A stretch of 54,718 bases of DNA, from NCBI GenBank assembly GCA_013813765.1, contig JACCRC010000201.1, forward strand, positions 1 through 54,718, written 5' to 3'. This document shows, one piece after another, positions 1 through 54,718 of the stretch (position 1 is its first letter; every line of letters starts with the position of its first letter). The position numbers and the translations under genes were made by a program. The notes beneath the pieces were generated by a model. It was not told the DNA's origin and did not search any database. It saw only the letters and a list, made by a program, of their open reading frames with translations. This stretch comes from Deltaproteobacteria bacterium (GTDB taxonomy: Bacteria; Myxococcota_A; Polyangia; Haliangiales; Haliangiaceae).

Positions 1-21
1 CTGTTCGCGCTGACCGGATAG
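1..21 (+). CDS. Possible 3' end of an upstream gene
   Basis: The first frame reads Leu-Phe-Ala-Leu-Thr-Gly and stops at TAG (19-21). It could be the C-terminus of a gene that begins before the window, but six residues do not support a claim of identity. The stretch from 22 to 59 shows no clear feature. Confidence 0.2.
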   Translation: MFALTG

Positions 22-59
22 CGTCTGCGCGAGATGCCGTTCGCGAAGGCTCTGAAGAT

Positions 60-473
60 CTAGGGCGTCCACTCGGGGCCCGACGAGCGCTCCACGAAGT
101 AGCGCGCGCCGTCGGCGTCCTTGTCCCAGTCGGCCCTCGAGCCATAGAAGATGTGGTTCTTGATCGCGGCGTCCAGCGGATCGTCGAGCGTGCCCGCGGT
201 CAGGTAGACGTTCTTCTCGTCCTCTTCCGCCGGCAGCGGCGTCCCGCAGGTCCTGCAGCGCGTGATGCTGTAGGTCGGCCGCACGGCGTAGGTGACCCGG
301 TGGTCCTCGCCGGTGAGCCAGTGAAAACGCTCGCGCGGCACGATCAGGATCGTGTTGCCCGTGCCCCCGCTCACCTTGCGGCAGTTCGAGCAGTGACACA
401 TCCAGATGCCCTCGAAGTCGCCTTCGACCTCGTAGCGGAGCGCACCGCACAGGCAGCTGCCTTTTCTTCGCAT
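60..473 (-). CDS. GFA/CENP-V family zinc-binding protein
   Basis: The 137-residue protein has the compact fold signature of the GFA (glutathione-dependent formaldehyde-activating enzyme-like) family. Its zinc ligands are visible as C7-x-C9, C26-x-C28-x2-C31 and C73-x2-C76 followed by Gly-Thr-Pro. Length is normal for the family. Members bind zinc and many are annotated as glutathione adduct enzymes, but the substrate of most is unknown, and none can be assigned here. It starts 25 nt after the stop of the DUF1963 gene on the same strand, so it is probably the last gene of a three-gene unit with that gene and the YkgJ protein. Confidence 0.88.
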   Translation of the reverse strand: MRRKGSCLCGALRYEVEGDFEGIWMCHCSNCRKVSGGTGNTILIVPRERFHWLTGEDHRVTYAVRPTYSITRCRTCGTPLPAEEDEKNVYLTAGTLDDPLDAAIKNHIFYGSRADWDKDADGARYFVERSSGPEWTP

Positions 474-498
474 GCAGCGACACTAACGACGTGATCGA

Positions 499-2430
499 CT
501 ACTCGTCCATGACGCAGTAGGCCTTCGTGAAGTCTCGTTTCGCGAGGGCCGCGGTGGGAACGCAGAAGAAGATCGAGGCGTTGTCGCCGAAGCTAAAGCC
601 GCTCACCGCATCGGAGCCCACGCGAAGCAGCAGCTGCTCCTTGGCCTCCGGGATCCCCAGGTAATACGTCGCGATCGCCCACCCGAGACTTGCGTGCGTC
701 GCACCATCATCGGCGTTGCTGGTCGCTGCCTCGTAGGCCTCGGATTCGGACTCGATCAGGGCGAGCTTGCGAATCGATTCCAGATTTGGTGACGGCAACG
801 GCCGCACGTGCGTGATCTTGACCGTCGCTGCGTCGAAGCGCTGCTGCGCGCCCAGTGTCGCCGGCGGCGATATGCGCACCAGCTTGGGCTTCTTCTTCGC
901 GTAGAGCACCAGCGATGCGATCCGCTGGAGCTCGCGCTTCTCGCCGAGGACGACTTCCGGCCGGGCGAAGAACCAGAGCATGCCGGTCTTGGGGAGGAGA
1001 GCGTCCGTGTCGTGCGGCGCGAGGTCGTCGAGATCGAGCTGAGCAAGGAACGCGAGGGGGACGTGCAGCTTTCCCTTCTTGTCGGGCGCGGGGATCGTAC
1101 CCTTGGGATACTCGCTGACCTTCAGCACGAGATCCTTCTCCGTGCAGTCGACATGCGGCCACGCGGTCTTCGCCGGGAGATCGGGTTCGCCACCAAATCG
1201 TGTCGTTCCGACGGGCGGCTTCCCGATCTTTTTCGGGGCCAGGTCGATCCGCGTGCGTGCGAGCGCGACGATCTTCTCCGCACGCTCGACCGCGAGCCCC
1301 GCTTCGACGAGTGGTCGCGCCGCGGGCGAGGCTGCGCGGGCTGGCTTCGCCTTCGCCGCCGTGGCCTTCTTCGGCGGGGGTTCCGCCACGGCCGCTCCGG
1401 GGATGGTCTTCTCGAGTCCTGCGATCGCGGCCGCGACAGCGCTCTTCGCCTTGCCTTTCAGCGTGGCGACGAGCGCGCGCAACTGCGGTAACGCGGCAGG
1501 GTCGGCGAGGTCCTCGATCGCGCTGAGCGGCACGGTGAAGTGCCAGTCGCCTAGCTTCGCCGAACGCGCGACGATCTTCACGAGGGCGGGGAGGGCGCCG
1601 GGAACCTTGATCTGGCGCAGATCCTGATAGAAGTAGCCCGTCTCCGGTTCGCCCTTGGCGGCCGCAATCTTCTCGATCTCGCGCACGAGTAGTGCCTGGA
1701 CCTCGGGTCGCGTGGCGTGCTTCGCCAAAAAGTCGGTCGACCTTGGCAGTCCGGGACCTCCGTGCACCCAGCGCCTGGCGGCCTCGAAGAACCGCGGATC
1801 GATCTCGCCGTCGTGCTGCCGCAGCGCATCGAGCACACGGCTTGCGTACTCCTTCTTGGCGAGATGCGGCGCCAGCGTGTCGGATGCAGCAGCAGGCGTC
1901 GCGGATCGCAAGACGGCGCGAGCGCCCGTCGTCCACCGGTGGTGGCCGTACTTCGCAGGTTCGCCGATCCACCGCGCCGCTGCCAGGAGCGCGGCTGCCG
2001 GTGCACCCTGGGTCACGACCGCTTCCCCGACCAGGCGGGTGATCTCGTTGCACGGATGCTCCTTGATCACCCGCGTCAGCGCGGCCGCCACCGCAGGGTT
2101 GTCGGCGTGGGTGACCAGGCGCTTCGCGAGGTCGTCGATGAGCGTGAGTCGGTCCTGGACCTGCTCCCAGAGCGGCTCGGTGTTGAGTAGCTCCTCGCCG
2201 CGCTCGATGTCGCTCTTGGAGCGACCGGCCGCGAGTGCATCCGTCCACCCGAGCGGACCAACGTCGACGGCCTTCACGAACAGCGCGAGCTGCGCAGCAA
2301 GAGGCGCATCGTCGGGCGGCGCCTCGAGGGTGGGGACATCGGTCGGGAACGGGAGATCGCGCGTCTGAGCTGCCACGGGATGCATCATGCCGGGATACGC
2401 CGCGTCGATGGGTGCCCCGGTGGAACGCAT
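499..2430 (-). CDS. HEAT-like repeat protein with C-terminal DUF1963 (YwqG-like) domain
   Basis: The 643-residue protein has two parts. Residues ~40-340 are helical and Ala/Leu-rich, with an armadillo/HEAT-like rhythm. A Lys/Ala-rich linker follows at ~345-370. From ~375 to the end it matches the DUF1963/YwqG pattern: a Thr-x-Phe-Gly-Gly-x-Pro-Asp-Leu-Pro motif, then a Phe-Leu-Ala-Gln-Leu-Asp-Leu motif and a Leu-Trp-Phe-Phe segment. DUF1963 proteins are cytosolic and of unknown function. ATG 2430 is used; a downstream Met pair near residue 15 is an alternative start. It follows the YkgJ gene by 24 nt and precedes the GFA gene by 25 nt. Confidence 0.8.
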   Translation of the reverse strand: MRSTGAPIDAAYPGMMHPVAAQTRDLPFPTDVPTLEAPPDDAPLAAQLALFVKAVDVGPLGWTDALAAGRSKSDIERGEELLNTEPLWEQVQDRLTLIDDLAKRLVTHADNPAVAAALTRVIKEHPCNEITRLVGEAVVTQGAPAAALLAAARWIGEPAKYGHHRWTTGARAVLRSATPAAASDTLAPHLAKKEYASRVLDALRQHDGEIDPRFFEAARRWVHGGPGLPRSTDFLAKHATRPEVQALLVREIEKIAAAKGEPETGYFYQDLRQIKVPGALPALVKIVARSAKLGDWHFTVPLSAIEDLADPAALPQLRALVATLKGKAKSAVAAAIAGLEKTIPGAAVAEPPPKKATAAKAKPARAASPAARPLVEAGLAVERAEKIVALARTRIDLAPKKIGKPPVGTTRFGGEPDLPAKTAWPHVDCTEKDLVLKVSEYPKGTIPAPDKKGKLHVPLAFLAQLDLDDLAPHDTDALLPKTGMLWFFARPEVVLGEKRELQRIASLVLYAKKKPKLVRISPPATLGAQQRFDAATVKITHVRPLPSPNLESIRKLALIESESEAYEAATSNADDGATHASLGWAIATYYLGIPEAKEQLLLRVGSDAVSGFSFGDNASIFFCVPTAALAKRDFTKAYCVMDE

Positions 2431-2454
2431 CGACCATTCACGCGAAACCGCTAG

Positions 2455-3294
2455 CTACGCTGACATCCCAACCCGCTGGCGAGCCAGCAAGCACGAGCTG
2501 GTGCCGGCCGTGAAGTGCCGGCAGGTCACCGGGCGATCCGCGTACACCGTGCAGCGATATCGCTCTCCGTTGCCGCCGCTGAGGGCCGCGCACCGATCGC
2601 CATCGCGGAGGACCTCGAAGCGACCGCCGTCGGCGACGACGAGTAGTGGCAAGCGCTGGACCGCCGGGTCATCGGCGTTGACCGGGACGATGTGGAACGC
2701 CTCCCGGCAGCACGCCCCACAGTCCTGGCAGTCGAGCGCGGGTTCGTACCGCTCGCACGTCGGCCACTGGTCCTCGACGACGCCCTCGGCCTGCTGGCAC
2801 ACGATGCGATCGCCCGAGACGCCGCGCCACGCGCACGTCCCGCAGTTGCCGCTGGCCTCGCCGAACGCAAAGCCGCCCGGGTGGAGCGGCGGTGTTTCGA
2901 CGCCGGCGAGCTGCGCGGTGGCGACGAGCGCGGCGTGCAGGGCAGGGGCCCACGACTCCCAGACGGCGCTGCGCAGGCCGCCCAGTGCGTCGCGCACCGA
3001 TGGATCCGAGCGGTCGGCGAGCACGTCGCCGCTCCACGGCGACTCCGCGGGTGTCAGCAGCTCGCGGAGCCCATGCCGGCGGGCGAGCACGTACTGCACC
3101 CGCAGCGCAGCGACCTCGCGCGGTCCCGTCGAGCAGGCGCGCCACTCGCTTCGCTCGATCAGTGCGTGGCAGAGCTGGTGGAAGATCGTTACAGCGCTGG
3201 TGTCAGCGAGAGAAACCGGAAGACCGATCTGTTCGACGGCGGTGATCCAGATCTTCAGCAGCGCGTCGTTCCCGATGGGCCGGTCCCCGGTCAT
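2455..3294 (-). CDS. YkgJ family cysteine-cluster protein
   Basis: The C-terminal ~85 residues carry the YkgJ-type cysteine cluster: C-x2-C-x2-CC-x3-Phe-His, then a Cys in a Gly-Asp-Arg-Cys context, a Tyr-Arg-Cys, and Arg-Pro-x-x-Cys-Arg-His. Family members are thought to bind zinc or an Fe-S cluster. The N-terminal ~190 residues include more cysteines (C-G-T-C and C-E-R-Y contexts) and resemble nothing I can name. The open frame extends to 3498, but that would run into the divergent synthetase gene and is basic low-complexity sequence. ATG 3294 leaves a 113-bp divergent intergenic space, so I chose it. It is the first gene of a minus-strand unit ending with the GFA gene. Confidence 0.8.
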   Translation of the reverse strand: MTGDRPIGNDALLKIWITAVEQIGLPVSLADTSAVTIFHQLCHALIERSEWRACSTGPREVAALRVQYVLARRHGLRELLTPAESPWSGDVLADRSDPSVRDALGGLRSAVWESWAPALHAALVATAQLAGVETPPLHPGGFAFGEASGNCGTCAWRGVSGDRIVCQQAEGVVEDQWPTCERYEPALDCQDCGACCREAFHIVPVNADDPAVQRLPLLVVADGGRFEVLRDGDRCAALSGGNGERYRCTVYADRPVTCRHFTAGTSSCLLARQRVGMSA

Positions 3295-3407
3295 GCTCGC
3301 CGAGCGTACCGTGGAAGAAAGAGCTAGGGCGGTCCGAACCACATCGTGAGTGCGCGCGAAGGCCGTCGTCGCTGCCGTCTCCGACCCAGGCGACGTACAG
3401 TGCGCGC

Positions 3408-4952
3408 ATGCACGTTCCGCTGACCTTGCTGGACTTCCTCGAACGCGCCGAGCTGGTCTACGGCGATCGGGTCGCTGTTGTCGACGAACCGCAGCCACCG
3501 GGCGGCGGACTCGAGCGGATCACGTACTCGGAGCTCGCCGCGATGTCGCGAAGCCTGGCGTCCGCGCTCGACGAGCTCGGCGTCGCTGAAGGTGCGCGCG
3601 TCGCGATCGTGTCGCCGAATGCCGCGCGCTTCGTGGTCGCGCTGTTCGGCGTCTCCGCGTTCGGCCGGATCCTCGTGCCGGTCAACTTCCGGCTGAAGCC
3701 CGAGGAGATCCGCTACATCGTCGAGCACTCGGGCTCGACCGCGATGCTCGTGGACGCCGAGCTCGAGGAGCTCGTGCGCGACGTCCCCATCGAGCATCGC
3801 CTCGTGATGGGGGAGGGCAGCGATGCGCAGCTGTTTCGCCGCAGCGATGCGAAGCCGCGCTTCGCCGTCACTGACGAGACCGCGACCGTCTCCATCAACT
3901 ACACCTCGGGCACCACCGCGCGGCCGAAGGGCGTGCAGCTCTCGCAGCGCAGCTGCTGGCTCAACGCGGTGACGTTCGGCTGGCACGTCGGCGTCACGGA
4001 CCGCGACGTCTATCTGCACACGCTGCCCACGTTCCACTGCAACGGCTGGGGCATGCCCTATGCGCTCACCGCGATGGGCGTCCGCCAGATCATCATCCGC
4101 AAGATCGACGGCGCCGAGATCCTGCGCCGGATCGAGGCGGAGGGCGTCACGCTGCTCAATGGTGCGCCCGCCGTGGTCGCGGCGATCCTCGATGCGGCCA
4201 CTGAGCGTCGCGAGCGGGGCGAGCCCGTTCCGGGCAGCGGCACGGTGCGCATCGTGGTCGCAGGCGCGCCACCGCCGTCGAAGACGATCGAGCGCGTGGA
4301 GACCGAGCTCGGCTGGGAGTTTATCCAGATCTACGGGCTCACCGAGACGTCGCCACTACTGACCGTCAACCGCGCGCCCGCGGAGTGGGACGAGCTGTCG
4401 CCGGCCGCGCGCGCGCAGCGGCTCTCGCGCGCCGGAGTGCCCGCGATCGGAGTCCGGATCGAGGTCAGTCCCAGCGGCGAGCTCCTCGCGCGATCGAACC
4501 ACGTCTTCGACGGCTACTACGAGCAGCCCGGGGAGACCGACCGCGCAGTGGTGGACGGCTGGTTTCACACCGGCGATGGCGGGCACCTCGACGGCGCCTA
4601 CGCCGTGATCACTGATCGCAAGAAGGACGTGATCATCAGCGGCGGCGAGAACGTGTCGTCGATCGAGGTCGAGGACTGTCTCTACCAGCACCCCGCGGTC
4701 GCAGAAGCCGCCGTGATCGGCGTGCCGCACGAGAAGTGGGGCGAGACCGTGCTCGCGTGCGTCGTGTTGCGTCCGGGCGCAACCGCGACCTCCCGCGAGC
4801 TGATCGATCACTGCCGCGAGCGCCTGGCGCACTTCAAGTGCCCGACGACCGTCGAGCTGCGCGAGTCCATGCCGCGCACCGCGACCGGCAAGCTGCAGAA
4901 GTTCCGGCTGCGCGAGCCGTACTGGGCCGGTCACGCGCGCGGCGTCAATTAG
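3408..4952 (+). CDS. Class I adenylate-forming acyl-CoA synthetase (AMP-dependent)
   Basis: The 514-residue protein has the normal length for a fatty acid/carboxylate-CoA ligase. The P-loop-like AMP-binding motif appears as Tyr-Thr-Ser-Gly-Thr-Thr-x-x-Pro-Lys-Gly near residue 165. The adenine motif Tyr-Gly-Leu-Thr-Glu-Thr is near 308, the Gly-Trp-Phe-His-Thr-Gly-Asp motif near 383, the hinge Asp-Arg-Lys-Lys-Asp near 402, and the catalytic C-terminal Thr-Gly-Lys-Leu-Gln-Lys lysine near 495. It should activate a carboxylic acid with ATP and load it on CoA in the cytosol. The chain-length preference is not readable. It is transcribed divergently from the YkgJ gene and lies 86 bp upstream of grpE. 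Confidence 0.93.
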   Translation: MHVPLTLLDFLERAELVYGDRVAVVDEPQPPGGGLERITYSELAAMSRSLASALDELGVAEGARVAIVSPNAARFVVALFGVSAFGRILVPVNFRLKPEEIRYIVEHSGSTAMLVDAELEELVRDVPIEHRLVMGEGSDAQLFRRSDAKPRFAVTDETATVSINYTSGTTARPKGVQLSQRSCWLNAVTFGWHVGVTDRDVYLHTLPTFHCNGWGMPYALTAMGVRQIIIRKIDGAEILRRIEAEGVTLLNGAPAVVAAILDAATERRERGEPVPGSGTVRIVVAGAPPPSKTIERVETELGWEFIQIYGLTETSPLLTVNRAPAEWDELSPAARAQRLSRAGVPAIGVRIEVSPSGELLARSNHVFDGYYEQPGETDRAVVDGWFHTGDGGHLDGAYAVITDRKKDVIISGGENVSSIEVEDCLYQHPAVAEAAVIGVPHEKWGETVLACVVLRPGATATSRELIDHCRERLAHFKCPTTVELRESMPRTATGKLQKFRLREPYWAGHARGVN

Positions 4953-5038
4953 CGGGCTTTCGAGCGAAGCAGCCGCCGCGCTGCCCGACTGGGATCCAGG
5001 CGGGAAGTTCTGAGGCCGGGTTCGCTGTACAACTGTGC

Positions 5039-5638
5039 ATGGCCGATCCTGATGTTCCGTTCGATGCGATCGCCGCTGCCAAGGAGTTCGACGATCTGCT
5101 CGCCGAGGCCGGTGCCGGCAGTGCGCTGGAGGGCGCCGAGTACGTCGCGACCCTCGAGGACGAGATCGAGGAGCTGAACAAGGTCGTCGCGGAGAAGGAC
5201 GCCCTGCTCCACAAGGCAAACCAGCGCGCCGATCAAGCGCACGCCGAGATCGAGGCTGCGGCGAAGCGGCTCGAGAATGCCTCGGCCAAGGAGCTCGGGC
5301 GCCGCACGCGGCAGCTGCTCGAGGGGTTCCTGCCGGTCGTCGATGATCTCGATCGCGGGATCGCCGCAGCGAGGCAACACGCCGAGTCTGCCGACGTGGT
5401 GACCGGGCTCGAGCTCGTCAGGCGGAGCATGCTCGCGCGGCTCGGCCAGCTCGGCGTCACGCACGTCCCCGCGCTCGGTGAGAAGTTCGATCCGCACCGG
5501 CACGAGGCGATCGCGCTGGTGCCGGTCTCGGATCCTGCGCAGGACGGCCACGTGATCGACGTGATGCGCGAGGGCTACGCGATCGGCGAGGAGACGCTGC
5601 GGCCCGCCGGCGTCGCTGTCGGCAAGCGCACGGCGTGA
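5039..5638 (+). CDS. grpE: GrpE nucleotide exchange factor (DnaK co-chaperone)
   Basis: The 199-residue protein has the GrpE plan. An acidic N-terminus is followed by a long coiled coil (~35-90), then a helical hairpin containing Leu-x-x-Phe-Leu-Pro-Val-Val-Asp-Asp-Leu-Asp-Arg. The C-terminal beta domain has the signature Gly-Glu-x-Phe-Asp-Pro-x-x-His-Glu-Ala and ends in Gly-Tyr-x-x-x-(x)n-Leu-Arg-Pro-Ala-x-Val-x-Val-Gly. GrpE releases ADP from DnaK. ATG 5039 is chosen because upstream sequence is non-homologous spill-over into the synthetase gene. No dnaK or dnaJ lies beside it, and I see no CIRCE-type inverted repeat upstream, so heat regulation is not evident here. Confidence 0.9.
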   Translation: MADPDVPFDAIAAAKEFDDLLAEAGAGSALEGAEYVATLEDEIEELNKVVAEKDALLHKANQRADQAHAEIEAAAKRLENASAKELGRRTRQLLEGFLPVVDDLDRGIAAARQHAESADVVTGLELVRRSMLARLGQLGVTHVPALGEKFDPHRHEAIALVPVSDPAQDGHVIDVMREGYAIGEETLRPAGVAVGKRTA

Positions 5639-5701
5639 CACCGACCTGGGGCCATCTAGTTCCAGTGCCGCCAGGCACGTACGTTGCAATTCGATGCTGT
5701 G

Positions 5702-5911
5702 ATGCCAACGACCGAGGAACACGTCACCCGGATTGTCGAGCGGTTGCGCCGTGATCACCCGGATCCGGCCCTGCGCGAGGAGCTCTACGCCGACGGCAAG
5801 CTCGGCGAGTACGTGCGCACGCTCATGAACGGCCACGACGTCAACGATGCGACGATCGAGAAGATCGCCGCGGATGTCCGCGCGGCCGAGGACGGCGCTC
5901 CGCATCACTAG
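5702..5911 (+). CDS. Small hypothetical protein (69 aa)
   Basis: A short acidic helical protein follows grpE by 63 bp. I do not recognise the family. It contains a Leu-Arg-Arg-Asp-His-Pro-Asp-Pro segment and a Tyr-Val-Arg-Thr-Leu-Met-Asn-Gly-His-Asp segment, with no Cys, no signal peptide and no membrane segment. ATG 5702 is preferred over an in-frame TTG at 5684. Codon use matches the neighbours, which supports it being real. Confidence 0.55.
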   Translation: MPTTEEHVTRIVERLRRDHPDPALREELYADGKLGEYVRTLMNGHDVNDATIEKIAADVRAAEDGAPHH

Positions 5912-5950
5912 ATGTGCGACTGCGCAGCAGGTGGGTACGTCCGGACTCGC

Positions 5951-6322
5951 ATGAAACTCAAACATCTCGTGGCGGGCCTCGCGCTCGCTGGTGCGCTCGG
6001 GGCATGCAGCAAGGGGGGCTCGGCCGACGTCGATGCGTTCATGAAGCTCGACACCGAGAAGGCGGCGGCGTTCGCGGCCGGCGGTACCGACTGCGCAGCG
6101 AAGGCGAAGAGCGCGGGCGAGTGGCGCACCAAGCACTCGGCCGAGTACAAGGCGCTTCAGGCCAAGCTGAACAAGCAGTGGTCGGACGGTCCGCCCGGAG
6201 AGGTGAAGGAGAAGTACGGCGACGTGATCAAGGCGAACAAGAAGGCCGTCGTCCGCGCGATGCTCGACTGCAGCAACGATCCGACGTTCAGCAAGATGAT
6301 GGACGACACGACGGCGGACTGA
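5951..6322 (+). CDS. Small lipoprotein (123 aa)
   Basis: The protein begins with a short basic region, a hydrophobic stretch and the lipobox Gly-Ala-Leu-Gly-Ala-Cys, so it should be a lipidated envelope protein with Cys19 as the acylated residue. The mature part is Lys/Ala-rich and helical, with two further cysteines (near residues 38 and 109) that could form a disulfide. Function is unknown. ATG 5951 is chosen because it gives a clean signal peptide; the 13 in-frame codons upstream do not. It converges on the rhodanese-like gene. Confidence 0.75.
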   Translation: MKLKHLVAGLALAGALGACSKGGSADVDAFMKLDTEKAAAFAAGGTDCAAKAKSAGEWRTKHSAEYKALQAKLNKQWSDGPPGEVKEKYGDVIKANKKAVVRAMLDCSNDPTFSKMMDDTTAD

Positions 6323-6380
6323 GCGCGGTCAGGTCTTTCGACAGGAGCAGGCCCTGGTACTTCCCCCCCTCGCACGACGC

Positions 6381-6797
6381 TCAGCTCTTGTTGACCGGCT
6401 TTCCGGCCTTGTTCCAGCCGTCCGTTCCAGCGCTCATGACAAACACGTTCTTGTAGCCCATCTGGATGGCGCGCCCGGCGCCAGTGTGTGAAGCCATTCA
6501 ACCAGGGCCTCCACAATAGAAGACGAGCTTCGTGTTCTTGTCGGCGGGCAGGGCGCTCGCGGTGAACGTCTCCTCGTCCTCGATCAGGATCGCGCCCGGC
6601 AGCGTGCCCGCCTTCTTGCGAGTCTTCTCGCTGTTGCAGTCGACGGCCGTCAGCGTCTTGGCCTCGAGGCCAGCGGCGACCTCGTCGACCGACATCTCGG
6701 GAAGGTTGTGCTCGACCTTCGACTTCGAGTCCTTCGACTCGCAACCGAGTGAGGGGGCCGCGAGAGCGATGGCCACGGAGAACAGCAGCGTGCGCAT
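6381..6797 (-). CDS. Candidate selenoprotein: rhodanese-like lipoprotein with in-frame UGA (Sec100)
   Basis: Seen: from ATG 6797 the protein has a signal peptide ending Pro-Ser-Leu-Gly-Cys19 (lipobox), then a rhodanese-like domain. The active-site loop reads Phe-Tyr-Cys95-Gly-Gly-Pro-Gly, followed by TGA at 6498-6500. The same frame then continues for 38 codons to a TGA at 6381, giving Met-Ala-Ser-His, Ala-Ile-Gln-Met-Gly-Tyr, Val-Phe-Val-Met-x-Ala-Gly and a Gly-Trp-x-x-Ala-Gly-Lys-Pro ending, which is the usual rhodanese C-terminus. Known: related rhodanese-like proteins often have a second Cys about five residues after the first. Inferred: UGA encodes selenocysteine, making a Cys-x4-Sec pair in a 138-residue envelope protein. 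A hairpin 14 nt downstream supports this. The alternative is a nonsense-mutated pseudogene truncated at residue 99. Confidence 0.72.
6467..6483 (-). promoter_or_regulatory. Candidate bacterial SECIS hairpin in the rhodanese-like gene
   Basis: On the coding strand, 14 nt after the UGA, the sequence TGGCGC-CGGGC-GCGCCA forms a perfect 6-bp stem with a 5-nt loop. The second loop base is G, and the loop starts 20 nt after the UGA. Bacterial SECIS elements generally place the loop about 16-37 nt downstream with a G in the first two loop bases. GC-rich DNA makes chance hairpins common, so on its own this is only moderate evidence. Confidence 0.55.
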
Positions 6798-6831
6798 GCA
6801 CCGAGCATAGCGCACCCCCGGGGTTCGTCAC

Positions 6832-7743
6832 TCAGGCAGGCGTGGGGTTCGCAGGTCGAAGCTTGCGCCACAGCCCCGTGGCGAGCTTCACGAGGATCAA
6901 CGAAACGATGCCCGCGATCACGCCCACGATACCCTCGAGCGCCGACGATCCGATCGTCTCGATGACGGCGCCGCGTTCGGCGGTGATGGCCGCGATCTTC
7001 TCGTTGAGCCACGGGATGCCGTGGACGAGGATGCCGCCTCCGACGAGGAACATCGCGATCGTGCCGGCGATCGAGAGGAGCTTCATCAGCCACGGCGCGA
7101 CGGCGAGGATGGCACGGCCGAGCGTCTGCGTCCCCTTCTTGAGGCTCAGGCGCAGGCCGAGGTCATCGATCTTCACGATGCCGGCGACGAGGCCATAGAC
7201 GCCGACCGTCATGAGTAGCGAGATCGCGACGAGGACGCCCGCCTGCGAGGCAAGCGACTTGCCGGCGACAACGCCGAGCGAGATCGCGATGATCTCCGCC
7301 GAGAGAATGAAGTCGGTGCGCACCGCGCCCTTGATCTTGTCCTTCTCCAGCGCGACCAGGTCGACCGTGACGTCCTTGGCGGCCGCGTGGAGCTCTGCCT
7401 CGTGCTGCTTGTCCTCCTTCGACGGGAAGAACTTGTGGTGCAGCTTCTCCACGCCCTCGAAGCACAGGAACGCGCCGCCGAACATCAGCAGCGGGATGAT
7501 CGCGACCGGCAGCAGGTAGCTGATGAGGAGCGCGGCCGGCACGAGGATGGCCTTGTTGCGCAGCGAGCCCTTCGCGACGGCCCACACGACGGGCAGCTCG
7601 CGATCCGCGCTGAGACCGGTGACCTGCTGGGCGTTGAGCGCCAGGTCGTCGCCGAGGACACCAGCGGTCTTCTTCGCGGCAACCGAGACGTCGTCGAGCA
7701 TCATCGTGATGTCGTCGAGCAACGCGAGCAAGCTGGAAGCCAT
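6832..7743 (-). CDS. DUF808 / YedI family inner-membrane protein
   Basis: The 303-residue protein starts with the family's characteristic Met-Ala-x-Ser-Leu-Leu-Ala-Leu-Leu-Asp-Asp-Ile segment. It then has Asp-Asp-Val-Ala/Ser-x-Ala-x-Lys-Lys-Thr-Ala-Gly-Val-Leu-Gly-Asp-Asp-Leu-Ala. About six hydrophobic segments follow (near 75-105, 140-165, 170-190, 210-235, 245-265 and 270-290). YedI-type proteins are polytopic inner-membrane proteins of unknown function. ATG 7743 is chosen over an upstream in-frame codon because it matches the family N-terminus. The next gene on this strand, the rhodanese-like gene, starts 34 bp downstream of its stop. Confidence 0.85.
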   Translation of the reverse strand: MASSLLALLDDITMMLDDVSVAAKKTAGVLGDDLALNAQQVTGLSADRELPVVWAVAKGSLRNKAILVPAALLISYLLPVAIIPLLMFGGAFLCFEGVEKLHHKFFPSKEDKQHEAELHAAAKDVTVDLVALEKDKIKGAVRTDFILSAEIIAISLGVVAGKSLASQAGVLVAISLLMTVGVYGLVAGIVKIDDLGLRLSLKKGTQTLGRAILAVAPWLMKLLSIAGTIAMFLVGGGILVHGIPWLNEKIAAITAERGAVIETIGSSALEGIVGVIAGIVSLILVKLATGLWRKLRPANPTPA

Positions 7744-7804
7744 GCCGATTGGTAACACTACGCGCGTCCCCCACAAACGGACCGGTCCGGGTTACTGCTC
7801 GGGA

Positions 7805-8485
7805 ATGGCGGACGTGCTGGAGACCACCGGCGGCGACTTCCCGATCGAGGAGGTCGAGCTCGGTATCGCGAACCGCACGTGGACGATTCGCCATGTCGGC
7901 TCCGTGATCAGCGCCGAGGAGGAGGCGCAGTACCTTCGCTCCGCGCACGGTACCAAGCGGCCCTACGGCGCCGTGCTGTGGCCCTCCGCGATCGCGCTCG
8001 CGCACGAGATCGCATCGCGCGAGATCGCCGGCAAGCGGATCCTCGAGCTCGGTGCCGGCACGGGGTTCCCGGGCATCGTCGCCGCGTCCCTCGGCGCGCA
8101 CGTCGTGCAGACCGATCGGCAGCGGGTCGCGATGCACGTGTGCCGGCAGAACGCGGAGCGCAATCGCGTGACGATCGATCACCGGCTCGCGGACTGGACC
8201 CAGTGGGAGGACACCGACCGCTACGACGTCATCATGGGCTCCGACATCCTCTATGCGGAGGAGCTGCACGGACGGCTGCGCAACATCTTCGATACGAACC
8301 TCGGCGCGGCCGGGACGGTGCTCATCGCCGACCCCTTCCGCGAGGCGAGCTTGCTGCTGCTGCGTGCGATGGAGGCGGACGGCTGGCGGGTCTCCCTCGA
8401 CAAGTGGACGGTCGGCGTGGCGCCTCCGCCGCGGCCGGTCGGCGTCTACGCCCTGACGCGGGCCGCCGGGATCGGCATTCCGTAG
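7805..8485 (+). CDS. Class I SAM-dependent methyltransferase (METTL21/Methyltransf_16-like)
   Basis: The 226-residue protein has the SAM-binding motif Ile-Leu-Glu-Leu-Gly-Ala-Gly-Thr-Gly-Phe-Pro-Gly near residue 80. Before it is a Gly-Ala-Val-Leu-Trp-Pro-Ser-Ala motif, and after it a Tyr-Asp-Val-Ile-Met-Gly-Ser-Asp-Ile-Leu-Tyr motif near 140. These are typical of the Methyltransf_16 group, which includes protein-lysine methyltransferases. The substrate cannot be told from sequence. It is cytosolic and divergent from the YedI gene, 61 bp apart, and a GC-rich hairpin follows 33 bp after its stop. Confidence 0.82.
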   Translation: MADVLETTGGDFPIEEVELGIANRTWTIRHVGSVISAEEEAQYLRSAHGTKRPYGAVLWPSAIALAHEIASREIAGKRILELGAGTGFPGIVAASLGAHVVQTDRQRVAMHVCRQNAERNRVTIDHRLADWTQWEDTDRYDVIMGSDILYAEELHGRLRNIFDTNLGAAGTVLIADPFREASLLLLRAMEADGWRVSLDKWTVGVAPPPRPVGVYALTRAAGIGIP

Positions 8486-8518
8486 TAGTGTGAGCGGGCT
8501 AGCTACAGCTGTGCGACG

Positions 8519-8539
8519 CCGCACGTCCCGGGCGTGCGG
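8519..8539 (+). terminator. GC-rich inverted repeat between the methyltransferase and response-regulator genes
   Basis: Perfect 7-bp arms CCGCACG and CGTGCGG flank a 7-nt loop that itself contains CCCGGG. It lies 33 bp after the methyltransferase stop and about 110 bp before the next gene. There is no T-tract, so it could be a weak terminator or a regulator site. Confidence 0.35.
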
Positions 8540-8651
8540 AATCGCCGCAGTTCTGGCGCCAGCTTCCGCCAACTTCCACTCTCCGAGCGCCACAGACATG
8601 GCGCGCTCCTTGAAACGTGGCAGGAGCGCCTCTCACCAAGGACCCGTTCCG

Positions 8652-10028
8652 ATGCCCAACGTACTGCTGGTTGATGACGATGAAGACACGCGGACCCTGC
8701 TCCACGAGGGGCTGAAGCGGCGTGGGTTCTCCGTCGAGGCGGTCGAGTCCGCTCAGGCGTGTCTCGACTGGGTCCGCGATCACGACGTGGATGTGGTCGT
8801 CACGGACGTCCAGATGCCCGGGATCTCCGGCGTCGAGCTCTGCGAGCAGCTGCGCGAGCGTCACCCGCACGTGCTGGCGATCGTCCTCACCGGCCTCGGG
8901 ACCTATGACACCGCGATCGCGGCCGTTCGCTCCGGTGCGTACGACTATCTCGCCAAGCCGGTGAAGATGGACGCGCTGGTCGTCGCCCTCGAGCGCGCGT
9001 TTGGACACCTGGCGGTCTCCCGCGAGGTACGCCGGCTTCGCCAGGCTGTCGACATCGCCGTTCCGATTCCGTCACTGATCGGATCGAGCCCGGCGATTCG
9101 CGAGATGAGCACGATGATCCGCCGCGTCGCGGATGTCGATGCGACGGTGCTGATCACCGGCGAGAGCGGAACCGGCAAGGAGCTCGTCGCGCGCGCGCTT
9201 CACGACCTGTCGCCGACGCGGCGGACCGCCCCGTTCGTCGCGATCAACTGCGGCGCCGTACCGGCAAACCTGCTCGAGAGCGAGCTGTTCGGCCATGTTC
9301 GCGGGGCGTTCACGGATGCGAAGTCGTCGCGCGCCGGTCTGTTCCTGCAGGCGCAGGGCGGCACGATCTTCCTCGACGAGATCGGCGAGATGCCGCTCGA
9401 GATGCAGGTCAAGCTGCTGCGCGTGCTGCAGCAGCGGACGGTGCGTCCCGTCGGTGGTGATGAGGAGATTCCGTTCGATGCGCGCGTGATCACGGCGACG
9501 AACCGCGATCTGCAGAGCGAAGTCGACGAGGAGCGGTTCCGCGAGGATCTGTTCTACCGGATCAACGTCGTCGCGATCCCCGTTCCTCCGCTGCGCTCGC
9601 GCGGCGCGGACATCCTGCTCCTCGCGAAGCACCTCATCACGAAGGTCGCGAGCCGCGGCAACAAGCCGATTCCGTCGATCAGCAGCGAGGCCTCGCGCAA
9701 GCTGGTGTCCTACGACTGGCCGGGAAACGTTCGCGAGCTGGAGAACTGCATCGAGCGCGCGGTCGCGATGTGCGGCGGCGCCGAGATCGATCTCCCGCAC
9801 CTGCCGACGAAGGTCGTCAATCATCAGCCGGCACGGATCGAGCTCTCGACCGCCGAGCCTGCCGAGATGATCACACTCGACGAGATGGAGCGGCGCTACG
9901 TCCGCCAGGTGCTCGCGAGCGTCAACGGCAACAAGACCCATGCCGCGCGCGTGCTCGGCATCGATCGCCGGTCGCTCTATCGCCGTCTCGAAGCTCCGAC
10001 TACCTCGACGAGCAACGACGCTCCGTAG
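8652..10028 (+). CDS. NtrC-family sigma-54-dependent response regulator
   Basis: The 458-residue protein has three domains. A receiver (~1-120) has the acidic pocket Asp9-Asp10-Asp11, phospho-acceptor Asp52 in Val-Thr-Asp-Val-Gln-Met-Pro, and a Lys in Ala-Lys-Pro-Val. An AAA+ sigma-54 activation domain (~140-370) has Walker A Gly-Glu-Ser-Gly-Thr-Gly-Lys-Glu and Walker B Gly-Gly-Thr-Ile-Phe-Leu-Asp-Glu. A Fis-type helix-turn-helix (~405-450) reads [11 protein letters not shown]. The sigma-54 contact loop reads GAFTDA rather than GAFTGA. No cognate kinase is adjacent. ATG 8652 is chosen because it abuts the receiver's first beta strand. Confidence 0.93.
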
Positions 10029-10055
10029 CGCGCGCGATCGTGCTACGCGTGCGAG

Positions 10056-10952
10056 ATGGCACCGCCTGATCGCAAGCAAGCGAGTGACTTTCCACCCGAG
10101 GTCCTCGAGCTGTTCGACGGCTACGTCCACAACGCGGTGTCGCGTCGCGACTTCCTGACGCGCGCGGCGAAGTACGCTGTCGGCGGAATGACGGCGCTCG
10201 CGATGCTCGAGAGCCTGCAGCCGAACTTCGCGTGGGCGGAGCAAGTCGATAAGTCCGACGAACGGATCAAGACCGAGTACCTCACCTACAAATCACCGAA
10301 GGGCTCGGGCGAGATGAAGGGCTATCTCGCGCGCCCGGCGAAGACGAGGGGCAAGCAGCCCGGTGTCGTCGTGATCCACGAGAACCGCGGCCTCAATCCG
10401 TACATCGAGGACGTGGCGCGGCGGCTCGCGCTGCACGACTACATCGCGTTCGCACCCGATGCCCTCACTCCGCTCGGCGGCTATCCCGGGGACGAGGAGA
10501 AGGCGCGCGAGCTGTTCAGCAAGCTCGACGCGGGCAAGCGCACCGAGGATCTGATCGCCGCCGCCGAGTACGTGAGGGCGCGGCGCGACGTCACGAAGAA
10601 GATCGGAGCCGTCGGTTTCTGCTTCGGCGGCGCGACCTGCAACATGCTCGCGTCGCGGCTCCCGTGGCTCGCCGCGGCGGTGCCGTTCTACGGCTCGGGC
10701 CTGAGCGCCGACGAGGCGAAGACGATCAAGGCCGCGCTCCAGCTTCACTTCGCCGCCACCGACGAGCGCGTCAACGCGACCTGGCCCGCGTACGAAGCCG
10801 CGCTGAAGGCGAACAAGGTCCGCTACGAGGCGCACACGTATCCGAACACGCAGCACGGCTTTCACAACGACACCACGCCGCGCTACGACCAGCAGGCCGC
10901 GAAGCGCGCGTGGGCGCGGACGCTGGGCTTCTTCATGCAGCACCTGCGATGA
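10056..10952 (+). CDS. Tat-exported dienelactone hydrolase family protein
   Basis: The 298-residue protein has a twin-arginine motif Ser-Arg-Arg-Asp-Phe-Leu near residue 30 and a hydrophobic stretch at ~38-52, so export by Tat is likely. The alpha/beta hydrolase core has the His-Glu-Asn-Arg-Gly-Leu-Asn motif, the nucleophile elbow Gly-Phe-Cys-Phe-Gly-Gly near 190 (Cys nucleophile as in carboxymethylenebutenolidase), an Asp near 230, and the final His in Gln-His-Gly-Phe near 267. It should hydrolyse an ester or lactone. The substrate is unknown. It starts 27 bp after the NtrC-type gene and may be cotranscribed with it. Confidence 0.9.
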   Translation: MAPPDRKQASDFPPEVLELFDGYVHNAVSRRDFLTRAAKYAVGGMTALAMLESLQPNFAWAEQVDKSDERIKTEYLTYKSPKGSGEMKGYLARPAKTRGKQPGVVVIHENRGLNPYIEDVARRLALHDYIAFAPDALTPLGGYPGDEEKARELFSKLDAGKRTEDLIAAAEYVRARRDVTKKIGAVGFCFGGATCNMLASRLPWLAAAVPFYGSGLSADEAKTIKAALQLHFAATDERVNATWPAYEAALKANKVRYEAHTYPNTQHGFHNDTTPRYDQQAAKRAWARTLGFFMQHLR

Positions 10953-11026
10953 CGCTGTTCGTGGTCGACTGATGTCGAAGTACGTATAGAAGCGCATGCG
11001 GGATTGGCGTTGACGGCTACGACGCG

Positions 11027-11365
11027 GTGGGTCACGCTGGACTCGTGCGATTGGTTGCGCTCCTGGTCCTCCTCGCCGTCCTTCCGACGGTGGAGTTGAC
11101 CGAGCAGCTCGTGCACGTCGTCGAGCACGTCGTTCACGGCGAAGCGCCGGATCATGCCGCGCATCACGACGACTCCGACGGTGACGAGCACGGATGCACG
11201 GGCCTCGTGCACCTCTGCAGCTGCCACCAGTCCCAGGTGACCGCGGGCATCGCGATCATCGTCACGCGCTTTGTCGAGGCAGCGGCCTCGATCAGCATCG
11301 CCGCACCGGCGTCACTGACCGACCTCACATCGCTCGAGCCCGCGCACCGTCCGCCGATCGGCTGA
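11027..11365 (+). CDS. His-rich small exported protein at the head of the metal-efflux operon
   Basis: The 112-residue protein starts (GTG 11027) with a hydrophobic segment. It is followed by Glu-Gln-Leu-Val-His-Val-Val-Glu-His-Val-Val-His and a His/Asp-rich patch with Cys-x7-Cys-x-Cys-His. A second weakly hydrophobic segment is at ~72-95. Many potential metal ligands cluster in about 45 residues. The gene lies 19 bp before the TolC-family gene of an RND efflux system. I infer a periplasmic metal-binding or sensing accessory; similar short His-rich proteins are common beside czc/cus genes. The start is uncertain, since a GTG at residue 7 is also possible. Confidence 0.65.
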   Translation: MGHAGLVRLVALLVLLAVLPTVELTEQLVHVVEHVVHGEAPDHAAHHDDSDGDEHGCTGLVHLCSCHQSQVTAGIAIIVTRFVEAAASISIAAPASLTDLTSLEPAHRPPIG

Positions 11366-11384
11366 TCGCCGATAGCGAACCCGC

Positions 11385-12668
11385 GTGAAAGCCCCCGCTC
11401 GAGGAGGGCAGCTCTTGCTCTGGAGGTTCTCCTTGCTCCCGCGAATCACTCGCGCGGTGGCCGGGCTTGCCGTGACGTTCGTCGCGGTCTGTCCCGTCAC
11501 CACACGCGCTGATCAGCGCGCCGCTCCGGCGTCGCTCGACGAAGCCACGTTCATTCAGCGAGTCCTCGCTGCCTCGCCGCGCCGAACCGCGCTCGACGAT
11601 CGGCGTGCAGCGGCGCGCGCTCAGGTGGGTGCCGCCGCGCAGCTGCCGAATCCGACCGTGAGCTACGAGCGCGAAGCGGTGCCCGGGCTCGACGCCAGCG
11701 ATGACTTCCTGCGGCTCGGGTGGACGATCGATCCGTCGGGCCGACGTGGCTTCGCCGGTGCCGCGGCACGGGCGGGCGCCGAGGCCGAGCGCTTCACCGT
11801 CGAGCGGGACGCGTTCGTCCTCGAGATCGAGGCACGGCTCGCATACCTCGAGGCGGTCCATGCGCGCGAGCTGGTCGCGCGGCTGGATGCTGCGCGCGTA
11901 CCGCTCGCCGATCTGGTGGAGACGCTTCGCTCGCGGTCGCGGCAAGGCGACACGTCGAGCTACGACGCGGAACGTGCCGCGCTCGAGCTCGATGGCCTCG
12001 ATGACGAGCGTGCAACAGCGCGCCGGACGCTGGAGGTCGCGCGGCTGCAGCTCGGTGCGCTGCTCGGCGAGCCTGGGTCCGGCTACGACGCCACCGACGT
12101 GCTCGGCTTGCCCGCGAAGCCGGCGGGCCCATTCGGTGCTCCACACCGTCCCGACGTCGACGCGGCGCTCTCGCGTGCGTCACAGGCGGATCGCGACCTC
12201 GCAGGCGCGCGGCGGGGCTGGATCCCGCGGCTCGAGCTCGTCGCGGGCGTGATGCGATCGGCGAGCGCCGGCGGCGATGGCATCGGCTACATCGTCGGCA
12301 TCGGCGGCGACCTGCCGCTGTTCAATGCGGGTGGCGCCGCCGCCGAACGCAGCCGCGCCGAGGCAAAGCGCTGGCGCAGCGAGGCAGCGGCACTCGCGAG
12401 CGAGGCGCGCGGCGAGAGCGAGGTTTCACGCCGCGACCTCGCGCTGCGGATCGAACAGGCCGAGACGTACCTGACTGGACCTGCAACCCGCGCGGCGGAT
12501 CTGCAGCGTCGCGCGGCGGTCGCGTATCGCGAGGGAGACCGCACGATCCTCGAGCTCCTCGATGTCCAGCGCAGCGCACGACACGCCGCCGTACGTGCGG
12601 TGGAGCTGATCTACGAGGCCCGGCGCGCCGAGCTGACGATGCGCCGCGCGCAGGGGAGGCACCGATGA
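11385..12668 (+). CDS. TolC-family outer-membrane efflux protein (CusC/CzcC-like)
   Basis: The 427-residue protein has a signal sequence (hydrophobic ~24-40) and two long helical repeats rich in Ala, Arg and Glu, typical of the trimeric outer-membrane channel. A Pro-Asn-Pro-x-Val-Ser-Tyr motif is near residue 87, as in TolC-like proteins, and a Leu-Pro-Leu-Phe-Asn-x-Gly-Gly motif is near 310. It should form the outer-membrane duct of the tripartite pump with the next two genes. It overlaps the adaptor gene by 4 nt (ATGA), so the two are translationally coupled. GTG 11385 is used as start. Confidence 0.88.
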   Translation: MKAPARGGQLLLWRFSLLPRITRAVAGLAVTFVAVCPVTTRADQRAAPASLDEATFIQRVLAASPRRTALDDRRAAARAQVGAAAQLPNPTVSYEREAVPGLDASDDFLRLGWTIDPSGRRGFAGAAARAGAEAERFTVERDAFVLEIEARLAYLEAVHARELVARLDAARVPLADLVETLRSRSRQGDTSSYDAERAALELDGLDDERATARRTLEVARLQLGALLGEPGSGYDATDVLGLPAKPAGPFGAPHRPDVDAALSRASQADRDLAGARRGWIPRLELVAGVMRSASAGGDGIGYIVGIGGDLPLFNAGGAAAERSRAEAKRWRSEAAALASEARGESEVSRRDLALRIEQAETYLTGPATRAADLQRRAAVAYREGDRTILELLDVQRSARHAAVRAVELIYEARRAELTMRRAQGRHR

Positions 12669-14182
12669 GGTGGATGCTGATCGCGGCTCTGGTCGCGTGC
12701 GGGGGCCACGCGCACGACGATCACCGTCCTGCCGAGGAACCGGAGGCCGAGTCGATCACGAGGTGGACAGCGACGCACGAGTACTTCGTCGAGCATCCGC
12801 CGTTCGTGGTCGGCCAGCCCTCCGCGCTCGCGGCACATGTCACGCGGCTCGAAGGCCACGCGGCGGTTCGAAGCGGGAAGCTGACCGCGATCCTGACGCC
12901 GAAGACGGGCGCGCCGCTGCAGGCCACCGCGGACGCGCCGGCGCGGCCGGGCATCTTCCGCCCGGAGCTGACAGCCACGGTCGCTGGACCTTGCACGCTC
13001 ACGCTTCGCATCGAGGACGGTGCGGTGCGCGACGAGGTGACCGCCGACTGCACCGTACACGCGGCCGGCGCGAAGCTACCGCCGGCCCCAGAGAAACCAC
13101 CGGGGCGCATCACCTTTCTGAAGGAGACGGCGTGGACGATGGAGTTCGCGACCGGTGTGGTCGCCGAGCGCGAGCTGGTTCCCACGCTGCGCACGACCGG
13201 CGAGATCCGCGCGACCGCGGGCCGCGAGGCGCGGCTCACCGCGACGGCGCACGGACGCGTCGTGTTGGAATCGCCGGTGCCCGTGCTCGGCGCTCAGGTT
13301 TCCGCCGGGCAGGTCCTCGCTCGGATCGTGCCTCAGGTCGAGAACCCAGGTGATCGAGTGACCCTGAGCTCGGACGCTCGCGCCGCACGCGCGGAGCTGT
13401 CGGCGGCGGAGAGTCAGCTCGCGCGATCGGAGCGCCTGTGGGCCGAGCGGACGATTCCGGAGAAGCAGCTCGAGGAGGCAAAGACCCGCGTCGAGATCGC
13501 GCGCGCGAAGCTCGCTGGAGCGCAGGGCAGGGTCGGTCAGTTCGATGCTGGCGCGTCGGGACGCGGCGGTGGTCGGACAGCATTCCAGGTGCGCTCGCCG
13601 CTCGCGGGCACGCTCGTCGCGATCCACGTGTCGTCGGGCCAGACGGTCGAGGATGGCGAGCTACTGTTCACCGTCGTCGATCTCAGCCGCGTCTGGCTTC
13701 ACGCCGATGTGTTCGAGCCCGACATCGGCTCCGTGAAGGCCTCGACGCGCGCCACGTTCCGCGTCGACGGCTTCGACACGCCGCTCTCGATCGCGCCGCC
13801 CGACGGCCGGGTCGTGACGATCGGTCAGCTCGTCGATCCGAAGACGCGCACGGTGCCGATGATCTTCGAGCTCTCGAACCCCGACCGCCAGCTGCGGATC
13901 GGCAGCTTCGCCACGGTCTGGATCGAGACCGGCGCACCGGCGAAGGCGCTCGCGATCCCAGAGACCGCGATGATCGACGACGCCGGCCGCAGGGTGGCCT
14001 ACGTCCAGGTCGAAGGCGAGGCGTTCGAGCGCCGAGCGCTGACGGTCGGGATGCGATCGGGAGGACTCGTGGAGATCAAGGCGGGACTCGCGAAGGGCGA
14101 GCATGTGGTCACGCGCGGCGCGTACGACATCAAGCTCGCGGCCTCGGGCGGCGCGGTGCCGGAGCACGGCCATGCGCACTAG
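12665..14182 (+). CDS. RND efflux periplasmic adaptor (CusB/CzcB-like lipoprotein)
   Basis: The 505-residue protein has a lipobox Ala-Leu-Val-Ala-Cys near residue 12, then a His/Asp stretch. An extra N-terminal beta domain (~40-140) is of the kind seen in heavy-metal adaptors. The lipoyl/barrel-sandwich halves lie at ~185-225 and ~305-350, split by a coiled-coil hairpin (~235-295). A beta-barrel and membrane-proximal domain follow to the C-terminus (Leu-Ala-Lys-Gly-Glu-His-Val-Val). It links the inner-membrane pump to the TolC partner. Spacing to the pump gene is 9 bp. Confidence 0.9.
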   Translation: MRWMLIAALVACGGHAHDDHRPAEEPEAESITRWTATHEYFVEHPPFVVGQPSALAAHVTRLEGHAAVRSGKLTAILTPKTGAPLQATADAPARPGIFRPELTATVAGPCTLTLRIEDGAVRDEVTADCTVHAAGAKLPPAPEKPPGRITFLKETAWTMEFATGVVAERELVPTLRTTGEIRATAGREARLTATAHGRVVLESPVPVLGAQVSAGQVLARIVPQVENPGDRVTLSSDARAARAELSAAESQLARSERLWAERTIPEKQLEEAKTRVEIARAKLAGAQGRVGQFDAGASGRGGGRTAFQVRSPLAGTLVAIHVSSGQTVEDGELLFTVVDLSRVWLHADVFEPDIGSVKASTRATFRVDGFDTPLSIAPPDGRVVTIGQLVDPKTRTVPMIFELSNPDRQLRIGSFATVWIETGAPAKALAIPETAMIDDAGRRVAYVQVEGEAFERRALTVGMRSGGLVEIKAGLAKGEHVVTRGAYDIKLAASGGAVPEHGHAH

Positions 14183-14191
14183 GAGCACGCG

Positions 14192-17100
14192 ATGAAGGTC
14201 CTCGACAACGTCATCCGCTGGTCGATCGCGCGGCGTGGCTTCGTGCTCGTCGTCGCGCTCGCGGTCTCGATCTACGGCGTGTTCGCGGTCGCGCGCATGC
14301 CGATCGACGTGTTCCCGGATCTCACCGCACCGACCGTCACGATCGTCACCGAGGCACACGGCCTCGCGCCCGAGGAGGTCGAGTCGCTGATCACCGCCCC
14401 GATCGAGACCGCGATGAACGGTCAGACCCAGGTGCGGCGGGTCCGTTCGGCGTCGGGCGTCGGCATCTCGATCATCTGGGTGGAGTTCGGCTGGGGCACC
14501 GAGATGGTACGCGCGCGCCAGCTCGTCACCGAGAAGCTACCGCTCGCGCAGGCGCAGCTGCCGCCGGACGTGCCGGCGCCGCAGCTCGCGCCGGTGTCAT
14601 CCGTGATGGGCGAGATCATGTTCGTGGGGCTGCGCAGCCAGGCGCATCCCGGCCACGAGGTGCGCGATACGGCGGACAAGACCGTGCGCAGGCGCCTGCT
14701 CGGTGTACTGGGCGTCGCACAGGTCGTTCCGATCGGCGGCGGCGTGCGTCAGTATCAGGTCGAGGTCGACCCCGATCGCCTGCGCCGGCACGGGGTCTCG
14801 CTCGACGAGGTGGCGCACGCGCTCGAGACGTCGAACCAGAACAGCACCGGCGGCTTCGCCGTCCGCGGACCGCAGCAAAATCTGGTTCGCGGCCTCGGCC
14901 GCCTGCGCTCGACCGAGGACCTCGAGCGCGTCGTGGTCGCGTCCCGCGAGGGCACCTCGATCACGGTCGGCCAAGTCGCGAAGGTGCAGATCGGTCCTGC
15001 GGTGAGGTTCGGCGAAGGCTCGGTCGACGGCACGCAGGCGGTCGTCATGGCGATCTCGAAGCAGCCGGGGACGAACACGATCGCGTTGACTGCGGCGATC
15101 GACCGCGAGCTCGACGCGATCGAGCGCGACCTGCCCAAGGGGATGAAGCTCGAGCGCCAGCTGTTCCGGCAGGCCGAGTTCATCGACACGGCCGTGGATA
15201 ACGTCGCCAAGGCGCTTCGCGACGGCGCGATCCTCGTCGTCGTCATCATCTTTCTGTTCCTGGTGAACGTGCGCGCGACCGCGATCTCGGCGATCGCGCT
15301 CCCGATCTCGCTGCTCGTCGCCGTGATCGTCCTCGAGTGGCTCGATGCCGGCATCAACACGATGACGCTCGGCGGCCTCACGATCGCGATCGGCGCGCTC
15401 GTCGACGACGCGATCATCGACGTCGAGAACGTCGTGCGGCGGTTGCGCGAGAACAGCGCGCGACCCGAAGCGGATCGGCGCCCCGCGTCCGAGGTCATCT
15501 ACGAGGCGTCCCGCGAGGTCCGTGGGTCGATCGTCTTCGCCACGATCATCGTGATGATGGTGTTCATCCCCGTGTTCTTCCTCACCGGCGTCGAGGGGCG
15601 GCTCCTGTTCCCGCTCGGCTTCGCATACCTCGTCGCGATCTTCGCCTCGCTGATCGTCGCGCTGACCGTCACGCCGGCGCTCTGTGCGGTGATGCTACCG
15701 AGGCTCTCGACGCATCCGCACGGCGACGCCTTCGTCGTGCGCGGTCTCAAACGAGGCTACGGGCGGGCACTGGCCTGGACACTGCGCCACGGCCGCGTGA
15801 CCGTGATCGCGTCCCTGGTCATGGCCGCGGGCGCGGCGGCCATGATCCCGTTCCTCGGCCGCTCGTTCTTGCCGGAGTTCAACGAGGGCGCGCTCACGAT
15901 CAACGCCGTCACGCTACCCGGCACGTCGCTCGCGGAGTCCGATGCACGCGGGCGGCGGCTCGAGAAGATCTTGCTCGCGCTGCCGGAGGTGGTCTCGACC
16001 GCCCGGCGCACCGGCCGCGCCGAGCTCGACGAGCACGCGCAGGATGTCAACGCGACGGAGATCGAGGTCCGGCTGCGCCGCTCGGAGCGCTCGCGCGAGG
16101 AGTTCCTCGACGAAGTGCGACGCGAGCTCGCGCGGGTGCCCGGGATGAGCATCACGATCGGCCAGCCTATCTCGCACCGCATCGACCACATGCTGTCGGG
16201 CACGCGCGCGGGCATCGCCGTGAAGCTGTTCGGCGAGGATCTGTTCACGATGCGGCTCTACGCCGAGCAGATCCGCCGGGTGATGGAGCAAGTCGACGGC
16301 GCGGTCGACGTCGCGATCGAGCAGCAGATCGACATCCCGCAGGTCGTGGTCGACTTCGATCTCGATCGCGTGGCCCGCGCCGGCACGCACCGCGGCGAGC
16401 TCGCCGAAACGATGGAGGTGGCGCTCGCCGGCAAGAAGGTGACGCAGGTGCTCGAGGGCCAGCGGATGTACGACGTGGTGGTCCGCTACCCGAACGTCGA
16501 ACGCGACGTCGAGGACCTGCGCGCGCTGCCGATCGATGTTCCCGGGCACGGGCTCTTGCCGCTCGGCATGCTCGCGAACGTACGTCGCGACGTCGGCCCG
16601 AACACGATCGTGCGCGAAAACACGCAGCGCAAGATGGTGATCATGGCGAACGTGAGCGGCCGCGACCTCGGCTCGGTCGTCGGCGACATCGAGGAACGGG
16701 TCGCGCGCGAGGTCCAGCTGCCCGAGGGCTACCACGTCGTCTACGGCGGGCAGTTCGAGAGCCAGGAGCGTGCGAGCAGGACGCTCCTCCTGCTCGGTCT
16801 CGCGGTGATCGTGGGTATCTTCCTCGTGCTGCAGCTCGCGTTCGATTCCGCGGCGCGTGCACTCGTGATCATGGCGAACCTCCCGCTCGCACTGATCGGG
16901 GGCGTCGTGGCGGTGTTCGTGACGGATCGCATCCTCTCGATCGGCTCGCTCGTCGGGTTCATCACGCTGTTCGGGATCGCGACGCGCAACGGGATCATGC
17001 TGATCTCGCACTACGACCACGTTCGCGAGGTCGAGGGCGCGTCGCTCGAGGACGCCGTGTACCGGGGGTCGCTCGAGCGACTGAGTCCCGTGCTGATGAC

Positions 17101-17305
17101 GGCGCTGTGCGCTGGCCTCGCGCTGGTCCCACTCGTGATCGCGGCCGGCGAGCCCGGCAACGAGATCCAGGCACCGATGGGCGTGGTGATCCTCGGTGGA
17201 CTCCTCACCTCGACGCTGTTGAACCTGTTCGTGGTCCCGGTGCTCTACGCATGGTCATCGCGGCAACTCGAGGAACGGGCGCCTGCGTCACAGCTGCCTC
17301 CTTGA
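14192..17305 (+). CDS. Heavy-metal-type RND efflux pump (CusA/CzcA family)
   Basis: The 1037-residue length and layout fit HME-RND proton antiporters: TM1 near 15-30, a large periplasmic loop, a TM bundle (~340-520), a second loop, and TMs at ~860-1020. TM4 contains Gly-Ala-Leu-Val-Asp-Asp-Ala-Ile-Ile-Asp-Val-Glu-Asn-Val, the acidic proton-relay region of this class. The pump exports a metal cation from cytoplasm or periplasm through the adjacent adaptor and TolC partner. The metal (Cu/Ag versus Zn/Co/Cd) is not resolved by the motifs I can see. No metalloregulator is adjacent. Confidence 0.93.
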   Translation: MKVLDNVIRWSIARRGFVLVVALAVSIYGVFAVARMPIDVFPDLTAPTVTIVTEAHGLAPEEVESLITAPIETAMNGQTQVRRVRSASGVGISIIWVEFGWGTEMVRARQLVTEKLPLAQAQLPPDVPAPQLAPVSSVMGEIMFVGLRSQAHPGHEVRDTADKTVRRRLLGVLGVAQVVPIGGGVRQYQVEVDPDRLRRHGVSLDEVAHALETSNQNSTGGFAVRGPQQNLVRGLGRLRSTEDLERVVVASREGTSITVGQVAKVQIGPAVRFGEGSVDGTQAVVMAISKQPGTNTIALTAAIDRELDAIERDLPKGMKLERQLFRQAEFIDTAVDNVAKALRDGAILVVVIIFLFLVNVRATAISAIALPISLLVAVIVLEWLDAGINTMTLGGLTIAIGALVDDAIIDVENVVRRLRENSARPEADRRPASEVIYEASREVRGSIVFATIIVMMVFIPVFFLTGVEGRLLFPLGFAYLVAIFASLIVALTVTPALCAVMLPRLSTHPHGDAFVVRGLKRGYGRALAWTLRHGRVTVIASLVMAAGAAAMIPFLGRSFLPEFNEGALTINAVTLPGTSLAESDARGRRLEKILLALPEVVSTARRTGRAELDEHAQDVNATEIEVRLRRSERSREEFLDEVRRELARVPGMSITIGQPISHRIDHMLSGTRAGIAVKLFGEDLFTMRLYAEQIRRVMEQVDGAVDVAIEQQIDIPQVVVDFDLDRVARAGTHRGELAETMEVALAGKKVTQVLEGQRMYDVVVRYPNVERDVEDLRALPIDVPGHGLLPLGMLANVRRDVGPNTIVRENTQRKMVIMANVSGRDLGSVVGDIEERVAREVQLPEGYHVVYGGQFESQERASRTLLLLGLAVIVGIFLVLQLAFDSAARALVIMANLPLALIGGVVAVFVTDRILSIGSLVGFITLFGIATRNGIMLISHYDHVREVEGASLEDAVYRGSLERLSPVLMTALCAGLALVPLVIAAGEPGNEIQAPMGVVILGGLLTSTLLNLFVVPVLYAWSSRQLEERAPASQLPP

Positions 17306-17362
17306 CGACAAAGTGGCGGGAGCGGCTGTGCGGCAGCTCGATATCGGCCACCTTTGCGGGGC

Positions 17363-20300
17363 ATGTCTCACGAGGATGACGACGTCCCCTCCGGATTCAG
17401 CCGTCGCGCCTTCATGGGTGGAACGGCCGGTGGCGCCGCAGCAGTCAGTCTGATCACGCTGTCGGGTAAGGCCCGCGCCGGCGCGAACCCGCGGGTCATG
17501 GGACCCGAACCGGTGAAGATCACGATGACCGTGAACGGCGCGCCGCGCACGATGAAGGTGGAGCCGCGGACCACGCTGGTTCATGCGCTGCGCGAGGAGC
17601 TCGGGCTCCGCGGCACGAAGATCGGATGCGATCGCGGAGCCTGTGGCGCGTGCACCGTGCACCTCGACGGCGAGGCAACGCTCGCATGCACCACGCTCGC
17701 GCTCGAGGTTGGCGAGCGCCCGGTCACGACGATCGAGGGCCTGGCGAAGGGCGCGACGCTGCACCCGATCCAGCAGGCCTTCATCGAGCAGGATGCGATG
17801 CAGTGCGGCTTCTGTACGCCCGGCATGGTGATGAGCTGCGCCGCGCTGCTGGCGAAGAATGCGAAGCCGGACCGAGCGGAGATCAGAAACGCCGTCTCGG
17901 GCAACCTGTGCCGCTGCGGAACGTACCCGAAGGTGTTCACCGCGATGATGACCGCGTCGGGCCAGCCGGCCACGGGCTGGACGCTCGAGACTCGCACGAC
18001 CGGCAACACCGCCGCGCCGCCGCCGGGGAGCGCGTGGGTCGGCATCGCCGGTGGTCAGGTCATGACGCAGCTGCGCACGATCCCCGAGACCGAGGCGAAG
18101 CCCTGGCCGATGAATCCAGGCCTGAACGTCGTCGGCAAGCCAACGGCTCGGCTCGACGGCCGGTTGAAAGTCACGGGTGAGGCGCAGTACTCGTCGGATG
18201 TCGCGCTCCCCGGGATGCTGCACGCCAAGCGCGTGGTGTCACCGCATCCACACGCGATCGTGAAGCGAGTCGACACGCGGAAGGCGGAGAAGCTCGCCGG
18301 CGTGAAGGCGGTGTTCGTCGTCAAGAAGCAGGAGGGCGCGACGCTCGTCGATCCGAGCACCGAGAAGAACGGCACGTTCCCGCGCATTCGATATGCGGGG
18401 CAGTGCGTGGCCGCCGTGGCAGCCACGACGCTGCAGATCGCCGAGGAAGCAGCGCGACTGGTCGAGGTCGAGTACGAGGTGCTGCCCGCGGTGACGAGCC
18501 TCGATGCCGCGTTGCACGCGAACGCGCCGCTCGTGTATCCGACGCGTGTCAACATGGGCGGCAGCGCAGGCGGCGGAGGCGCAGGAAAGGATCTCGCGCA
18601 GCACGGCAACCTGCGCGGTCCCACGCAGGTCAGCGAAGGAGATGTTGATGCCGCGCTCGCGAGCAGCGCGCACAAGGTGAGCGGCACGTTCCGCACGCAG
18701 GTGCAGACTCACTCGCCGATGGAGACCCACGGCATCGTCGCGGACTGGAAGCCCGCGGAGCTGACCGTCTACATGTCGACGCAGGGCACCGCGACGGTGC
18801 GCGACGACCTCGCGACGGTCTTCGACCTCCCGAAGTCGAAGGTGCGCGTCGTATGCGACTTCATGGGCGGCGGCTTCGGCGCGAAGTTCGGCGGTGGCCA
18901 CTTCGGCGTCGTGGCAGTGGAGCTGTCGCGCCGCGCCAAGGCACCGGTGCGGCTCGTGCTCGATCGGCGCGAGCAGCACACGGCGGTCGGTAACCGGCCG
19001 AGCACGCTGCAGCAGCTCACGCTCGGTGCCACGCGCACGGGCGAGCTCGCAGCCGTGGATCTCATCAGCCACGGCACCGCCGGAATCGGGACAGGGGCCG
19101 GCGTGGGCTGGGCGGCACAGCGGTTGTTCCCGGCGGGCGCGGTGCGCTCGCGCCAGTACGACGTGTTCGTGCACGCGGGGCCCGGCGCCGCGTTCCGTGC
19201 ACCCGGGCAGCCGCAGGGCGTGTTCGGGCTCGATCAGCTCGTCGACGAGCTCGCAGAACGCGTCGGCATGGACTCGCTCGACTACCGCGATCGTCTCGAT
19301 GTCGACGAGCGCGATGGAAGCCCCACGTCTCCCGAGCGCGTCGCTCGGAAGCTCGAGCGCCGGATCGGCGCCGACAAGATCGGCTGGAAGAATCGGCACG
19401 CGCCCGGCGCCGAGAAGGGCCCGATCAAGACCGGCATCGGTGTCGCCACCTCGTCGTGGCGGCGAATCGTCGACATGGATTCCGCGTGCGAGGTCCGCAT
19501 TGCGCGCGATGGATCGATCCAGCTCCGCTCGTCCGTGATGGACATCGGCACAGGAACGCGGACGGCGCTCGCGATGATCCTCGCCGAGGACTTCGGCGTT
19601 CGGCCCGAGGATATCCACGTGCAGATCGGCGACACGCGGTGGCCGATCGGTCCGTCCTCGGGCGGCAGCAAGACGCTCGTTGGCATCACGCCCGCCGTGC
19701 GCCAGGCCGCGCACGAGGTCAAGGCCAAGCTGTTCGCGGCCGTCGGCAAGAAGCTGGGTCTCGATCCGAAGGATCTCCGCATCGTCCCCGGCCGCGTGGA
19801 ATCAGCGAAGGACACCAGCAAGGCGCTCGCATGGAAGCAGGCGTGCGCCGCGATTCCGACCGACGAGATCGCGGCGATCGCGAACCGTCCCGCGGACTGG
19901 CAGGGCCCGAAGGCCGATGCCTACGGTGGCGTGCAGTTCGCCTCGGTCGAGGTCGATACCGAAACCGGGGTCGTGCGCGTGCTTCGCGTGGTCGCGGTCC
20001 AGGAGTGCGGACGGTTGATCAATCCGCTCGCGGTGCAGAGTCAGATCAACGGCGGGATCATCCACGGCATCTCGTGGGCGCTGTTCGAGGACCGCCGACT
20101 CGATGCGAAGACCGGACGCATGCTCAACGCCAACCTCGACCAGTACAAGGTGCTCGGGGCGAAGGACACGCCGCTGATCGACGTGATCCTCCTCGATCAG
20201 TACGTGGGGCTCACGAATACCGATGCGCATGGCATCGGCGAGCCGGCGAACGTGGCCACGGCAGCGGCGGTGGCCAATGCCGTCTACAACGCGATCGGTG

Positions 20301-20371
20301 TGCGCATTCGAGAGCTGCCGATGACACCGCGCACGGTGCTCGCCGCCCTGCGGAAGGGAGCTCGCTCGTGA
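17363..20371 (+). CDS. Molybdenum hydroxylase: fused [2Fe-2S] and molybdopterin subunits, Tat-exported
   Basis: The 1002-residue protein starts with a twin-arginine signal (Ser-Arg-Arg-Ala-Phe-Met, residues 13-18). The [2Fe-2S] domains follow: C89, C94, C97 and C109 in the plant-ferredoxin-like part, and C148, C151, C183 and C185 in the helical part. From ~245 it is a xanthine-dehydrogenase-type molybdopterin subunit with Gly-Gly-Gly-Phe-Gly-Ala-Lys, Ala-Phe-Arg-Ala-Pro-Gly and the C-terminal Gly-Ile-Gly-Glu-Pro motif (catalytic Glu near 960). In E. coli PaoABC these are separate subunits; here small and large are fused. It should oxidise an aldehyde or heterocycle in the periplasm. It overlaps the FAD-subunit gene by 4 nt. 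Confidence 0.93.
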   Translation: MSHEDDDVPSGFSRRAFMGGTAGGAAAVSLITLSGKARAGANPRVMGPEPVKITMTVNGAPRTMKVEPRTTLVHALREELGLRGTKIGCDRGACGACTVHLDGEATLACTTLALEVGERPVTTIEGLAKGATLHPIQQAFIEQDAMQCGFCTPGMVMSCAALLAKNAKPDRAEIRNAVSGNLCRCGTYPKVFTAMMTASGQPATGWTLETRTTGNTAAPPPGSAWVGIAGGQVMTQLRTIPETEAKPWPMNPGLNVVGKPTARLDGRLKVTGEAQYSSDVALPGMLHAKRVVSPHPHAIVKRVDTRKAEKLAGVKAVFVVKKQEGATLVDPSTEKNGTFPRIRYAGQCVAAVAATTLQIAEEAARLVEVEYEVLPAVTSLDAALHANAPLVYPTRVNMGGSAGGGGAGKDLAQHGNLRGPTQVSEGDVDAALASSAHKVSGTFRTQVQTHSPMETHGIVADWKPAELTVYMSTQGTATVRDDLATVFDLPKSKVRVVCDFMGGGFGAKFGGGHFGVVAVELSRRAKAPVRLVLDRREQHTAVGNRPSTLQQLTLGATRTGELAAVDLISHGTAGIGTGAGVGWAAQRLFPAGAVRSRQYDVFVHAGPGAAFRAPGQPQGVFGLDQLVDELAERVGMDSLDYRDRLDVDERDGSPTSPERVARKLERRIGADKIGWKNRHAPGAEKGPIKTGIGVATSSWRRIVDMDSACEVRIARDGSIQLRSSVMDIGTGTRTALAMILAEDFGVRPEDIHVQIGDTRWPIGPSSGGSKTLVGITPAVRQAAHEVKAKLFAAVGKKLGLDPKDLRIVPGRVESAKDTSKALAWKQACAAIPTDEIAAIANRPADWQGPKADAYGGVQFASVEVDTETGVVRVLRVVAVQECGRLINPLAVQSQINGGIIHGISWALFEDRRLDAKTGRMLNANLDQYKVLGAKDTPLIDVILLDQYVGLTNTDAHGIGEPANVATAAAVANAVYNAIGVRIRELPMTPRTVLAALRKGARS

Positions 20372-21348
20372 AGAACTTCGAATGGGTTCAGCCGGAGACG
20401 GTCGCCGATGCAGTCGCCGCACTCGGCAAGCCCGGCGCGATGGCGCTCGCGGGTGGCGTCGATCTGCTCGACCGCCTGAAGGAGCGTCTCGACAGCCCGA
20501 GCCGGCTCGTGAGCCTCCGCAAGCTACCCGGGATGGGCGACATCAAGGTCGCCGGTGGAGCCGCGACGATCGGTGCGAACGTCACGCTCGCTCGGCTCGC
20601 TGCCGATCCAGCTCTCAAGGCCTCGCACCCGATCATCGGCGATGCCGCCGGCCACGCGGCCACTCCACAGCTTCGCGCGATGGCAACGATCGGCGGCAAC
20701 CTCGCTCAACGGCCGCGCTGCTGGTACTTCCGCTCCGAGGAGTTCGTGTGCCGCAAGAAGGGCGGCACCGAGTGCTTCGCCCTCGACGGCGACAACTCGA
20801 TGCACGCGATCTACGACAACAAGCTGTGCGCCGCGACGCATCCCTCGACGGTGGTCACGGCACTGATGGCGCTCGGCGCCCGGGTCCAGATCGCGGGCGC
20901 GAAGGCGCGCGAGGTCGAGCTCGCGAGCTTCTTCGTGACGCCCGAGACCGACGTTCGCCGCGAGGTGGTGCTCGCCCCGGGCGAGCTGATCACGGGTCTG
21001 ACCGTTCCCGCGGTGCCGGCGAACCTTCGTACCGCGTACACCAAGCAGGTCGCGAAGCAGTCGTTCGACTGGCCGCTGGTCGATGTCGCGGTCGCGCTGG
21101 TCATGGAGGGCCGCACGTGCAAGCGCGCGACGCTCGTGCTCGGAGCAGTTGCTCCCACGCCGCGCCGCGCGACCGAGGCAGAGCGCGTGCTCACCGGCGC
21201 GACCGTCGATGTGATGACGGCCGGCCGTGCGGCGAGGGCGGCGATCGCGAGTGCCACTCCGCTCGCACACAACGACTACAAGGTACCGATCCTCGAGGCG
21301 GTGCTCGCACGAACGATCATGACCGCGATCACCGGGAGGGCGTCATGA
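20368..21348 (+). CDS. FAD-binding subunit of the molybdenum hydroxylase (PaoB/CoxM-like)
   Basis: The 326-residue protein has the PCMH-type FAD-binding pattern: Ala-Gly-Gly-Val-Asp-Leu-Leu near residue 28 and Thr-Ile-Gly-Gly-Asn-Leu near 107. A CO dehydrogenase flavoprotein C-terminal domain follows. Four cysteines (C118, C128, C136, C154) sit in the insertion that binds a [4Fe-4S] cluster in PaoB-like proteins, so an extra cluster is likely. It passes electrons from the fused Fe-S/Mo protein. GTG 20368 overlaps the upstream stop (GTGA), indicating coupling. It has no signal of its own, so it may be co-exported with the Tat partner, as for PaoABC. Confidence 0.9.
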   Translation: MKNFEWVQPETVADAVAALGKPGAMALAGGVDLLDRLKERLDSPSRLVSLRKLPGMGDIKVAGGAATIGANVTLARLAADPALKASHPIIGDAAGHAATPQLRAMATIGGNLAQRPRCWYFRSEEFVCRKKGGTECFALDGDNSMHAIYDNKLCAATHPSTVVTALMALGARVQIAGAKAREVELASFFVTPETDVRREVVLAPGELITGLTVPAVPANLRTAYTKQVAKQSFDWPLVDVAVALVMEGRTCKRATLVLGAVAPTPRRATEAERVLTGATVDVMTAGRAARAAIASATPLAHNDYKVPILEAVLARTIMTAITGRAS

Positions 21349-21575
21349 GCGCTGACAAGTCCGCTGCACGGCGCGTCGAGCTGCCGGTGCTCTGCAAGTT
21401 CCTTCGCTGCAAGTCGGGATACGGCGCGATCGAGAACAACACCGCCTGGCAGCTCGGCACCTCCTCGACGGAGGCGTACTGGTGCCTCGCCACGATGGAA
21501 GCGTTCGGGCCCGATGACTCGTACACGCACGCGACCGTCTGTCAGAGCGGCCGAAGCTGCTACCGGCGCGAGTAG
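21345..21575 (+). CDS. Small Cys-rich protein coupled to the molybdenum hydroxylase operon
   Basis: The 76-residue protein overlaps the FAD-subunit stop (ATGA) and ends one base before the stop of the convergent lipoprotein gene. It has five cysteines (near residues 17, 22, 47, 66 and 72) and several aromatic residues, with no signal peptide or membrane segment. I do not recognise the family. Its tight coupling suggests a role in the enzyme, for example an electron carrier, cluster donor or assembly helper, but that is inference only. Confidence 0.62.
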   Translation: MSADKSAARRVELPVLCKFLRCKSGYGAIENNTAWQLGTSSTEAYWCLATMEAFGPDDSYTHATVCQSGRSCYRRE

Positions 21576-22439
21576 CTACGGGCAGACGACCGGCGCGGTA
21601 TCCACGACGAGATCGTCGAACCACACGTCGAGCGGACCGCTCATGTTGTGGAAGCTCATCGCGCCGAGATAGAAGCGATCGAACGAAGGCCCGTACCATG
21701 GCGTGGTGGCGCCGGCGTTCAGGCAGCCCTGGCCGGTCGTGTCGACCGAGAAGCTCGTGATCGCGCGGCCGTCGAGGCTCAGGCGGTAGCGGATCGCGTC
21801 GGCGTCCGCCTCGAACGCGACGCACGTCCAGTGATCGGTGGGCGTGGCAACGGGGATGGGCTCGGATGCACGGTTCCAGCAGTCCTGCTGGGTCTGGTTG
21901 TCGTAGAACACCGCCATCCACTTCTTGTCGTCGGCGGCGGAGAACAGATAGGTCGTGGTGTGACCGGCGGCGGGCGAGGGCGCGGGCACCACGCCGGAGG
22001 CTCCGAACAGCGTCCAGTGCACGCTCTGCGCGTCGGTGGCGTTCCACATCATGAAGCGCCCATAGATGCGGCGCTGCGTCGGTGCGAACAGCGCGCCGCC
22101 GCTGGCCCACAAGCGCCCGCCGCCCTTCGCGCCTCCGTCGATGTGAGCCTTGAGCGATCGCGTGCCGCTGTACGCACGCGTGCTGTCGATCGCGAGCGTG
22201 CCGCTCGTCTGCACGTCCGCGCGGTAAGCTCCGACGGTGGCGTTGTTCGCGAGCGCTCCGGTCGGGAGCGACTCGAAGGTCTCGCACAGCTTCTGCGTGC
22301 CACACACGAGGCCGCGCGGCGCATCGATGCTCGCGTCGACCGCCACCGTTCCATCGGTCGCCGCGTCGATCGCGGGAGCGGGTGAGGAGCCGCAGCCGAT
22401 CAGACACAAGACGATCGCGGTGCGGGTCACGAGGTCCAT
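21576..22439 (-). CDS. Lipoprotein with concanavalin/lectin-like domain
   Basis: The 287-residue protein has a signal peptide ending Leu-Cys-Leu-Ile-Gly-Cys (lipobox) and an Ala/Asp/Thr-rich linker. A beta-rich domain follows, with Phe-Glu-Ser-Leu near its start and Phe-Asp-Asp-Leu-Val-Val near the end, as in polysaccharide-lyase-like or laminin-G-like jelly-roll modules. It is likely surface-anchored and may bind carbohydrate. No catalytic residues can be assigned. ATG 22439 gives the cleanest signal peptide and leaves 20 bp to the divergent dodecin gene. Confidence 0.75.
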   Translation of the reverse strand: MDLVTRTAIVLCLIGCGSSPAPAIDAATDGTVAVDASIDAPRGLVCGTQKLCETFESLPTGALANNATVGAYRADVQTSGTLAIDSTRAYSGTRSLKAHIDGGAKGGGRLWASGGALFAPTQRRIYGRFMMWNATDAQSVHWTLFGASGVVPAPSPAAGHTTTYLFSAADDKKWMAVFYDNQTQQDCWNRASEPIPVATPTDHWTCVAFEADADAIRYRLSLDGRAITSFSVDTTGQGCLNAGATTPWYGPSFDRFYLGAMSFHNMSGPLDVWFDDLVVDTAPVVCP

Positions 22440-22459
22440 GATCGGCGTATGGTGCGGCC

Positions 22460-22678
22460 ATGGCAACCAAAGAAACTGGCGTCTACAAAGTCACCGAGAT
22501 CATCGGAACCAGCCCCACGTCGTGGGAGGACGCGGCGAAGAAGGCCGTCGAGACGGCCGCGAAGTCGCTGCGCGACCTCCGCATCGCGGAGGTGACCAAG
22601 CTCGACGTGAAGATCGAAGGGGGAAAGGTCGTCGCGTATCGTGCGCGCGTGGCGCTGTCCTTCAAGTATGACGGCTAG
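22460..22678 (+). CDS. Dodecin family flavin-binding protein
   Basis: The 72-residue protein matches dodecin in length and pattern: Val-Tyr-Lys-Val-Thr-Glu-Ile-Ile-Gly-Thr-Ser near the start, Ser-Trp-Glu-Asp-Ala near residue 22 (Trp stacks on flavin in bacterial dodecins), and a beta-sheet end Ala-Tyr-Arg-Ala-Arg-Val. Dodecins form dodecamers that store or buffer flavins in the cytosol. It is 3 bp upstream of the VF530-type gene and probably cotranscribed. Confidence 0.93.
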   Translation: MATKETGVYKVTEIIGTSPTSWEDAAKKAVETAAKSLRDLRIAEVTKLDVKIEGGKVVAYRARVALSFKYDG

Positions 22679-22681
22679 CTC

Positions 22682-22936
22682 GTGAGCACGGACCAGCCGA
22701 AGAACCCGCTCCACGGGATCACGCTGGAACGGATCGTGAGCGAGCTGGTCGAGCACTTCGGCTGGCCGGAGCTCGGGCAGCAGGTGAAGATCAAGTGCTT
22801 CATCGAGAACCCGAGCGTCGCGTCGAGCCTGAAGTTCCTGCGCAAGACGCCGTGGGCGCGCGAGAAGGTCGAGAGCCTCTACCTGTTCATGCTGCGCGAG
22901 AAGAAGCGCGCGGCTGGCCGGTCAGCGCCCGAGTGA
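22682..22936 (+). CDS. VF530 family (DUF2132) small DNA-binding-like protein
   Basis: The 84-residue protein matches the VF530/DUF2132 pattern: Asn-Pro-Leu-His-Gly-Ile-Thr-Leu-Glu near the start, then Gly-Trp-x-Glu-Leu, Ile-x-x-Phe-x-x-x-Pro-Ser-x-x-Ser-Ser-Leu-Lys-Phe-Leu-Arg-Lys-Thr-Pro-Trp-Ala-Arg and Glu-x-Leu-Tyr. The family folds like a double-stranded DNA-binding protein; its role is unproven. It starts at GTG 3 bp after dodecin. Its 3' end overlaps the convergent dehydrogenase gene by 15 bp. Confidence 0.88.
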
Positions 22937-23974
22937 CGCGAGATCGATCACGAATCGATACTTCACGTCGCTCTTCAGCATGCGCTCGTACGCCCCGTTG
23001 ATCTCGTTCATCGCGATCATCTCGATGTCGGACGTGATGCGGTGCTTGCCGCAGAAGTCCAGCATCTCCTGGGTCTCGGCGATGCCGCCGATCACCGACC
23101 CGGCGACCGCCTTGCGGCCGAGGATCAGCGGCACGCTGTTGAGCGCGGGCTCGAGCGGCCCGAGGTAGCCGACGAGCACGAGCGTGCCGCTCGTCGCGAG
23201 CGTCGGCACGTACACGTTGATGTCGTGCACGTAGGGCACGGTATCGATGATCACGTCGAATGCTCCGCGCACCGCCTTCATCTGCCCGGCGTCGCTCGAC
23301 AGCACCACGCGATCCGCACCGAGACGACGAGCGTCATCCTCCTTTCCCGGCGAGCGGGTGAACAGCGTGACGTTCGCGCCGAGCGCCTTGCCCAGCTTGA
23401 GCCCCATGTGCCCGAGACCGCCGAGGCCAGTGATCGCGAGGTTCGTGCCCGGGCCGACCTTCCAGTGCATGAGCGGTGACCACATCGTGATGCCGGCGCA
23501 CAGGAGTGGGGCGGCGCCCTTCAGGTCGAGACCGTCGGGCATCTTCAAGACGAAGCTCTCGGTGACGACGATGCGGTCCGAGTACCCGCCGTAGGTGGGC
23601 AGCCCGTCGCGAAGATCCTTGCCGCTGTAGGTGCCGACCATTTTTGGGCAGTAGTTCTCGTGGCCGTGCTTGCACGACGCGCACTGCTTGCACGAGTCGA
23701 CCAGGCAGCCGACGCCCACCTGATCGCCGGCCTTGAACCGCTTCGCCTCCGCTCCGACAGACACGACGCGGCCGACGATCTCGTGGCCGGGGACGACCGG
23801 ATAGACCGTGCCGCCCCAGTCGTTGCGAGCGGTGTGGAGATCGGAGTGGCAGACGCCGCAGTACAGGATCTCGATCACCACGTCATCGGGCCTCGGATCG
23901 CGACGCTCGAAGCCGAACGGGACGAGCGCCTCGGTGGGCGAGTGGGCAGCGAAGCCGCGAGAGGTCTGGGTCAT
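22922..23974 (-). CDS. Zinc-dependent NAD(P) alcohol dehydrogenase (YahK/CAD-like)
   Basis: The 350-residue MDR protein has catalytic zinc ligands in Cys-Gly-Val-Cys-His-Ser-Asp near residue 37 and Gly-His-Glu-Ile-Val-Gly near 63. Structural zinc cysteines lie in Cys-x2-Cys-x2-Cys-x7-Cys near 95-110. The Rossmann motif Gly-Leu-Gly-Gly-Leu-Gly-His is near 185. It resembles cinnamyl-alcohol-dehydrogenase-type aldehyde reductases such as YahK. It should reduce aldehydes with NADPH in the cytosol. It is divergent from the DUF1993 gene, 71 bp apart. Confidence 0.92.
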
Positions 23975-24045
23975 GCACCTGATGTAGCAGGGGACCGCTG
24001 CTCGGAGTGGAACGGCGCCACTCGGAACCGTGTTACCTACGGTCC

Positions 24046-24552
24046 ATGACGCCCTACCTGATCATCTCCGAAATCAAGAAGCTCCTCGGCGGCGTCGACG
24101 GCTGGCTCGACAAGGCCGTCGCCTACGCGACCGCGAAGAAGTTCGATCCGAACACGCTTCTCACCGCGCGCCTCGCGCCCGACATGTTCCCGCTGGCCCG
24201 CCAGATCCAGGCCACCTGCGACCAGGCGAAGTACGCGGCAGCCCGCGTCGCCGGCAAGGAAGTGCCGGCGCACGCCGACACCGAGCTGACGATCGACGAG
24301 CTGCGCAAGCGCGTCGCCTCGGTCCTCGAGTTTCTCGGTACGTTCACCGCGAAGGACTTCGAGGGCACCGACGAGCGGTCGGTCACCACGCCGCGCTGGG
24401 ACGGCAAGTCACTCACCGCCACGAACTACCTGCTCGAGCACGCGATGCCGAACTTCTTCTTCCACCTCATGGCGACGTACTCGATCCTTCGCCACAACGG
24501 CGTCGACGTCGGGAAGAAGGATTTTCTCGGCGCGCTGTCGTGGCGTCAGTAG
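24046..24552 (+). CDS. DUF1993 family protein
   Basis: The 168-residue protein matches DUF1993: a helical N-terminus, Leu-Ala-Pro-Asp-Met-Phe-Pro-Leu-Ala-Arg-Gln-Ile-Gln near residue 43, and a C-terminal segment Pro-Asn-Phe-Phe-Phe-His-Leu-x-x-x-Tyr-x-Ile-Leu-Arg-x-x-Gly-Val. The fold is expected to be a DinB-like four-helix bundle. Function is unknown. ATG 24046 is used in preference to an upstream in-frame codon because the family starts there. Confidence 0.87.
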   Translation: MTPYLIISEIKKLLGGVDGWLDKAVAYATAKKFDPNTLLTARLAPDMFPLARQIQATCDQAKYAAARVAGKEVPAHADTELTIDELRKRVASVLEFLGTFTAKDFEGTDERSVTTPRWDGKSLTATNYLLEHAMPNFFFHLMATYSILRHNGVDVGKKDFLGALSWRQ

Positions 24553-24649
24553 CCCTGGATCACAGCGCCAGGAACGGCAGCGCCGCGTTGGTGACGTCGT
24601 TCGTGTCGAACACCCGGCTGTTTTCGACCTCGGTGCGTAGCTCGGTGGA

Positions 24650-24678
24650 ATCACCGGGGAGAATATCTCCCCGGTGAT
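24650..24678 (+). promoter_or_regulatory. Perfect 13-bp inverted repeat covering the ribosome-binding region and start codon of the TerB-like gene
   Basis: Arms ATCACCGGGGAGA (24650-24662) and TCTCCCCGGTGAT (24666-24678) are perfectly complementary with a 3-nt ATA loop. The GTG start codon (24674-24676) lies in the right arm. The only Shine-Dalgarno-like sequence, GGGGAG at 24656-24661, lies in the left arm. In RNA both would be sequestered; in DNA it could be a dimer operator. No T-tract follows, so it is not a classical terminator. Confidence 0.6.
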
Positions 24679-25417
24679 CCTGTTCATCATCATCTACGGG
24701 TCGTACGGGATCACGTACACGAAGGGGCAGCCGGGACAGTTTCACTGCCCGTGCTGCGCGACGACCTGCGCGTACCGCCATCGCCGGGTGCGGCGCTTCT
24801 TCCACATCTTCTTCGTGCCGCTGATCCCACTGACGCTCGCGGGCGAGTACGTCGAGTGTGGCCAGTGCAAGGGCACCTACAAGCTCGACGTTCTCTCGAT
24901 CGCGAAGGCGCTCGCAGCCGGGACCGCACCGCCGAACGTGACGGAGTCGCAGCGCTGCGTGCGTCGCGTCCTCGCGATGATGACGCTCGCCGACGGTCGG
25001 GTGCAGGACTCCGAGATCGATGCGATCACGCAGTTCCTCGCGTACGCCGAGAATCGGTTCGTCGCGCGAGAAGAGGTCGCGGCCGAGCTCGAGGCCGCGA
25101 AGCGCGAGCCGGTCGATATCGAGCAGTACTGCCGGCAGATGATGGGGTTCTTGAACGAGCAGGGCAGGCAGGACGTGCTCAAGGCGGCCCAGCTGGTCGC
25201 GGCCGCGGATGGCAACGTGGATCTCAGCGAGCAGAAGCTACTCGAGCGGATCGGCATCGCGCTCGGCATGCGCCCCGCGCAGGTCTCGACCAACCTCGCC
25301 GCGCCACCGCGGAGGCTGAACGCGCCGTTCTGTCCGCGCTGCGGCTTTGCGGGCCGGTGGATCCAGGAGCACCAGTGCTGGGGCTGCGATAACTGCCGCG
25401 CCCAGATCCCGGTCTAG
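24674..25417 (+). CDS. Zinc-ribbon and TerB-like domain protein
   Basis: The 247-residue protein starts with a short hydrophobic stretch. A zinc ribbon follows (Cys-Pro-Cys-Cys near 25 and Cys-Gly-Gln-Cys near 62) with a hydrophobic segment between the pairs at ~43-55. A TerB-like helical domain (~90-205) contains the acidic Ala-Asp-Gly repeats Leu-Ala-Asp-Gly-Arg-Val and Ala-Ala-Asp-Gly-Asn-Val-Asp. A second zinc ribbon closes the protein (Cys-Pro-Arg-Cys and Cys-Asp-Asn-Cys). TerB domains bind metal and associate with membrane stress systems; the role here is unknown. The GTG start lies inside a palindrome, so translation may be gated. Confidence 0.8.
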   Translation: MILFIIIYGSYGITYTKGQPGQFHCPCCATTCAYRHRRVRRFFHIFFVPLIPLTLAGEYVECGQCKGTYKLDVLSIAKALAAGTAPPNVTESQRCVRRVLAMMTLADGRVQDSEIDAITQFLAYAENRFVAREEVAAELEAAKREPVDIEQYCRQMMGFLNEQGRQDVLKAAQLVAAADGNVDLSEQKLLERIGIALGMRPAQVSTNLAAPPRRLNAPFCPRCGFAGRWIQEHQCWGCDNCRAQIPV

Positions 25418-25433
25418 AGAGCGCTTGTCTCGA

Positions 25434-27191
25434 TCACCGGACGGTGATCGTTCCGCGGTCCATATCCATCCCACACGCGAACACGACCGATGCGGGCGCA
25501 TCGACGCGGAACGGGACCTCGACGGCCTTCTCGAACGGCAGGACCTCGTCGACGCGGGCACCGCTCGGCATGGTGAAGTGCACGTCGGTGCTGCACGTGG
25601 ACTGGGAGCGCCGGGTGAACACGAGCGTGACGGGCTCCCCGCGCGCGACCTCGATCTGCGCGGGCACGAAGCCGGCATCCGTGACGGAGATCTCGATCCG
25701 GCGGGCGCCTGCGACCGCGACGGGGCGGGCTGGGGCGCCGACGAGCTTCTCGACCTCGCCGGTGAGCACGAGCGGCGGCGCCGACTTCTCCCACAGAAGC
25801 TTCCCATCGCGACCGAACACCTTGAGGTGCGGCAGCGTGTACGCCCCGACGTACTTCTTCGAGGCGGGCGAGTCATCGTCGACGACGTTCACCTTGCGCA
25901 CCGCGACGTCGTTCGGATGGCGGCGCACGATCTCCGCGAGCTCGCGATCGACGATGCCGCACGGCTTGCACCAGGTCGCCCAGAAGTCGAACACGGTGAT
26001 CTTGCCCGGCACCGGCTCGAGCGGAACGGCGCTGCCGTCGTTCGTGATGTCCACCTTGTCGAGTCCGGTCCAGTCGACGGGCCCTTCCTCGTGGCCATGG
26101 CCGTGCTCGTCTCCGTGGTCATCACCGTGCGCGTGGTCATGACCGTGCTCCTCGCCCTCGTGGCCGTGCTCGTCCTCTTTGCCCTCGAACACGCGGATGC
26201 TCGTGCCGACCGAGACGCCGAGGAACACGGATGAATCGAGCTGGCCGCCGACGACGTGTGTGTAGACCGGGACCTTGAGCGTCGCACTTGCGTGCCAGTC
26301 ATCCGTCAACCGGAACGTCGTCTCGAGCCCGGTGAGGACATCGGTTCGACCGATGTTTCCCTCGTCGGTGTGGGTGACGCCGCTCCACTTCTCCGCGGTC
26401 TCGTGCTGCGCCTCCGCGGTGAGGCGGAACCGCCACCGCTTCGTGCCGAGCCCCGATGCCGCGCCGATGCCGCCGGCGTAGCGGTCGCCAGGCTGATAGC
26501 CGTGGCCGTTCTCGTAGAGTGACTGCACCGTCAGGGCGAACGCGTCGAGGCGAACCGGTCCGACGATCCGCGCGGCGTCGACGCCCGCCAGCGGTTGAAA
26601 TGTTCCGGTGCCGAACTGCGAGTGCTCGTGCGCCTGGCCGATGTCACCGAGCGCGAACGGATCCTCCTCGGTGCGGCCGAGCGGCAACGACAGGCCCAGG
26701 CGTACAGCGAGGGTGACGCCGCCGGCACGCATCGCCGCGCGAGCGACGACGGATGGATCTCCGGGCCCGACGAGGGTCTTGTTGTTGTGATGGATGAACG
26801 GGTCCTCGATCGCGACGGTCTGGTTGTTTTCGTCCGCGTAGCGGATCGAGGTCTTGAAGATCCGCAGCGGAACGACCGCGCCGATCGCGAGCCAAGACTT
26901 CACGCCGAGCTCGCCGGAGAGGCGGAGCTCGGTGTTAAGGATGTCCTGGTGGTGGAACACGGTCATCGGCCCGACGCCGGTCACCGTCTCGATCGCATCG
27001 TGCGACGCGACCGCGGTGCTCCCGATCGAGCTGAGGTCGAGCGTGAGCCGACCGGGTTCGATCTCCGTGGTCTCTTGCCCCCCGACCGGGAGGTTGGGAT
27101 TGCTTCAACCCGCTCAACCACCGGCGAGCGCGGCGGGGGTGTCCCACGCGATCACGGGCAGCATCAGCAGCGCCAGGCGCAGCGGGGACAT
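25434..27191 (-). CDS. Candidate selenoprotein: outer-membrane barrel + His-rich linker + thioredoxin + cupredoxin fusion with U-x-x-U
   Basis: Seen: ATG 27191 opens a signal peptide (Met-Ser-Pro-Leu-Arg-Leu-Ala, then Pro-Ala-Ala-Leu-Ala). Two in-frame TGA codons follow at 27114-27116 and 27105-27107. The frame then runs open to 25434, giving a 585-residue product. The junction reads GGUAGUSNPNLP if TGA is selenocysteine (Sec26, Sec29). After it come a PF13557-like barrel (~70-335), a His/Asp/Glu-rich linker (~337-369), a TlpA-type thioredoxin domain with Trp-Cys407-Lys-Pro-Cys411, and an EfeO-like cupredoxin (~499-585) with Cys573-Gly-Met-Asp-Met. Without readthrough the protein has no signal peptide. 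Inferred: a metal or redox-handling outer-membrane protein. It follows the kinase gene by 50 bp. Confidence 0.75.
27078..27093 (-). promoter_or_regulatory. Candidate bacterial SECIS hairpin with GGUC loop
   Basis: On the coding strand CCUCCC-GGUC-GGGGGG forms a 6-bp stem (one G-U pair) with loop GGUC. The loop starts 18 nt after the second UGA and 27 nt after the first, both within the usual bacterial SECIS distance. The first two loop bases are GG, and GGUC is the core of the E. coli fdhF SECIS loop as I recall it. One hairpin could serve both UGA codons. Confidence 0.65.
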
Positions 27192-27241
27192 CCGCGTACG
27201 TATAGCGCAGTTGGAGCAAGTGGGAACAGACGTGAGCCGAC

Positions 27242-28831
27242 CTAGTCGAGCAACCGCGACAGCGTCTCCTGCACGCGCGCGATGGTGACTGGCTTGACGA
27301 GGTGTGCGTCGAAACCGGCGCGTGTGGTCTTCTCGCGATCACTAGCCTGCCCGTAGCCGGTCACCGCGATCAAGCGCACCTCCGGGATGCGGCTCCGCAC
27401 CTCACCGGCCAGCTCGTACCCGTCCATCACCGGAAGTCCGATGTCGAGGATCGCGACGACGGGCCGGAACGTCTCGAGCGCGGTGAGCGCTGCGGGACCG
27501 TCGTGCGCGATCCGCACGTCGTAGCTGAAGGCACCGAGAACATCCGCGAGGAGCTCTGCAGCGTCGCGGTTGTCGTCGACGACGAGGATCTGTGCGTGCT
27601 TTCCGACGCTGAGCGGCGGCTGGACCTCGGCGGGCGCGGCGATGCTGGGCGCGCCGTCGTGGAACGGCAGCTCGACGATGAACGAGCTGCCCTTGCCGAC
27701 GCCCTCGCTCGAAGCGCGAACGCAACCGGCGTGGGCGTTGACGAGGCTGCGCACGATCGCGAGGCCGAGCCCGAGGCCGCCGGCTGCGCGATCGATACCT
27801 TGTGGCACTTGCATGAACCGCTCGAACACCCTGTCGAGAAGCGCTGGATCGATGCCGATGCCCCGATCTTCGACGGTCACGCGCACGAGCGTTCCGGCGT
27901 GTTCGGCGATGATCCGGATCCGCGAGCCGGCGTCGGAGTACTTTGCAGCGTTCGTGATGAGGTTGCTGAACACCTGTGCGAGGCGAGCGGGGTCGCCATC
28001 GATGGTGAGACCTTCGGCGGCCACCGCGATCTCCAGCCTGGTTTGTTTCTGTTCGAGGAGGGGCCGCGCCATCTCGACCGCACGCGTGATGACCGTTCCG
28101 ATCTCCAGCACCTCGCGGCGAAGATCGACCTTGCCGCGCGTGATCCTCGAGACATCCAGCAGATCGTCGACGAGCCGCTGCAGGTGGCCGACCTGACGCT
28201 CGAGCACCTCGTGCACGCGGGTCGTCGCGTTGTTCATGCGCAGCACCTGGAGCGCCGTGACGATGGGTGCGAGCGGATTGCGAAGCTCGTGGCCGAGCAT
28301 GGCGAGGAACTCGTCCTTTGCGCGGGTCGCCTGCTGGGCCTCGTTGCGAGCAAGATCGAGCGCTCGGGCGAGCGCATCGGAGCGCTCCGCTTGCTGCTTC
28401 GCTACCGCAAGATCACCCCGAGCGACGAGGGTGTCCCGTTCCGCGCGGAGCAGGGCCGTGAGCAACGGCGAGAGCCGGTCGAGCGCCTCGTGAAGCTCGG
28501 AACAATCATCCTCGCGCCCGACCAGCACGATGACGACGCCCGGATACGCGTACGCGACCGCGGGGGCCGTCTCCGTCGCCGTCGGAAACGCAACGGGCCC
28601 ACGGAACGTGCCGGGGTTCCTGCAGCGATCGAGCAGATCGCGCCAGCCTCGGCTGGACGGCAGCGTGCACGCGAAGCCGGTGGCGGGCAGGAGCTTCCCT
28701 TCCATGTCGGGGTGCGGAACGAACACGTACGCGCCGCGGCCACCGCATTGCTCCGCAATCCGAGTCAGGGCAGATCGGCGGTCGCCGAGCGCTCCCACGT
28801 GCGCGAGCAACGTGACAAGGTCATCGAGCAT
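27242..28831 (-). CDS. Hybrid sensor histidine kinase (sensor-HisKA-HATPase-REC)
   Basis: The 529-residue protein has an N-terminal ~125-residue putative sensor region I cannot name with certainty (GAF-sized, with cysteines near 29, 55, 70 and 110). A coiled coil follows (~130-172), then a HisKA domain with phospho-acceptor His181 in Gly-His-Glu-Leu-Arg-Asn-Pro-Leu-Ala-Pro. The HATPase has an Asn in Leu-Ile-Thr-Asn-Ala-Ala-Lys-Tyr and Gly-Leu-Gly-Leu-Gly-Leu-Ala. A C-terminal receiver has Asp in Ile-Leu-Asp-Ile-Gly-Leu-Pro. No membrane segment is seen, so it should be cytosolic. Its start overlaps the FIST stop by one base (TGATG), so the two are coupled. Confidence 0.9.
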   Translation of the reverse strand: MLDDLVTLLAHVGALGDRRSALTRIAEQCGGRGAYVFVPHPDMEGKLLPATGFACTLPSSRGWRDLLDRCRNPGTFRGPVAFPTATETAPAVAYAYPGVVIVLVGREDDCSELHEALDRLSPLLTALLRAERDTLVARGDLAVAKQQAERSDALARALDLARNEAQQATRAKDEFLAMLGHELRNPLAPIVTALQVLRMNNATTRVHEVLERQVGHLQRLVDDLLDVSRITRGKVDLRREVLEIGTVITRAVEMARPLLEQKQTRLEIAVAAEGLTIDGDPARLAQVFSNLITNAAKYSDAGSRIRIIAEHAGTLVRVTVEDRGIGIDPALLDRVFERFMQVPQGIDRAAGGLGLGLAIVRSLVNAHAGCVRASSEGVGKGSSFIVELPFHDGAPSIAAPAEVQPPLSVGKHAQILVVDDNRDAAELLADVLGAFSYDVRIAHDGPAALTALETFRPVVAILDIGLPVMDGYELAGEVRSRIPEVRLIAVTGYGQASDREKTTRAGFDAHLVKPVTIARVQETLSRLLD

Positions 28832-29997
28832 CAGTCGGGGAACGCCAGCACCACGGCCGTGCAGTTATGAAACCCGCCGAACTGACCCTCGGCCCGCGCG
28901 ATCTGACCGTACGTATTGCAACCGACGAGCGTCGTGCCACCGAGCGCCTTCTGCACGGCCTCCAGCTCGAACGCGAACATGTCACCGAGCCGAAGGCGGG
29001 TCGCGACGCAGTCGAAGAACAGCGCCGCAGACGGCGTTCCGCCGCGCAACTTTCGAACTGCATCCTCGGTTGCGCTTGCGGCCGCCGCGCTCGCGGATGC
29101 CGCGCTCGTCTTCATGATGTGCACGCGCGCGCCGGAGGGAATCTCGGCGGCGCAGTTGACCGCGCCATCCGCATCGATCGACAGCGGGACACGCAACCGG
29201 TACCCCGCCGGAGTTTCGATGCCGAGGATGTTGTGGAGGAAGAAGGGCAGTGGCGCACTGCGATCGATCTGCTGGCTGGTTGCAGCCGCGTGACGCTCGA
29301 AGGCGTCGATGGCTGGGAACCCGTCGAGGCTGATCAGACGCGAACCCTGGACCTCGGTCACGCGCAATGGCTCGCTCGCAGGCTTCCAGCCGTGCTGTAC
29401 GCCGATGCCGACCGGCTTGCGCGAGAGGATCTCGAGTCCGACCACTGCGTCGGTCGCGGTGCGCGTCCCGCAGAACACGTGCGTCTTCGAGAACTGCGCG
29501 TCGTCGCCGGCTCCGCCACCGGCGAACTCGTACGCTCCGGCGGTGACCATCGTCAGCTGTTCGATCAGATCGTCGGCGTGGCCCGCAAGCGCGTCGGTCA
29601 TGATCAGCGCCGCGCGGTGCGGATACTCGGAGCTCTCCGCGCCCTTGAAGCCGGCCACGAGCTGACGCGCCGCGGCGGAGCGATCCGCACCGACGCCGGT
29701 GCCGAGGCTCGCTGCGAACACCATGTCGGTCGACCGAACGGCGAGCGCGCAGGCCAGGCCGGCGCCGCTGTGGTCACCGGTGAACTCGCCGGCGGAGGAC
29801 GAGCCCACCAGCGCGCCGGGTTGGCAGGTCTCCGACAGAGCGTGAAGCAATGCTCCGTGGTCATACTTGCTGGAGGCGAAGACCACGACAGCATCCGGCC
29901 GCTCGCCGTGCATCCCCGCTCGGATCTGCTTTCCGAGATCTTGTCCTGCAGCCGAGCTATCGGCTTCAGTCGTGAAGGCGGCGGCGGTGATGGTCAT
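28831..29997 (-). CDS. FIST-domain sensory protein (FIST_N + FIST_C)
   Basis: The 388-residue protein matches the FIST family. FIST_N has a Val-Gly-Ser-Ser-Ser-Ala-Gly-Glu-Phe motif near 63 and Gly-Gly-Gly-Ala-Gly-Asp-Asp near 155. FIST_C follows, with Pro-Leu-Pro-Phe-Phe-Leu-His-Asn near 250 and a Gly-Cys-Asn-Thr-Tyr-Gly-Gln-Ile near 358. FIST domains are proposed to sense small ligands for associated kinases or chemoreceptors. Direct coupling to the next histidine kinase gene supports that role here. No enzyme motif or membrane segment is visible. Confidence 0.9.
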   Translation of the reverse strand: MTITAAAFTTEADSSAAGQDLGKQIRAGMHGERPDAVVVFASSKYDHGALLHALSETCQPGALVGSSSAGEFTGDHSGAGLACALAVRSTDMVFAASLGTGVGADRSAAARQLVAGFKGAESSEYPHRAALIMTDALAGHADDLIEQLTMVTAGAYEFAGGGAGDDAQFSKTHVFCGTRTATDAVVGLEILSRKPVGIGVQHGWKPASEPLRVTEVQGSRLISLDGFPAIDAFERHAAATSQQIDRSAPLPFFLHNILGIETPAGYRLRVPLSIDADGAVNCAAEIPSGARVHIMKTSAASASAAAASATEDAVRKLRGGTPSAALFFDCVATRLRLGDMFAFELEAVQKALGGTTLVGCNTYGQIARAEGQFGGFHNCTAVVLAFPD

Positions 29998-30075
29998 CGC
30001 GGTCCACAGCGTGCAGAAGTCACGCCGAAAACGGATGGTGCCTCGCGGTTGTTCGCGCGGGGAGCGCCGACCCGC

Positions 30076-30723
30076 TCAGCGCCCGGTCGCGCACCTTGCG
30101 GACGATCGGGAGCGGGCGAACGCCGCGTGCGTGGCGTACCACTGCCGCTGCGCACGAAACGCCTCGTTCGCGGCGAGCACGATCGACGCCGGCGGATAGG
30201 TATGGGCGTACGCGCAGAGCGCCGCTCCGAACGCGCGGAAGCGTGCGCCGGGCGTGTCGCCGTACGCTGCGAGATACGAGGTGCCCGGTAGGATCTCGTA
30301 GCCGAGGGTGCGCACCACGTGACGGCGAATCAGTCCCGCGAGGAGAGTGTGGCGCTCGAGCACGAACATCCAGCCAAGCGCCTGGGCCGCGTTGCGGATC
30401 GTGAGCGTCGACACCTTCGGCATCGGGATGATGTCCTCCGACGTCAGGCCGAGGACGACCAGATCGTGATGAAGTCGCGCGGTCTTGGCGCGGTCGCGGA
30501 CGAACGCCGCATCGAGGTCGACGACCTTGGCCAGCGCCGCCTCGACCTCGACCTCGAAGCCGTAGATCCGCGTGAGGAATGACCGGTAGTCGTCGACCGT
30601 CTCGATATCGAGCGCGGTAAGGCGATCCTCATCGGCGGCAGCGTGGTGATTGCTGGTCTCGAGCGCCACCCGCACCAGCATCCACGGGGGTGTCGTCGCT
30701 ATCGCCACCGGCGCCTTTGCCAT
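30076..30723 (-). CDS. Heme oxygenase-like protein (bacterial BphO/PigA type), atypical distal helix
   Basis: The 215-residue protein has the layout of bacterial biliverdin-producing heme oxygenases: an N-terminal helix with Glu-Thr-Ser-Asn-His26-His27 where the proximal heme His lies, and a mid-protein Gly-Trp-Met-Phe-Val-Leu-Glu-Arg-His-Thr segment. The latter aligns with the family's Gly-Ala-Leu-Tyr-Val-Leu-Glu-Gly-Ser-Thr. The distal glycines of that motif are replaced by Arg-His and Leu, so catalysis is doubtful. A phytochrome partner is not seen in the window. It lies 131 bp after the hybrid kinase and 78 bp before the FIST gene on the same strand, suggesting a role in one signalling unit. 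Confidence 0.68.
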   Translation of the reverse strand: MAKAPVAIATTPPWMLVRVALETSNHHAAADEDRLTALDIETVDDYRSFLTRIYGFEVEVEAALAKVVDLDAAFVRDRAKTARLHHDLVVLGLTSEDIIPMPKVSTLTIRNAAQALGWMFVLERHTLLAGLIRRHVVRTLGYEILPGTSYLAAYGDTPGARFRAFGAALCAYAHTYPPASIVLAANEAFRAQRQWYATHAAFARSRSSARCATGR

Positions 30724-30810
30724 CACGTCCAAGCTGGTGTGCAAGAGCACGGCCCATCGTGGAGGCGCCTATGCGTAAGGCACCGTACAGTCCGATACGA
30801 ACGCCGGCAT

Positions 30811-30822
30811 CACGTATACGTG
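30811..30822. promoter_or_regulatory. 12-bp perfect palindrome upstream of the heme-oxygenase-like gene
   Basis: CACGTATACGTG lies 88 bp upstream of the heme-oxygenase-like start, in the gap after the hybrid kinase gene. It has the shape of a dimeric regulator site. No matching copy was noticed beside a related gene, so this is a weak call. Confidence 0.3.
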
Positions 30823-30854
30823 CCCCACGGCGCGGCGTGGCGAAATTGACGCTG

Positions 30855-32570
30855 TCAGGACAGAACGTCGAGCTGGTTGGCGACGCAGGCGAAGATCGCG
30901 GCAGCGGTCGCCGGCTTCACGAGGTGCGCGTGAAATCCCGCGCGGCGTGTTCGCTCCAGATCGGCGACCTCGCCGTACCCGGTCAATGCGACCAGGCGGG
31001 TCCGTAGATCCGGGCACTCGGTCCGCAGCTGCTCGACGACGGAGATCCCGTCGAGACCCGGAAGGCCGAGATCGACCAGCGCGATATCCGGCCGGTGCTC
31101 GCGGATCAACTTCAAGCCCGTTACCCCATCGCATGCCGAGAGCACCTCGTAGCCGCGGGCGCGAAGTAGATCGGCGAGGAGCTCGCGCGCGTCGTCGTTG
31201 TCGTCGATCACGATCGTACGCACCGTCGTGGGGTCGCGCACGGGATCGGCGACCGACATCATGCCGCCCGTGCGCGCGCGAGGGAGCAGGGCGGCGGGCG
31301 AGCTGGCGAGTGGGATCTGGATCTCGAACGCGCTGCCGCGATCGCGGCCGCCGCTGCTGACCGAGATCGAACCGCGGTGCATCTCGACGAGCCGGCGGGC
31401 GAGTGCGAGCCCGAGGCCCAGGCCACCCGAGCCGTCGGAGCGCACGCGCTCCTGGACGAACATGTTGAAGATCGAGTCCTGGAGCTCGAGTGGAATGCCG
31501 ATGCCGCTATCGGTCACTCGGACTAGCGCGGAATCTCCCGCCTCCGTACAGGTCACGACGATGCGCCCGCCCGGTGCGGTGTACCGCGCGGCGTTGTTGA
31601 CGAGGTTGCAGATCACCTGCGTGATGCGAACCGTGTCGACGACGACCGGCACGCGCCCGCGCGGCGGCGCGAACACCAGCGAGTGCCGGCGCTCGTCGAT
31701 CAATGGCTGGCTCGTCGCGATCGCGGCCGTGATCACTTCGACAAGATCGACGTCCTCGGGCCGCAGCTCGATCTTGTCTGCCTTGATCCGCGAGACGTCG
31801 AGCAGGTCATCGACGAGCCGCGTGAGTACGCTGGTCTGCCGATCGAGGATCTCGAGGAGCTTGGGGCTCAGAGGCTTCTCGGGCTCGGTCCGGATCAGAT
31901 CCACGCACGAGCGAACCGGGGCGAGCGGGTTACGGAGCTCGTGCGCGAGGATCGCGAGGAAGCTGTCCTTGCGGCGATCGATCTCGGCGAGCGCTGCGTT
32001 CAGCCTGGCGAGCTCTTGCTTCGCCGAGTGCTCGGCATCGCGCTCGCGGCGCAACGCCGCGGTCTCGTAGTCGCGGCGGCGATTCTCGAAGTCACGCTCC
32101 ATGCGGATCGCCGCGAGCTGCTCGGTTCGATCCTGCAGCGTGACGAAGACCGCTGCTTTTGCGCGGAGCACCTCGGGAATGATCGGCTTCTTCAAGAAGT
32201 CGAAGCCGCCGAGTGCGTACGCGCGCAATGCCGCAGCCTCGTCGTGATCCTGTCCCGTCGTGAAGATGATCGGGAGGTGCTGCGTGCGTTCGCGCGAACG
32301 GATCCAGCGCGCGGTCTCGTAGCCGTCCATGCCCGGCATGTTGACGTCGAGGAGGACGAGCGCGAACTCCTGGTCCGCGAGACGCTCGAGTGCCTCGCGC
32401 CCCGATCGCGCCGTCACGATCACGCGGTCGAGTGGTGCGAGCGCGGCCTCGGCGGCCTTCAGATCCGCGTCGACGTTGTCGACCACGAGGATCTGCCGGA
32501 TGCTGATGACCGGACGAGTGTCGACTTCGTCGAGCTCGACCGGAATCGCCGCGTCCGCGCTCGATGACAT
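30855..32570 (-). CDS. Hybrid histidine kinase (REC-HisKA-HATPase-REC)
   Basis: The 571-residue protein has an N-terminal receiver (~25-145; phospho-acceptor Asp75 in Leu-Leu-Asp-Val-Asn-Met-Pro, conserved Lys in Lys-Lys-Pro-Ile). A coiled coil (~150-200) leads to HisKA with His210 in Ala-His-Glu-Leu-Arg-Asn-Pro-Leu-Ala-Pro. The HATPase has Leu-Val-Asn-Asn-Ala-Ala-Arg-Tyr and Gly-Leu-Gly-Leu-Gly-Leu-Ala. A second receiver closes the protein (Asp in Leu-Val-Asp-Leu-Gly-Leu-Pro). It has no sensor or membrane domain, so it probably takes its input through the first receiver from another kinase. It is the first gene of a same-strand run through the FIST and kinase genes. Confidence 0.92.
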   Translation of the reverse strand: MSSSADAAIPVELDEVDTRPVISIRQILVVDNVDADLKAAEAALAPLDRVIVTARSGREALERLADQEFALVLLDVNMPGMDGYETARWIRSRERTQHLPIIFTTGQDHDEAAALRAYALGGFDFLKKPIIPEVLRAKAAVFVTLQDRTEQLAAIRMERDFENRRRDYETAALRRERDAEHSAKQELARLNAALAEIDRRKDSFLAILAHELRNPLAPVRSCVDLIRTEPEKPLSPKLLEILDRQTSVLTRLVDDLLDVSRIKADKIELRPEDVDLVEVITAAIATSQPLIDERRHSLVFAPPRGRVPVVVDTVRITQVICNLVNNAARYTAPGGRIVVTCTEAGDSALVRVTDSGIGIPLELQDSIFNMFVQERVRSDGSGGLGLGLALARRLVEMHRGSISVSSGGRDRGSAFEIQIPLASSPAALLPRARTGGMMSVADPVRDPTTVRTIVIDDNDDARELLADLLRARGYEVLSACDGVTGLKLIREHRPDIALVDLGLPGLDGISVVEQLRTECPDLRTRLVALTGYGEVADLERTRRAGFHAHLVKPATAAAIFACVANQLDVLS

Positions 32571-32691
32571 CTAGCTCTCATTCTGACTGCATTCCGAGCA
32601 TTCGGCTCGCACGAGAAGTTTCTCACTCAGCCGACGAGGGTCCGTGACATCGGCGCGCTGTGCGCCGACGCGCGCCTCTCGTCCGTGACCG

Positions 32692-33180
32692 CTAGTGAAC
32701 CCAGCGATCGCGAGCGACCGCCGCAGCTCCCCGCGAACGGGACATCGGTGCCGATGCTCGCACAGCATGCGCTCCGCGATCCGGCGCCGAGCGTGGACCG
32801 CGCCGCGCCTTCAGCGTGCGGGCCGGCTTGTTCGGCGACCGTGTGCTCGCAGGTAGTCGACCAGGCGCGGGCGTTCCGACCGCCGCTTCGACGCGGGCCG
32901 GTGTGAGCAGCGGGCGTACGTCACGCTCGAGTGCGCCGGCGATCAGCCCGAACGTGAACAGCAGGTCGTCGACGCGGATGTGCGCCGGCTCGCCAGCCAC
33001 GCGGCGGCGCGTGAACGTTCTCACGCGCTCGACGGCGGCGACCTCGTCGGGATAGGTACGGGCGAGTCCACCCGCGAGATCGAGGGCCCATTCGAACGCC
33101 TCGGAGAATGCCTGGAACAGCTGGGTCCACTGAGCTGTTTGGCCGGGACCGGACGTAGCTTCGTGATCTTCGTGAATCAA
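32692..33180 (-). CDS. Hypothetical protein (162 aa) with basic tail
   Basis: The N-terminal ~105 residues look like a real helical protein (Trp, Phe and Leu periodicity; Leu-Phe-Thr-Phe-Gly-Leu-Ile-Ala-Gly-Ala-Leu). The last ~55 residues are Arg/Ala/Pro-rich with low-complexity character. I do not recognise it. The frame has no ATG or GTG at its head; TTG 33180 is the first usable start, without a clear ribosome-binding site, so the boundary is uncertain. The Arg-rich tail could be spurious readthrough after a frameshift. Confidence 0.45.
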   Translation of the reverse strand: MIHEDHEATSGPGQTAQWTQLFQAFSEAFEWALDLAGGLARTYPDEVAAVERVRTFTRRRVAGEPAHIRVDDLLFTFGLIAGALERDVRPLLTPARVEAAVGTPAPGRLPASTRSPNKPARTLKARRGPRSAPDRGAHAVRASAPMSRSRGAAAVARDRWVH

Positions 33181-33222
33181 GGAGAGATCATACCAAGGGG
33201 GTATGACACCCGATTCGCGAGA

Positions 33223-33573
33223 CTACTCGGCGTAGGTCTCTTCGTCGCCGCCGGCCGGCGCGGTGTCCGGCTGGAAGTTCTCGAGCCAGTCCTGCGGCGC
33301 TTCTCCATTCGCGCCGTCGGTCGCGGCGGCGGCGGGTTGCGGCGGCAACGCTGCGCGCGTCGCCTTCGCCTTGATCGCCGGCGCCTTCTTCGGCGCGGCC
33401 TTCTTCGGCGCGGCGGACTTCGTCTTCGCGGCGGACTTCGTCTTCGCCTTGGCCTTCGCAGCCGGCTTCGACTTCGCCTTCATCTTGGCCGCCTTCGCGA
33501 CGGGCTTTGCCTTGCCCTTCGCCTTGGTTGCCGACTTTTTCGCTGCACCCTTGTTCTTGGACTTGGCGGCCAT
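33223..33573 (-). CDS. Histone-H1-like Lys/Ala-rich protein
   Basis: Residues ~1-75 of this 116-residue protein are almost entirely Lys, Ala, Pro and Ser in repeats such as Pro-Lys-Lys-Ala-Ala-Pro-Lys-Lys-Ala, like the C-terminal tail of histone H1. The last ~40 residues are acidic and include Asp-Trp-Leu-Glu-Asn-Phe-Gln-Pro and an acidic end. Such proteins are common in deltaproteobacteria and are thought to bind DNA non-specifically. It is divergent from the epimerase gene, 39 bp apart. Confidence 0.8.
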   Translation of the reverse strand: MAAKSKNKGAAKKSATKAKGKAKPVAKAAKMKAKSKPAAKAKAKTKSAAKTKSAAPKKAAPKKAPAIKAKATRAALPPQPAAAATDGANGEAPQDWLENFQPDTAPAGGDEETYAE

Positions 33574-33612
33574 GGCGTCAGCGTATCAAAGCGCGGGCGT
33601 CGTCGGCGTAGG

Positions 33613-34569
33613 ATGCCGCCGATGATTCTGGTCACCGGATCGGCAGGACACCTCGGCGAGGCCTTGATGCGGACGCTCCGTGCAGCGGGGAGGCCGGCTC
33701 GCGGGCTCGACATTCTCCGGTCGGAGTGGACCGACATCGTGGGATCGGTGGCCGATCCAGGGGTGGTCGAGCGCGCGATGGATGGGGTGACGCAGGTGAT
33801 TCACGCGGCCACGCTCCACAAGCCGCACGTGGCGACTCACACCCGCCAGGCGTTCGTGGACATCAATATCACCGGTACTTTGCAGCTGCTCGAGGCGGCC
33901 AAGCGGACGGGAGTGACCGCGTTTCTCTACACCAGCACGACCAGCGCATTTGGCGATGCGCTCGTCCCTCCGGAGGGTGCACCGGCCGCATGGATCACCG
34001 AGTCCGTGGTGCCGGTGCCGAAGAACATCTACGGGGTCACCAAGGTCGCGGCCGAGGACCTCTGCCAGCTCGCGCACAGAAACCAGGGGCTCGCCTGCCT
34101 GGTGCTCCGGACCTCGAGATTTTTCCCCGAAGAGGACGACAACCCGGCCGCGCGCGACGCGTACGCGCCCGACAACCTCAAGGCGACGGAGTATCTGTAT
34201 CGCCGCGTCGATGTCGAAGACGTGGTCAGCGCGCACCTCGCCGCACTCGAGCGCGCGCCGGCGATCGGCTTTGGCCGCTTCATCATCAGCGCGCCAACGC
34301 CGTTCGTGCGTGACGACGTCACCGAGCTACGGCGCGATGCACCGGCGGCGCTGCGCCGGCGCGTGCCGGAGTGGGAGGCGATCTACGGTCGGCTCGGCTG
34401 GCGAATGCTCCCGACGATCGATCGGGTCTACGACAGCAGCAAGTCGCGCGCAGAGCTCGGCTGGAAACCGCGACACGACTTCGCCACAGTGCTCGCGCGC
34501 GCGAGCGAGACGGGAGACATCCGCAGCGCGCTCGCGAAGACGATCGGCGCAAAGGGCTATCACTCGTAA
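33613..34569 (+). CDS. NAD-dependent epimerase/dehydratase (extended SDR)
   Basis: The 318-residue protein has the nucleotide motif Gly-Ser-Ala-Gly-His-Leu-Gly near residue 9, a Ser/Thr in Tyr-Thr-Ser-Thr-Thr-Ser-Ala-Phe near 105, and the catalytic Tyr-Gly-Val-Thr-Lys near 140. Residues 190-318 would bind a sugar-like substrate (Val-Asp-Val-Glu-Asp-Val-Val and Glu-Leu-Gly-Trp-Lys-Pro). It is probably cytosolic; the substrate cannot be assigned. An upstream extension of the frame to ~32980 lies over the Lys-rich gene and is rejected. ATG 33622 is an alternative start three codons later. Confidence 0.87.
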   Translation: MPPMILVTGSAGHLGEALMRTLRAAGRPARGLDILRSEWTDIVGSVADPGVVERAMDGVTQVIHAATLHKPHVATHTRQAFVDINITGTLQLLEAAKRTGVTAFLYTSTTSAFGDALVPPEGAPAAWITESVVPVPKNIYGVTKVAAEDLCQLAHRNQGLACLVLRTSRFFPEEDDNPAARDAYAPDNLKATEYLYRRVDVEDVVSAHLAALERAPAIGFGRFIISAPTPFVRDDVTELRRDAPAALRRRVPEWEAIYGRLGWRMLPTIDRVYDSSKSRAELGWKPRHDFATVLARASETGDIRSALAKTIGAKGYHS

Positions 34570-34653
34570 AATTCCATTGCGCGCTGGAGCGCAGGGCTCA
34601 TAGTCGATCCGGTGGGCGGCATGGTGCCGTTCGTTTCACATATGGAGATCACG

Positions 34654-35319
34654 ATGCACGCAAAGCAGGAGACCGAGCCCATCTTCACCACTCTCGATCG
34701 CTACCGAGCCGAGTTGCTCGAGCACCCGTTGCTCGTCGCTGCGCGGACCGGACAGATCGAGAGGACGACGCTGATCCGATTTGCTTACTACCAGTACGCA
34801 GACAGCATCACCTGGATCCCGATGCTCGCGCAGATGAAGGAGAAGGCGCTGAGGTCGCGCCGCCTGCGCAAGGCCATCGAGGACAACATCGCTCACGAGG
34901 CGGGCCTCGGTAGCACCTCGCACGTCACGCTCGCCGCGCAGCTGATGCGCAGCCTCGGCGTGCGCGGGCTCGACGAGCTACCGACCGAGGGCATCGTGCG
35001 GACTGCGAGCCTGTGGCTCACGGATGCGTTCGCGCAGATGTCGGAGCCGGCGCTTGCCGGCTGGCTGCTCACCGCCGAGACCTTGGTGCCCGAGATGTTC
35101 GCGGTCATGGCTCCGCAGTTCGGCGGCATCGCGGATACCATCTATTTCTCCGAGCACGTCCACATCGACAGCGACGAGCACGCCCGCTGGATGGCGGAGG
35201 CCGTCGACGAGGTCGTCGCACTGTACGGTTCCGCATGCATCCCGCAGGTGCTCGAGGGCATGGCGGATGCGTGGGCCGAGACTTGCGAGGATCCGGACGA
35301 GTTGTGGGGGTCGCGATGA
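34654..35319 (+). CDS. Heme-oxygenase-like diiron oxidase (HDO) family, iron-containing redox enzyme
   Basis: The 221-residue protein has an all-helical heme-oxygenase-like pattern with diiron ligands: Glu76, His81, Glu142 and a helix His168-x3-Asp172-x3-His176. This is the ligand plan of the HDO superfamily, whose known members oxidise or cleave amino-acid or fatty-acid-like substrates. The substrate here is unknown. ATG 34654 is chosen because GGAG sits 6 nt upstream; two more Met codons lie upstream in frame. It overlaps the next gene by 4 nt (ATGA), which makes it a partner of the ATP-grasp ligase. Confidence 0.8.
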   Translation: MHAKQETEPIFTTLDRYRAELLEHPLLVAARTGQIERTTLIRFAYYQYADSITWIPMLAQMKEKALRSRRLRKAIEDNIAHEAGLGSTSHVTLAAQLMRSLGVRGLDELPTEGIVRTASLWLTDAFAQMSEPALAGWLLTAETLVPEMFAVMAPQFGGIADTIYFSEHVHIDSDEHARWMAEAVDEVVALYGSACIPQVLEGMADAWAETCEDPDELWGSR

Positions 35320-36293
35320 AGATCACGCTCACGTACAACGAGAAGCGCAGCGACGCGGAGCGCGAGGCCGAGTTCGACAGCCGGGATGCGATCGCCGCGA
35401 TCGCGCGCCTGCTCGCGAGCCTCGGGCATGTCGCCGTGCCGCTCGATGTCACCGGCTCGATCCCGCGGCTCGCCACTGCGCTCCGGCGGATCAAGCCCGA
35501 CGTCGTGTTCAACTTCGCCGAGGGCGAGCGCGGGGCGTTCCGCGAGGCGTTCTACCCAGCGCTGTTCGAGCAGCTCGCGTTGCCGCACACGGGCAGCGCG
35601 GCGAGTGCGCTCGCGGTTTGCATGGACAAGGCGCTGGCGAAGCGCGTCGTCGCAAGTGCGCGCGTGCGTGTTCCGCGGGGCCGCGTCGTGCGCTCGCCCG
35701 CCGATCCGCTCGGCGACCTCGAGCCACCGCTGATCGTGAAGCCGAACCTCGAAGGCTCGAGCAAGGGCGTCACGCCCGCGAGCGTGATCAGTGAGCCAGG
35801 GAAGCTGCACGCGGCGGTCGCGGCCGCGCTCGCTCGCTATCCGGGCGGCGTGCTCGTCGAAGAGTGGATCCCCGGCCGCGAGGTCGCCGTCGGCTGGGTG
35901 CGCGGCATCGGGTTGTTGCCGCCGATCGAGTACCGGTTCGAGGGACAGATCTACGACTTCGCGCTCAAGCACACGCACCCCGAGCGCGTCGACGTGCGCG
36001 TGCCGGCGGAGCTGTCGGATCCGGTCGCCGCGCGGCTCCAGCGAGCGGCGTCGCGCGCGTTCGAGGCGCTCGGCATCGAGGGCTACGGGCGCGCGGACTT
36101 CCGCATCACGCCGGAGGGCGAGGTCGTGTTCCTCGAGATGAACCCGCTGCCGTCGTTGACGCTGGCGGCCGGCCACGACGAGCTATACGTGGCGGCCGCT
36201 GCGATCGGGCGATCGCCGACGGAGCTACTCGCGGCGATCCTCGACGCTGTTCCTGCCGCGCGGTTCGATCAGATCGATCTTGTTGCCGTATAG
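35316..36293 (+). CDS. ATP-grasp ligase, D-Ala-D-Ala ligase-like
   Basis: The 325-residue protein has a preATP-grasp domain with Val-Phe-Asn-Phe-Ala-Glu-Gly near residue 65 and ATP motifs Val-Lys-Pro-x-x-Glu-Gly-Ser-Ser-Lys-Gly-Val near 144. Glu-Glu-Trp-Ile-Pro-Gly-Arg-Glu-Val-Ala-Val-Gly is near 187 and the metal-binding end Leu-Glu-Met-Asn-Pro-Leu-Pro is near 275. This fits a ligase making an amide or peptide bond via an acyl phosphate. A cell-wall Ddl role is unlikely because of its HDO partner. Its 3' end overlaps the convergent VOC gene by 69 bp. Confidence 0.87.
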   Translation: MKITLTYNEKRSDAEREAEFDSRDAIAAIARLLASLGHVAVPLDVTGSIPRLATALRRIKPDVVFNFAEGERGAFREAFYPALFEQLALPHTGSAASALAVCMDKALAKRVVASARVRVPRGRVVRSPADPLGDLEPPLIVKPNLEGSSKGVTPASVISEPGKLHAAVAAALARYPGGVLVEEWIPGREVAVGWVRGIGLLPPIEYRFEGQIYDFALKHTHPERVDVRVPAELSDPVAARLQRAASRAFEALGIEGYGRADFRITPEGEVVFLEMNPLPSLTLAAGHDELYVAAAAIGRSPTELLAAILDAVPAARFDQIDLVAV

Positions 36294-36641
36294 GTCGAGG
36301 CAGACCGCGACCGTGCCGAACGGCTCGTGACGCGGCGCCTCGACGAACCGCACGCCCTGCGCGACCAGCCGGGCGTGCGTTGCCGTGAAGTCATCGGTCT
36401 CGATGAAGAGCAGCACGCTTCCGCCGGTCTGGTTGCCGACGCGCGCGAGCTGCTCCTCGGTCGTCGCCTTGCGCAACACGAGGCCGGCGCCGCCCGCGCG
36501 GATCCGCACCCAGCGCTTGCCGGGGAGCTCCGTATCCTCGACGAGCTCGAAGCCGAGCACGCCGACGTAGAACGCGAGGGCTTCGTCGTGATCGCGAACC
36601 ACCAGCGCCGTTTCGGAGAGGCGAATCACGCGGCGGGTCAT
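36225..36641 (-). CDS. VOC (glyoxalase/bleomycin resistance) superfamily protein
   Basis: The 138-residue protein has two beta-alpha-beta-beta-beta modules: Val-Val-Arg-Asp-His-Asp-Glu-Ala-Leu-Ala-Phe-Tyr near 16, Leu-Gly-Phe-Glu-Leu, and a C-terminal Asp-Leu-Tyr-Gly-Asn-Lys-Ile-Asp-Leu-Ile-Glu-Pro. His and Glu residues could form the metal site. Function within VOC (lyase, dioxygenase or binding protein) is unresolved. Its last 23 codons lie inside the 3' end of the ATP-grasp gene on the opposite strand. Confidence 0.88.
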   Translation of the reverse strand: MTRRVIRLSETALVVRDHDEALAFYVGVLGFELVEDTELPGKRWVRIRAGGAGLVLRKATTEEQLARVGNQTGGSVLLFIETDDFTATHARLVAQGVRFVEAPRHEPFGTVAVCLDLYGNKIDLIEPRGRNSVEDRRE

Positions 36642-36762
36642 ACACCATGATTTCCGTGAGTTGGGCTGGTTCGAAAAAATCTTCGGGCCCGTGTCGATTT
36701 CGCGCCCGGCCGATCGTCGTCGTCATGAAAGCAGCGATTCAATCACTCACAGGAGAACGACG

Positions 36763-37182
36763 ATGAAGTTCATGGTTCTGGTCAAGGCGAACAAGGATTC
36801 CGAGGCGGGCGTGATGCCCAAGGCGGACGAGATCAGCGAGATGATGAAGTACAACGAGGAGCTGTCGAAGGCAGGCGTGCTGCTCGACCTCGCGGGCCTT
36901 CAGTCGAGCGCGAAGGGAGCGCGGATCCGGTTCGAGGGCAACAAGCGCACGGTGGTCGACGGTCCGTTCACCGAGGCGAAGGAGCTGGTCGCCGGCTACT
37001 GGATCCTTCAGTGCAAGTCGCTCGCCGAGTGCATCGAGTGGGTGAAGCGCGCGCCGTGCCCGGGCGAGGGCACGATGAGCGAGATCGAGATCCGCCCGCT
37101 GTTCGAGATGGAAGATTTTCCGGAGGTGCACGCCGAGACGGCCGAGCGCGCGGCGCGGATCGACGAGAGCCTCGAGCACTAG
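36763..37182 (+). CDS. YciI-related (YCII/DGPF domain) protein
   Basis: The 139-residue protein has the DGPF-type motif Val-Asp-Gly-Pro-Phe-Thr-Glu-Ala-Lys-Glu near residue 65. It begins Met-Lys-Phe-Met-Val-Leu-Val-Lys-Ala and contains Gly-Tyr-Trp-Ile-Leu. A ribosome-binding site AGGAGA lies about 6-7 nt upstream of ATG 36763. The family is a ferredoxin-like fold, sometimes found with ECF sigma factors; none is adjacent here. Its stop overlaps the convergent kinase gene by 4 bp. Confidence 0.9.
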   Translation: MKFMVLVKANKDSEAGVMPKADEISEMMKYNEELSKAGVLLDLAGLQSSAKGARIRFEGNKRTVVDGPFTEAKELVAGYWILQCKSLAECIEWVKRAPCPGEGTMSEIEIRPLFEMEDFPEVHAETAERAARIDESLEH

Positions 37183-39089
37183 CCGGGCTGCGAGCCGAGG
37201 CGGCCCGCCGAGGGCGAGGTCGACACCGTGGGCACGAGCTGCTGCAAGTGCCAGGTCTGCAGATGCGCCGCTCGGCGCGCGCTGCGCTGCGTCCGGGCCA
37301 TCTCGCGCGCGAGCATGCCGACGGCAGCGAGCAGCGAGGTGACGAACAGCGCGTGTGCGATCTGGAACCGAGCTCCGTCGAGCGAGCCTGCTGGCGACGT
37401 GACGGTCAGCGATCGCCCGAAGCTGCCGACCGACGGGTCGAACACGCCGGCGAGCTCGAGGAACCACGGTCCGAGCACGCCGAGCGCGAGTCCGCCTACG
37501 AGCATCCAGGTCTTGCCGAACCTCGGGTGCATGCAGAACCCGAGCATCGTCGCCGCGGCGAGGCCCGGTGCGACGAGCATCGGTGAGAACATGCGCGCGA
37601 GGATCGCGATCAGGATGCAGTTCGCGGCGGCGGTGACCCACAGGAACCACGTCGGGATCCGCTGGCTCGACTTGTAGAGGAACATCGCCATCCCGCCATT
37701 CGCCGCGGCGGCGATGCCCACGGTGACGAGGTACGGCACGCTCGAAAGCCCGACCCAGACCATCATCGGGATGAACATGGCGTAGAGCGCGAACGCTCCG
37801 CACGCCACGCGTGCCTGATCGCGGAGGTTCACGTCATCGATCGCGTCGAGCTCCGCGTCGATCTCGCGCGGCATCTCCTTCGGCGGCTCGAGCATCAGCC
37901 GACCCACGAGGTCGGCCGCATCGGGCGTGGTGGGATCGAGGGCGAGGGCACGGCCCGCGTGCTGCATCGCGGTGCGGCGCTCGTCGGCGCCGGGCGGCTT
38001 GCGCGCGATCGAGGACGTGGTGAGCGACGTGTTCTGGTCCGTGATCAGCGCGGCGCGCGCCATCGCGATCTGCTCGCGCGCGAGCCGCCGGCGCTGGACC
38101 ACGTCGCGATCGCCGTCGAGGTAGCGCTGCACTCGATCGCTGAGGTCGCGCGCGGTCGGTGGGCGCTTCGACGGATCCGCCGCTGCCGCCGACGCGACGA
38201 GCGCATCGAGCTCGGGCGGCACCTCGCGATGTGGTGCGCGCACCGACGGCCGCGCGTCGTACTCGTCGAACACCGCCGTGAGCACGGTCGGATCATGGAG
38301 CGGCTGGCCCGCGAGGATCTCGAACAGGATGCAGCCGAGCGCGTAGACATCGGCGCGCCGATCCACGGGAAGGCCGCGCAGCTGCTCGGGCGGCATGTAG
38401 CCGATCGTGCCGAGCACGGCGCCGGCCTCGGTGGCGCCGGCGACCGCGGGCGTTGGATCGAGCGAGCCGGGCGCTTCGTCCTCGCCCTGCACGCGGGCGA
38501 CGCCCCAGTCGAGCACGTAGACCTCGCCGAAATCGCCGAGCATGATGTTCGCCGGCTTGAGATCGCGGTGGATCACGCCGCGCGTGTGCGCGAACTCTAC
38601 AGCGAGGCACACATCCGCGAACGCGCGGAGCAAGCGCGAGCGCGAGTTCTTGCTGGTGGCGGTGCTCTCGAGCGACACCAGCTTCTGCGCGCTCAAGATC
38701 TCGTGGAGCGTGGTGCCGGTCAGGCGCTTCATCACGAAGTACGGGTGACCGTCGTCGTCGGCGGCGATCTCGTGAACCGGCACGATCGCCGGGTGCTCGA
38801 GCCGGCCCTGGATCCGAGCCTCGCGGAGGAAGCGAGGGATCGAGCCGTGCTGCACGTCGCGCATGCGTTTGATCGCCACGTCGCGACTGATCTGCATGTC
38901 GGTCGCCAGCATGATGTCGCCCATGCCCCCGCGGCCGAGCAGGGGTCCGAACTGGTAGCGCTGGTGACCGATCGGCATCTGGTCGATCGCCCCGTGGGGA
39001 TGGTCTCCTCGCAGGGTCTCCGCGCTCGTCGGCGACCCCGGCCCGCTCGCCTGGATCGTGTCGTCGGTGGACGGATCCTTTCTCCCCAT
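37179..39089 (-). CDS. Membrane Ser/Thr protein kinase with C-terminal polytopic domain
   Basis: The 636-residue protein has an N-terminal kinase domain (~43-315): Gly-Arg-Gly-Gly-Met-Gly glycine loop, Ala-Ile-Lys, His-Arg-Asp-Leu-Lys-Pro-Ala-Asn near 172 and Leu-Asp-Trp-Gly in place of Asp-Phe-Gly. A helical region follows with one TPR-like unit (~375-400). The C-terminus (~430-600) has five to six hydrophobic segments, so it is a multipass membrane domain. The kinase should face the cytoplasm. It is a typical myxobacterial regulatory kinase; its target is unknown. Its 3' end touches the YciI gene. Confidence 0.9.
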   Translation of the reverse strand: MGRKDPSTDDTIQASGPGSPTSAETLRGDHPHGAIDQMPIGHQRYQFGPLLGRGGMGDIMLATDMQISRDVAIKRMRDVQHGSIPRFLREARIQGRLEHPAIVPVHEIAADDDGHPYFVMKRLTGTTLHEILSAQKLVSLESTATSKNSRSRLLRAFADVCLAVEFAHTRGVIHRDLKPANIMLGDFGEVYVLDWGVARVQGEDEAPGSLDPTPAVAGATEAGAVLGTIGYMPPEQLRGLPVDRRADVYALGCILFEILAGQPLHDPTVLTAVFDEYDARPSVRAPHREVPPELDALVASAAAADPSKRPPTARDLSDRVQRYLDGDRDVVQRRRLAREQIAMARAALITDQNTSLTTSSIARKPPGADERRTAMQHAGRALALDPTTPDAADLVGRLMLEPPKEMPREIDAELDAIDDVNLRDQARVACGAFALYAMFIPMMVWVGLSSVPYLVTVGIAAAANGGMAMFLYKSSQRIPTWFLWVTAAANCILIAILARMFSPMLVAPGLAAATMLGFCMHPRFGKTWMLVGGLALGVLGPWFLELAGVFDPSVGSFGRSLTVTSPAGSLDGARFQIAHALFVTSLLAAVGMLAREMARTQRSARRAAHLQTWHLQQLVPTVSTSPSAGRLGSQPG

Positions 39090-39118
39090 CTGGAGATGCT
39101 AACGCGGGGGAGCAGTCG

Positions 39119-40297
39119 CTAGTCGTCCGGTCGCATCTTCTCGCGAGCGTAGGCCCGGAGGAACTGACCGGCTCCGCGCACGAGCGCGAGCTTCGACAGC
39201 GGGAGTCCGGCGAAGTCCTGCACCGCGATCTGGAACATCGACGGGACCTGCGCCATCACACGCTCGACCGCTGCGCGCTTCGGCCCGTAGAACCAGCGAT
39301 AACAGGCGTGCCGGATCCTGAGCTGGAAGCCCAGGTGGTGACGCCTCACGACCTCCGTCCAGTCGGAGAACCGGAACGCGTCACGCTCGAACGCCTTCGC
39401 GAGGTACGGGCCGGCCACGGCGCCGTACTCGATCGCCTGGCCGATACCTTCACCGGTGGCGATGTCGATGCCCGCTGCTTCGCCGACGAGCAGCACGCGT
39501 GGCGCGGCGATCTCCGCGCCGGGCTCCCAGCCCCGCTCTGCATACTGCTTGTGACGGTATGACATCGGATCGAGGCCGCGCGCACGGAGGTACGCACCGA
39601 TCCGCGCGCGTGCATCATCGGGCCCGAGCGTGCGGATCACATAGGCGCCGCGGCACACCATCGGCTTGCCGCCGACGATCGTGGGGAAGTCCCACGCGTA
39701 GCCGTTCAGGTCCTGCGAGTCGAAGTCGAACACCACGGTGTCACGCGGCTCGTCCTGCGCGACGCCCTCGGTGTCGAGCTCGACCACCTGTGCGCGGAGC
39801 ACGGGAGGCGCGAAGCTCGCCTGCTTGCGCACGATGCCGCTGACTCCATCGGCTCCCACGATCGCCTTCGCGCGGAGCTCCTCGCCCGTCGCGGTGGTGA
39901 CGCGCACGCCCTCGTCGCCGATCGCGATCGTCTCGACACCGCAGCCATCGCGCACCTCGATGCCGCGCGCGCGGGCCTGGTTCGCGAGCGCGTGATCGAA
40001 CTCGATGCGGCGAACGACGACGCCGAGGCCGGGCGAGCGCGTGGTGATCGTCTTCCCGCCGAGCCGGAGCGCGATCGCGTCGAGCTTCACCATCGGCACA
40101 TCGACCTCGACGCCGAGCTTGTCGAGCCAGCGAAACGCACGCGCACCGATGCCGCCCGCGCAGATCTTCTCGCGGGGGTACGTCTCGCGCTCGAGCACGA
40201 CGATCGAGATCCGCGGATTCGCCGCGTGCACGTGAAGCGCGGTCGAGATGCCGGCCGGGCCGCCGCCCACGATGACGAGATCGACGCTTCGGGTCAC
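39119..40297 (-). CDS. FAD-dependent oxidoreductase, geranylgeranyl reductase-like
   Basis: The 392-residue protein has the FAD motif Val-Gly-Gly-Gly-Pro-Ala-Gly near residue 10 and Glu-Arg-Glu-Thr-Tyr-Pro-Arg-Glu-Lys-Ile-Cys-Ala-Gly-Gly, typical of geranylgeranyl reductases and related hydroxylases. A second motif is Gly-Ala-Asp-Gly-Val-Ser near 148, and a third is Leu-Leu-Val-Gly-Glu-Ala-Ala-Gly near 268. It probably reduces or hydroxylates an isoprenoid or aromatic substrate. The substrate is unknown. It lies 29 bp upstream of the kinase gene on the same strand. Confidence 0.88.
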   Translation of the reverse strand: MTRSVDLVIVGGGPAGISTALHVHAANPRISIVVLERETYPREKICAGGIGARAFRWLDKLGVEVDVPMVKLDAIALRLGGKTITTRSPGLGVVVRRIEFDHALANQARARGIEVRDGCGVETIAIGDEGVRVTTATGEELRAKAIVGADGVSGIVRKQASFAPPVLRAQVVELDTEGVAQDEPRDTVVFDFDSQDLNGYAWDFPTIVGGKPMVCRGAYVIRTLGPDDARARIGAYLRARGLDPMSYRHKQYAERGWEPGAEIAAPRVLLVGEAAGIDIATGEGIGQAIEYGAVAGPYLAKAFERDAFRFSDWTEVVRRHHLGFQLRIRHACYRWFYGPKRAAVERVMAQVPSMFQIAVQDFAGLPLSKLALVRGAGQFLRAYAREKMRPDD

Positions 40298-40335
40298 GCG
40301 CGCGCGACAGTATGCGATCGGCTATCCTGCCCGCC

Positions 40336-42366
40336 ATGAACCGGGTGTGGGTCCTTGGCCTAATCGTCGCAGCATGCCTGCCGCCGCCACCCGTCGAGAA
40401 GGTCGCGCCTTCGCGCGGCAAGCGAGGTGCGACGTCCTCGAGCGTCGAGAAGCGCATCGTCGTCAACCAGTCCCGGACCGCGGGCTACTTCGAGACAAGC
40501 ACCAGATCCGATGGTTCGATCGCAGCGGTCTACCACGTGCTCGAGAATGGCCGCGGCCCTCACGTCGAGGCGGAGATCCGGCTCGCCGACGACTGGACGA
40601 TCAGCTCGTTCCGCGCGACCGGCAAGCACACGATGGGCACGAAGGTCGACGAGACGTTCTCGGTCACAGGCACCCGGGCAGCGTGGAAGAGCAACGAGGA
40701 GAGAGGCGATCAGGAGCTCGAAGCTCCGGCGTTCTTCATCCCGATGGCGTCGATGCCGATCGAGGTCCTGCTCGTCCCCGCGGCGCTCAAGGCGGGCGGC
40801 AAGCTCGCGGTGCTTCCCGGTGGGGAGGCCACCGTGGCGCAGGCCGCCACGACGAACGTGACGGTGAACGGCGAGACCCGGGCGCTCGTCGGGTACTCGA
40901 TCAGCGGGCTCGGCCTCGACGTCCAGTACACGTGGTTCGACCGCGAGGGCGATTGGTTCGGCACGGCGAGCGAGTGGAGCTCGGTGGTACCTGAAGGCTG
41001 GGAGGGCGCGATCGAGCCGTTGATCCAGAAGCAGCGCGAGCTGTCCCGCGCGCGCGATGCCAAGCTCGCCACCCAGCACGCGACCCGCCCGGTCTCCGGG
41101 TTCGCGTTCACCGACGCGCGCGTGCTCGACGTCGAGAAGGGCGTCTGGATTCCGAACCAGACCGTGATCGTCCAGGGCGACAAGATCATGGCCGTCGGTC
41201 CCACATCGCGGATCAAGATCCCCGAGGGCACAGACGTGCTGTCGATCGCAGGGCAGGGCTTGATTCCCGGCCTCATCGACATGCACGCGCACACGTCGAC
41301 GGCCGACGGCATCCTGAACCTCGCGTCGGGCGTGACCACGATCCGGGACGTCGGCAACGACCCAGACCTCCTGGACGACTTGAAGAAGCGCTACGACGAC
41401 GGCACCGCGATCGGCCCGAACGTCGTGCGGATGGGCTTCATCGAGGGACGCGGCGAGAAGGCCGCGTCATCGAAGGTCACCGCGACCACCCCCGACGAGG
41501 CGAAGGCCGCGGTCGAGATCTATGCGAAGCGCGGCTACGACGGCGTCAAGATCTACAACTCGGTGCCCGTCGAGATCGTCCCCGTGATCATCGCCGAGGC
41601 GCACGCGCGCAAGATGCTCGTCACCGGGCACATCCCGGTGCACATGCTCGCGGCCGAGGCGGTGAAGGCCGGGTACGACAGCATCGAGCACATCAACATG
41701 CTGTTCCTGAACTTCCTCGCGACGCACGAGACCGATACGCGCGACACCACGCGGTTCACGCTGGTCGGCGACAAGGCGTCGGAGCTCGCGCTCGACGGCA
41801 AGCCCGTCCAGGAGTTCTTCGATCTGCTCCGCACGAACAAGGTCGTCATCGATCCCACGCTCGCGGCGTTCGAAGATCTATTCGTCGGCGTGCCCGGTAA
41901 GATCAACCCGGGCATGGAGGACACGGTCGCGCGCTTGCCTCTTCAAGTACGACGCTGGTTCCTCGTCGGAGGGCTGCCGATGGATGCCGCGAAGCAGGCG
42001 ACCTACGCCAAGGCATGGGACCAGATCCTCGCGATGGTGAAGGCGCTGTGGACCGCGAAGATCCCGCTGGTGCTCGGCACCGACCACATCGCCGGCCTGA
42101 TGCTTCACCACGAGATGGAGCTGTTCGTGCGCGCGGGGATTCCGGCGAAGGACGTCCTGCGGATGGCGACGATGGATGCCGCACGCGCGCTGCGACTCGA
42201 CAAGAAGATCGGATCGATCGCGATCGGCAAGCGTGCCGACCTCGTGATCGTCGATGGCGATCCGCTCGAGGACATCAAGAAGATGCGCAACACGGTGTTC
42301 ACGATGCGCGCGGGCGTCCTCTACAAGTGCGACGCGCTCTATGGCGCCACCGGCGTCAAGCCTTAG
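40336..42366 (+). CDS. Amidohydrolase-family lipoprotein
   Basis: The 676-residue protein begins Met-Asn-Arg-Val-Trp-Val-Leu-Gly-Leu-Ile-Val-Ala-Ala-Cys, a clear lipobox, so it is envelope-anchored. Residues ~35-240 form a beta-rich domain of unknown role. From ~255 it is an amidohydrolase: Asp-Met-His-Ala-His-Thr, the carbamylated-Lys candidate in Gly-Val-Lys-Ile-Tyr, Gly-His-Ile-Pro, Glu-His-Ile, and Gly-Thr-Asp-His. It ends with Gly-x-Arg-Ala-Asp-Leu-Val-Ile-Val-Asp-Gly-Asp-Pro-Leu. It should cleave an amide or ester such as a dipeptide. ATG 40336 gives the lipobox; an upstream in-frame codon does not. Confidence 0.88.
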   Translation: MNRVWVLGLIVAACLPPPPVEKVAPSRGKRGATSSSVEKRIVVNQSRTAGYFETSTRSDGSIAAVYHVLENGRGPHVEAEIRLADDWTISSFRATGKHTMGTKVDETFSVTGTRAAWKSNEERGDQELEAPAFFIPMASMPIEVLLVPAALKAGGKLAVLPGGEATVAQAATTNVTVNGETRALVGYSISGLGLDVQYTWFDREGDWFGTASEWSSVVPEGWEGAIEPLIQKQRELSRARDAKLATQHATRPVSGFAFTDARVLDVEKGVWIPNQTVIVQGDKIMAVGPTSRIKIPEGTDVLSIAGQGLIPGLIDMHAHTSTADGILNLASGVTTIRDVGNDPDLLDDLKKRYDDGTAIGPNVVRMGFIEGRGEKAASSKVTATTPDEAKAAVEIYAKRGYDGVKIYNSVPVEIVPVIIAEAHARKMLVTGHIPVHMLAAEAVKAGYDSIEHINMLFLNFLATHETDTRDTTRFTLVGDKASELALDGKPVQEFFDLLRTNKVVIDPTLAAFEDLFVGVPGKINPGMEDTVARLPLQVRRWFLVGGLPMDAAKQATYAKAWDQILAMVKALWTAKIPLVLGTDHIAGLMLHHEMELFVRAGIPAKDVLRMATMDAARALRLDKKIGSIAIGKRADLVIVDGDPLEDIKKMRNTVFTMRAGVLYKCDALYGATGVKP

Positions 42367-42632
42367 TTCATCGCGGTCGACTTCTCGAGCTTCCAGCCGC
42401 CGGAGTCCTTGATCCAGGTCTCCTCCTGGCGAACGCCGGCCTTGTTCGTCGTGTAGACGACGGCGCGGCTCTCTCGAACAGCGCCCATGCTGGTGACGCT
42501 GCGATCCGCAGACGGCTCGGCCTGGATGGTGTCGTTGATCTGGTGGCGTACCGCGGCGACGTTGATCGGGCGCGGGCCGCTGGTGGAAGCACACGCGGAG
42601 AGAGCGATGGTGAGAGCGAGGAAGAAGCGCAT
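42363..42632 (-). CDS. Small lipoprotein (89 aa)
   Basis: The protein starts with a hydrophobic segment and lipobox Ala-Leu-Ser-Ala-Cys, then a Ser/Thr-rich link and a compact domain with Glu-Glu-Thr-Trp and Gly-Gly-Trp-Lys-Leu-Glu. It should be anchored in the envelope. I do not recognise the family. Its stop overlaps the stop of the convergent amidohydrolase gene. ATG 42632 is used; the frame extends far upstream but that sequence is an out-of-frame shadow of the next genes. Confidence 0.68.
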   Translation of the reverse strand: MRFFLALTIALSACASTSGPRPINVAAVRHQINDTIQAEPSADRSVTSMGAVRESRAVVYTTNKAGVRQEETWIKDSGGWKLEKSTAMN

Positions 42633-42775
42633 GACTCCACAGAGCCACGTCTTCGCGCGACGGTGTACAGATCTTCGTCGAGAATCCGCGCTGTCACGGG
42701 CGTCGCACGTGTCGCGCGACGGCGTGAGACGGGGGCGTGACCGGGGCGAGACGGGTGGGACGTGGAGAGATCTCG

Positions 42776-43852
42776 TCAGCCCTCGGCAGCGCGCTCGGCT
42801 TTGAGCCGGATGATCTTCCGGCCGATCTGCCAGCTCGCGTAGCGCCCCTGCGCATGGATGACCGACATGGCAGCGAGGCCGACGATCGCGATGACCAAGC
42901 TGCGCGCTCGCGCGATCATCGCGAAGTACATGCCGTGATCGCCGCTCGCACCGAGCAGCGTGTACAGCGCGTAGTTGCCACCATCGGCGAGGCCCATCCC
43001 GAGCGGCACGGTCGACGAGACCCACGTGATGAGAACGCCGACCGACAGCACGCCGATCACGAGCGCCGGAGACAGCTCGACGCCGATGCCGACCATGATC
43101 AAGATGGTCGAGCTGACGGTGAGTGCCTTGGAGATGAGCACGAACAGCATGCCGAGGCGCGTGCCGGAGGTCCGTTGCTTGTGCAGCTCGCGGATGTGCT
43201 GATCGGTCTCCTTCAGCTTCTCCTTCCAGTTGGCCGCCCGCTCCGCGCCGATCAGCCGGACCCTGCGCAGGATGCCGACCAGGCTCGCCACCGCACCGCG
43301 CTGGATCATGAAGCCCAGCGCGATCATCGCGGGGATGATGACGGCCATTCCGGCGAACACGATCACCTTGATCGCGTCCGGTAGGTCGACGAGCAGCAGC
43401 GTGATCGGGATGCCGACCACCATGAACAGGACCTCGAGATAGAGCCGCGCCACGCTGAGCAAGATCATCGACGACAGGACCCGCGCGCGCGGCGCATACT
43501 CCGAGAGCATCGTGACCTTCGTCGCCTCGCCGAGCGCGCTGAACGGCGTCAGCACGTTGATCGCGCGGCCGCTCGCCCACGAGCCGAGCACGCGGACATA
43601 GGTGACCATCCGGGCCTCGGGGGCCATGAACGCCTTCAGAGCAGCGGCATCGCAGCACATGCCCCCCAGCTCCAGGGCGAGGATCACGGCGGCCAGCACG
43701 CCCACGCCGGTGATCACGTTCCGCAGCTCGTGCCAGCTGGTGCTGCGAAGCATCCAGGCGAGAGCGCAGGCCCCGACCACGAGCATCACCAGGTTGAAGA
43801 TCGCGCTCCAGCTGCGCTTCTTCTTGTCCTCGGGTGGTGCGGGATCGCTCAC
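42776..43852 (-). CDS. Lysylphosphatidylglycerol synthase TM-region (UPF0104) family membrane protein
   Basis: The 358-residue protein has about seven to eight hydrophobic segments (near 18-36, 46-66, 118-140, 145-168, 230-252, 258-280 and 305-325). It has the family pattern around Phe-Ser-Ala-Leu-Gly-Glu-Ala-Thr-Lys near 100 and Pro-Leu-Gly-Met-Gly-Leu-Ala-Asp-Gly near 285. This is the flippase half of MprF-type proteins, without the catalytic half. It is 18 bp after a GNAT-fold gene on the same strand, so the two may act together on a lipid. Confidence 0.87.
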   Translation of the reverse strand: MSDPAPPEDKKKRSWSAIFNLVMLVVGACALAWMLRSTSWHELRNVITGVGVLAAVILALELGGMCCDAAALKAFMAPEARMVTYVRVLGSWASGRAINVLTPFSALGEATKVTMLSEYAPRARVLSSMILLSVARLYLEVLFMVVGIPITLLLVDLPDAIKVIVFAGMAVIIPAMIALGFMIQRGAVASLVGILRRVRLIGAERAANWKEKLKETDQHIRELHKQRTSGTRLGMLFVLISKALTVSSTILIMVGIGVELSPALVIGVLSVGVLITWVSSTVPLGMGLADGGNYALYTLLGASGDHGMYFAMIARARSLVIAIVGLAAMSVIHAQGRYASWQIGRKIIRLKAERAAEG

Positions 43853-43870
43853 GAGGCCGATGATAGCAAG

Positions 43871-44968
43871 CTACGTGCCCGAATCTTCCGTGCGAGCGAT
43901 TTCGCGCGCCGCGCGTCGGGCCCGCACGATCTCGCGGAGCCGGTCCTCGACGAGGAACCGCAACCGGAGCCGCTGGACCTTGCCCCAGATCAACATGGTG
44001 GCTGCGGTGGCGAGGCTCTTCTTGTAGCGGACGTCCCCGGCAAGGAAGTCGTACACCGCATGACCCGCCGCCGCGGCGTGCTCGATCGCCGCGGTGTGCG
44101 CGAGAAAGCCCGGCTTGAGGTGCTTGTTCTCGAACGACGCCAGGCCGCTCTGGTACTGGAGCACCCGGCCACGGTGGACGAAGTTGTAGAGCGCGCCGAT
44201 CGGACCGTTCGAGTTGCGCAGCGCGATCAACTGGATCTCGCCGTGCTTGAACCGCTGCTTGATCAGCCGGCGGTGGAACCGATCGAACCAGGGATCGGCG
44301 AACGCGCCGGGCTGGCCGCGCGCGATCCAGCTCGCCTGATGGAGCCGCACCATCTCGGTGTAGATCGCCAGCGCGCTCTCCTCGTCGCTCGCGATCTCGA
44401 CCTTGAAGTCGCCGGCCTCGCGCTGCGCACGTTTGACCTGCGAGCGGGTCTGACCGCCGAGCAGCTTGAGATAACCCTGCTCGCGCACGCGCGCGAGCTC
44501 GACGAAGTGCACCGGCACCGCGCGCTCGACCTTGACCTTGAAGCCGCGGATCACCAGCTCGCCGAGGCCACCGAAGGCATCCGCGCGCAGGGCAGGGAGG
44601 AATAGCTCGTCCCACTCGCCGGGTAGCAGATCGACAAGCTTGCCGATGCTGACCTCGCGGCCGACAAGCCCGTTGTGCTCGAGAAGGAGCTCGTCGAGAC
44701 GCTGATTGCCGGTGACGTTGAAGTACATCGCGCGGCTGCGGATCATGCGCAGCCGGACCGTCGACGTGCGGCGCAGAAAGAATGCGGACACCGGCTTGGT
44801 GTCGTCGTAGATGACCGCGAGCTCGGGATCCTGATCGCGCGGTACGCACGCGAGCCAGTTCTCCATCCATGCCCAGGAGGTGAAGAACGTGCGCGGATTC
44901 GCCTCGTCGAGGTCGCGCCAGATCTTCTCGACCTCGGGCGCGCGTGAGCTCAGAAACTCGATGCGCAC
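43871..44968 (-). CDS. GNAT/FemAB-like acyltransferase
   Basis: The 365-residue protein has two GNAT-like halves. Conserved features include Phe-Phe-Thr-Ser-Trp-x-Trp near 29, Gln-x-Arg-Ser-Gln-Val-Lys-Arg-Ala, Ala-Leu-Tyr-Asn-Phe-Val near 266 and a C-terminal Tyr-Asp-Phe-Leu-Ala-Gly-Asp near 312. These match the Acetyltransf_6 (CelD/BioF2-like, FemAB-related) group, which transfers acyl or aminoacyl groups. It starts at GTG 44968, 3 bp after the GST gene stop, and is followed by the flippase-like gene. Confidence 0.82.
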   Translation of the reverse strand: MRIEFLSSRAPEVEKIWRDLDEANPRTFFTSWAWMENWLACVPRDQDPELAVIYDDTKPVSAFFLRRTSTVRLRMIRSRAMYFNVTGNQRLDELLLEHNGLVGREVSIGKLVDLLPGEWDELFLPALRADAFGGLGELVIRGFKVKVERAVPVHFVELARVREQGYLKLLGGQTRSQVKRAQREAGDFKVEIASDEESALAIYTEMVRLHQASWIARGQPGAFADPWFDRFHRRLIKQRFKHGEIQLIALRNSNGPIGALYNFVHRGRVLQYQSGLASFENKHLKPGFLAHTAAIEHAAAAGHAVYDFLAGDVRYKKSLATAATMLIWGKVQRLRLRFLVEDRLREIVRARRAAREIARTEDSGT

Positions 44969-44971
44969 GGC

Positions 44972-45577
44972 TTAACCTTGTGCCGCGATCTTTTTCCAGG
45001 CCGGGCGCGCCTTGATCGGATCAAACCAAGCCTGGCCCTTGGGTCCGAGCCTCACACCGCCCATCGCGATGGAGAGGTTGACCACCGACGCGACGTTCAG
45101 ATCGGCGACGGTGAACTTGTCGGGGACGAGAAAACCGCTGGCGGGCAGCTGCGTCTCGAGCTGATCGAGATAGCGTTGCATGTTCTTCTTGCCGGTCTCG
45201 ACCTCGAACGTCGAGCGGTGCTCCGCCGGCACGATCATGGTGTGGTGCAACACGCGCAGTGCCTCGTGCTGCAGTGTGGAGATGCCCCACAGCGACCACG
45301 CGTAGATGCGCGCACGGTCCTTCGCGTCGGTCGACCACAGCTGCGGCGCGTAGGTCTCCGCGAGGTAGAAGTTGATCGCGATCGACTCGGGCATCCGCAG
45401 GTCACCGTCGATGAGGAACGGGATCTTGCCGGTCGGATTGATCGCGAGGTACGCGGCCTTCGCCTCGGCATCGCGGAGGTTCACGCGGGTGTACTCGTAC
45501 CCGACACCGCACTCCTCCAGCATCAGGTGCGTACGACCCGAGCTCGACATCGGGGCACCGTAGAACTGGATCGTCAT
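44972..45577 (-). CDS. Glutathione S-transferase family protein
   Basis: The 201-residue protein has an N-terminal thioredoxin-like domain starting Ile-Gln-Phe-Tyr-Gly-Ala-Pro-Met-Ser-Ser-Ser-Gly with the catalytic Ser/Tyr region near 10-12. The cis-Pro motif Gly-Lys-Ile-Pro-Phe-Leu is near 53 and Pro-Glu-Ser near 64. The C-terminal domain is helical with Thr-Val-Ala-Asp-Leu-Asn-Val-Ala. It probably conjugates or reduces electrophiles in the cytosol. It is the first gene of a three-gene operon with the GNAT and flippase-like genes. ATG 45577 is chosen over an upstream in-frame start. Confidence 0.88.
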   Translation of the reverse strand: MTIQFYGAPMSSSGRTHLMLEECGVGYEYTRVNLRDAEAKAAYLAINPTGKIPFLIDGDLRMPESIAINFYLAETYAPQLWSTDAKDRARIYAWSLWGISTLQHEALRVLHHTMIVPAEHRSTFEVETGKKNMQRYLDQLETQLPASGFLVPDKFTVADLNVASVVNLSIAMGGVRLGPKGQAWFDPIKARPAWKKIAAQG

Positions 45578-45601
45578 GGTCAAGCGTCGTACCACGCCTC
45601 G

Positions 45602-46108
45602 TCAGAAGTTCGGCTTCTCCTTGTGGTACTTGCGAATCAAGTCCCGTAAGAACTCAGCGAGGGCGATGACGTCTTCGTCCTCGGTCGCGCGTGAGATGAA
45701 GATGGTGAAGATGTCGTGGCCTTCCTCGCCGCCGGGCTCGCGCAGGCGGAGCTGGACGTAGCCCTCGTCCTCGTCCTTCTTGCCCTTCTTCCGCTCCGGA
45801 ATCTCGAGCGCATCGATCAACTTCCAGACCTTCCTCGACTCTTTCGTCGTGAGGTTCTTCGTACCGAGATCATCCGTCTCGTCCTCGTGCGAGAACGACG
45901 CCCACATCGAGGAGCCGCGGATCCGGACCTGCCAGTCGTCGCCCTCGGGCTTGTTCGACACGAAGTCGAACATCCGACCGTTCGTCTCGCCCTGATCGGT
46001 GTCGGACGCGCCGCGGTCGCCCTGCACGTACTCGCCGCCCGTCTTGCACCCCGGGATCCCGAGAGCCAGAGAGAGAGTGATCGCCAGGACGAGGGACCAG
46101 CACCGCAC
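45602..46108 (-). CDS. Lipoprotein (168 aa)
   Basis: From GTG 46108 the protein has a hydrophobic stretch and the lipobox Gly-Ile-Pro-Gly-Cys, so it is envelope-anchored. The mature part is charged, with Glu/Asp/Lys patches, two Trp and a helical end. I do not recognise the family. The longer frame upstream is basic low-complexity sequence over the divergent YcaO gene and is rejected. Only 18 bp separate its start from the YcaO start. The next gene on this strand (GST) starts 24 bp after its stop. Confidence 0.7.
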   Translation of the reverse strand: MRCWSLVLAITLSLALGIPGCKTGGEYVQGDRGASDTDQGETNGRMFDFVSNKPEGDDWQVRIRGSSMWASFSHEDETDDLGTKNLTTKESRKVWKLIDALEIPERKKGKKDEDEGYVQLRLREPGGEEGHDIFTIFISRATEDEDVIALAEFLRDLIRKYHKEKPNF

Positions 46109-46126
46109 GGCTCCGATGATAGCAGT

Positions 46127-47314
46127 ATGCTGCGGCGACGGATGGCGCTGCGCTTCCACGGCCGACCGCTGGAGGCGCCGAGCGTGCTGCGCGACGGGAC
46201 CCACCGCGCCGCGACGCTTGAGGCGACCTGGGCGCGCTTCGCTCCGGCAGCACGCCGCGCGCAGATCACGCGGATCGCGGACCTGACGGGGCTCGATACC
46301 CTGGGCATTCCGGTCGCCGCCGCGATCCGGCCGATGGGCCGCTCGCTATCGACGCAGCAGGGCAAGGGCATCAGCCACGCGGCGGCGCGGGTGTCGGCGC
46401 TGATGGAGAGCCTCGAGACCTGGACAGCGGAGCACCATGCGCTTCCGGCGATCCGCGCATCGGCAACGCGGCTCGGTAGGAAGGCCGTCGACGTTCGGCG
46501 CCTGCCGAGGCCGCGCGGTCGCCTCGATCGGACGGCGCGGTGGGCCTGGGTCGAGGGCTGGGACCTGGTCGCGGATCGCGCGATGCTCGTGCCCGAGCAA
46601 GCGGTCACGCTCGACACGACGTTCACGAAGCCGCCGGTGTTCGACATCTCGTCGAACGGCCTCGCGTCGGGCAACGTGCTCGTCGAGGCGACCGTGCACG
46701 GGCTGTGCGAGGTCATCGAACGCGATGCCGAGGCGGCGTGGCGGCGAGCGGGTGGCGATCGTCGGATCGTGCTCGATACGATCGACGATCCGATGTGCCG
46801 CGGCCTCATCGATCGGATCACCGCGACCGGCGCGCGCGTGTTCGTGTGGGACCTCGGCGGCATCATCCCGGTCGTCGGAGCGGCGATCATGGAGGATCCG
46901 CGCGAACCGGCGTGGCGCGCGCTCGGCTTCTATCAGGGCTTCGGCGCGCACCTCGTCCCCGAGGTCGCGATCGCCCGAGCGATCACCGAGGCCGCGCAGA
47001 CGCGGCTGACGTACATCGCCGGCGGGCGTGATGACTTCTTCGCGTTCGACTACGCGCGCGCGACCGATCCGGAGATCCTCGCGGATCTGTGGGACCGACT
47101 CGCCTCACCGTGCGACGAACCGGCCGTGCTCGATGATCTGCCACGCCGCGAGACGCACGGCCTTGGCGAGGATCTCGAGACGCTGGTGTCGATCGTCGTC
47201 GAGCACGGTGCACAGCAGGTGATCGCGGTGGACCTCACGCACCCGAAGCTCCGCGTTCCGGTCGTGAAGGTGATCGTCCCGGGACTCGCGACCGACGTGG
47301 AGGCGATGGGATGA
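46127..47314 (+). CDS. YcaO-family ATP-dependent cyclodehydratase/thioamidase
   Basis: The 395-residue protein is a stand-alone YcaO. ATP/Mg residues lie in Gly-Lys-Gly-Ile-Ser-x-x-Ala-Ala-Arg-Val-Ser-Ala-Leu-Met-Glu-Ser-Leu-Glu near 83 and in His-Gly-Leu-Cys-Glu-Val-Ile-Glu-Arg-Asp-Ala near 192; a Gln/Glu cluster follows. YcaO enzymes use ATP to phosphorylate backbone amides in azoline or thioamide formation. The next gene, overlapping by 4 nt, is TfuA, the partner of thioamide-forming YcaOs. No E1-like or docking domain is fused. ATG 46127 is chosen; longer frames run over the divergent lipoprotein. Confidence 0.9.
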   Translation: MLRRRMALRFHGRPLEAPSVLRDGTHRAATLEATWARFAPAARRAQITRIADLTGLDTLGIPVAAAIRPMGRSLSTQQGKGISHAAARVSALMESLETWTAEHHALPAIRASATRLGRKAVDVRRLPRPRGRLDRTARWAWVEGWDLVADRAMLVPEQAVTLDTTFTKPPVFDISSNGLASGNVLVEATVHGLCEVIERDAEAAWRRAGGDRRIVLDTIDDPMCRGLIDRITATGARVFVWDLGGIIPVVGAAIMEDPREPAWRALGFYQGFGAHLVPEVAIARAITEAAQTRLTYIAGGRDDFFAFDYARATDPEILADLWDRLASPCDEPAVLDDLPRRETHGLGEDLETLVSIVVEHGAQQVIAVDLTHPKLRVPVVKVIVPGLATDVEAMG

Positions 47315-48078
47315 CGACGCTGGTCTTTGTCGGGCCCACGCTCGCCGCGGACGAGGTCGCGCGTCGATTGCCGGGTGCGGAGGTGCGCCCGCCGGTGTCG
47401 GTCGGCGACGTGCTCGCGCTGCTCTCGCGCGCCGGCCGGCGCGTCACGCGGATCGCGATCATCGATGGCTACTTCGAGCGCATGGCCGCTGTCTGGCACA
47501 AGGAGCTGCTGCTCGCGGTCGAGCGCGGCGTGGAAGTCTGGGGCGCAGCGAGCATGGGAGCGCTGCGTGCTGCCGAGCTCGCGCCGTTCGGGATGCGCGG
47601 AGTCGGTGCGATCTATCGGGCCTACGTGCGCGGCGCGCTCGGCAAGCCCGGCGCCGTGTGCAGCGGCCTACCTCCGCTCGTCGCGGACGACGAGGTGGCG
47701 GTCGCGCATCTTCCGGCGGAGGCCGGCTATCGCGCGGTCTCCGACGCGCTCGTAAATTTGAGATCGGGGCTCGCCGCGGCCCCGTTCCTCTCGGCGCGAA
47801 CGCGCGACCGTCTGATCGAGCTCGCGCGCGAACGGTTCTACCGCGAGCGCAGCTGGGCGCAGTTGATCACCGACGGGCGCGCTGCGCGTCTCCCGCCTGC
47901 CGAGCTCGCCGCGCTCGAGGCGTGGCGGAAGCCGGATCGAAAGGCCGCGGATGCGCGTCTGCTCGTGCGTACGCTTGCACGCAGCGCACCACATCGGAGA
48001 TCTTCGCATGCGCTCCGCGTCCCACGTACGTGGGCGATTCGTCAGCTCGGACCTGTACCAAGACTGCGCAACCGCTGA
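47311..48078 (+). CDS. TfuA-like protein, YcaO partner
   Basis: The 255-residue protein has the TfuA core: Val-Phe-Val-Gly-Pro-Thr-Leu near residue 5, Ile-Asp-Gly-Tyr-Phe near 51, Trp-His-Lys-Glu-Leu-Leu near 62, and Gly-Ala-Ala-Ser-Met-Gly-Ala-Leu-Arg-Ala-Ala-Glu-Leu near 78. TfuA is thought to deliver sulfur or bind substrate for YcaO thioamidation, as in methyl-coenzyme M reductase and thioviridamide-type peptides. The C-terminal ~35 residues are Arg/Pro-rich and may not be conserved. It overlaps YcaO (ATGA). The adjacent downstream gene is a Gly-rich lipoprotein, and I see no precursor peptide. Confidence 0.88.
   Translation: MTTLVFVGPTLAADEVARRLPGAEVRPPVSVGDVLALLSRAGRRVTRIAIIDGYFERMAAVWHKELLLAVERGVEVWGAASMGALRAAELAPFGMRGVGAIYRAYVRGALGKPGAVCSGLPPLVADDEVAVAHLPAEAGYRAVSDALVNLRSGLAAAPFLSARTRDRLIELARERFYRERSWAQLITDGRAARLPPAELAALEAWRKPDRKAADARLLVRTLARSAPHRRSSHALRVPRTWAIRQLGPVPRLRNR
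48021..48034. promoter_or_regulatory. 14-bp perfect palindrome before the Gly-rich lipoprotein gene
   Basis: CCCACGTACGTGGG lies in the TfuA 3' coding region, 68 bp upstream of the next gene's ATG. It has operator-like symmetry. It may also be chance in GC-rich DNA, so this is a weak call. Confidence 0.3.
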
Positions 48079-48102
48079 ACCAAGACCCCCGCTATCGTTC
48101 AC

Positions 48103-49203
48103 ATGGTGCTCGTTCGCCTCGCGCTTCCACTCCTGATCGTCGGGTGCGGGTTCAACGTCCCGGCGACGCCGATCGATGCGAGCGGCGGCGAGGGTGGCGG
48201 CAGCAGCGGCGAGGGCGGGATGGGGACCGAGGCCGGGGACACCTGCTACGGCACGTCGCAGCGCGCGACCATCTGTCTGACGTCAATGCCGATGCAGCCG
48301 CGGACGTTTGCCGCGGAGACGATCATCCAGACACAGGCGGGAAACGCCGAATGTGCCGTGCTCGGCGCCGGCAGCTCCGATGTCTGCGTGATCGCCGCCA
48401 CCAGCATCGTGGTGAACCCGAACGTGCGAGTCGCCGGGACCGGTCCGCGCCCGCTCGTGCTGCTCGCGACCACCGGTGCGATCTCGATCCATGGAACGCT
48501 GGAGGTCGCGAGCAAGAAGAACGGGCTGGTCGGAGCCGGTGCTGACATCGACTGCAACCCGGGACAGAACCCGCCCGCGAGCAACGGGGGCGGGCAGGGC
48601 GGCAGCTTCGGCTCGAACGGCGGTGACGGCGGCAACAGCAACGGCGCGGCCGACAGAGGCATTCACGGTGCGATCATCGCGCCGACCAAGCTGCGCGGCG
48701 GGTGTCAGGGCGCGAACGGCGGTGGCTCTCCGGGCACGCTGGGGCACGGCGGCGGCGCCGTCCTCCTGATCGCGCCTGCGATCTCGATCAGCATCACCGG
48801 AACGATCAATGCATCCGGCGCGGCGGGACTCGCGGCGGTAGGAACAAAGCACAGCGGTGGCGGTGCCGGATCGGGAGGCATGATCGTCCTCGATTCCCCC
48901 GCGATCTCGCACGCCGGTGCGATCTTCGCGAACGGCGCCGGTGGCGGAGGCGGCAGCGGCAATAGCGCCGGCACCGACGGCGCCGACCCGATCGCCGTCG
49001 GTGGAGCGGCCGGCGGTGCGAAGGGCAGTAGCGCGGGCGATGGCGGTGCGGGCTCGGTAGGCGCGGCCAACGCGATGAATGGCGGCAACGGGACGAACAG
49101 CACGGACGGCGGCGGCGGCGGTGGGGGTGGCGCCGGAGTGATCGAGGTCTACCAGTTCTCCGGAGCCCTCGGCGGCACGGTCAGCCCGCCCGCGACCAAC
49201 TGA
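48103..49203 (+). CDS. Gly-rich repeat lipoprotein (366 aa)
   Basis: The protein starts with a lipobox Leu-Leu-Ile-Val-Gly-Cys. The mature part has a Gly/Ser/Glu-rich segment (~27-48), a beta-rich region (~55-150), then long Gly/Ala/Asn/Ser-rich repeats to the C-terminus. Segments such as Val-Leu-Leu-Ile-Ala-Pro-Ala-Ile-Ser-Ile and Ile-Val-Leu-Asp-Ser-Pro alternate with Gly tracts, suggesting a beta-solenoid surface protein. Such proteins are common in myxobacteria and their role is unknown. It lies 23 bp upstream of the giant kinase gene. Confidence 0.75.
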   Translation: MVLVRLALPLLIVGCGFNVPATPIDASGGEGGGSSGEGGMGTEAGDTCYGTSQRATICLTSMPMQPRTFAAETIIQTQAGNAECAVLGAGSSDVCVIAATSIVVNPNVRVAGTGPRPLVLLATTGAISIHGTLEVASKKNGLVGAGADIDCNPGQNPPASNGGGQGGSFGSNGGDGGNSNGAADRGIHGAIIAPTKLRGGCQGANGGGSPGTLGHGGGAVLLIAPAISISITGTINASGAAGLAAVGTKHSGGGAGSGGMIVLDSPAISHAGAIFANGAGGGGGSGNSAGTDGADPIAVGGAAGGAKGSSAGDGGAGSVGAANAMNGGNGTNSTDGGGGGGGGAGVIEVYQFSGALGGTVSPPATN

Positions 49204-49226
49204 ACGCTGCTACTCTCGCAGGCTCG

Positions 49227-52200
49227 ATGGAAGTCGGCTACGCAGCGCCTGTATTCGGCGCCGGCCGGTTCGAGGTCCGGGGGACGCTCGGCGCCGGGGG
49301 TGCGGGCGTGGTCTATCGCGCGTTCGATCGTCAGCTGCAGCGCGAGGTCGCGATCAAGCTGCTGCGCCAGGCGAGCGGGCGCGACCTGTACCGGTTCAAG
49401 CGCGAGTTCCGCGCGCTCGCGGACATCGTCCATCCAAACCTCGTCACGCTCCACGAGCTGCACGCGGCCGACGGCGACTGGTACTTCACGATGGAGCTGG
49501 TCGAGGGCGTGTCGTTCATTGACTGGGTGCGTCCGCCGCGCACCACGTCCGGCCCGCAGCGCACGCGCGCCGACATCGCGGCATCGCCCGTCAACGAAGC
49601 GCGATTGCGCGGTGCGCTGATCCAGCTCGTCGACGCGCTCGTCGCGCTGCACCGCGCGGGCAAGCTGCATCGCGATCTGAAGCCATCGAACGTGCTCGTC
49701 ACGGCGCAGGGCCGCCTGGCGCTGCTCGACTTCGGTCTCGTCGCCGGGATGGCCGAGGGCGATCCGGAGAAGCTCGCGGTCGGCACCCCGGTGTACATGT
49801 CCCCCGAGCAAGCGGCCGATCAACCGCTCGACGAGGCCAGCGATTGGTACTCGGTCGGCTGCATGGTCTACGAGGCGCTCACGGGAAAGCGTCCGTTCGA
49901 GGGCGACTCCGAGCAGGTGATGACACGCAAGCAGACCGAGCTGCCGGTGTCGCCCGCCAGCGCCGGCGCACCGCCGGATCTCGTGCGTCTCTGCATGGGC
50001 CTGCTCCAGCCGGTGGCGCACATCCGTCCGAACGGGATGTCGATCCTGACGCAGCTCGGCTCTGGTCCATCGCCGACGACGCGGCGAATCTCGCGCAGCG
50101 CACCTGCATCGAACTTCGTCGGGCGCGCGGAGGAGATCGAGGAGCTCCGGCGTGCGCTCGCGGATTCGCACCGGCGCGGTGTCGCGATGCTCGTCAAGGC
50201 GCGCAGCGGTCTTGGCAAGAGCACGCTGGTGCGGCGATTTCTGCGGAGCCTCGGCGACGTCGTGTACACGCTCGAGGGTCGCTGCTTCGAACGCGAAGCT
50301 GTCCCGTTCAAGATGCTCGACGGCGTCGTCGATTCGCTGACCGCGGCGATCATGACGCTGACCACGGAGAACATCGCGACGCTGGTCCCGAAGGAGATCG
50401 GAGCGCTCGCGCGGCTGTTCCCCGTGATGCGCCGGATCCCGCAGTTCTCCGAGGCCGTCGCCGCCAGCGCGGTGCCTCCGGATCCGCAGGAGATGCGGCG
50501 GCGCGGGTTCACGGCGCTGCGTGGGGTGATCTCCAAGCTGTCACGCCTCAAGCCCGTGGTGATCTTCGTTGACGACGCGCACTGGGGTGACTTCGACAGC
50601 TGCGTGTTCCTCGCCGAGATGATCCACAACGGCGAGCCGGGGATCCTCGTGATCGTCGCGCACCGGCCCGAGGACTACCTCGGCGTCGTCGCGCTGCTGA
50701 AGCGCTCGCCCGGTGGCAGCCCGCGCCGCGGGGACGTGCGGGACCTCGAGATCACGCCGCTGTCGGACACCGAGGCGCTCGCGCTGGTCTCGCAGCTCGC
50801 CGAGGACCCGAGCCGCGCTCCCCAGGTGGTGGCCGCGGCCGGTGGTAATCCACTCGCGCTCACCGAGATGGCGCGCACGCCGGGGGCGGCTGCCGGCGTG
50901 AAGATGGAGGACCTCGTGCGGATGCGCGCGCAGCGTCTGTCGCCCGACTGTCAGGCGATGCTCGCGGTGTCCGCGATCGCGGCGCGTCCATTGTCGGTCG
51001 AGATCGCAGCGCACGCAGCGGGGGTGGTCGGCGGCCACGACGAGGCCGCGACACTGTCTGCGGAGCGCCTCGCGACGCTTCGTCAGGTCGGCGGCGAGAT
51101 GATCCTTCATCCGGCGCACGACTACGTGCGCACCGCCGTGCTCGGCGGCCTCGATACCGAATCGAAGGCCGGCTGGCACGAGGCGATCGCGCGCGCGTTC
51201 GAGGCGGTTCAGGGACCCGCACAGCTCGATCAAACAGCCGTCGTCGAGCACTGGCTCGCCGCGGGGTATCCGGAGAACGCGGCGACGCACGCGGTGGCGG
51301 CGGCGCTCAAGGCCGAGGAGGCGCTCGCGTTCCGGCGCGCGGCCGAGCTCTACCAGATCGCGCTCACATTCGGTCCGTGGGATGCGGTCGGCCAGCGCGA
51401 CCTCATGAGCCGCAAGGCCCATGCGCTCGTGTGCGCGGGCTCGCTCGATGAAGCGGCGACGCTCTATGGTCATGCGGCGCAGCTGCTTCCCGACGACGAA
51501 TCGATCGATCTGGAACGGCTGCGGGTCGAGGCGCTGCTCCGGCGCGGCCGGCTCGACGAGGCGCTCCCCGCCGCCGAACGGTTGCTCGGGCTGATCGGTA
51601 TCCGGATCCCGCTGAACGCGCGGGCGTCGCGCACCAAGCTCGCGACCCAGTGGATGCAGATGAAGCTGCGCGGTCTCGACTTCACCGAGCGCGATGTCAC
51701 CGAGATCCCACCGGCGAAGCTGCTCGTGACGGATGTCCTCTACTCGGTCGCGAGCGGCCTCGCGTTCGCGGATCCCACGCTCGGGCGCGTCGTGCAGTCG
51801 GAGCTGATCCGCGCAGCGCTCGATGCCGGCGAGCCGGTGCGCGTGTGCCTCGCGCTCGCGCAGGAGGTCGGCTACGCGGCTGCCGCGGGGAGCAGGAACC
51901 GCGCGGCCGTCGAGGCAGTCGGTGCGCGACTCATGGCAGTCGCGAAGAAGCTCGGTGCGCCGCACGTGATCGGCTTCGCGCAGGCGGCGATCGGCATCGC
52001 CGCGCACATGCAGGGACGCTGGAAGGAAGCGCGCGAGCAGCTCGAGGCCGGTCTCGCGGCGCTGCGCGATCATGGCGCGGGCGTGCGCTGGGAGATCGAC
52101 ACCGGCGACACCTACTGGCTCGCGACCCTGTTCTATCTCGGCGAGTGGCGCGAGCTCGGGCGTCTCACCCAGCTGCTCCTGCGCGATGCGATCGATCGCG

Positions 52201-52850
52201 GTGATGAGGTCGCGCAGCAATCACTTCGCACCGGTCGCTCGAACAACGCGTGGCTCCTCATGGGCAAGCCCGACGAGGCCGCGGCGCAGCTCGCGATCTC
52301 GATGCCGACGATCGGGGAGGGCTTTCATCTCCAGCACGTGAGCGCGATGGTCGCGGCGACGAACATCGAGCTCTACAACGACGACGTGACCGCGGCGCGC
52401 AAGCGGCTCGACGAGGCGTGGCCCCACCTCGAGCGGCTCGGCGTGCTGCGGCTCCAGCAGCCGCGGGTCGAGCTGAGATCGCTGCGGGCGCGCGTGCTGC
52501 TCGCGGATCCGCGCGCGGATGGATCGCTACGCGAGGCGCGCGCGCTCGGTGACGAGCTCATCAAGGAAGCCACACCATGGGCGGAAGGCCTTGGATACCT
52601 GGTCCGCGCCTCCTCGCACGCGTGGGTCGGCGATGTCGATGCTGGGCTCACCGATCTCGAGGCTGCCGAGGAAGCGCTCGCGGGCGCAGGGATGCAGGGC
52701 TACGTGCAGATCGTGAAGCTCTACCGCGGACGCCTCGAAGGCGGTCCTGGTCCGACCGCTCGCGCGGAAGCCGCCCGGGATTTCCTCAAGGACCTCGGTG
52801 CGATGGACCCGGATGCGGTCGCCGCCTACCTGATGCCTTGGCCCGGGTGA
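49227..52850 (+). CDS. Ser/Thr kinase fused to AAA/STAND-type ATPase and TPR-like region (PknK-like)
   Basis: The 1207-residue protein has a kinase domain (~12-275): Gly-Ala-Gly-Gly-Ala-Gly loop, Ala-Ile-Lys, His-Arg-Asp-Leu-Lys-Pro-Ser-Asn near 148 and Asp-Phe-Gly. From ~295 an ATPase domain has Walker A Gly-Leu-Gly-Lys-Ser-Thr near 330 and a Walker B-like Val-Ile-Phe-Val-Asp-Asp-Ala-His near 450. The C-terminal ~600 residues are helical, Ala/Leu/Arg-rich and TPR-like. This is the architecture of PknK-type regulatory kinases. No DNA-binding domain is seen. It probably senses or relays a signal in the cytosol. Confidence 0.92.
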   Translation: MEVGYAAPVFGAGRFEVRGTLGAGGAGVVYRAFDRQLQREVAIKLLRQASGRDLYRFKREFRALADIVHPNLVTLHELHAADGDWYFTMELVEGVSFIDWVRPPRTTSGPQRTRADIAASPVNEARLRGALIQLVDALVALHRAGKLHRDLKPSNVLVTAQGRLALLDFGLVAGMAEGDPEKLAVGTPVYMSPEQAADQPLDEASDWYSVGCMVYEALTGKRPFEGDSEQVMTRKQTELPVSPASAGAPPDLVRLCMGLLQPVAHIRPNGMSILTQLGSGPSPTTRRISRSAPASNFVGRAEEIEELRRALADSHRRGVAMLVKARSGLGKSTLVRRFLRSLGDVVYTLEGRCFEREAVPFKMLDGVVDSLTAAIMTLTTENIATLVPKEIGALARLFPVMRRIPQFSEAVAASAVPPDPQEMRRRGFTALRGVISKLSRLKPVVIFVDDAHWGDFDSCVFLAEMIHNGEPGILVIVAHRPEDYLGVVALLKRSPGGSPRRGDVRDLEITPLSDTEALALVSQLAEDPSRAPQVVAAAGGNPLALTEMARTPGAAAGVKMEDLVRMRAQRLSPDCQAMLAVSAIAARPLSVEIAAHAAGVVGGHDEAATLSAERLATLRQVGGEMILHPAHDYVRTAVLGGLDTESKAGWHEAIARAFEAVQGPAQLDQTAVVEHWLAAGYPENAATHAVAAALKAEEALAFRRAAELYQIALTFGPWDAVGQRDLMSRKAHALVCAGSLDEAATLYGHAAQLLPDDESIDLERLRVEALLRRGRLDEALPAAERLLGLIGIRIPLNARASRTKLATQWMQMKLRGLDFTERDVTEIPPAKLLVTDVLYSVASGLAFADPTLGRVVQSELIRAALDAGEPVRVCLALAQEVGYAAAAGSRNRAAVEAVGARLMAVAKKLGAPHVIGFAQAAIGIAAHMQGRWKEAREQLEAGLAALRDHGAGVRWEIDTGDTYWLATLFYLGEWRELGRLTQLLLRDAIDRGDEVAQQSLRTGRSNNAWLLMGKPDEAAAQLAISMPTIGEGFHLQHVSAMVAATNIELYNDDVTAARKRLDEAWPHLERLGVLRLQQPRVELRSLRARVLLADPRADGSLREARALGDELIKEATPWAEGLGYLVRASSHAWVGDVDAGLTDLEAAEEALAGAGMQGYVQIVKLYRGRLEGGPGPTARAEAARDFLKDLGAMDPDAVAAYLMPWPG

Positions 52851-52940
52851 CTGGGGCTCGCTCCTGTATTACGTTGTGACCGCTCCGTGTGATCCGGCTG
52901 GCGGTCTCCGGCGTACAAGGGAAGCCGGCCCATAGCCGGG

Positions 52941-53810
52941 ATGAGGGAAGCAGTGTCCGACATCGCATCGCATATCGCCGTTTCGCACAAGATCCAGTTC
53001 GAGGACCTCGACTGGGAGCTCGCGCGCAAGCACGGCTTGACCGAGACCGAGATCCAGAGCCTTCACTACTTCGCGGATATCGAGAGCCAAACGGTTCACT
53101 ACTTCCTCGAGGTCGCAAAGCTCAAGGTCGCGCGTGACCCCGAGCTCCTGACGTTCCTCACGATGTGGAACTACGAGGAGTACTTCCACAGCTACGCGCT
53201 GACTCGCCTCATGGAGGAGTGCGGCGTCAGGGTCATGACGGCGACCGAGCGCGCCACCGAGATCCGCCAGAACGCGCGGTTCAAGGCAAAGTTCGAGGAC
53301 TTCGCGCAGAGCGCGATCGCCGTCGCGATGCCGAAGACGTTCATCGCGCTGTGGATGTTCTGGGGCGCGCTCCAGGAGTGCCTCACCACCCAGGCGTACG
53401 AGGAGCTGGCTCGCCAGACCACGAACCCGGTGCTCGCGGAGCTGTGCAAGCGCATCGCGAAGCAGGAGCGCCGTCACTTCGCCTACTACTTCAACCAGGC
53501 GCGCGATCGGCTCTCCGGCCAGAAGTTCGCCCAGCAGTTCTGCAAGGCGATCGCTCGCGCGTTCTACGCACCGGTCGGCGGTGGCGTGAAGACCGACGAA
53601 CAGGCCGCTCGCTGCGTCGCGGGTCTGTTCCCCGGCGACAAGATCTTCGAGGTCATGGGCTACATCGAGAAGCGGCTCGCGCAGCTGCCGGGCATGGAAG
53701 GCCTCGACTGCTGCACGATCTGGGCGAACAAGGTCCAGCCGATGCTGCCGAACGAGACGCGCGCGAAGTCGAAGTCGGCGGGACAGCCCGGCTCGACCGC
53801 TGCCGCGTAG
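52941..53810 (+). CDS. Ferritin-like diiron protein
   Basis: The 289-residue protein has a four-helix ferritin-like pattern: Glu48 in Asp-Ile-Glu-Ser, a Glu80-x2-His83 pair in Tyr-Glu-Glu-Tyr-Phe-His, and a third helix with Gly-Ala-Leu-Gln-Glu. The last is Lys-Gln-Glu-Arg-Arg-His-Phe. The pattern resembles acyl-ACP desaturase and R2-like carboxylate-bridged diiron enzymes. The substrate is unknown. It lies 90 bp after the giant kinase gene on the same strand. No signal peptide is seen. Confidence 0.8.
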   Translation: MREAVSDIASHIAVSHKIQFEDLDWELARKHGLTETEIQSLHYFADIESQTVHYFLEVAKLKVARDPELLTFLTMWNYEEYFHSYALTRLMEECGVRVMTATERATEIRQNARFKAKFEDFAQSAIAVAMPKTFIALWMFWGALQECLTTQAYEELARQTTNPVLAELCKRIAKQERRHFAYYFNQARDRLSGQKFAQQFCKAIARAFYAPVGGGVKTDEQAARCVAGLFPGDKIFEVMGYIEKRLAQLPGMEGLDCCTIWANKVQPMLPNETRAKSKSAGQPGSTAAA

Positions 53811-53816
53811 CGGAAC

Positions 53817-54539
53817 TTACATCGCGTAGCCGATGCGGAAGTATCCGGCCGGCTCGGGCTCGTCGCTGTTGTACTCGTTGTTGTCGCTGCTCATGTTGCG
53901 CGCAGCGCCGAACGCCATCGCGACGTTGAGGCCCGAGTCGAAGGTCCAGTGCCAGCCGAACAGCATCTCGGGGCCGACCGTCTTCGTGTCCTGGCAGTCG
54001 TAGCCGTCGTAGTCGCAGCTGCTGTCGTTGTCGAAGTCGCGGACGACGATGCCCGGCTCGATGAACGGCCCCTGGTAGACCCGCTTGAAGTAGATCGGCA
54101 GCGACGCGCCGATCTCGTAGCCGCTCTCGTCATCGACCGCGAAGATGTTGGCGTCGCCGCGGACCGCGACGTTGTCGTGGACCGCGTGGCTGACCGACAC
54201 GCCGTAGAAGCCGAACATCCAGCCGATCGGGTTGGTCGCGACGTTGGTCTTCTTCCACTTCACGAGGTAGTCGCCGCGCTCGCCGACCTTCACCGGGTGA
54301 CCGTTGATGTGGGACACGTTGGACCAGTTCTCGTTGAGCGGCGCGACGACCGCCATCACCGGCTGCGGCTGCGGCTGTTGCGCGGTGGCCTCGGGCTGGA
54401 TCGTGACGAGCGTCCCCGGCGCCGGGGGCGGCGGGACCTCTTCGGCGCCCGGCGGCATCGCACCGGGCTGGGCGAGGGCGGGAGTCGAGGCGACGACGAG
54501 CGCGAGCAGCGTGGCGAACCGGCAGACCGTGGGCTTCAT
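53817..54539 (-). CDS. Predicted outer-membrane beta-barrel protein (240 aa)
   Basis: From ATG 54539 the protein has a signal peptide ending Thr-Pro-Ala-Leu-Ala-Gln, then a Pro/Gln-rich segment, and a beta-rich region with alternating hydrophobic residues ending Tyr-Phe-Arg-Ile-Gly-Tyr-Ala-Met (terminal aromatic and hydrophobic residues of a barrel). Two cysteines near residues 187 and 193 may form a disulfide. It converges on the diiron gene. Function is unknown. Confidence 0.72.
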   Translation of the reverse strand: MKPTVCRFATLLALVVASTPALAQPGAMPPGAEEVPPPPAPGTLVTIQPEATAQQPQPQPVMAVVAPLNENWSNVSHINGHPVKVGERGDYLVKWKKTNVATNPIGWMFGFYGVSVSHAVHDNVAVRGDANIFAVDDESGYEIGASLPIYFKRVYQGPFIEPGIVVRDFDNDSSCDYDGYDCQDTKTVGPEMLFGWHWTFDSGLNVAMAFGAARNMSSDNNEYNSDEPEPAGYFRIGYAM

Positions 54540-54624
54540 GCGACAGACACTGAGCACCTACGATGCCAGGTCGTGGGGCGGTCGCCAAGTCCGCGCCGTA
54601 CCTCGGTTTACCTTGGGCTACCGC

Positions 54625-54718
54625 ATGTCAGCGGCCCTTCGGGCATTCGTCAGGGATTGCCAGATTCCTGACATTGCTGTCGCGGATCTGGCCAATCTCG
54701 CGTCACATCGTCATCCAC
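54625..54718 (+). CDS. Partial CDS at the window edge
   Basis: An open frame from ATG 54625 runs off the window and starts Met-Ser-Ala-Ala-Leu-Arg-Ala-Phe-Val-Arg-Asp-Cys-Gln-Ile. It is too short (31 codons visible) to classify. It is divergent from the outer-membrane gene, 85 bp away. It could be spurious. Confidence 0.35.
   Translation, partial: MSAALRAFVRDCQIPDIAVADLANLASHRHP

Follow-up and report, generated by a model that had tools for sequence, protein, structure and literature searches.

The window, by which we mean the whole 54,718-nucleotide stretch of DNA analysed here, contains on its minus strand (25434..27191) a gene which, judged from its sequence, Pfam matches and predicted structure, encodes a selenoprotein with a signal peptide, a UxxU motif (U being selenocysteine, Sec), an outer-membrane barrel, a His-rich linker, a thioredoxin domain and a cupredoxin domain. 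The gene forms a single frame of 585 codons, from ATG 27191 to the terminal TGA at 25436–25434. Exactly two stop codons lie inside this frame, both of them TGA, at codons 26 (27116–27114) and 29 (27107–27105), and there is no TAA or TAG. This exact rereading agrees with the first-pass annotation, which had placed a signal peptide in frame with a large protein, the two TGA codons standing between them. The amino-terminus translates as MSPLRLALLMLPVIAWDTPAALA followed by GG-U-AG-U-SNPNLPVGG, i.e. with ALA preceding GG-UAGU. The signal peptide (residues 1–23, 27123..27191, minus strand), recognised from the sequence and from a tally of upstream residues over the relatives, is probably cleaved after ALA and before GGUAGU. 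A hydrophobic 8-mer is present within 20 residues upstream of the motif in 104 of the 105 family rows described below, and a loosely defined AxA-like site lies no more than seven residues from it in all 105.

With the standard code, the sole start available is GTG 26984, which gives a product of 516 amino acids beginning downstream of the signal peptide; as had been claimed, without readthrough the protein has no export signal. That only this open reading frame is offered by the standard code also speaks for reading the UGAs as something other than selenocysteine: as marks of a pseudogene, as sites of readthrough with another amino acid, as assembly errors, or as codons upstream of an internal start at GTG 26984. 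We consider such a reading highly improbable. One point against it is that TGA terminates five of the nine neighbouring Pfam-annotated genes, so that TGA is an ordinary stop here; the absence of internal TGA from these nine genes is a consequence of how open reading frames are called.

In the predicted structure, the UxxU motif is located in an amino-terminal tail of low confidence (pLDDT below 50), followed by a COG4313-like channel, the thioredoxin and a CupA-like cupredoxin. The barrel comprises about residues 40–335 (26187..27074, minus strand) and is predicted to have a 12-stranded fold. The window protein scores 16.4 bits against PF13557, for which the gathering cut-off is 22, and ten of 24 barrel rows match this family at E ≤ 0.01, the best at 7.4e-11. 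A sequence search of the PDB with the barrel returned FapF alone (E 0.34 and 0.45), and a tblastn search of plasmids with the barrel matched nothing. The fold is like that of the COG4313 / Phenol_MetA_deg (PF13557) channel Pput2725 (PDB entry 4rl8), at 10% identity with the window protein. The portion of the Pput2725 paper used here (PMC4493636) describes the N-terminus of that channel as folded into the barrel lumen and, in contrast to the window protein, mentions for it no thioredoxin or cupredoxin fusion and no Sec.

The barrel is followed by a linker rich in His, Asp and Glu (about residues 340–371, 26079..26174, minus strand), which has low confidence in the structure model. The thioredoxin domain (Pfam stretch 397–460, 25812..26003, minus strand) matches PF00085 with 31.1 bits against a cut-off of 23.5 and carries the WCxPC motif as WCKPC at residues 407–411. 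The chain ends in a Cupredoxin_1 domain (residues 493–584, 25440..25715, minus strand), identified by Pfam and structure, whose CupA-like C...CxMxM ligand set (C533...C573-G-M575-D-M577) would form a putative Cu(I) site. Compared with the metal-binding cupredoxin of CupA / CopA from Streptococcus pneumoniae (PDB entries 4f2e and 4f2f), the domain is here the carboxy-terminal part of an exported barrel fusion. The Pfam assignments of thioredoxin and cupredoxin, like the predicted structure, bear out the earlier reading of the gene as a fusion of signal peptide, barrel, thioredoxin and cupredoxin.

Selenocysteine and cysteine at the two UGA positions

A protein search of 95 relatives gave some match in 94, many of them to the thioredoxin or cupredoxin part alone, and a profile search of 377 genomes, all from the window's own phylum, gave a match at 1e-6 in 110. 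The N-terminus counts do not include 36 profile matches whose alignment starts only at or beyond model position 38. Rows were collected with a pattern that admitted four residues (C, U, R or Q) at the first UGA position and only U or C at the second. The 105 retained rows, relatives and window together, comprise 76 UxxU, 18 CxxU and eight CxxC proteins and three R/QxxC paralogues. At the first UGA (Sec26, 27114..27116, minus strand) there is thus U in 76 rows, C in 26 and R or Q in three, and at the second (Sec29, 27105..27107, minus strand) U in 94 and C in 11. Loci located by profile, not by motif, show the same states, and their second position is never other than U or C. In the eight CxxC loci, CAGC, CPGC or CAAC stands immediately ahead of (S/Q/G/R)NP(N/S/T)LP, so that Cys occupies both UGA positions, in line with the selenocysteine reading first put forward. 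Locus L208 (G339:C117) reads UVGC, i.e. UxxC, and all four Sec/Cys arrangements are therefore present in the family. In a tree of 104 rows, a clade of six UxxU proteins, supported at 100/99, contains the window protein, and CxxC requires at least two changes.

Omitted from the counts were L158 (no N-terminus), L204 and L209 (UxxU with an altered flank), L208, the QATC paralogues L127 and L128, L164 (the same place as L132) and L134, as well as the duplicates L095 and L015–L017 (equal to the window, L096, L098 and L107). A spurious CACC match in L190 is excluded from the 105 rows and included in the Cys set of the hairpin pairing test below. L134 (G010:C66:1-4500) is a decayed copy, with an RGGU motif and an altered downstream frame, in a genome that has selA. 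L127 (G000:C518:8500-12500) is a Sec-free paralogue encoded by the window's own genome, a barrel plus thioredoxin with QATC-SNPGVP, in which Cys is kept at the second position only. Loci L211–L222, a divergent CxxU subfamily (CSAU, CATU and similar), group in a separate clade within family f33.

Counting the window's own, 87 genomes have loci that keep TGA in frame at either or both of the two positions; 27 of these genomes belong to the relatives set, 60 to the phylum set, and three are Myxococcales or Deltaproteobacteria assemblies. Since the same TGAs occur in different genomes, assembly error, one of the checks proposed at the outset, is excluded. On either side of the UGAs, third codon positions are the most variable ones, which also stands against a reading without selenocysteine.

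The machinery for selenocysteine insertion, another of the proposed checks, is complete in the window's genome, with selA (523 bits), selB (288.5 bits), selD (320 bits) and tRNA-Sec (selC; 72.7 bits, cut-off 47). In the relatives set, selA is present in 25 of the 27 UGA-bearing genomes, one of them partial; of the two others, one has selB and the other tRNA-Sec, each over the cut-off. The phylum set has selA in 55 of 60 UGA genomes, two of them partial, and two further ones have tRNA-Sec over the cut-off. Searches of the UGA genomes G320, G354 and G244 (77–87% complete), confined to selA and tRNA-Sec, found neither over the cut-off, which counts against the selenocysteine reading. Among the genomes with CxxC, selA is present in one of eight, and tRNA-Sec exceeds the cut-off in that same genome alone; the difference in selA from the 55 of 60 UGA genomes has a Fisher p of 6e-6, with genomes that are not independent. 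Two CxxU copies (L149 and L223, G365) belong to a 96% complete genome with tRNA-Sec in which selA was not found. At locus L242 (G192, 4645–9762), a barrel-thioredoxin gene with UPAU precedes selA and then selB, all on one strand, with about 0.2 kb between it and selA.

A SECIS-type hairpin next to the UGA codons

The hairpin CCUCCC-GGUC-GGGGGG (27078..27093, minus strand) starts 17 nt past the second UGA and 26 nt past the first, and consists of 6 bp and the loop GGUC, with a folding energy of −9.4 kcal/mol. It was judged by the bacterial SECIS model of PMC13188914, as laid out in the part of its section 5 used here, including a limit of −7.5 kcal/mol. Measured from either UGA, the hairpin agrees with this model, and a single element might therefore be enough for the two codons. 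In the window, a competing fold over 42 nt is better than the hairpin by 1.8 kcal/mol. Across the family, all published features are present in 59 of 94 members, and the hairpins of the other 35 lie outside the −7.5 kcal/mol limit.

In the 94 U-type rows, the second UGA is followed by Leu (93 rows), Pro or Gln (all 94), one residue, and Gly (92 rows). These rows contain 587 paired hairpin positions, against 368 ± 13 under synonymous recoding (maximum 406 in 500). In the Cys set (12 rows, one of them spurious) the count is 42, as high as the highest of 500 recodings (32.4 ± 3.8); since this set scores high too, the U figure by itself makes the pairing test look cleaner than it is. A second test was restricted to rows with CCG-GTC in which the Leu codon is of CT type and the Gly codon of GG type, of which there are 42. 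In all 42, the third bases of the Leu and Gly codons can pair, the maximum on shuffling being 33 in 100,000. The combinations are CTC-GGG in 23 rows, CTG-GGC in 11, CTT-GGA in six and G-U in two. As both paired positions are synonymous, the pairing is unexplained by protein constraint; kinship of the rows inflates the significance of this test, yet it does not touch the fact that three kinds of Watson-Crick pair occur. The Gly codon is GGG or GGA in all 29 U rows of the first set, against a background of 0.23, and in 78 of 92 rows of the full set, the remainder being mostly the coupled CTG-GGC rows. Against the hairpin stand the competing fold in the window, the 35 hairpins outside the energy limit, and the plain minimum free energy z-scores relative to recoding, which are weak and not stronger for U rows (mean −0.65, n=29) than for Cys rows (−0.77, n=4). 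Plain folding is indecisive, since recoded sequences, being GC-rich, fold equally well and the 3' arm can shift along the G-run; the case for a SECIS is carried by the specific hairpin and the covariation tests.

The exchange of UGA for Cys codons, the conservation in 87 genomes, the synonymous constraint on the hairpin and the presence of the Sec genes all weigh against the non-selenocysteine reading, and by the same evidence a pseudogene, a frameshift, recoding as another amino acid and an internal start were rejected. The sequence comparison makes it all but certain that both UGAs stand for selenocysteine: SelB and tRNA-Sec would almost without doubt decode both codons, and the one hairpin within range may serve the two of them. 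By mechanism class, the window protein is a bacterial selenoprotein. Of the "redox-active Sec pair" named in the first-pass annotation, the pair stands on comparative grounds, whereas its redox activity is a deduction, the context favouring soft-metal binding at least as much.

Thioredoxin partners and gene neighbourhood

The thioredoxin is fused to the barrel in 36 members and encoded directly upstream in 51, i.e. in 87 of 105. Seventeen members have no adjacent thioredoxin, at least five of them lying at the end of the extracted sequence, and one member is not assessable. Neighbouring thioredoxins were found with a profile trained on those of the family, an earlier regular expression being too strict. 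For 15 upstream thioredoxins, 900 nt or more of sequence was available; a home-made profile trained on six sequences finds an HMA domain in nine of them, and three of these nine coincide in position with sequences used for the training. With Pfam, HMA is found on five of ten upstream thioredoxins scanned, one of them slightly under the cut-off.

At locus L227 (G043, 4687–10709), merR, a merT-HMA fusion, an HMA-thioredoxin and a standalone barrel with USGU succeed one another in this order, a soft-metal setting for the barrel, with a P-type ATPase beyond them on the other strand. A second copy in the same genome is near CusB/HlyD-type, RND and P-type ATPase genes, and the CxxC form in G409 adjoins a gene for a Cad-family cadmium-resistance transporter. 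In the window, a cluster of OEP, CusB/HlyD-type adaptor and CusA/CzcA-type heavy-metal RND efflux genes (11385–17305) is located 8 kb from the selenoprotein gene. Among the few neighbours scanned of L242, L236, L228 and L246, no metal-transport family was found. Upstream of the selenoprotein gene and on the same strand, there are genes for a FIST sensor protein and for two hybrid histidine kinases (27242–32570), the nearest gene ending 51 nt before the ATG. On the other side, a gene for a zinc-ribbon plus TerB-domain protein (24674–25417) is convergent with it.

Proposed role and relation to known selenoproteins

Very probably, the window protein belongs to a new family of outer-membrane channels from myxobacteria-like bacteria, with two selenocysteines at the start of the mature chain. 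Export and barrel fold are well supported: with high probability, a cleaved signal peptide would export the protein to form an outer-membrane channel with a COG4313-like fold, its UxxU selenocysteines 3 and 6 residues from the mature amino-terminus. The pair may sit on a flexible segment that either faces the periplasm or is tucked into the lumen of the barrel, as the amino-terminus is in the solved COG4313 channel. The paired selenolates would then, as a narrowly favoured proposal, form a high-affinity site for soft metals, most likely Cu(I) and perhaps Hg(II) in some relatives. The fused or next-door thioredoxin would keep the selenolates reduced, and the CupA-like cupredoxin and the His-rich linker would receive or deliver the metal; the protein would thereby act on soft metals at the outer membrane in three ways, by binding, reducing and gating them. 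The link to metals is suggested by the neighbours and the domains; against the proposal count the 8 kb between the window's Cus-type cluster and the gene, the few scanned neighbours of L242, L236, L228 and L246, which showed no metal-transport family, the 17 members with no adjacent thioredoxin and the small, overlapping training set of the HMA profile. As a whole, an exported double selenoprotein with a thioredoxin-maintained soft-metal site at a channel is on balance the probable explanation.

The thioredoxin partner in 87 of the 105 members would equally suit a metal-free thiol/selenol relay, running from thioredoxin to a UxxU diselenide at the channel mouth and on to an incoming electrophile, peroxide or partner protein; most uncharacterised selenoproteins are, moreover, held to be redox proteins in the part of PMC13188914 used here. 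We regard this relay as rather unlikely, for it leaves unexplained the HMA domains on nine of the 15 upstream thioredoxins, the CupA-like cupredoxin, the His-rich linkers and the mer-type cluster. Considerably less likely is a gated uptake channel for a hydrophobic or small solute, in which the amino-terminus would plug the barrel as in COG4313 and UxxU, as a diselenide or bridged by a metal, would act as a latch that thioredoxin opens; the low pLDDT of the tail speaks against it. Returning to the soft-metal site, its extension to a widespread and hitherto undescribed selenium-dependent outer-membrane system is tentative and falls just short of being probable. In such a system, a channel with UxxU on its amino-terminal plug, maintained by its own thioredoxin, would capture, reduce or gate soft metals, copper or others, at the cell surface, and one SECIS would suffice for the decoding of the two UGAs.

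Paired selenocysteines are shared with the MerP/HMA-like UxxU selenoprotein NF041115, which is named as metal-binding in Table 1 of PMC13188914, in the portion used; unlike in NF041115, the UxxU of the window protein is a tail before a barrel. NF041115 is absent from the NCBIfam matches of the whole window protein, and its match to a neighbour (L226) is limited to the HMA part and below the cut-off. The same portion of that table lists two further outer-membrane selenoproteins, the GSU2204-type MtrB/PioB protein NF041027 and the TonB receptor FCYXU NF049945; these are other families which, unlike the window protein, have one Sec and no UxxU tail. No NCBIfam model (June 2026) matched any of 24 barrel rows at 0.01, and the part used of the 119-family review table (PMC13188914, Table 1) contains no such family. 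The suggestion that the architecture is undescribed is in keeping with the literature searched, whose coverage left out most subscription journals and preprints and in which neither a description of it nor a title on Myxococcota selenoproteins was found. Parts of PMC9312934, PMC2398784, PMC12013277 and PMC5646241 were also used.

If true, these results would add a large, mostly double-Sec selenoprotein family, with 94 Sec-containing rows, 76 of them UxxU. They would also bring selenolate or diselenide chemistry to the outer membrane and provide a case of two UGAs, spaced by nine nucleotides, that share a single candidate SECIS. As standard calling of open reading frames strips the window gene of its export signal, such proteins are probably misannotated. 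The natural UxxU, CxxU and CxxC versions would make the benefit of selenium directly testable, and the family suggests that, at the outer membrane, selenium serves to handle soft metals, be it copper or others.
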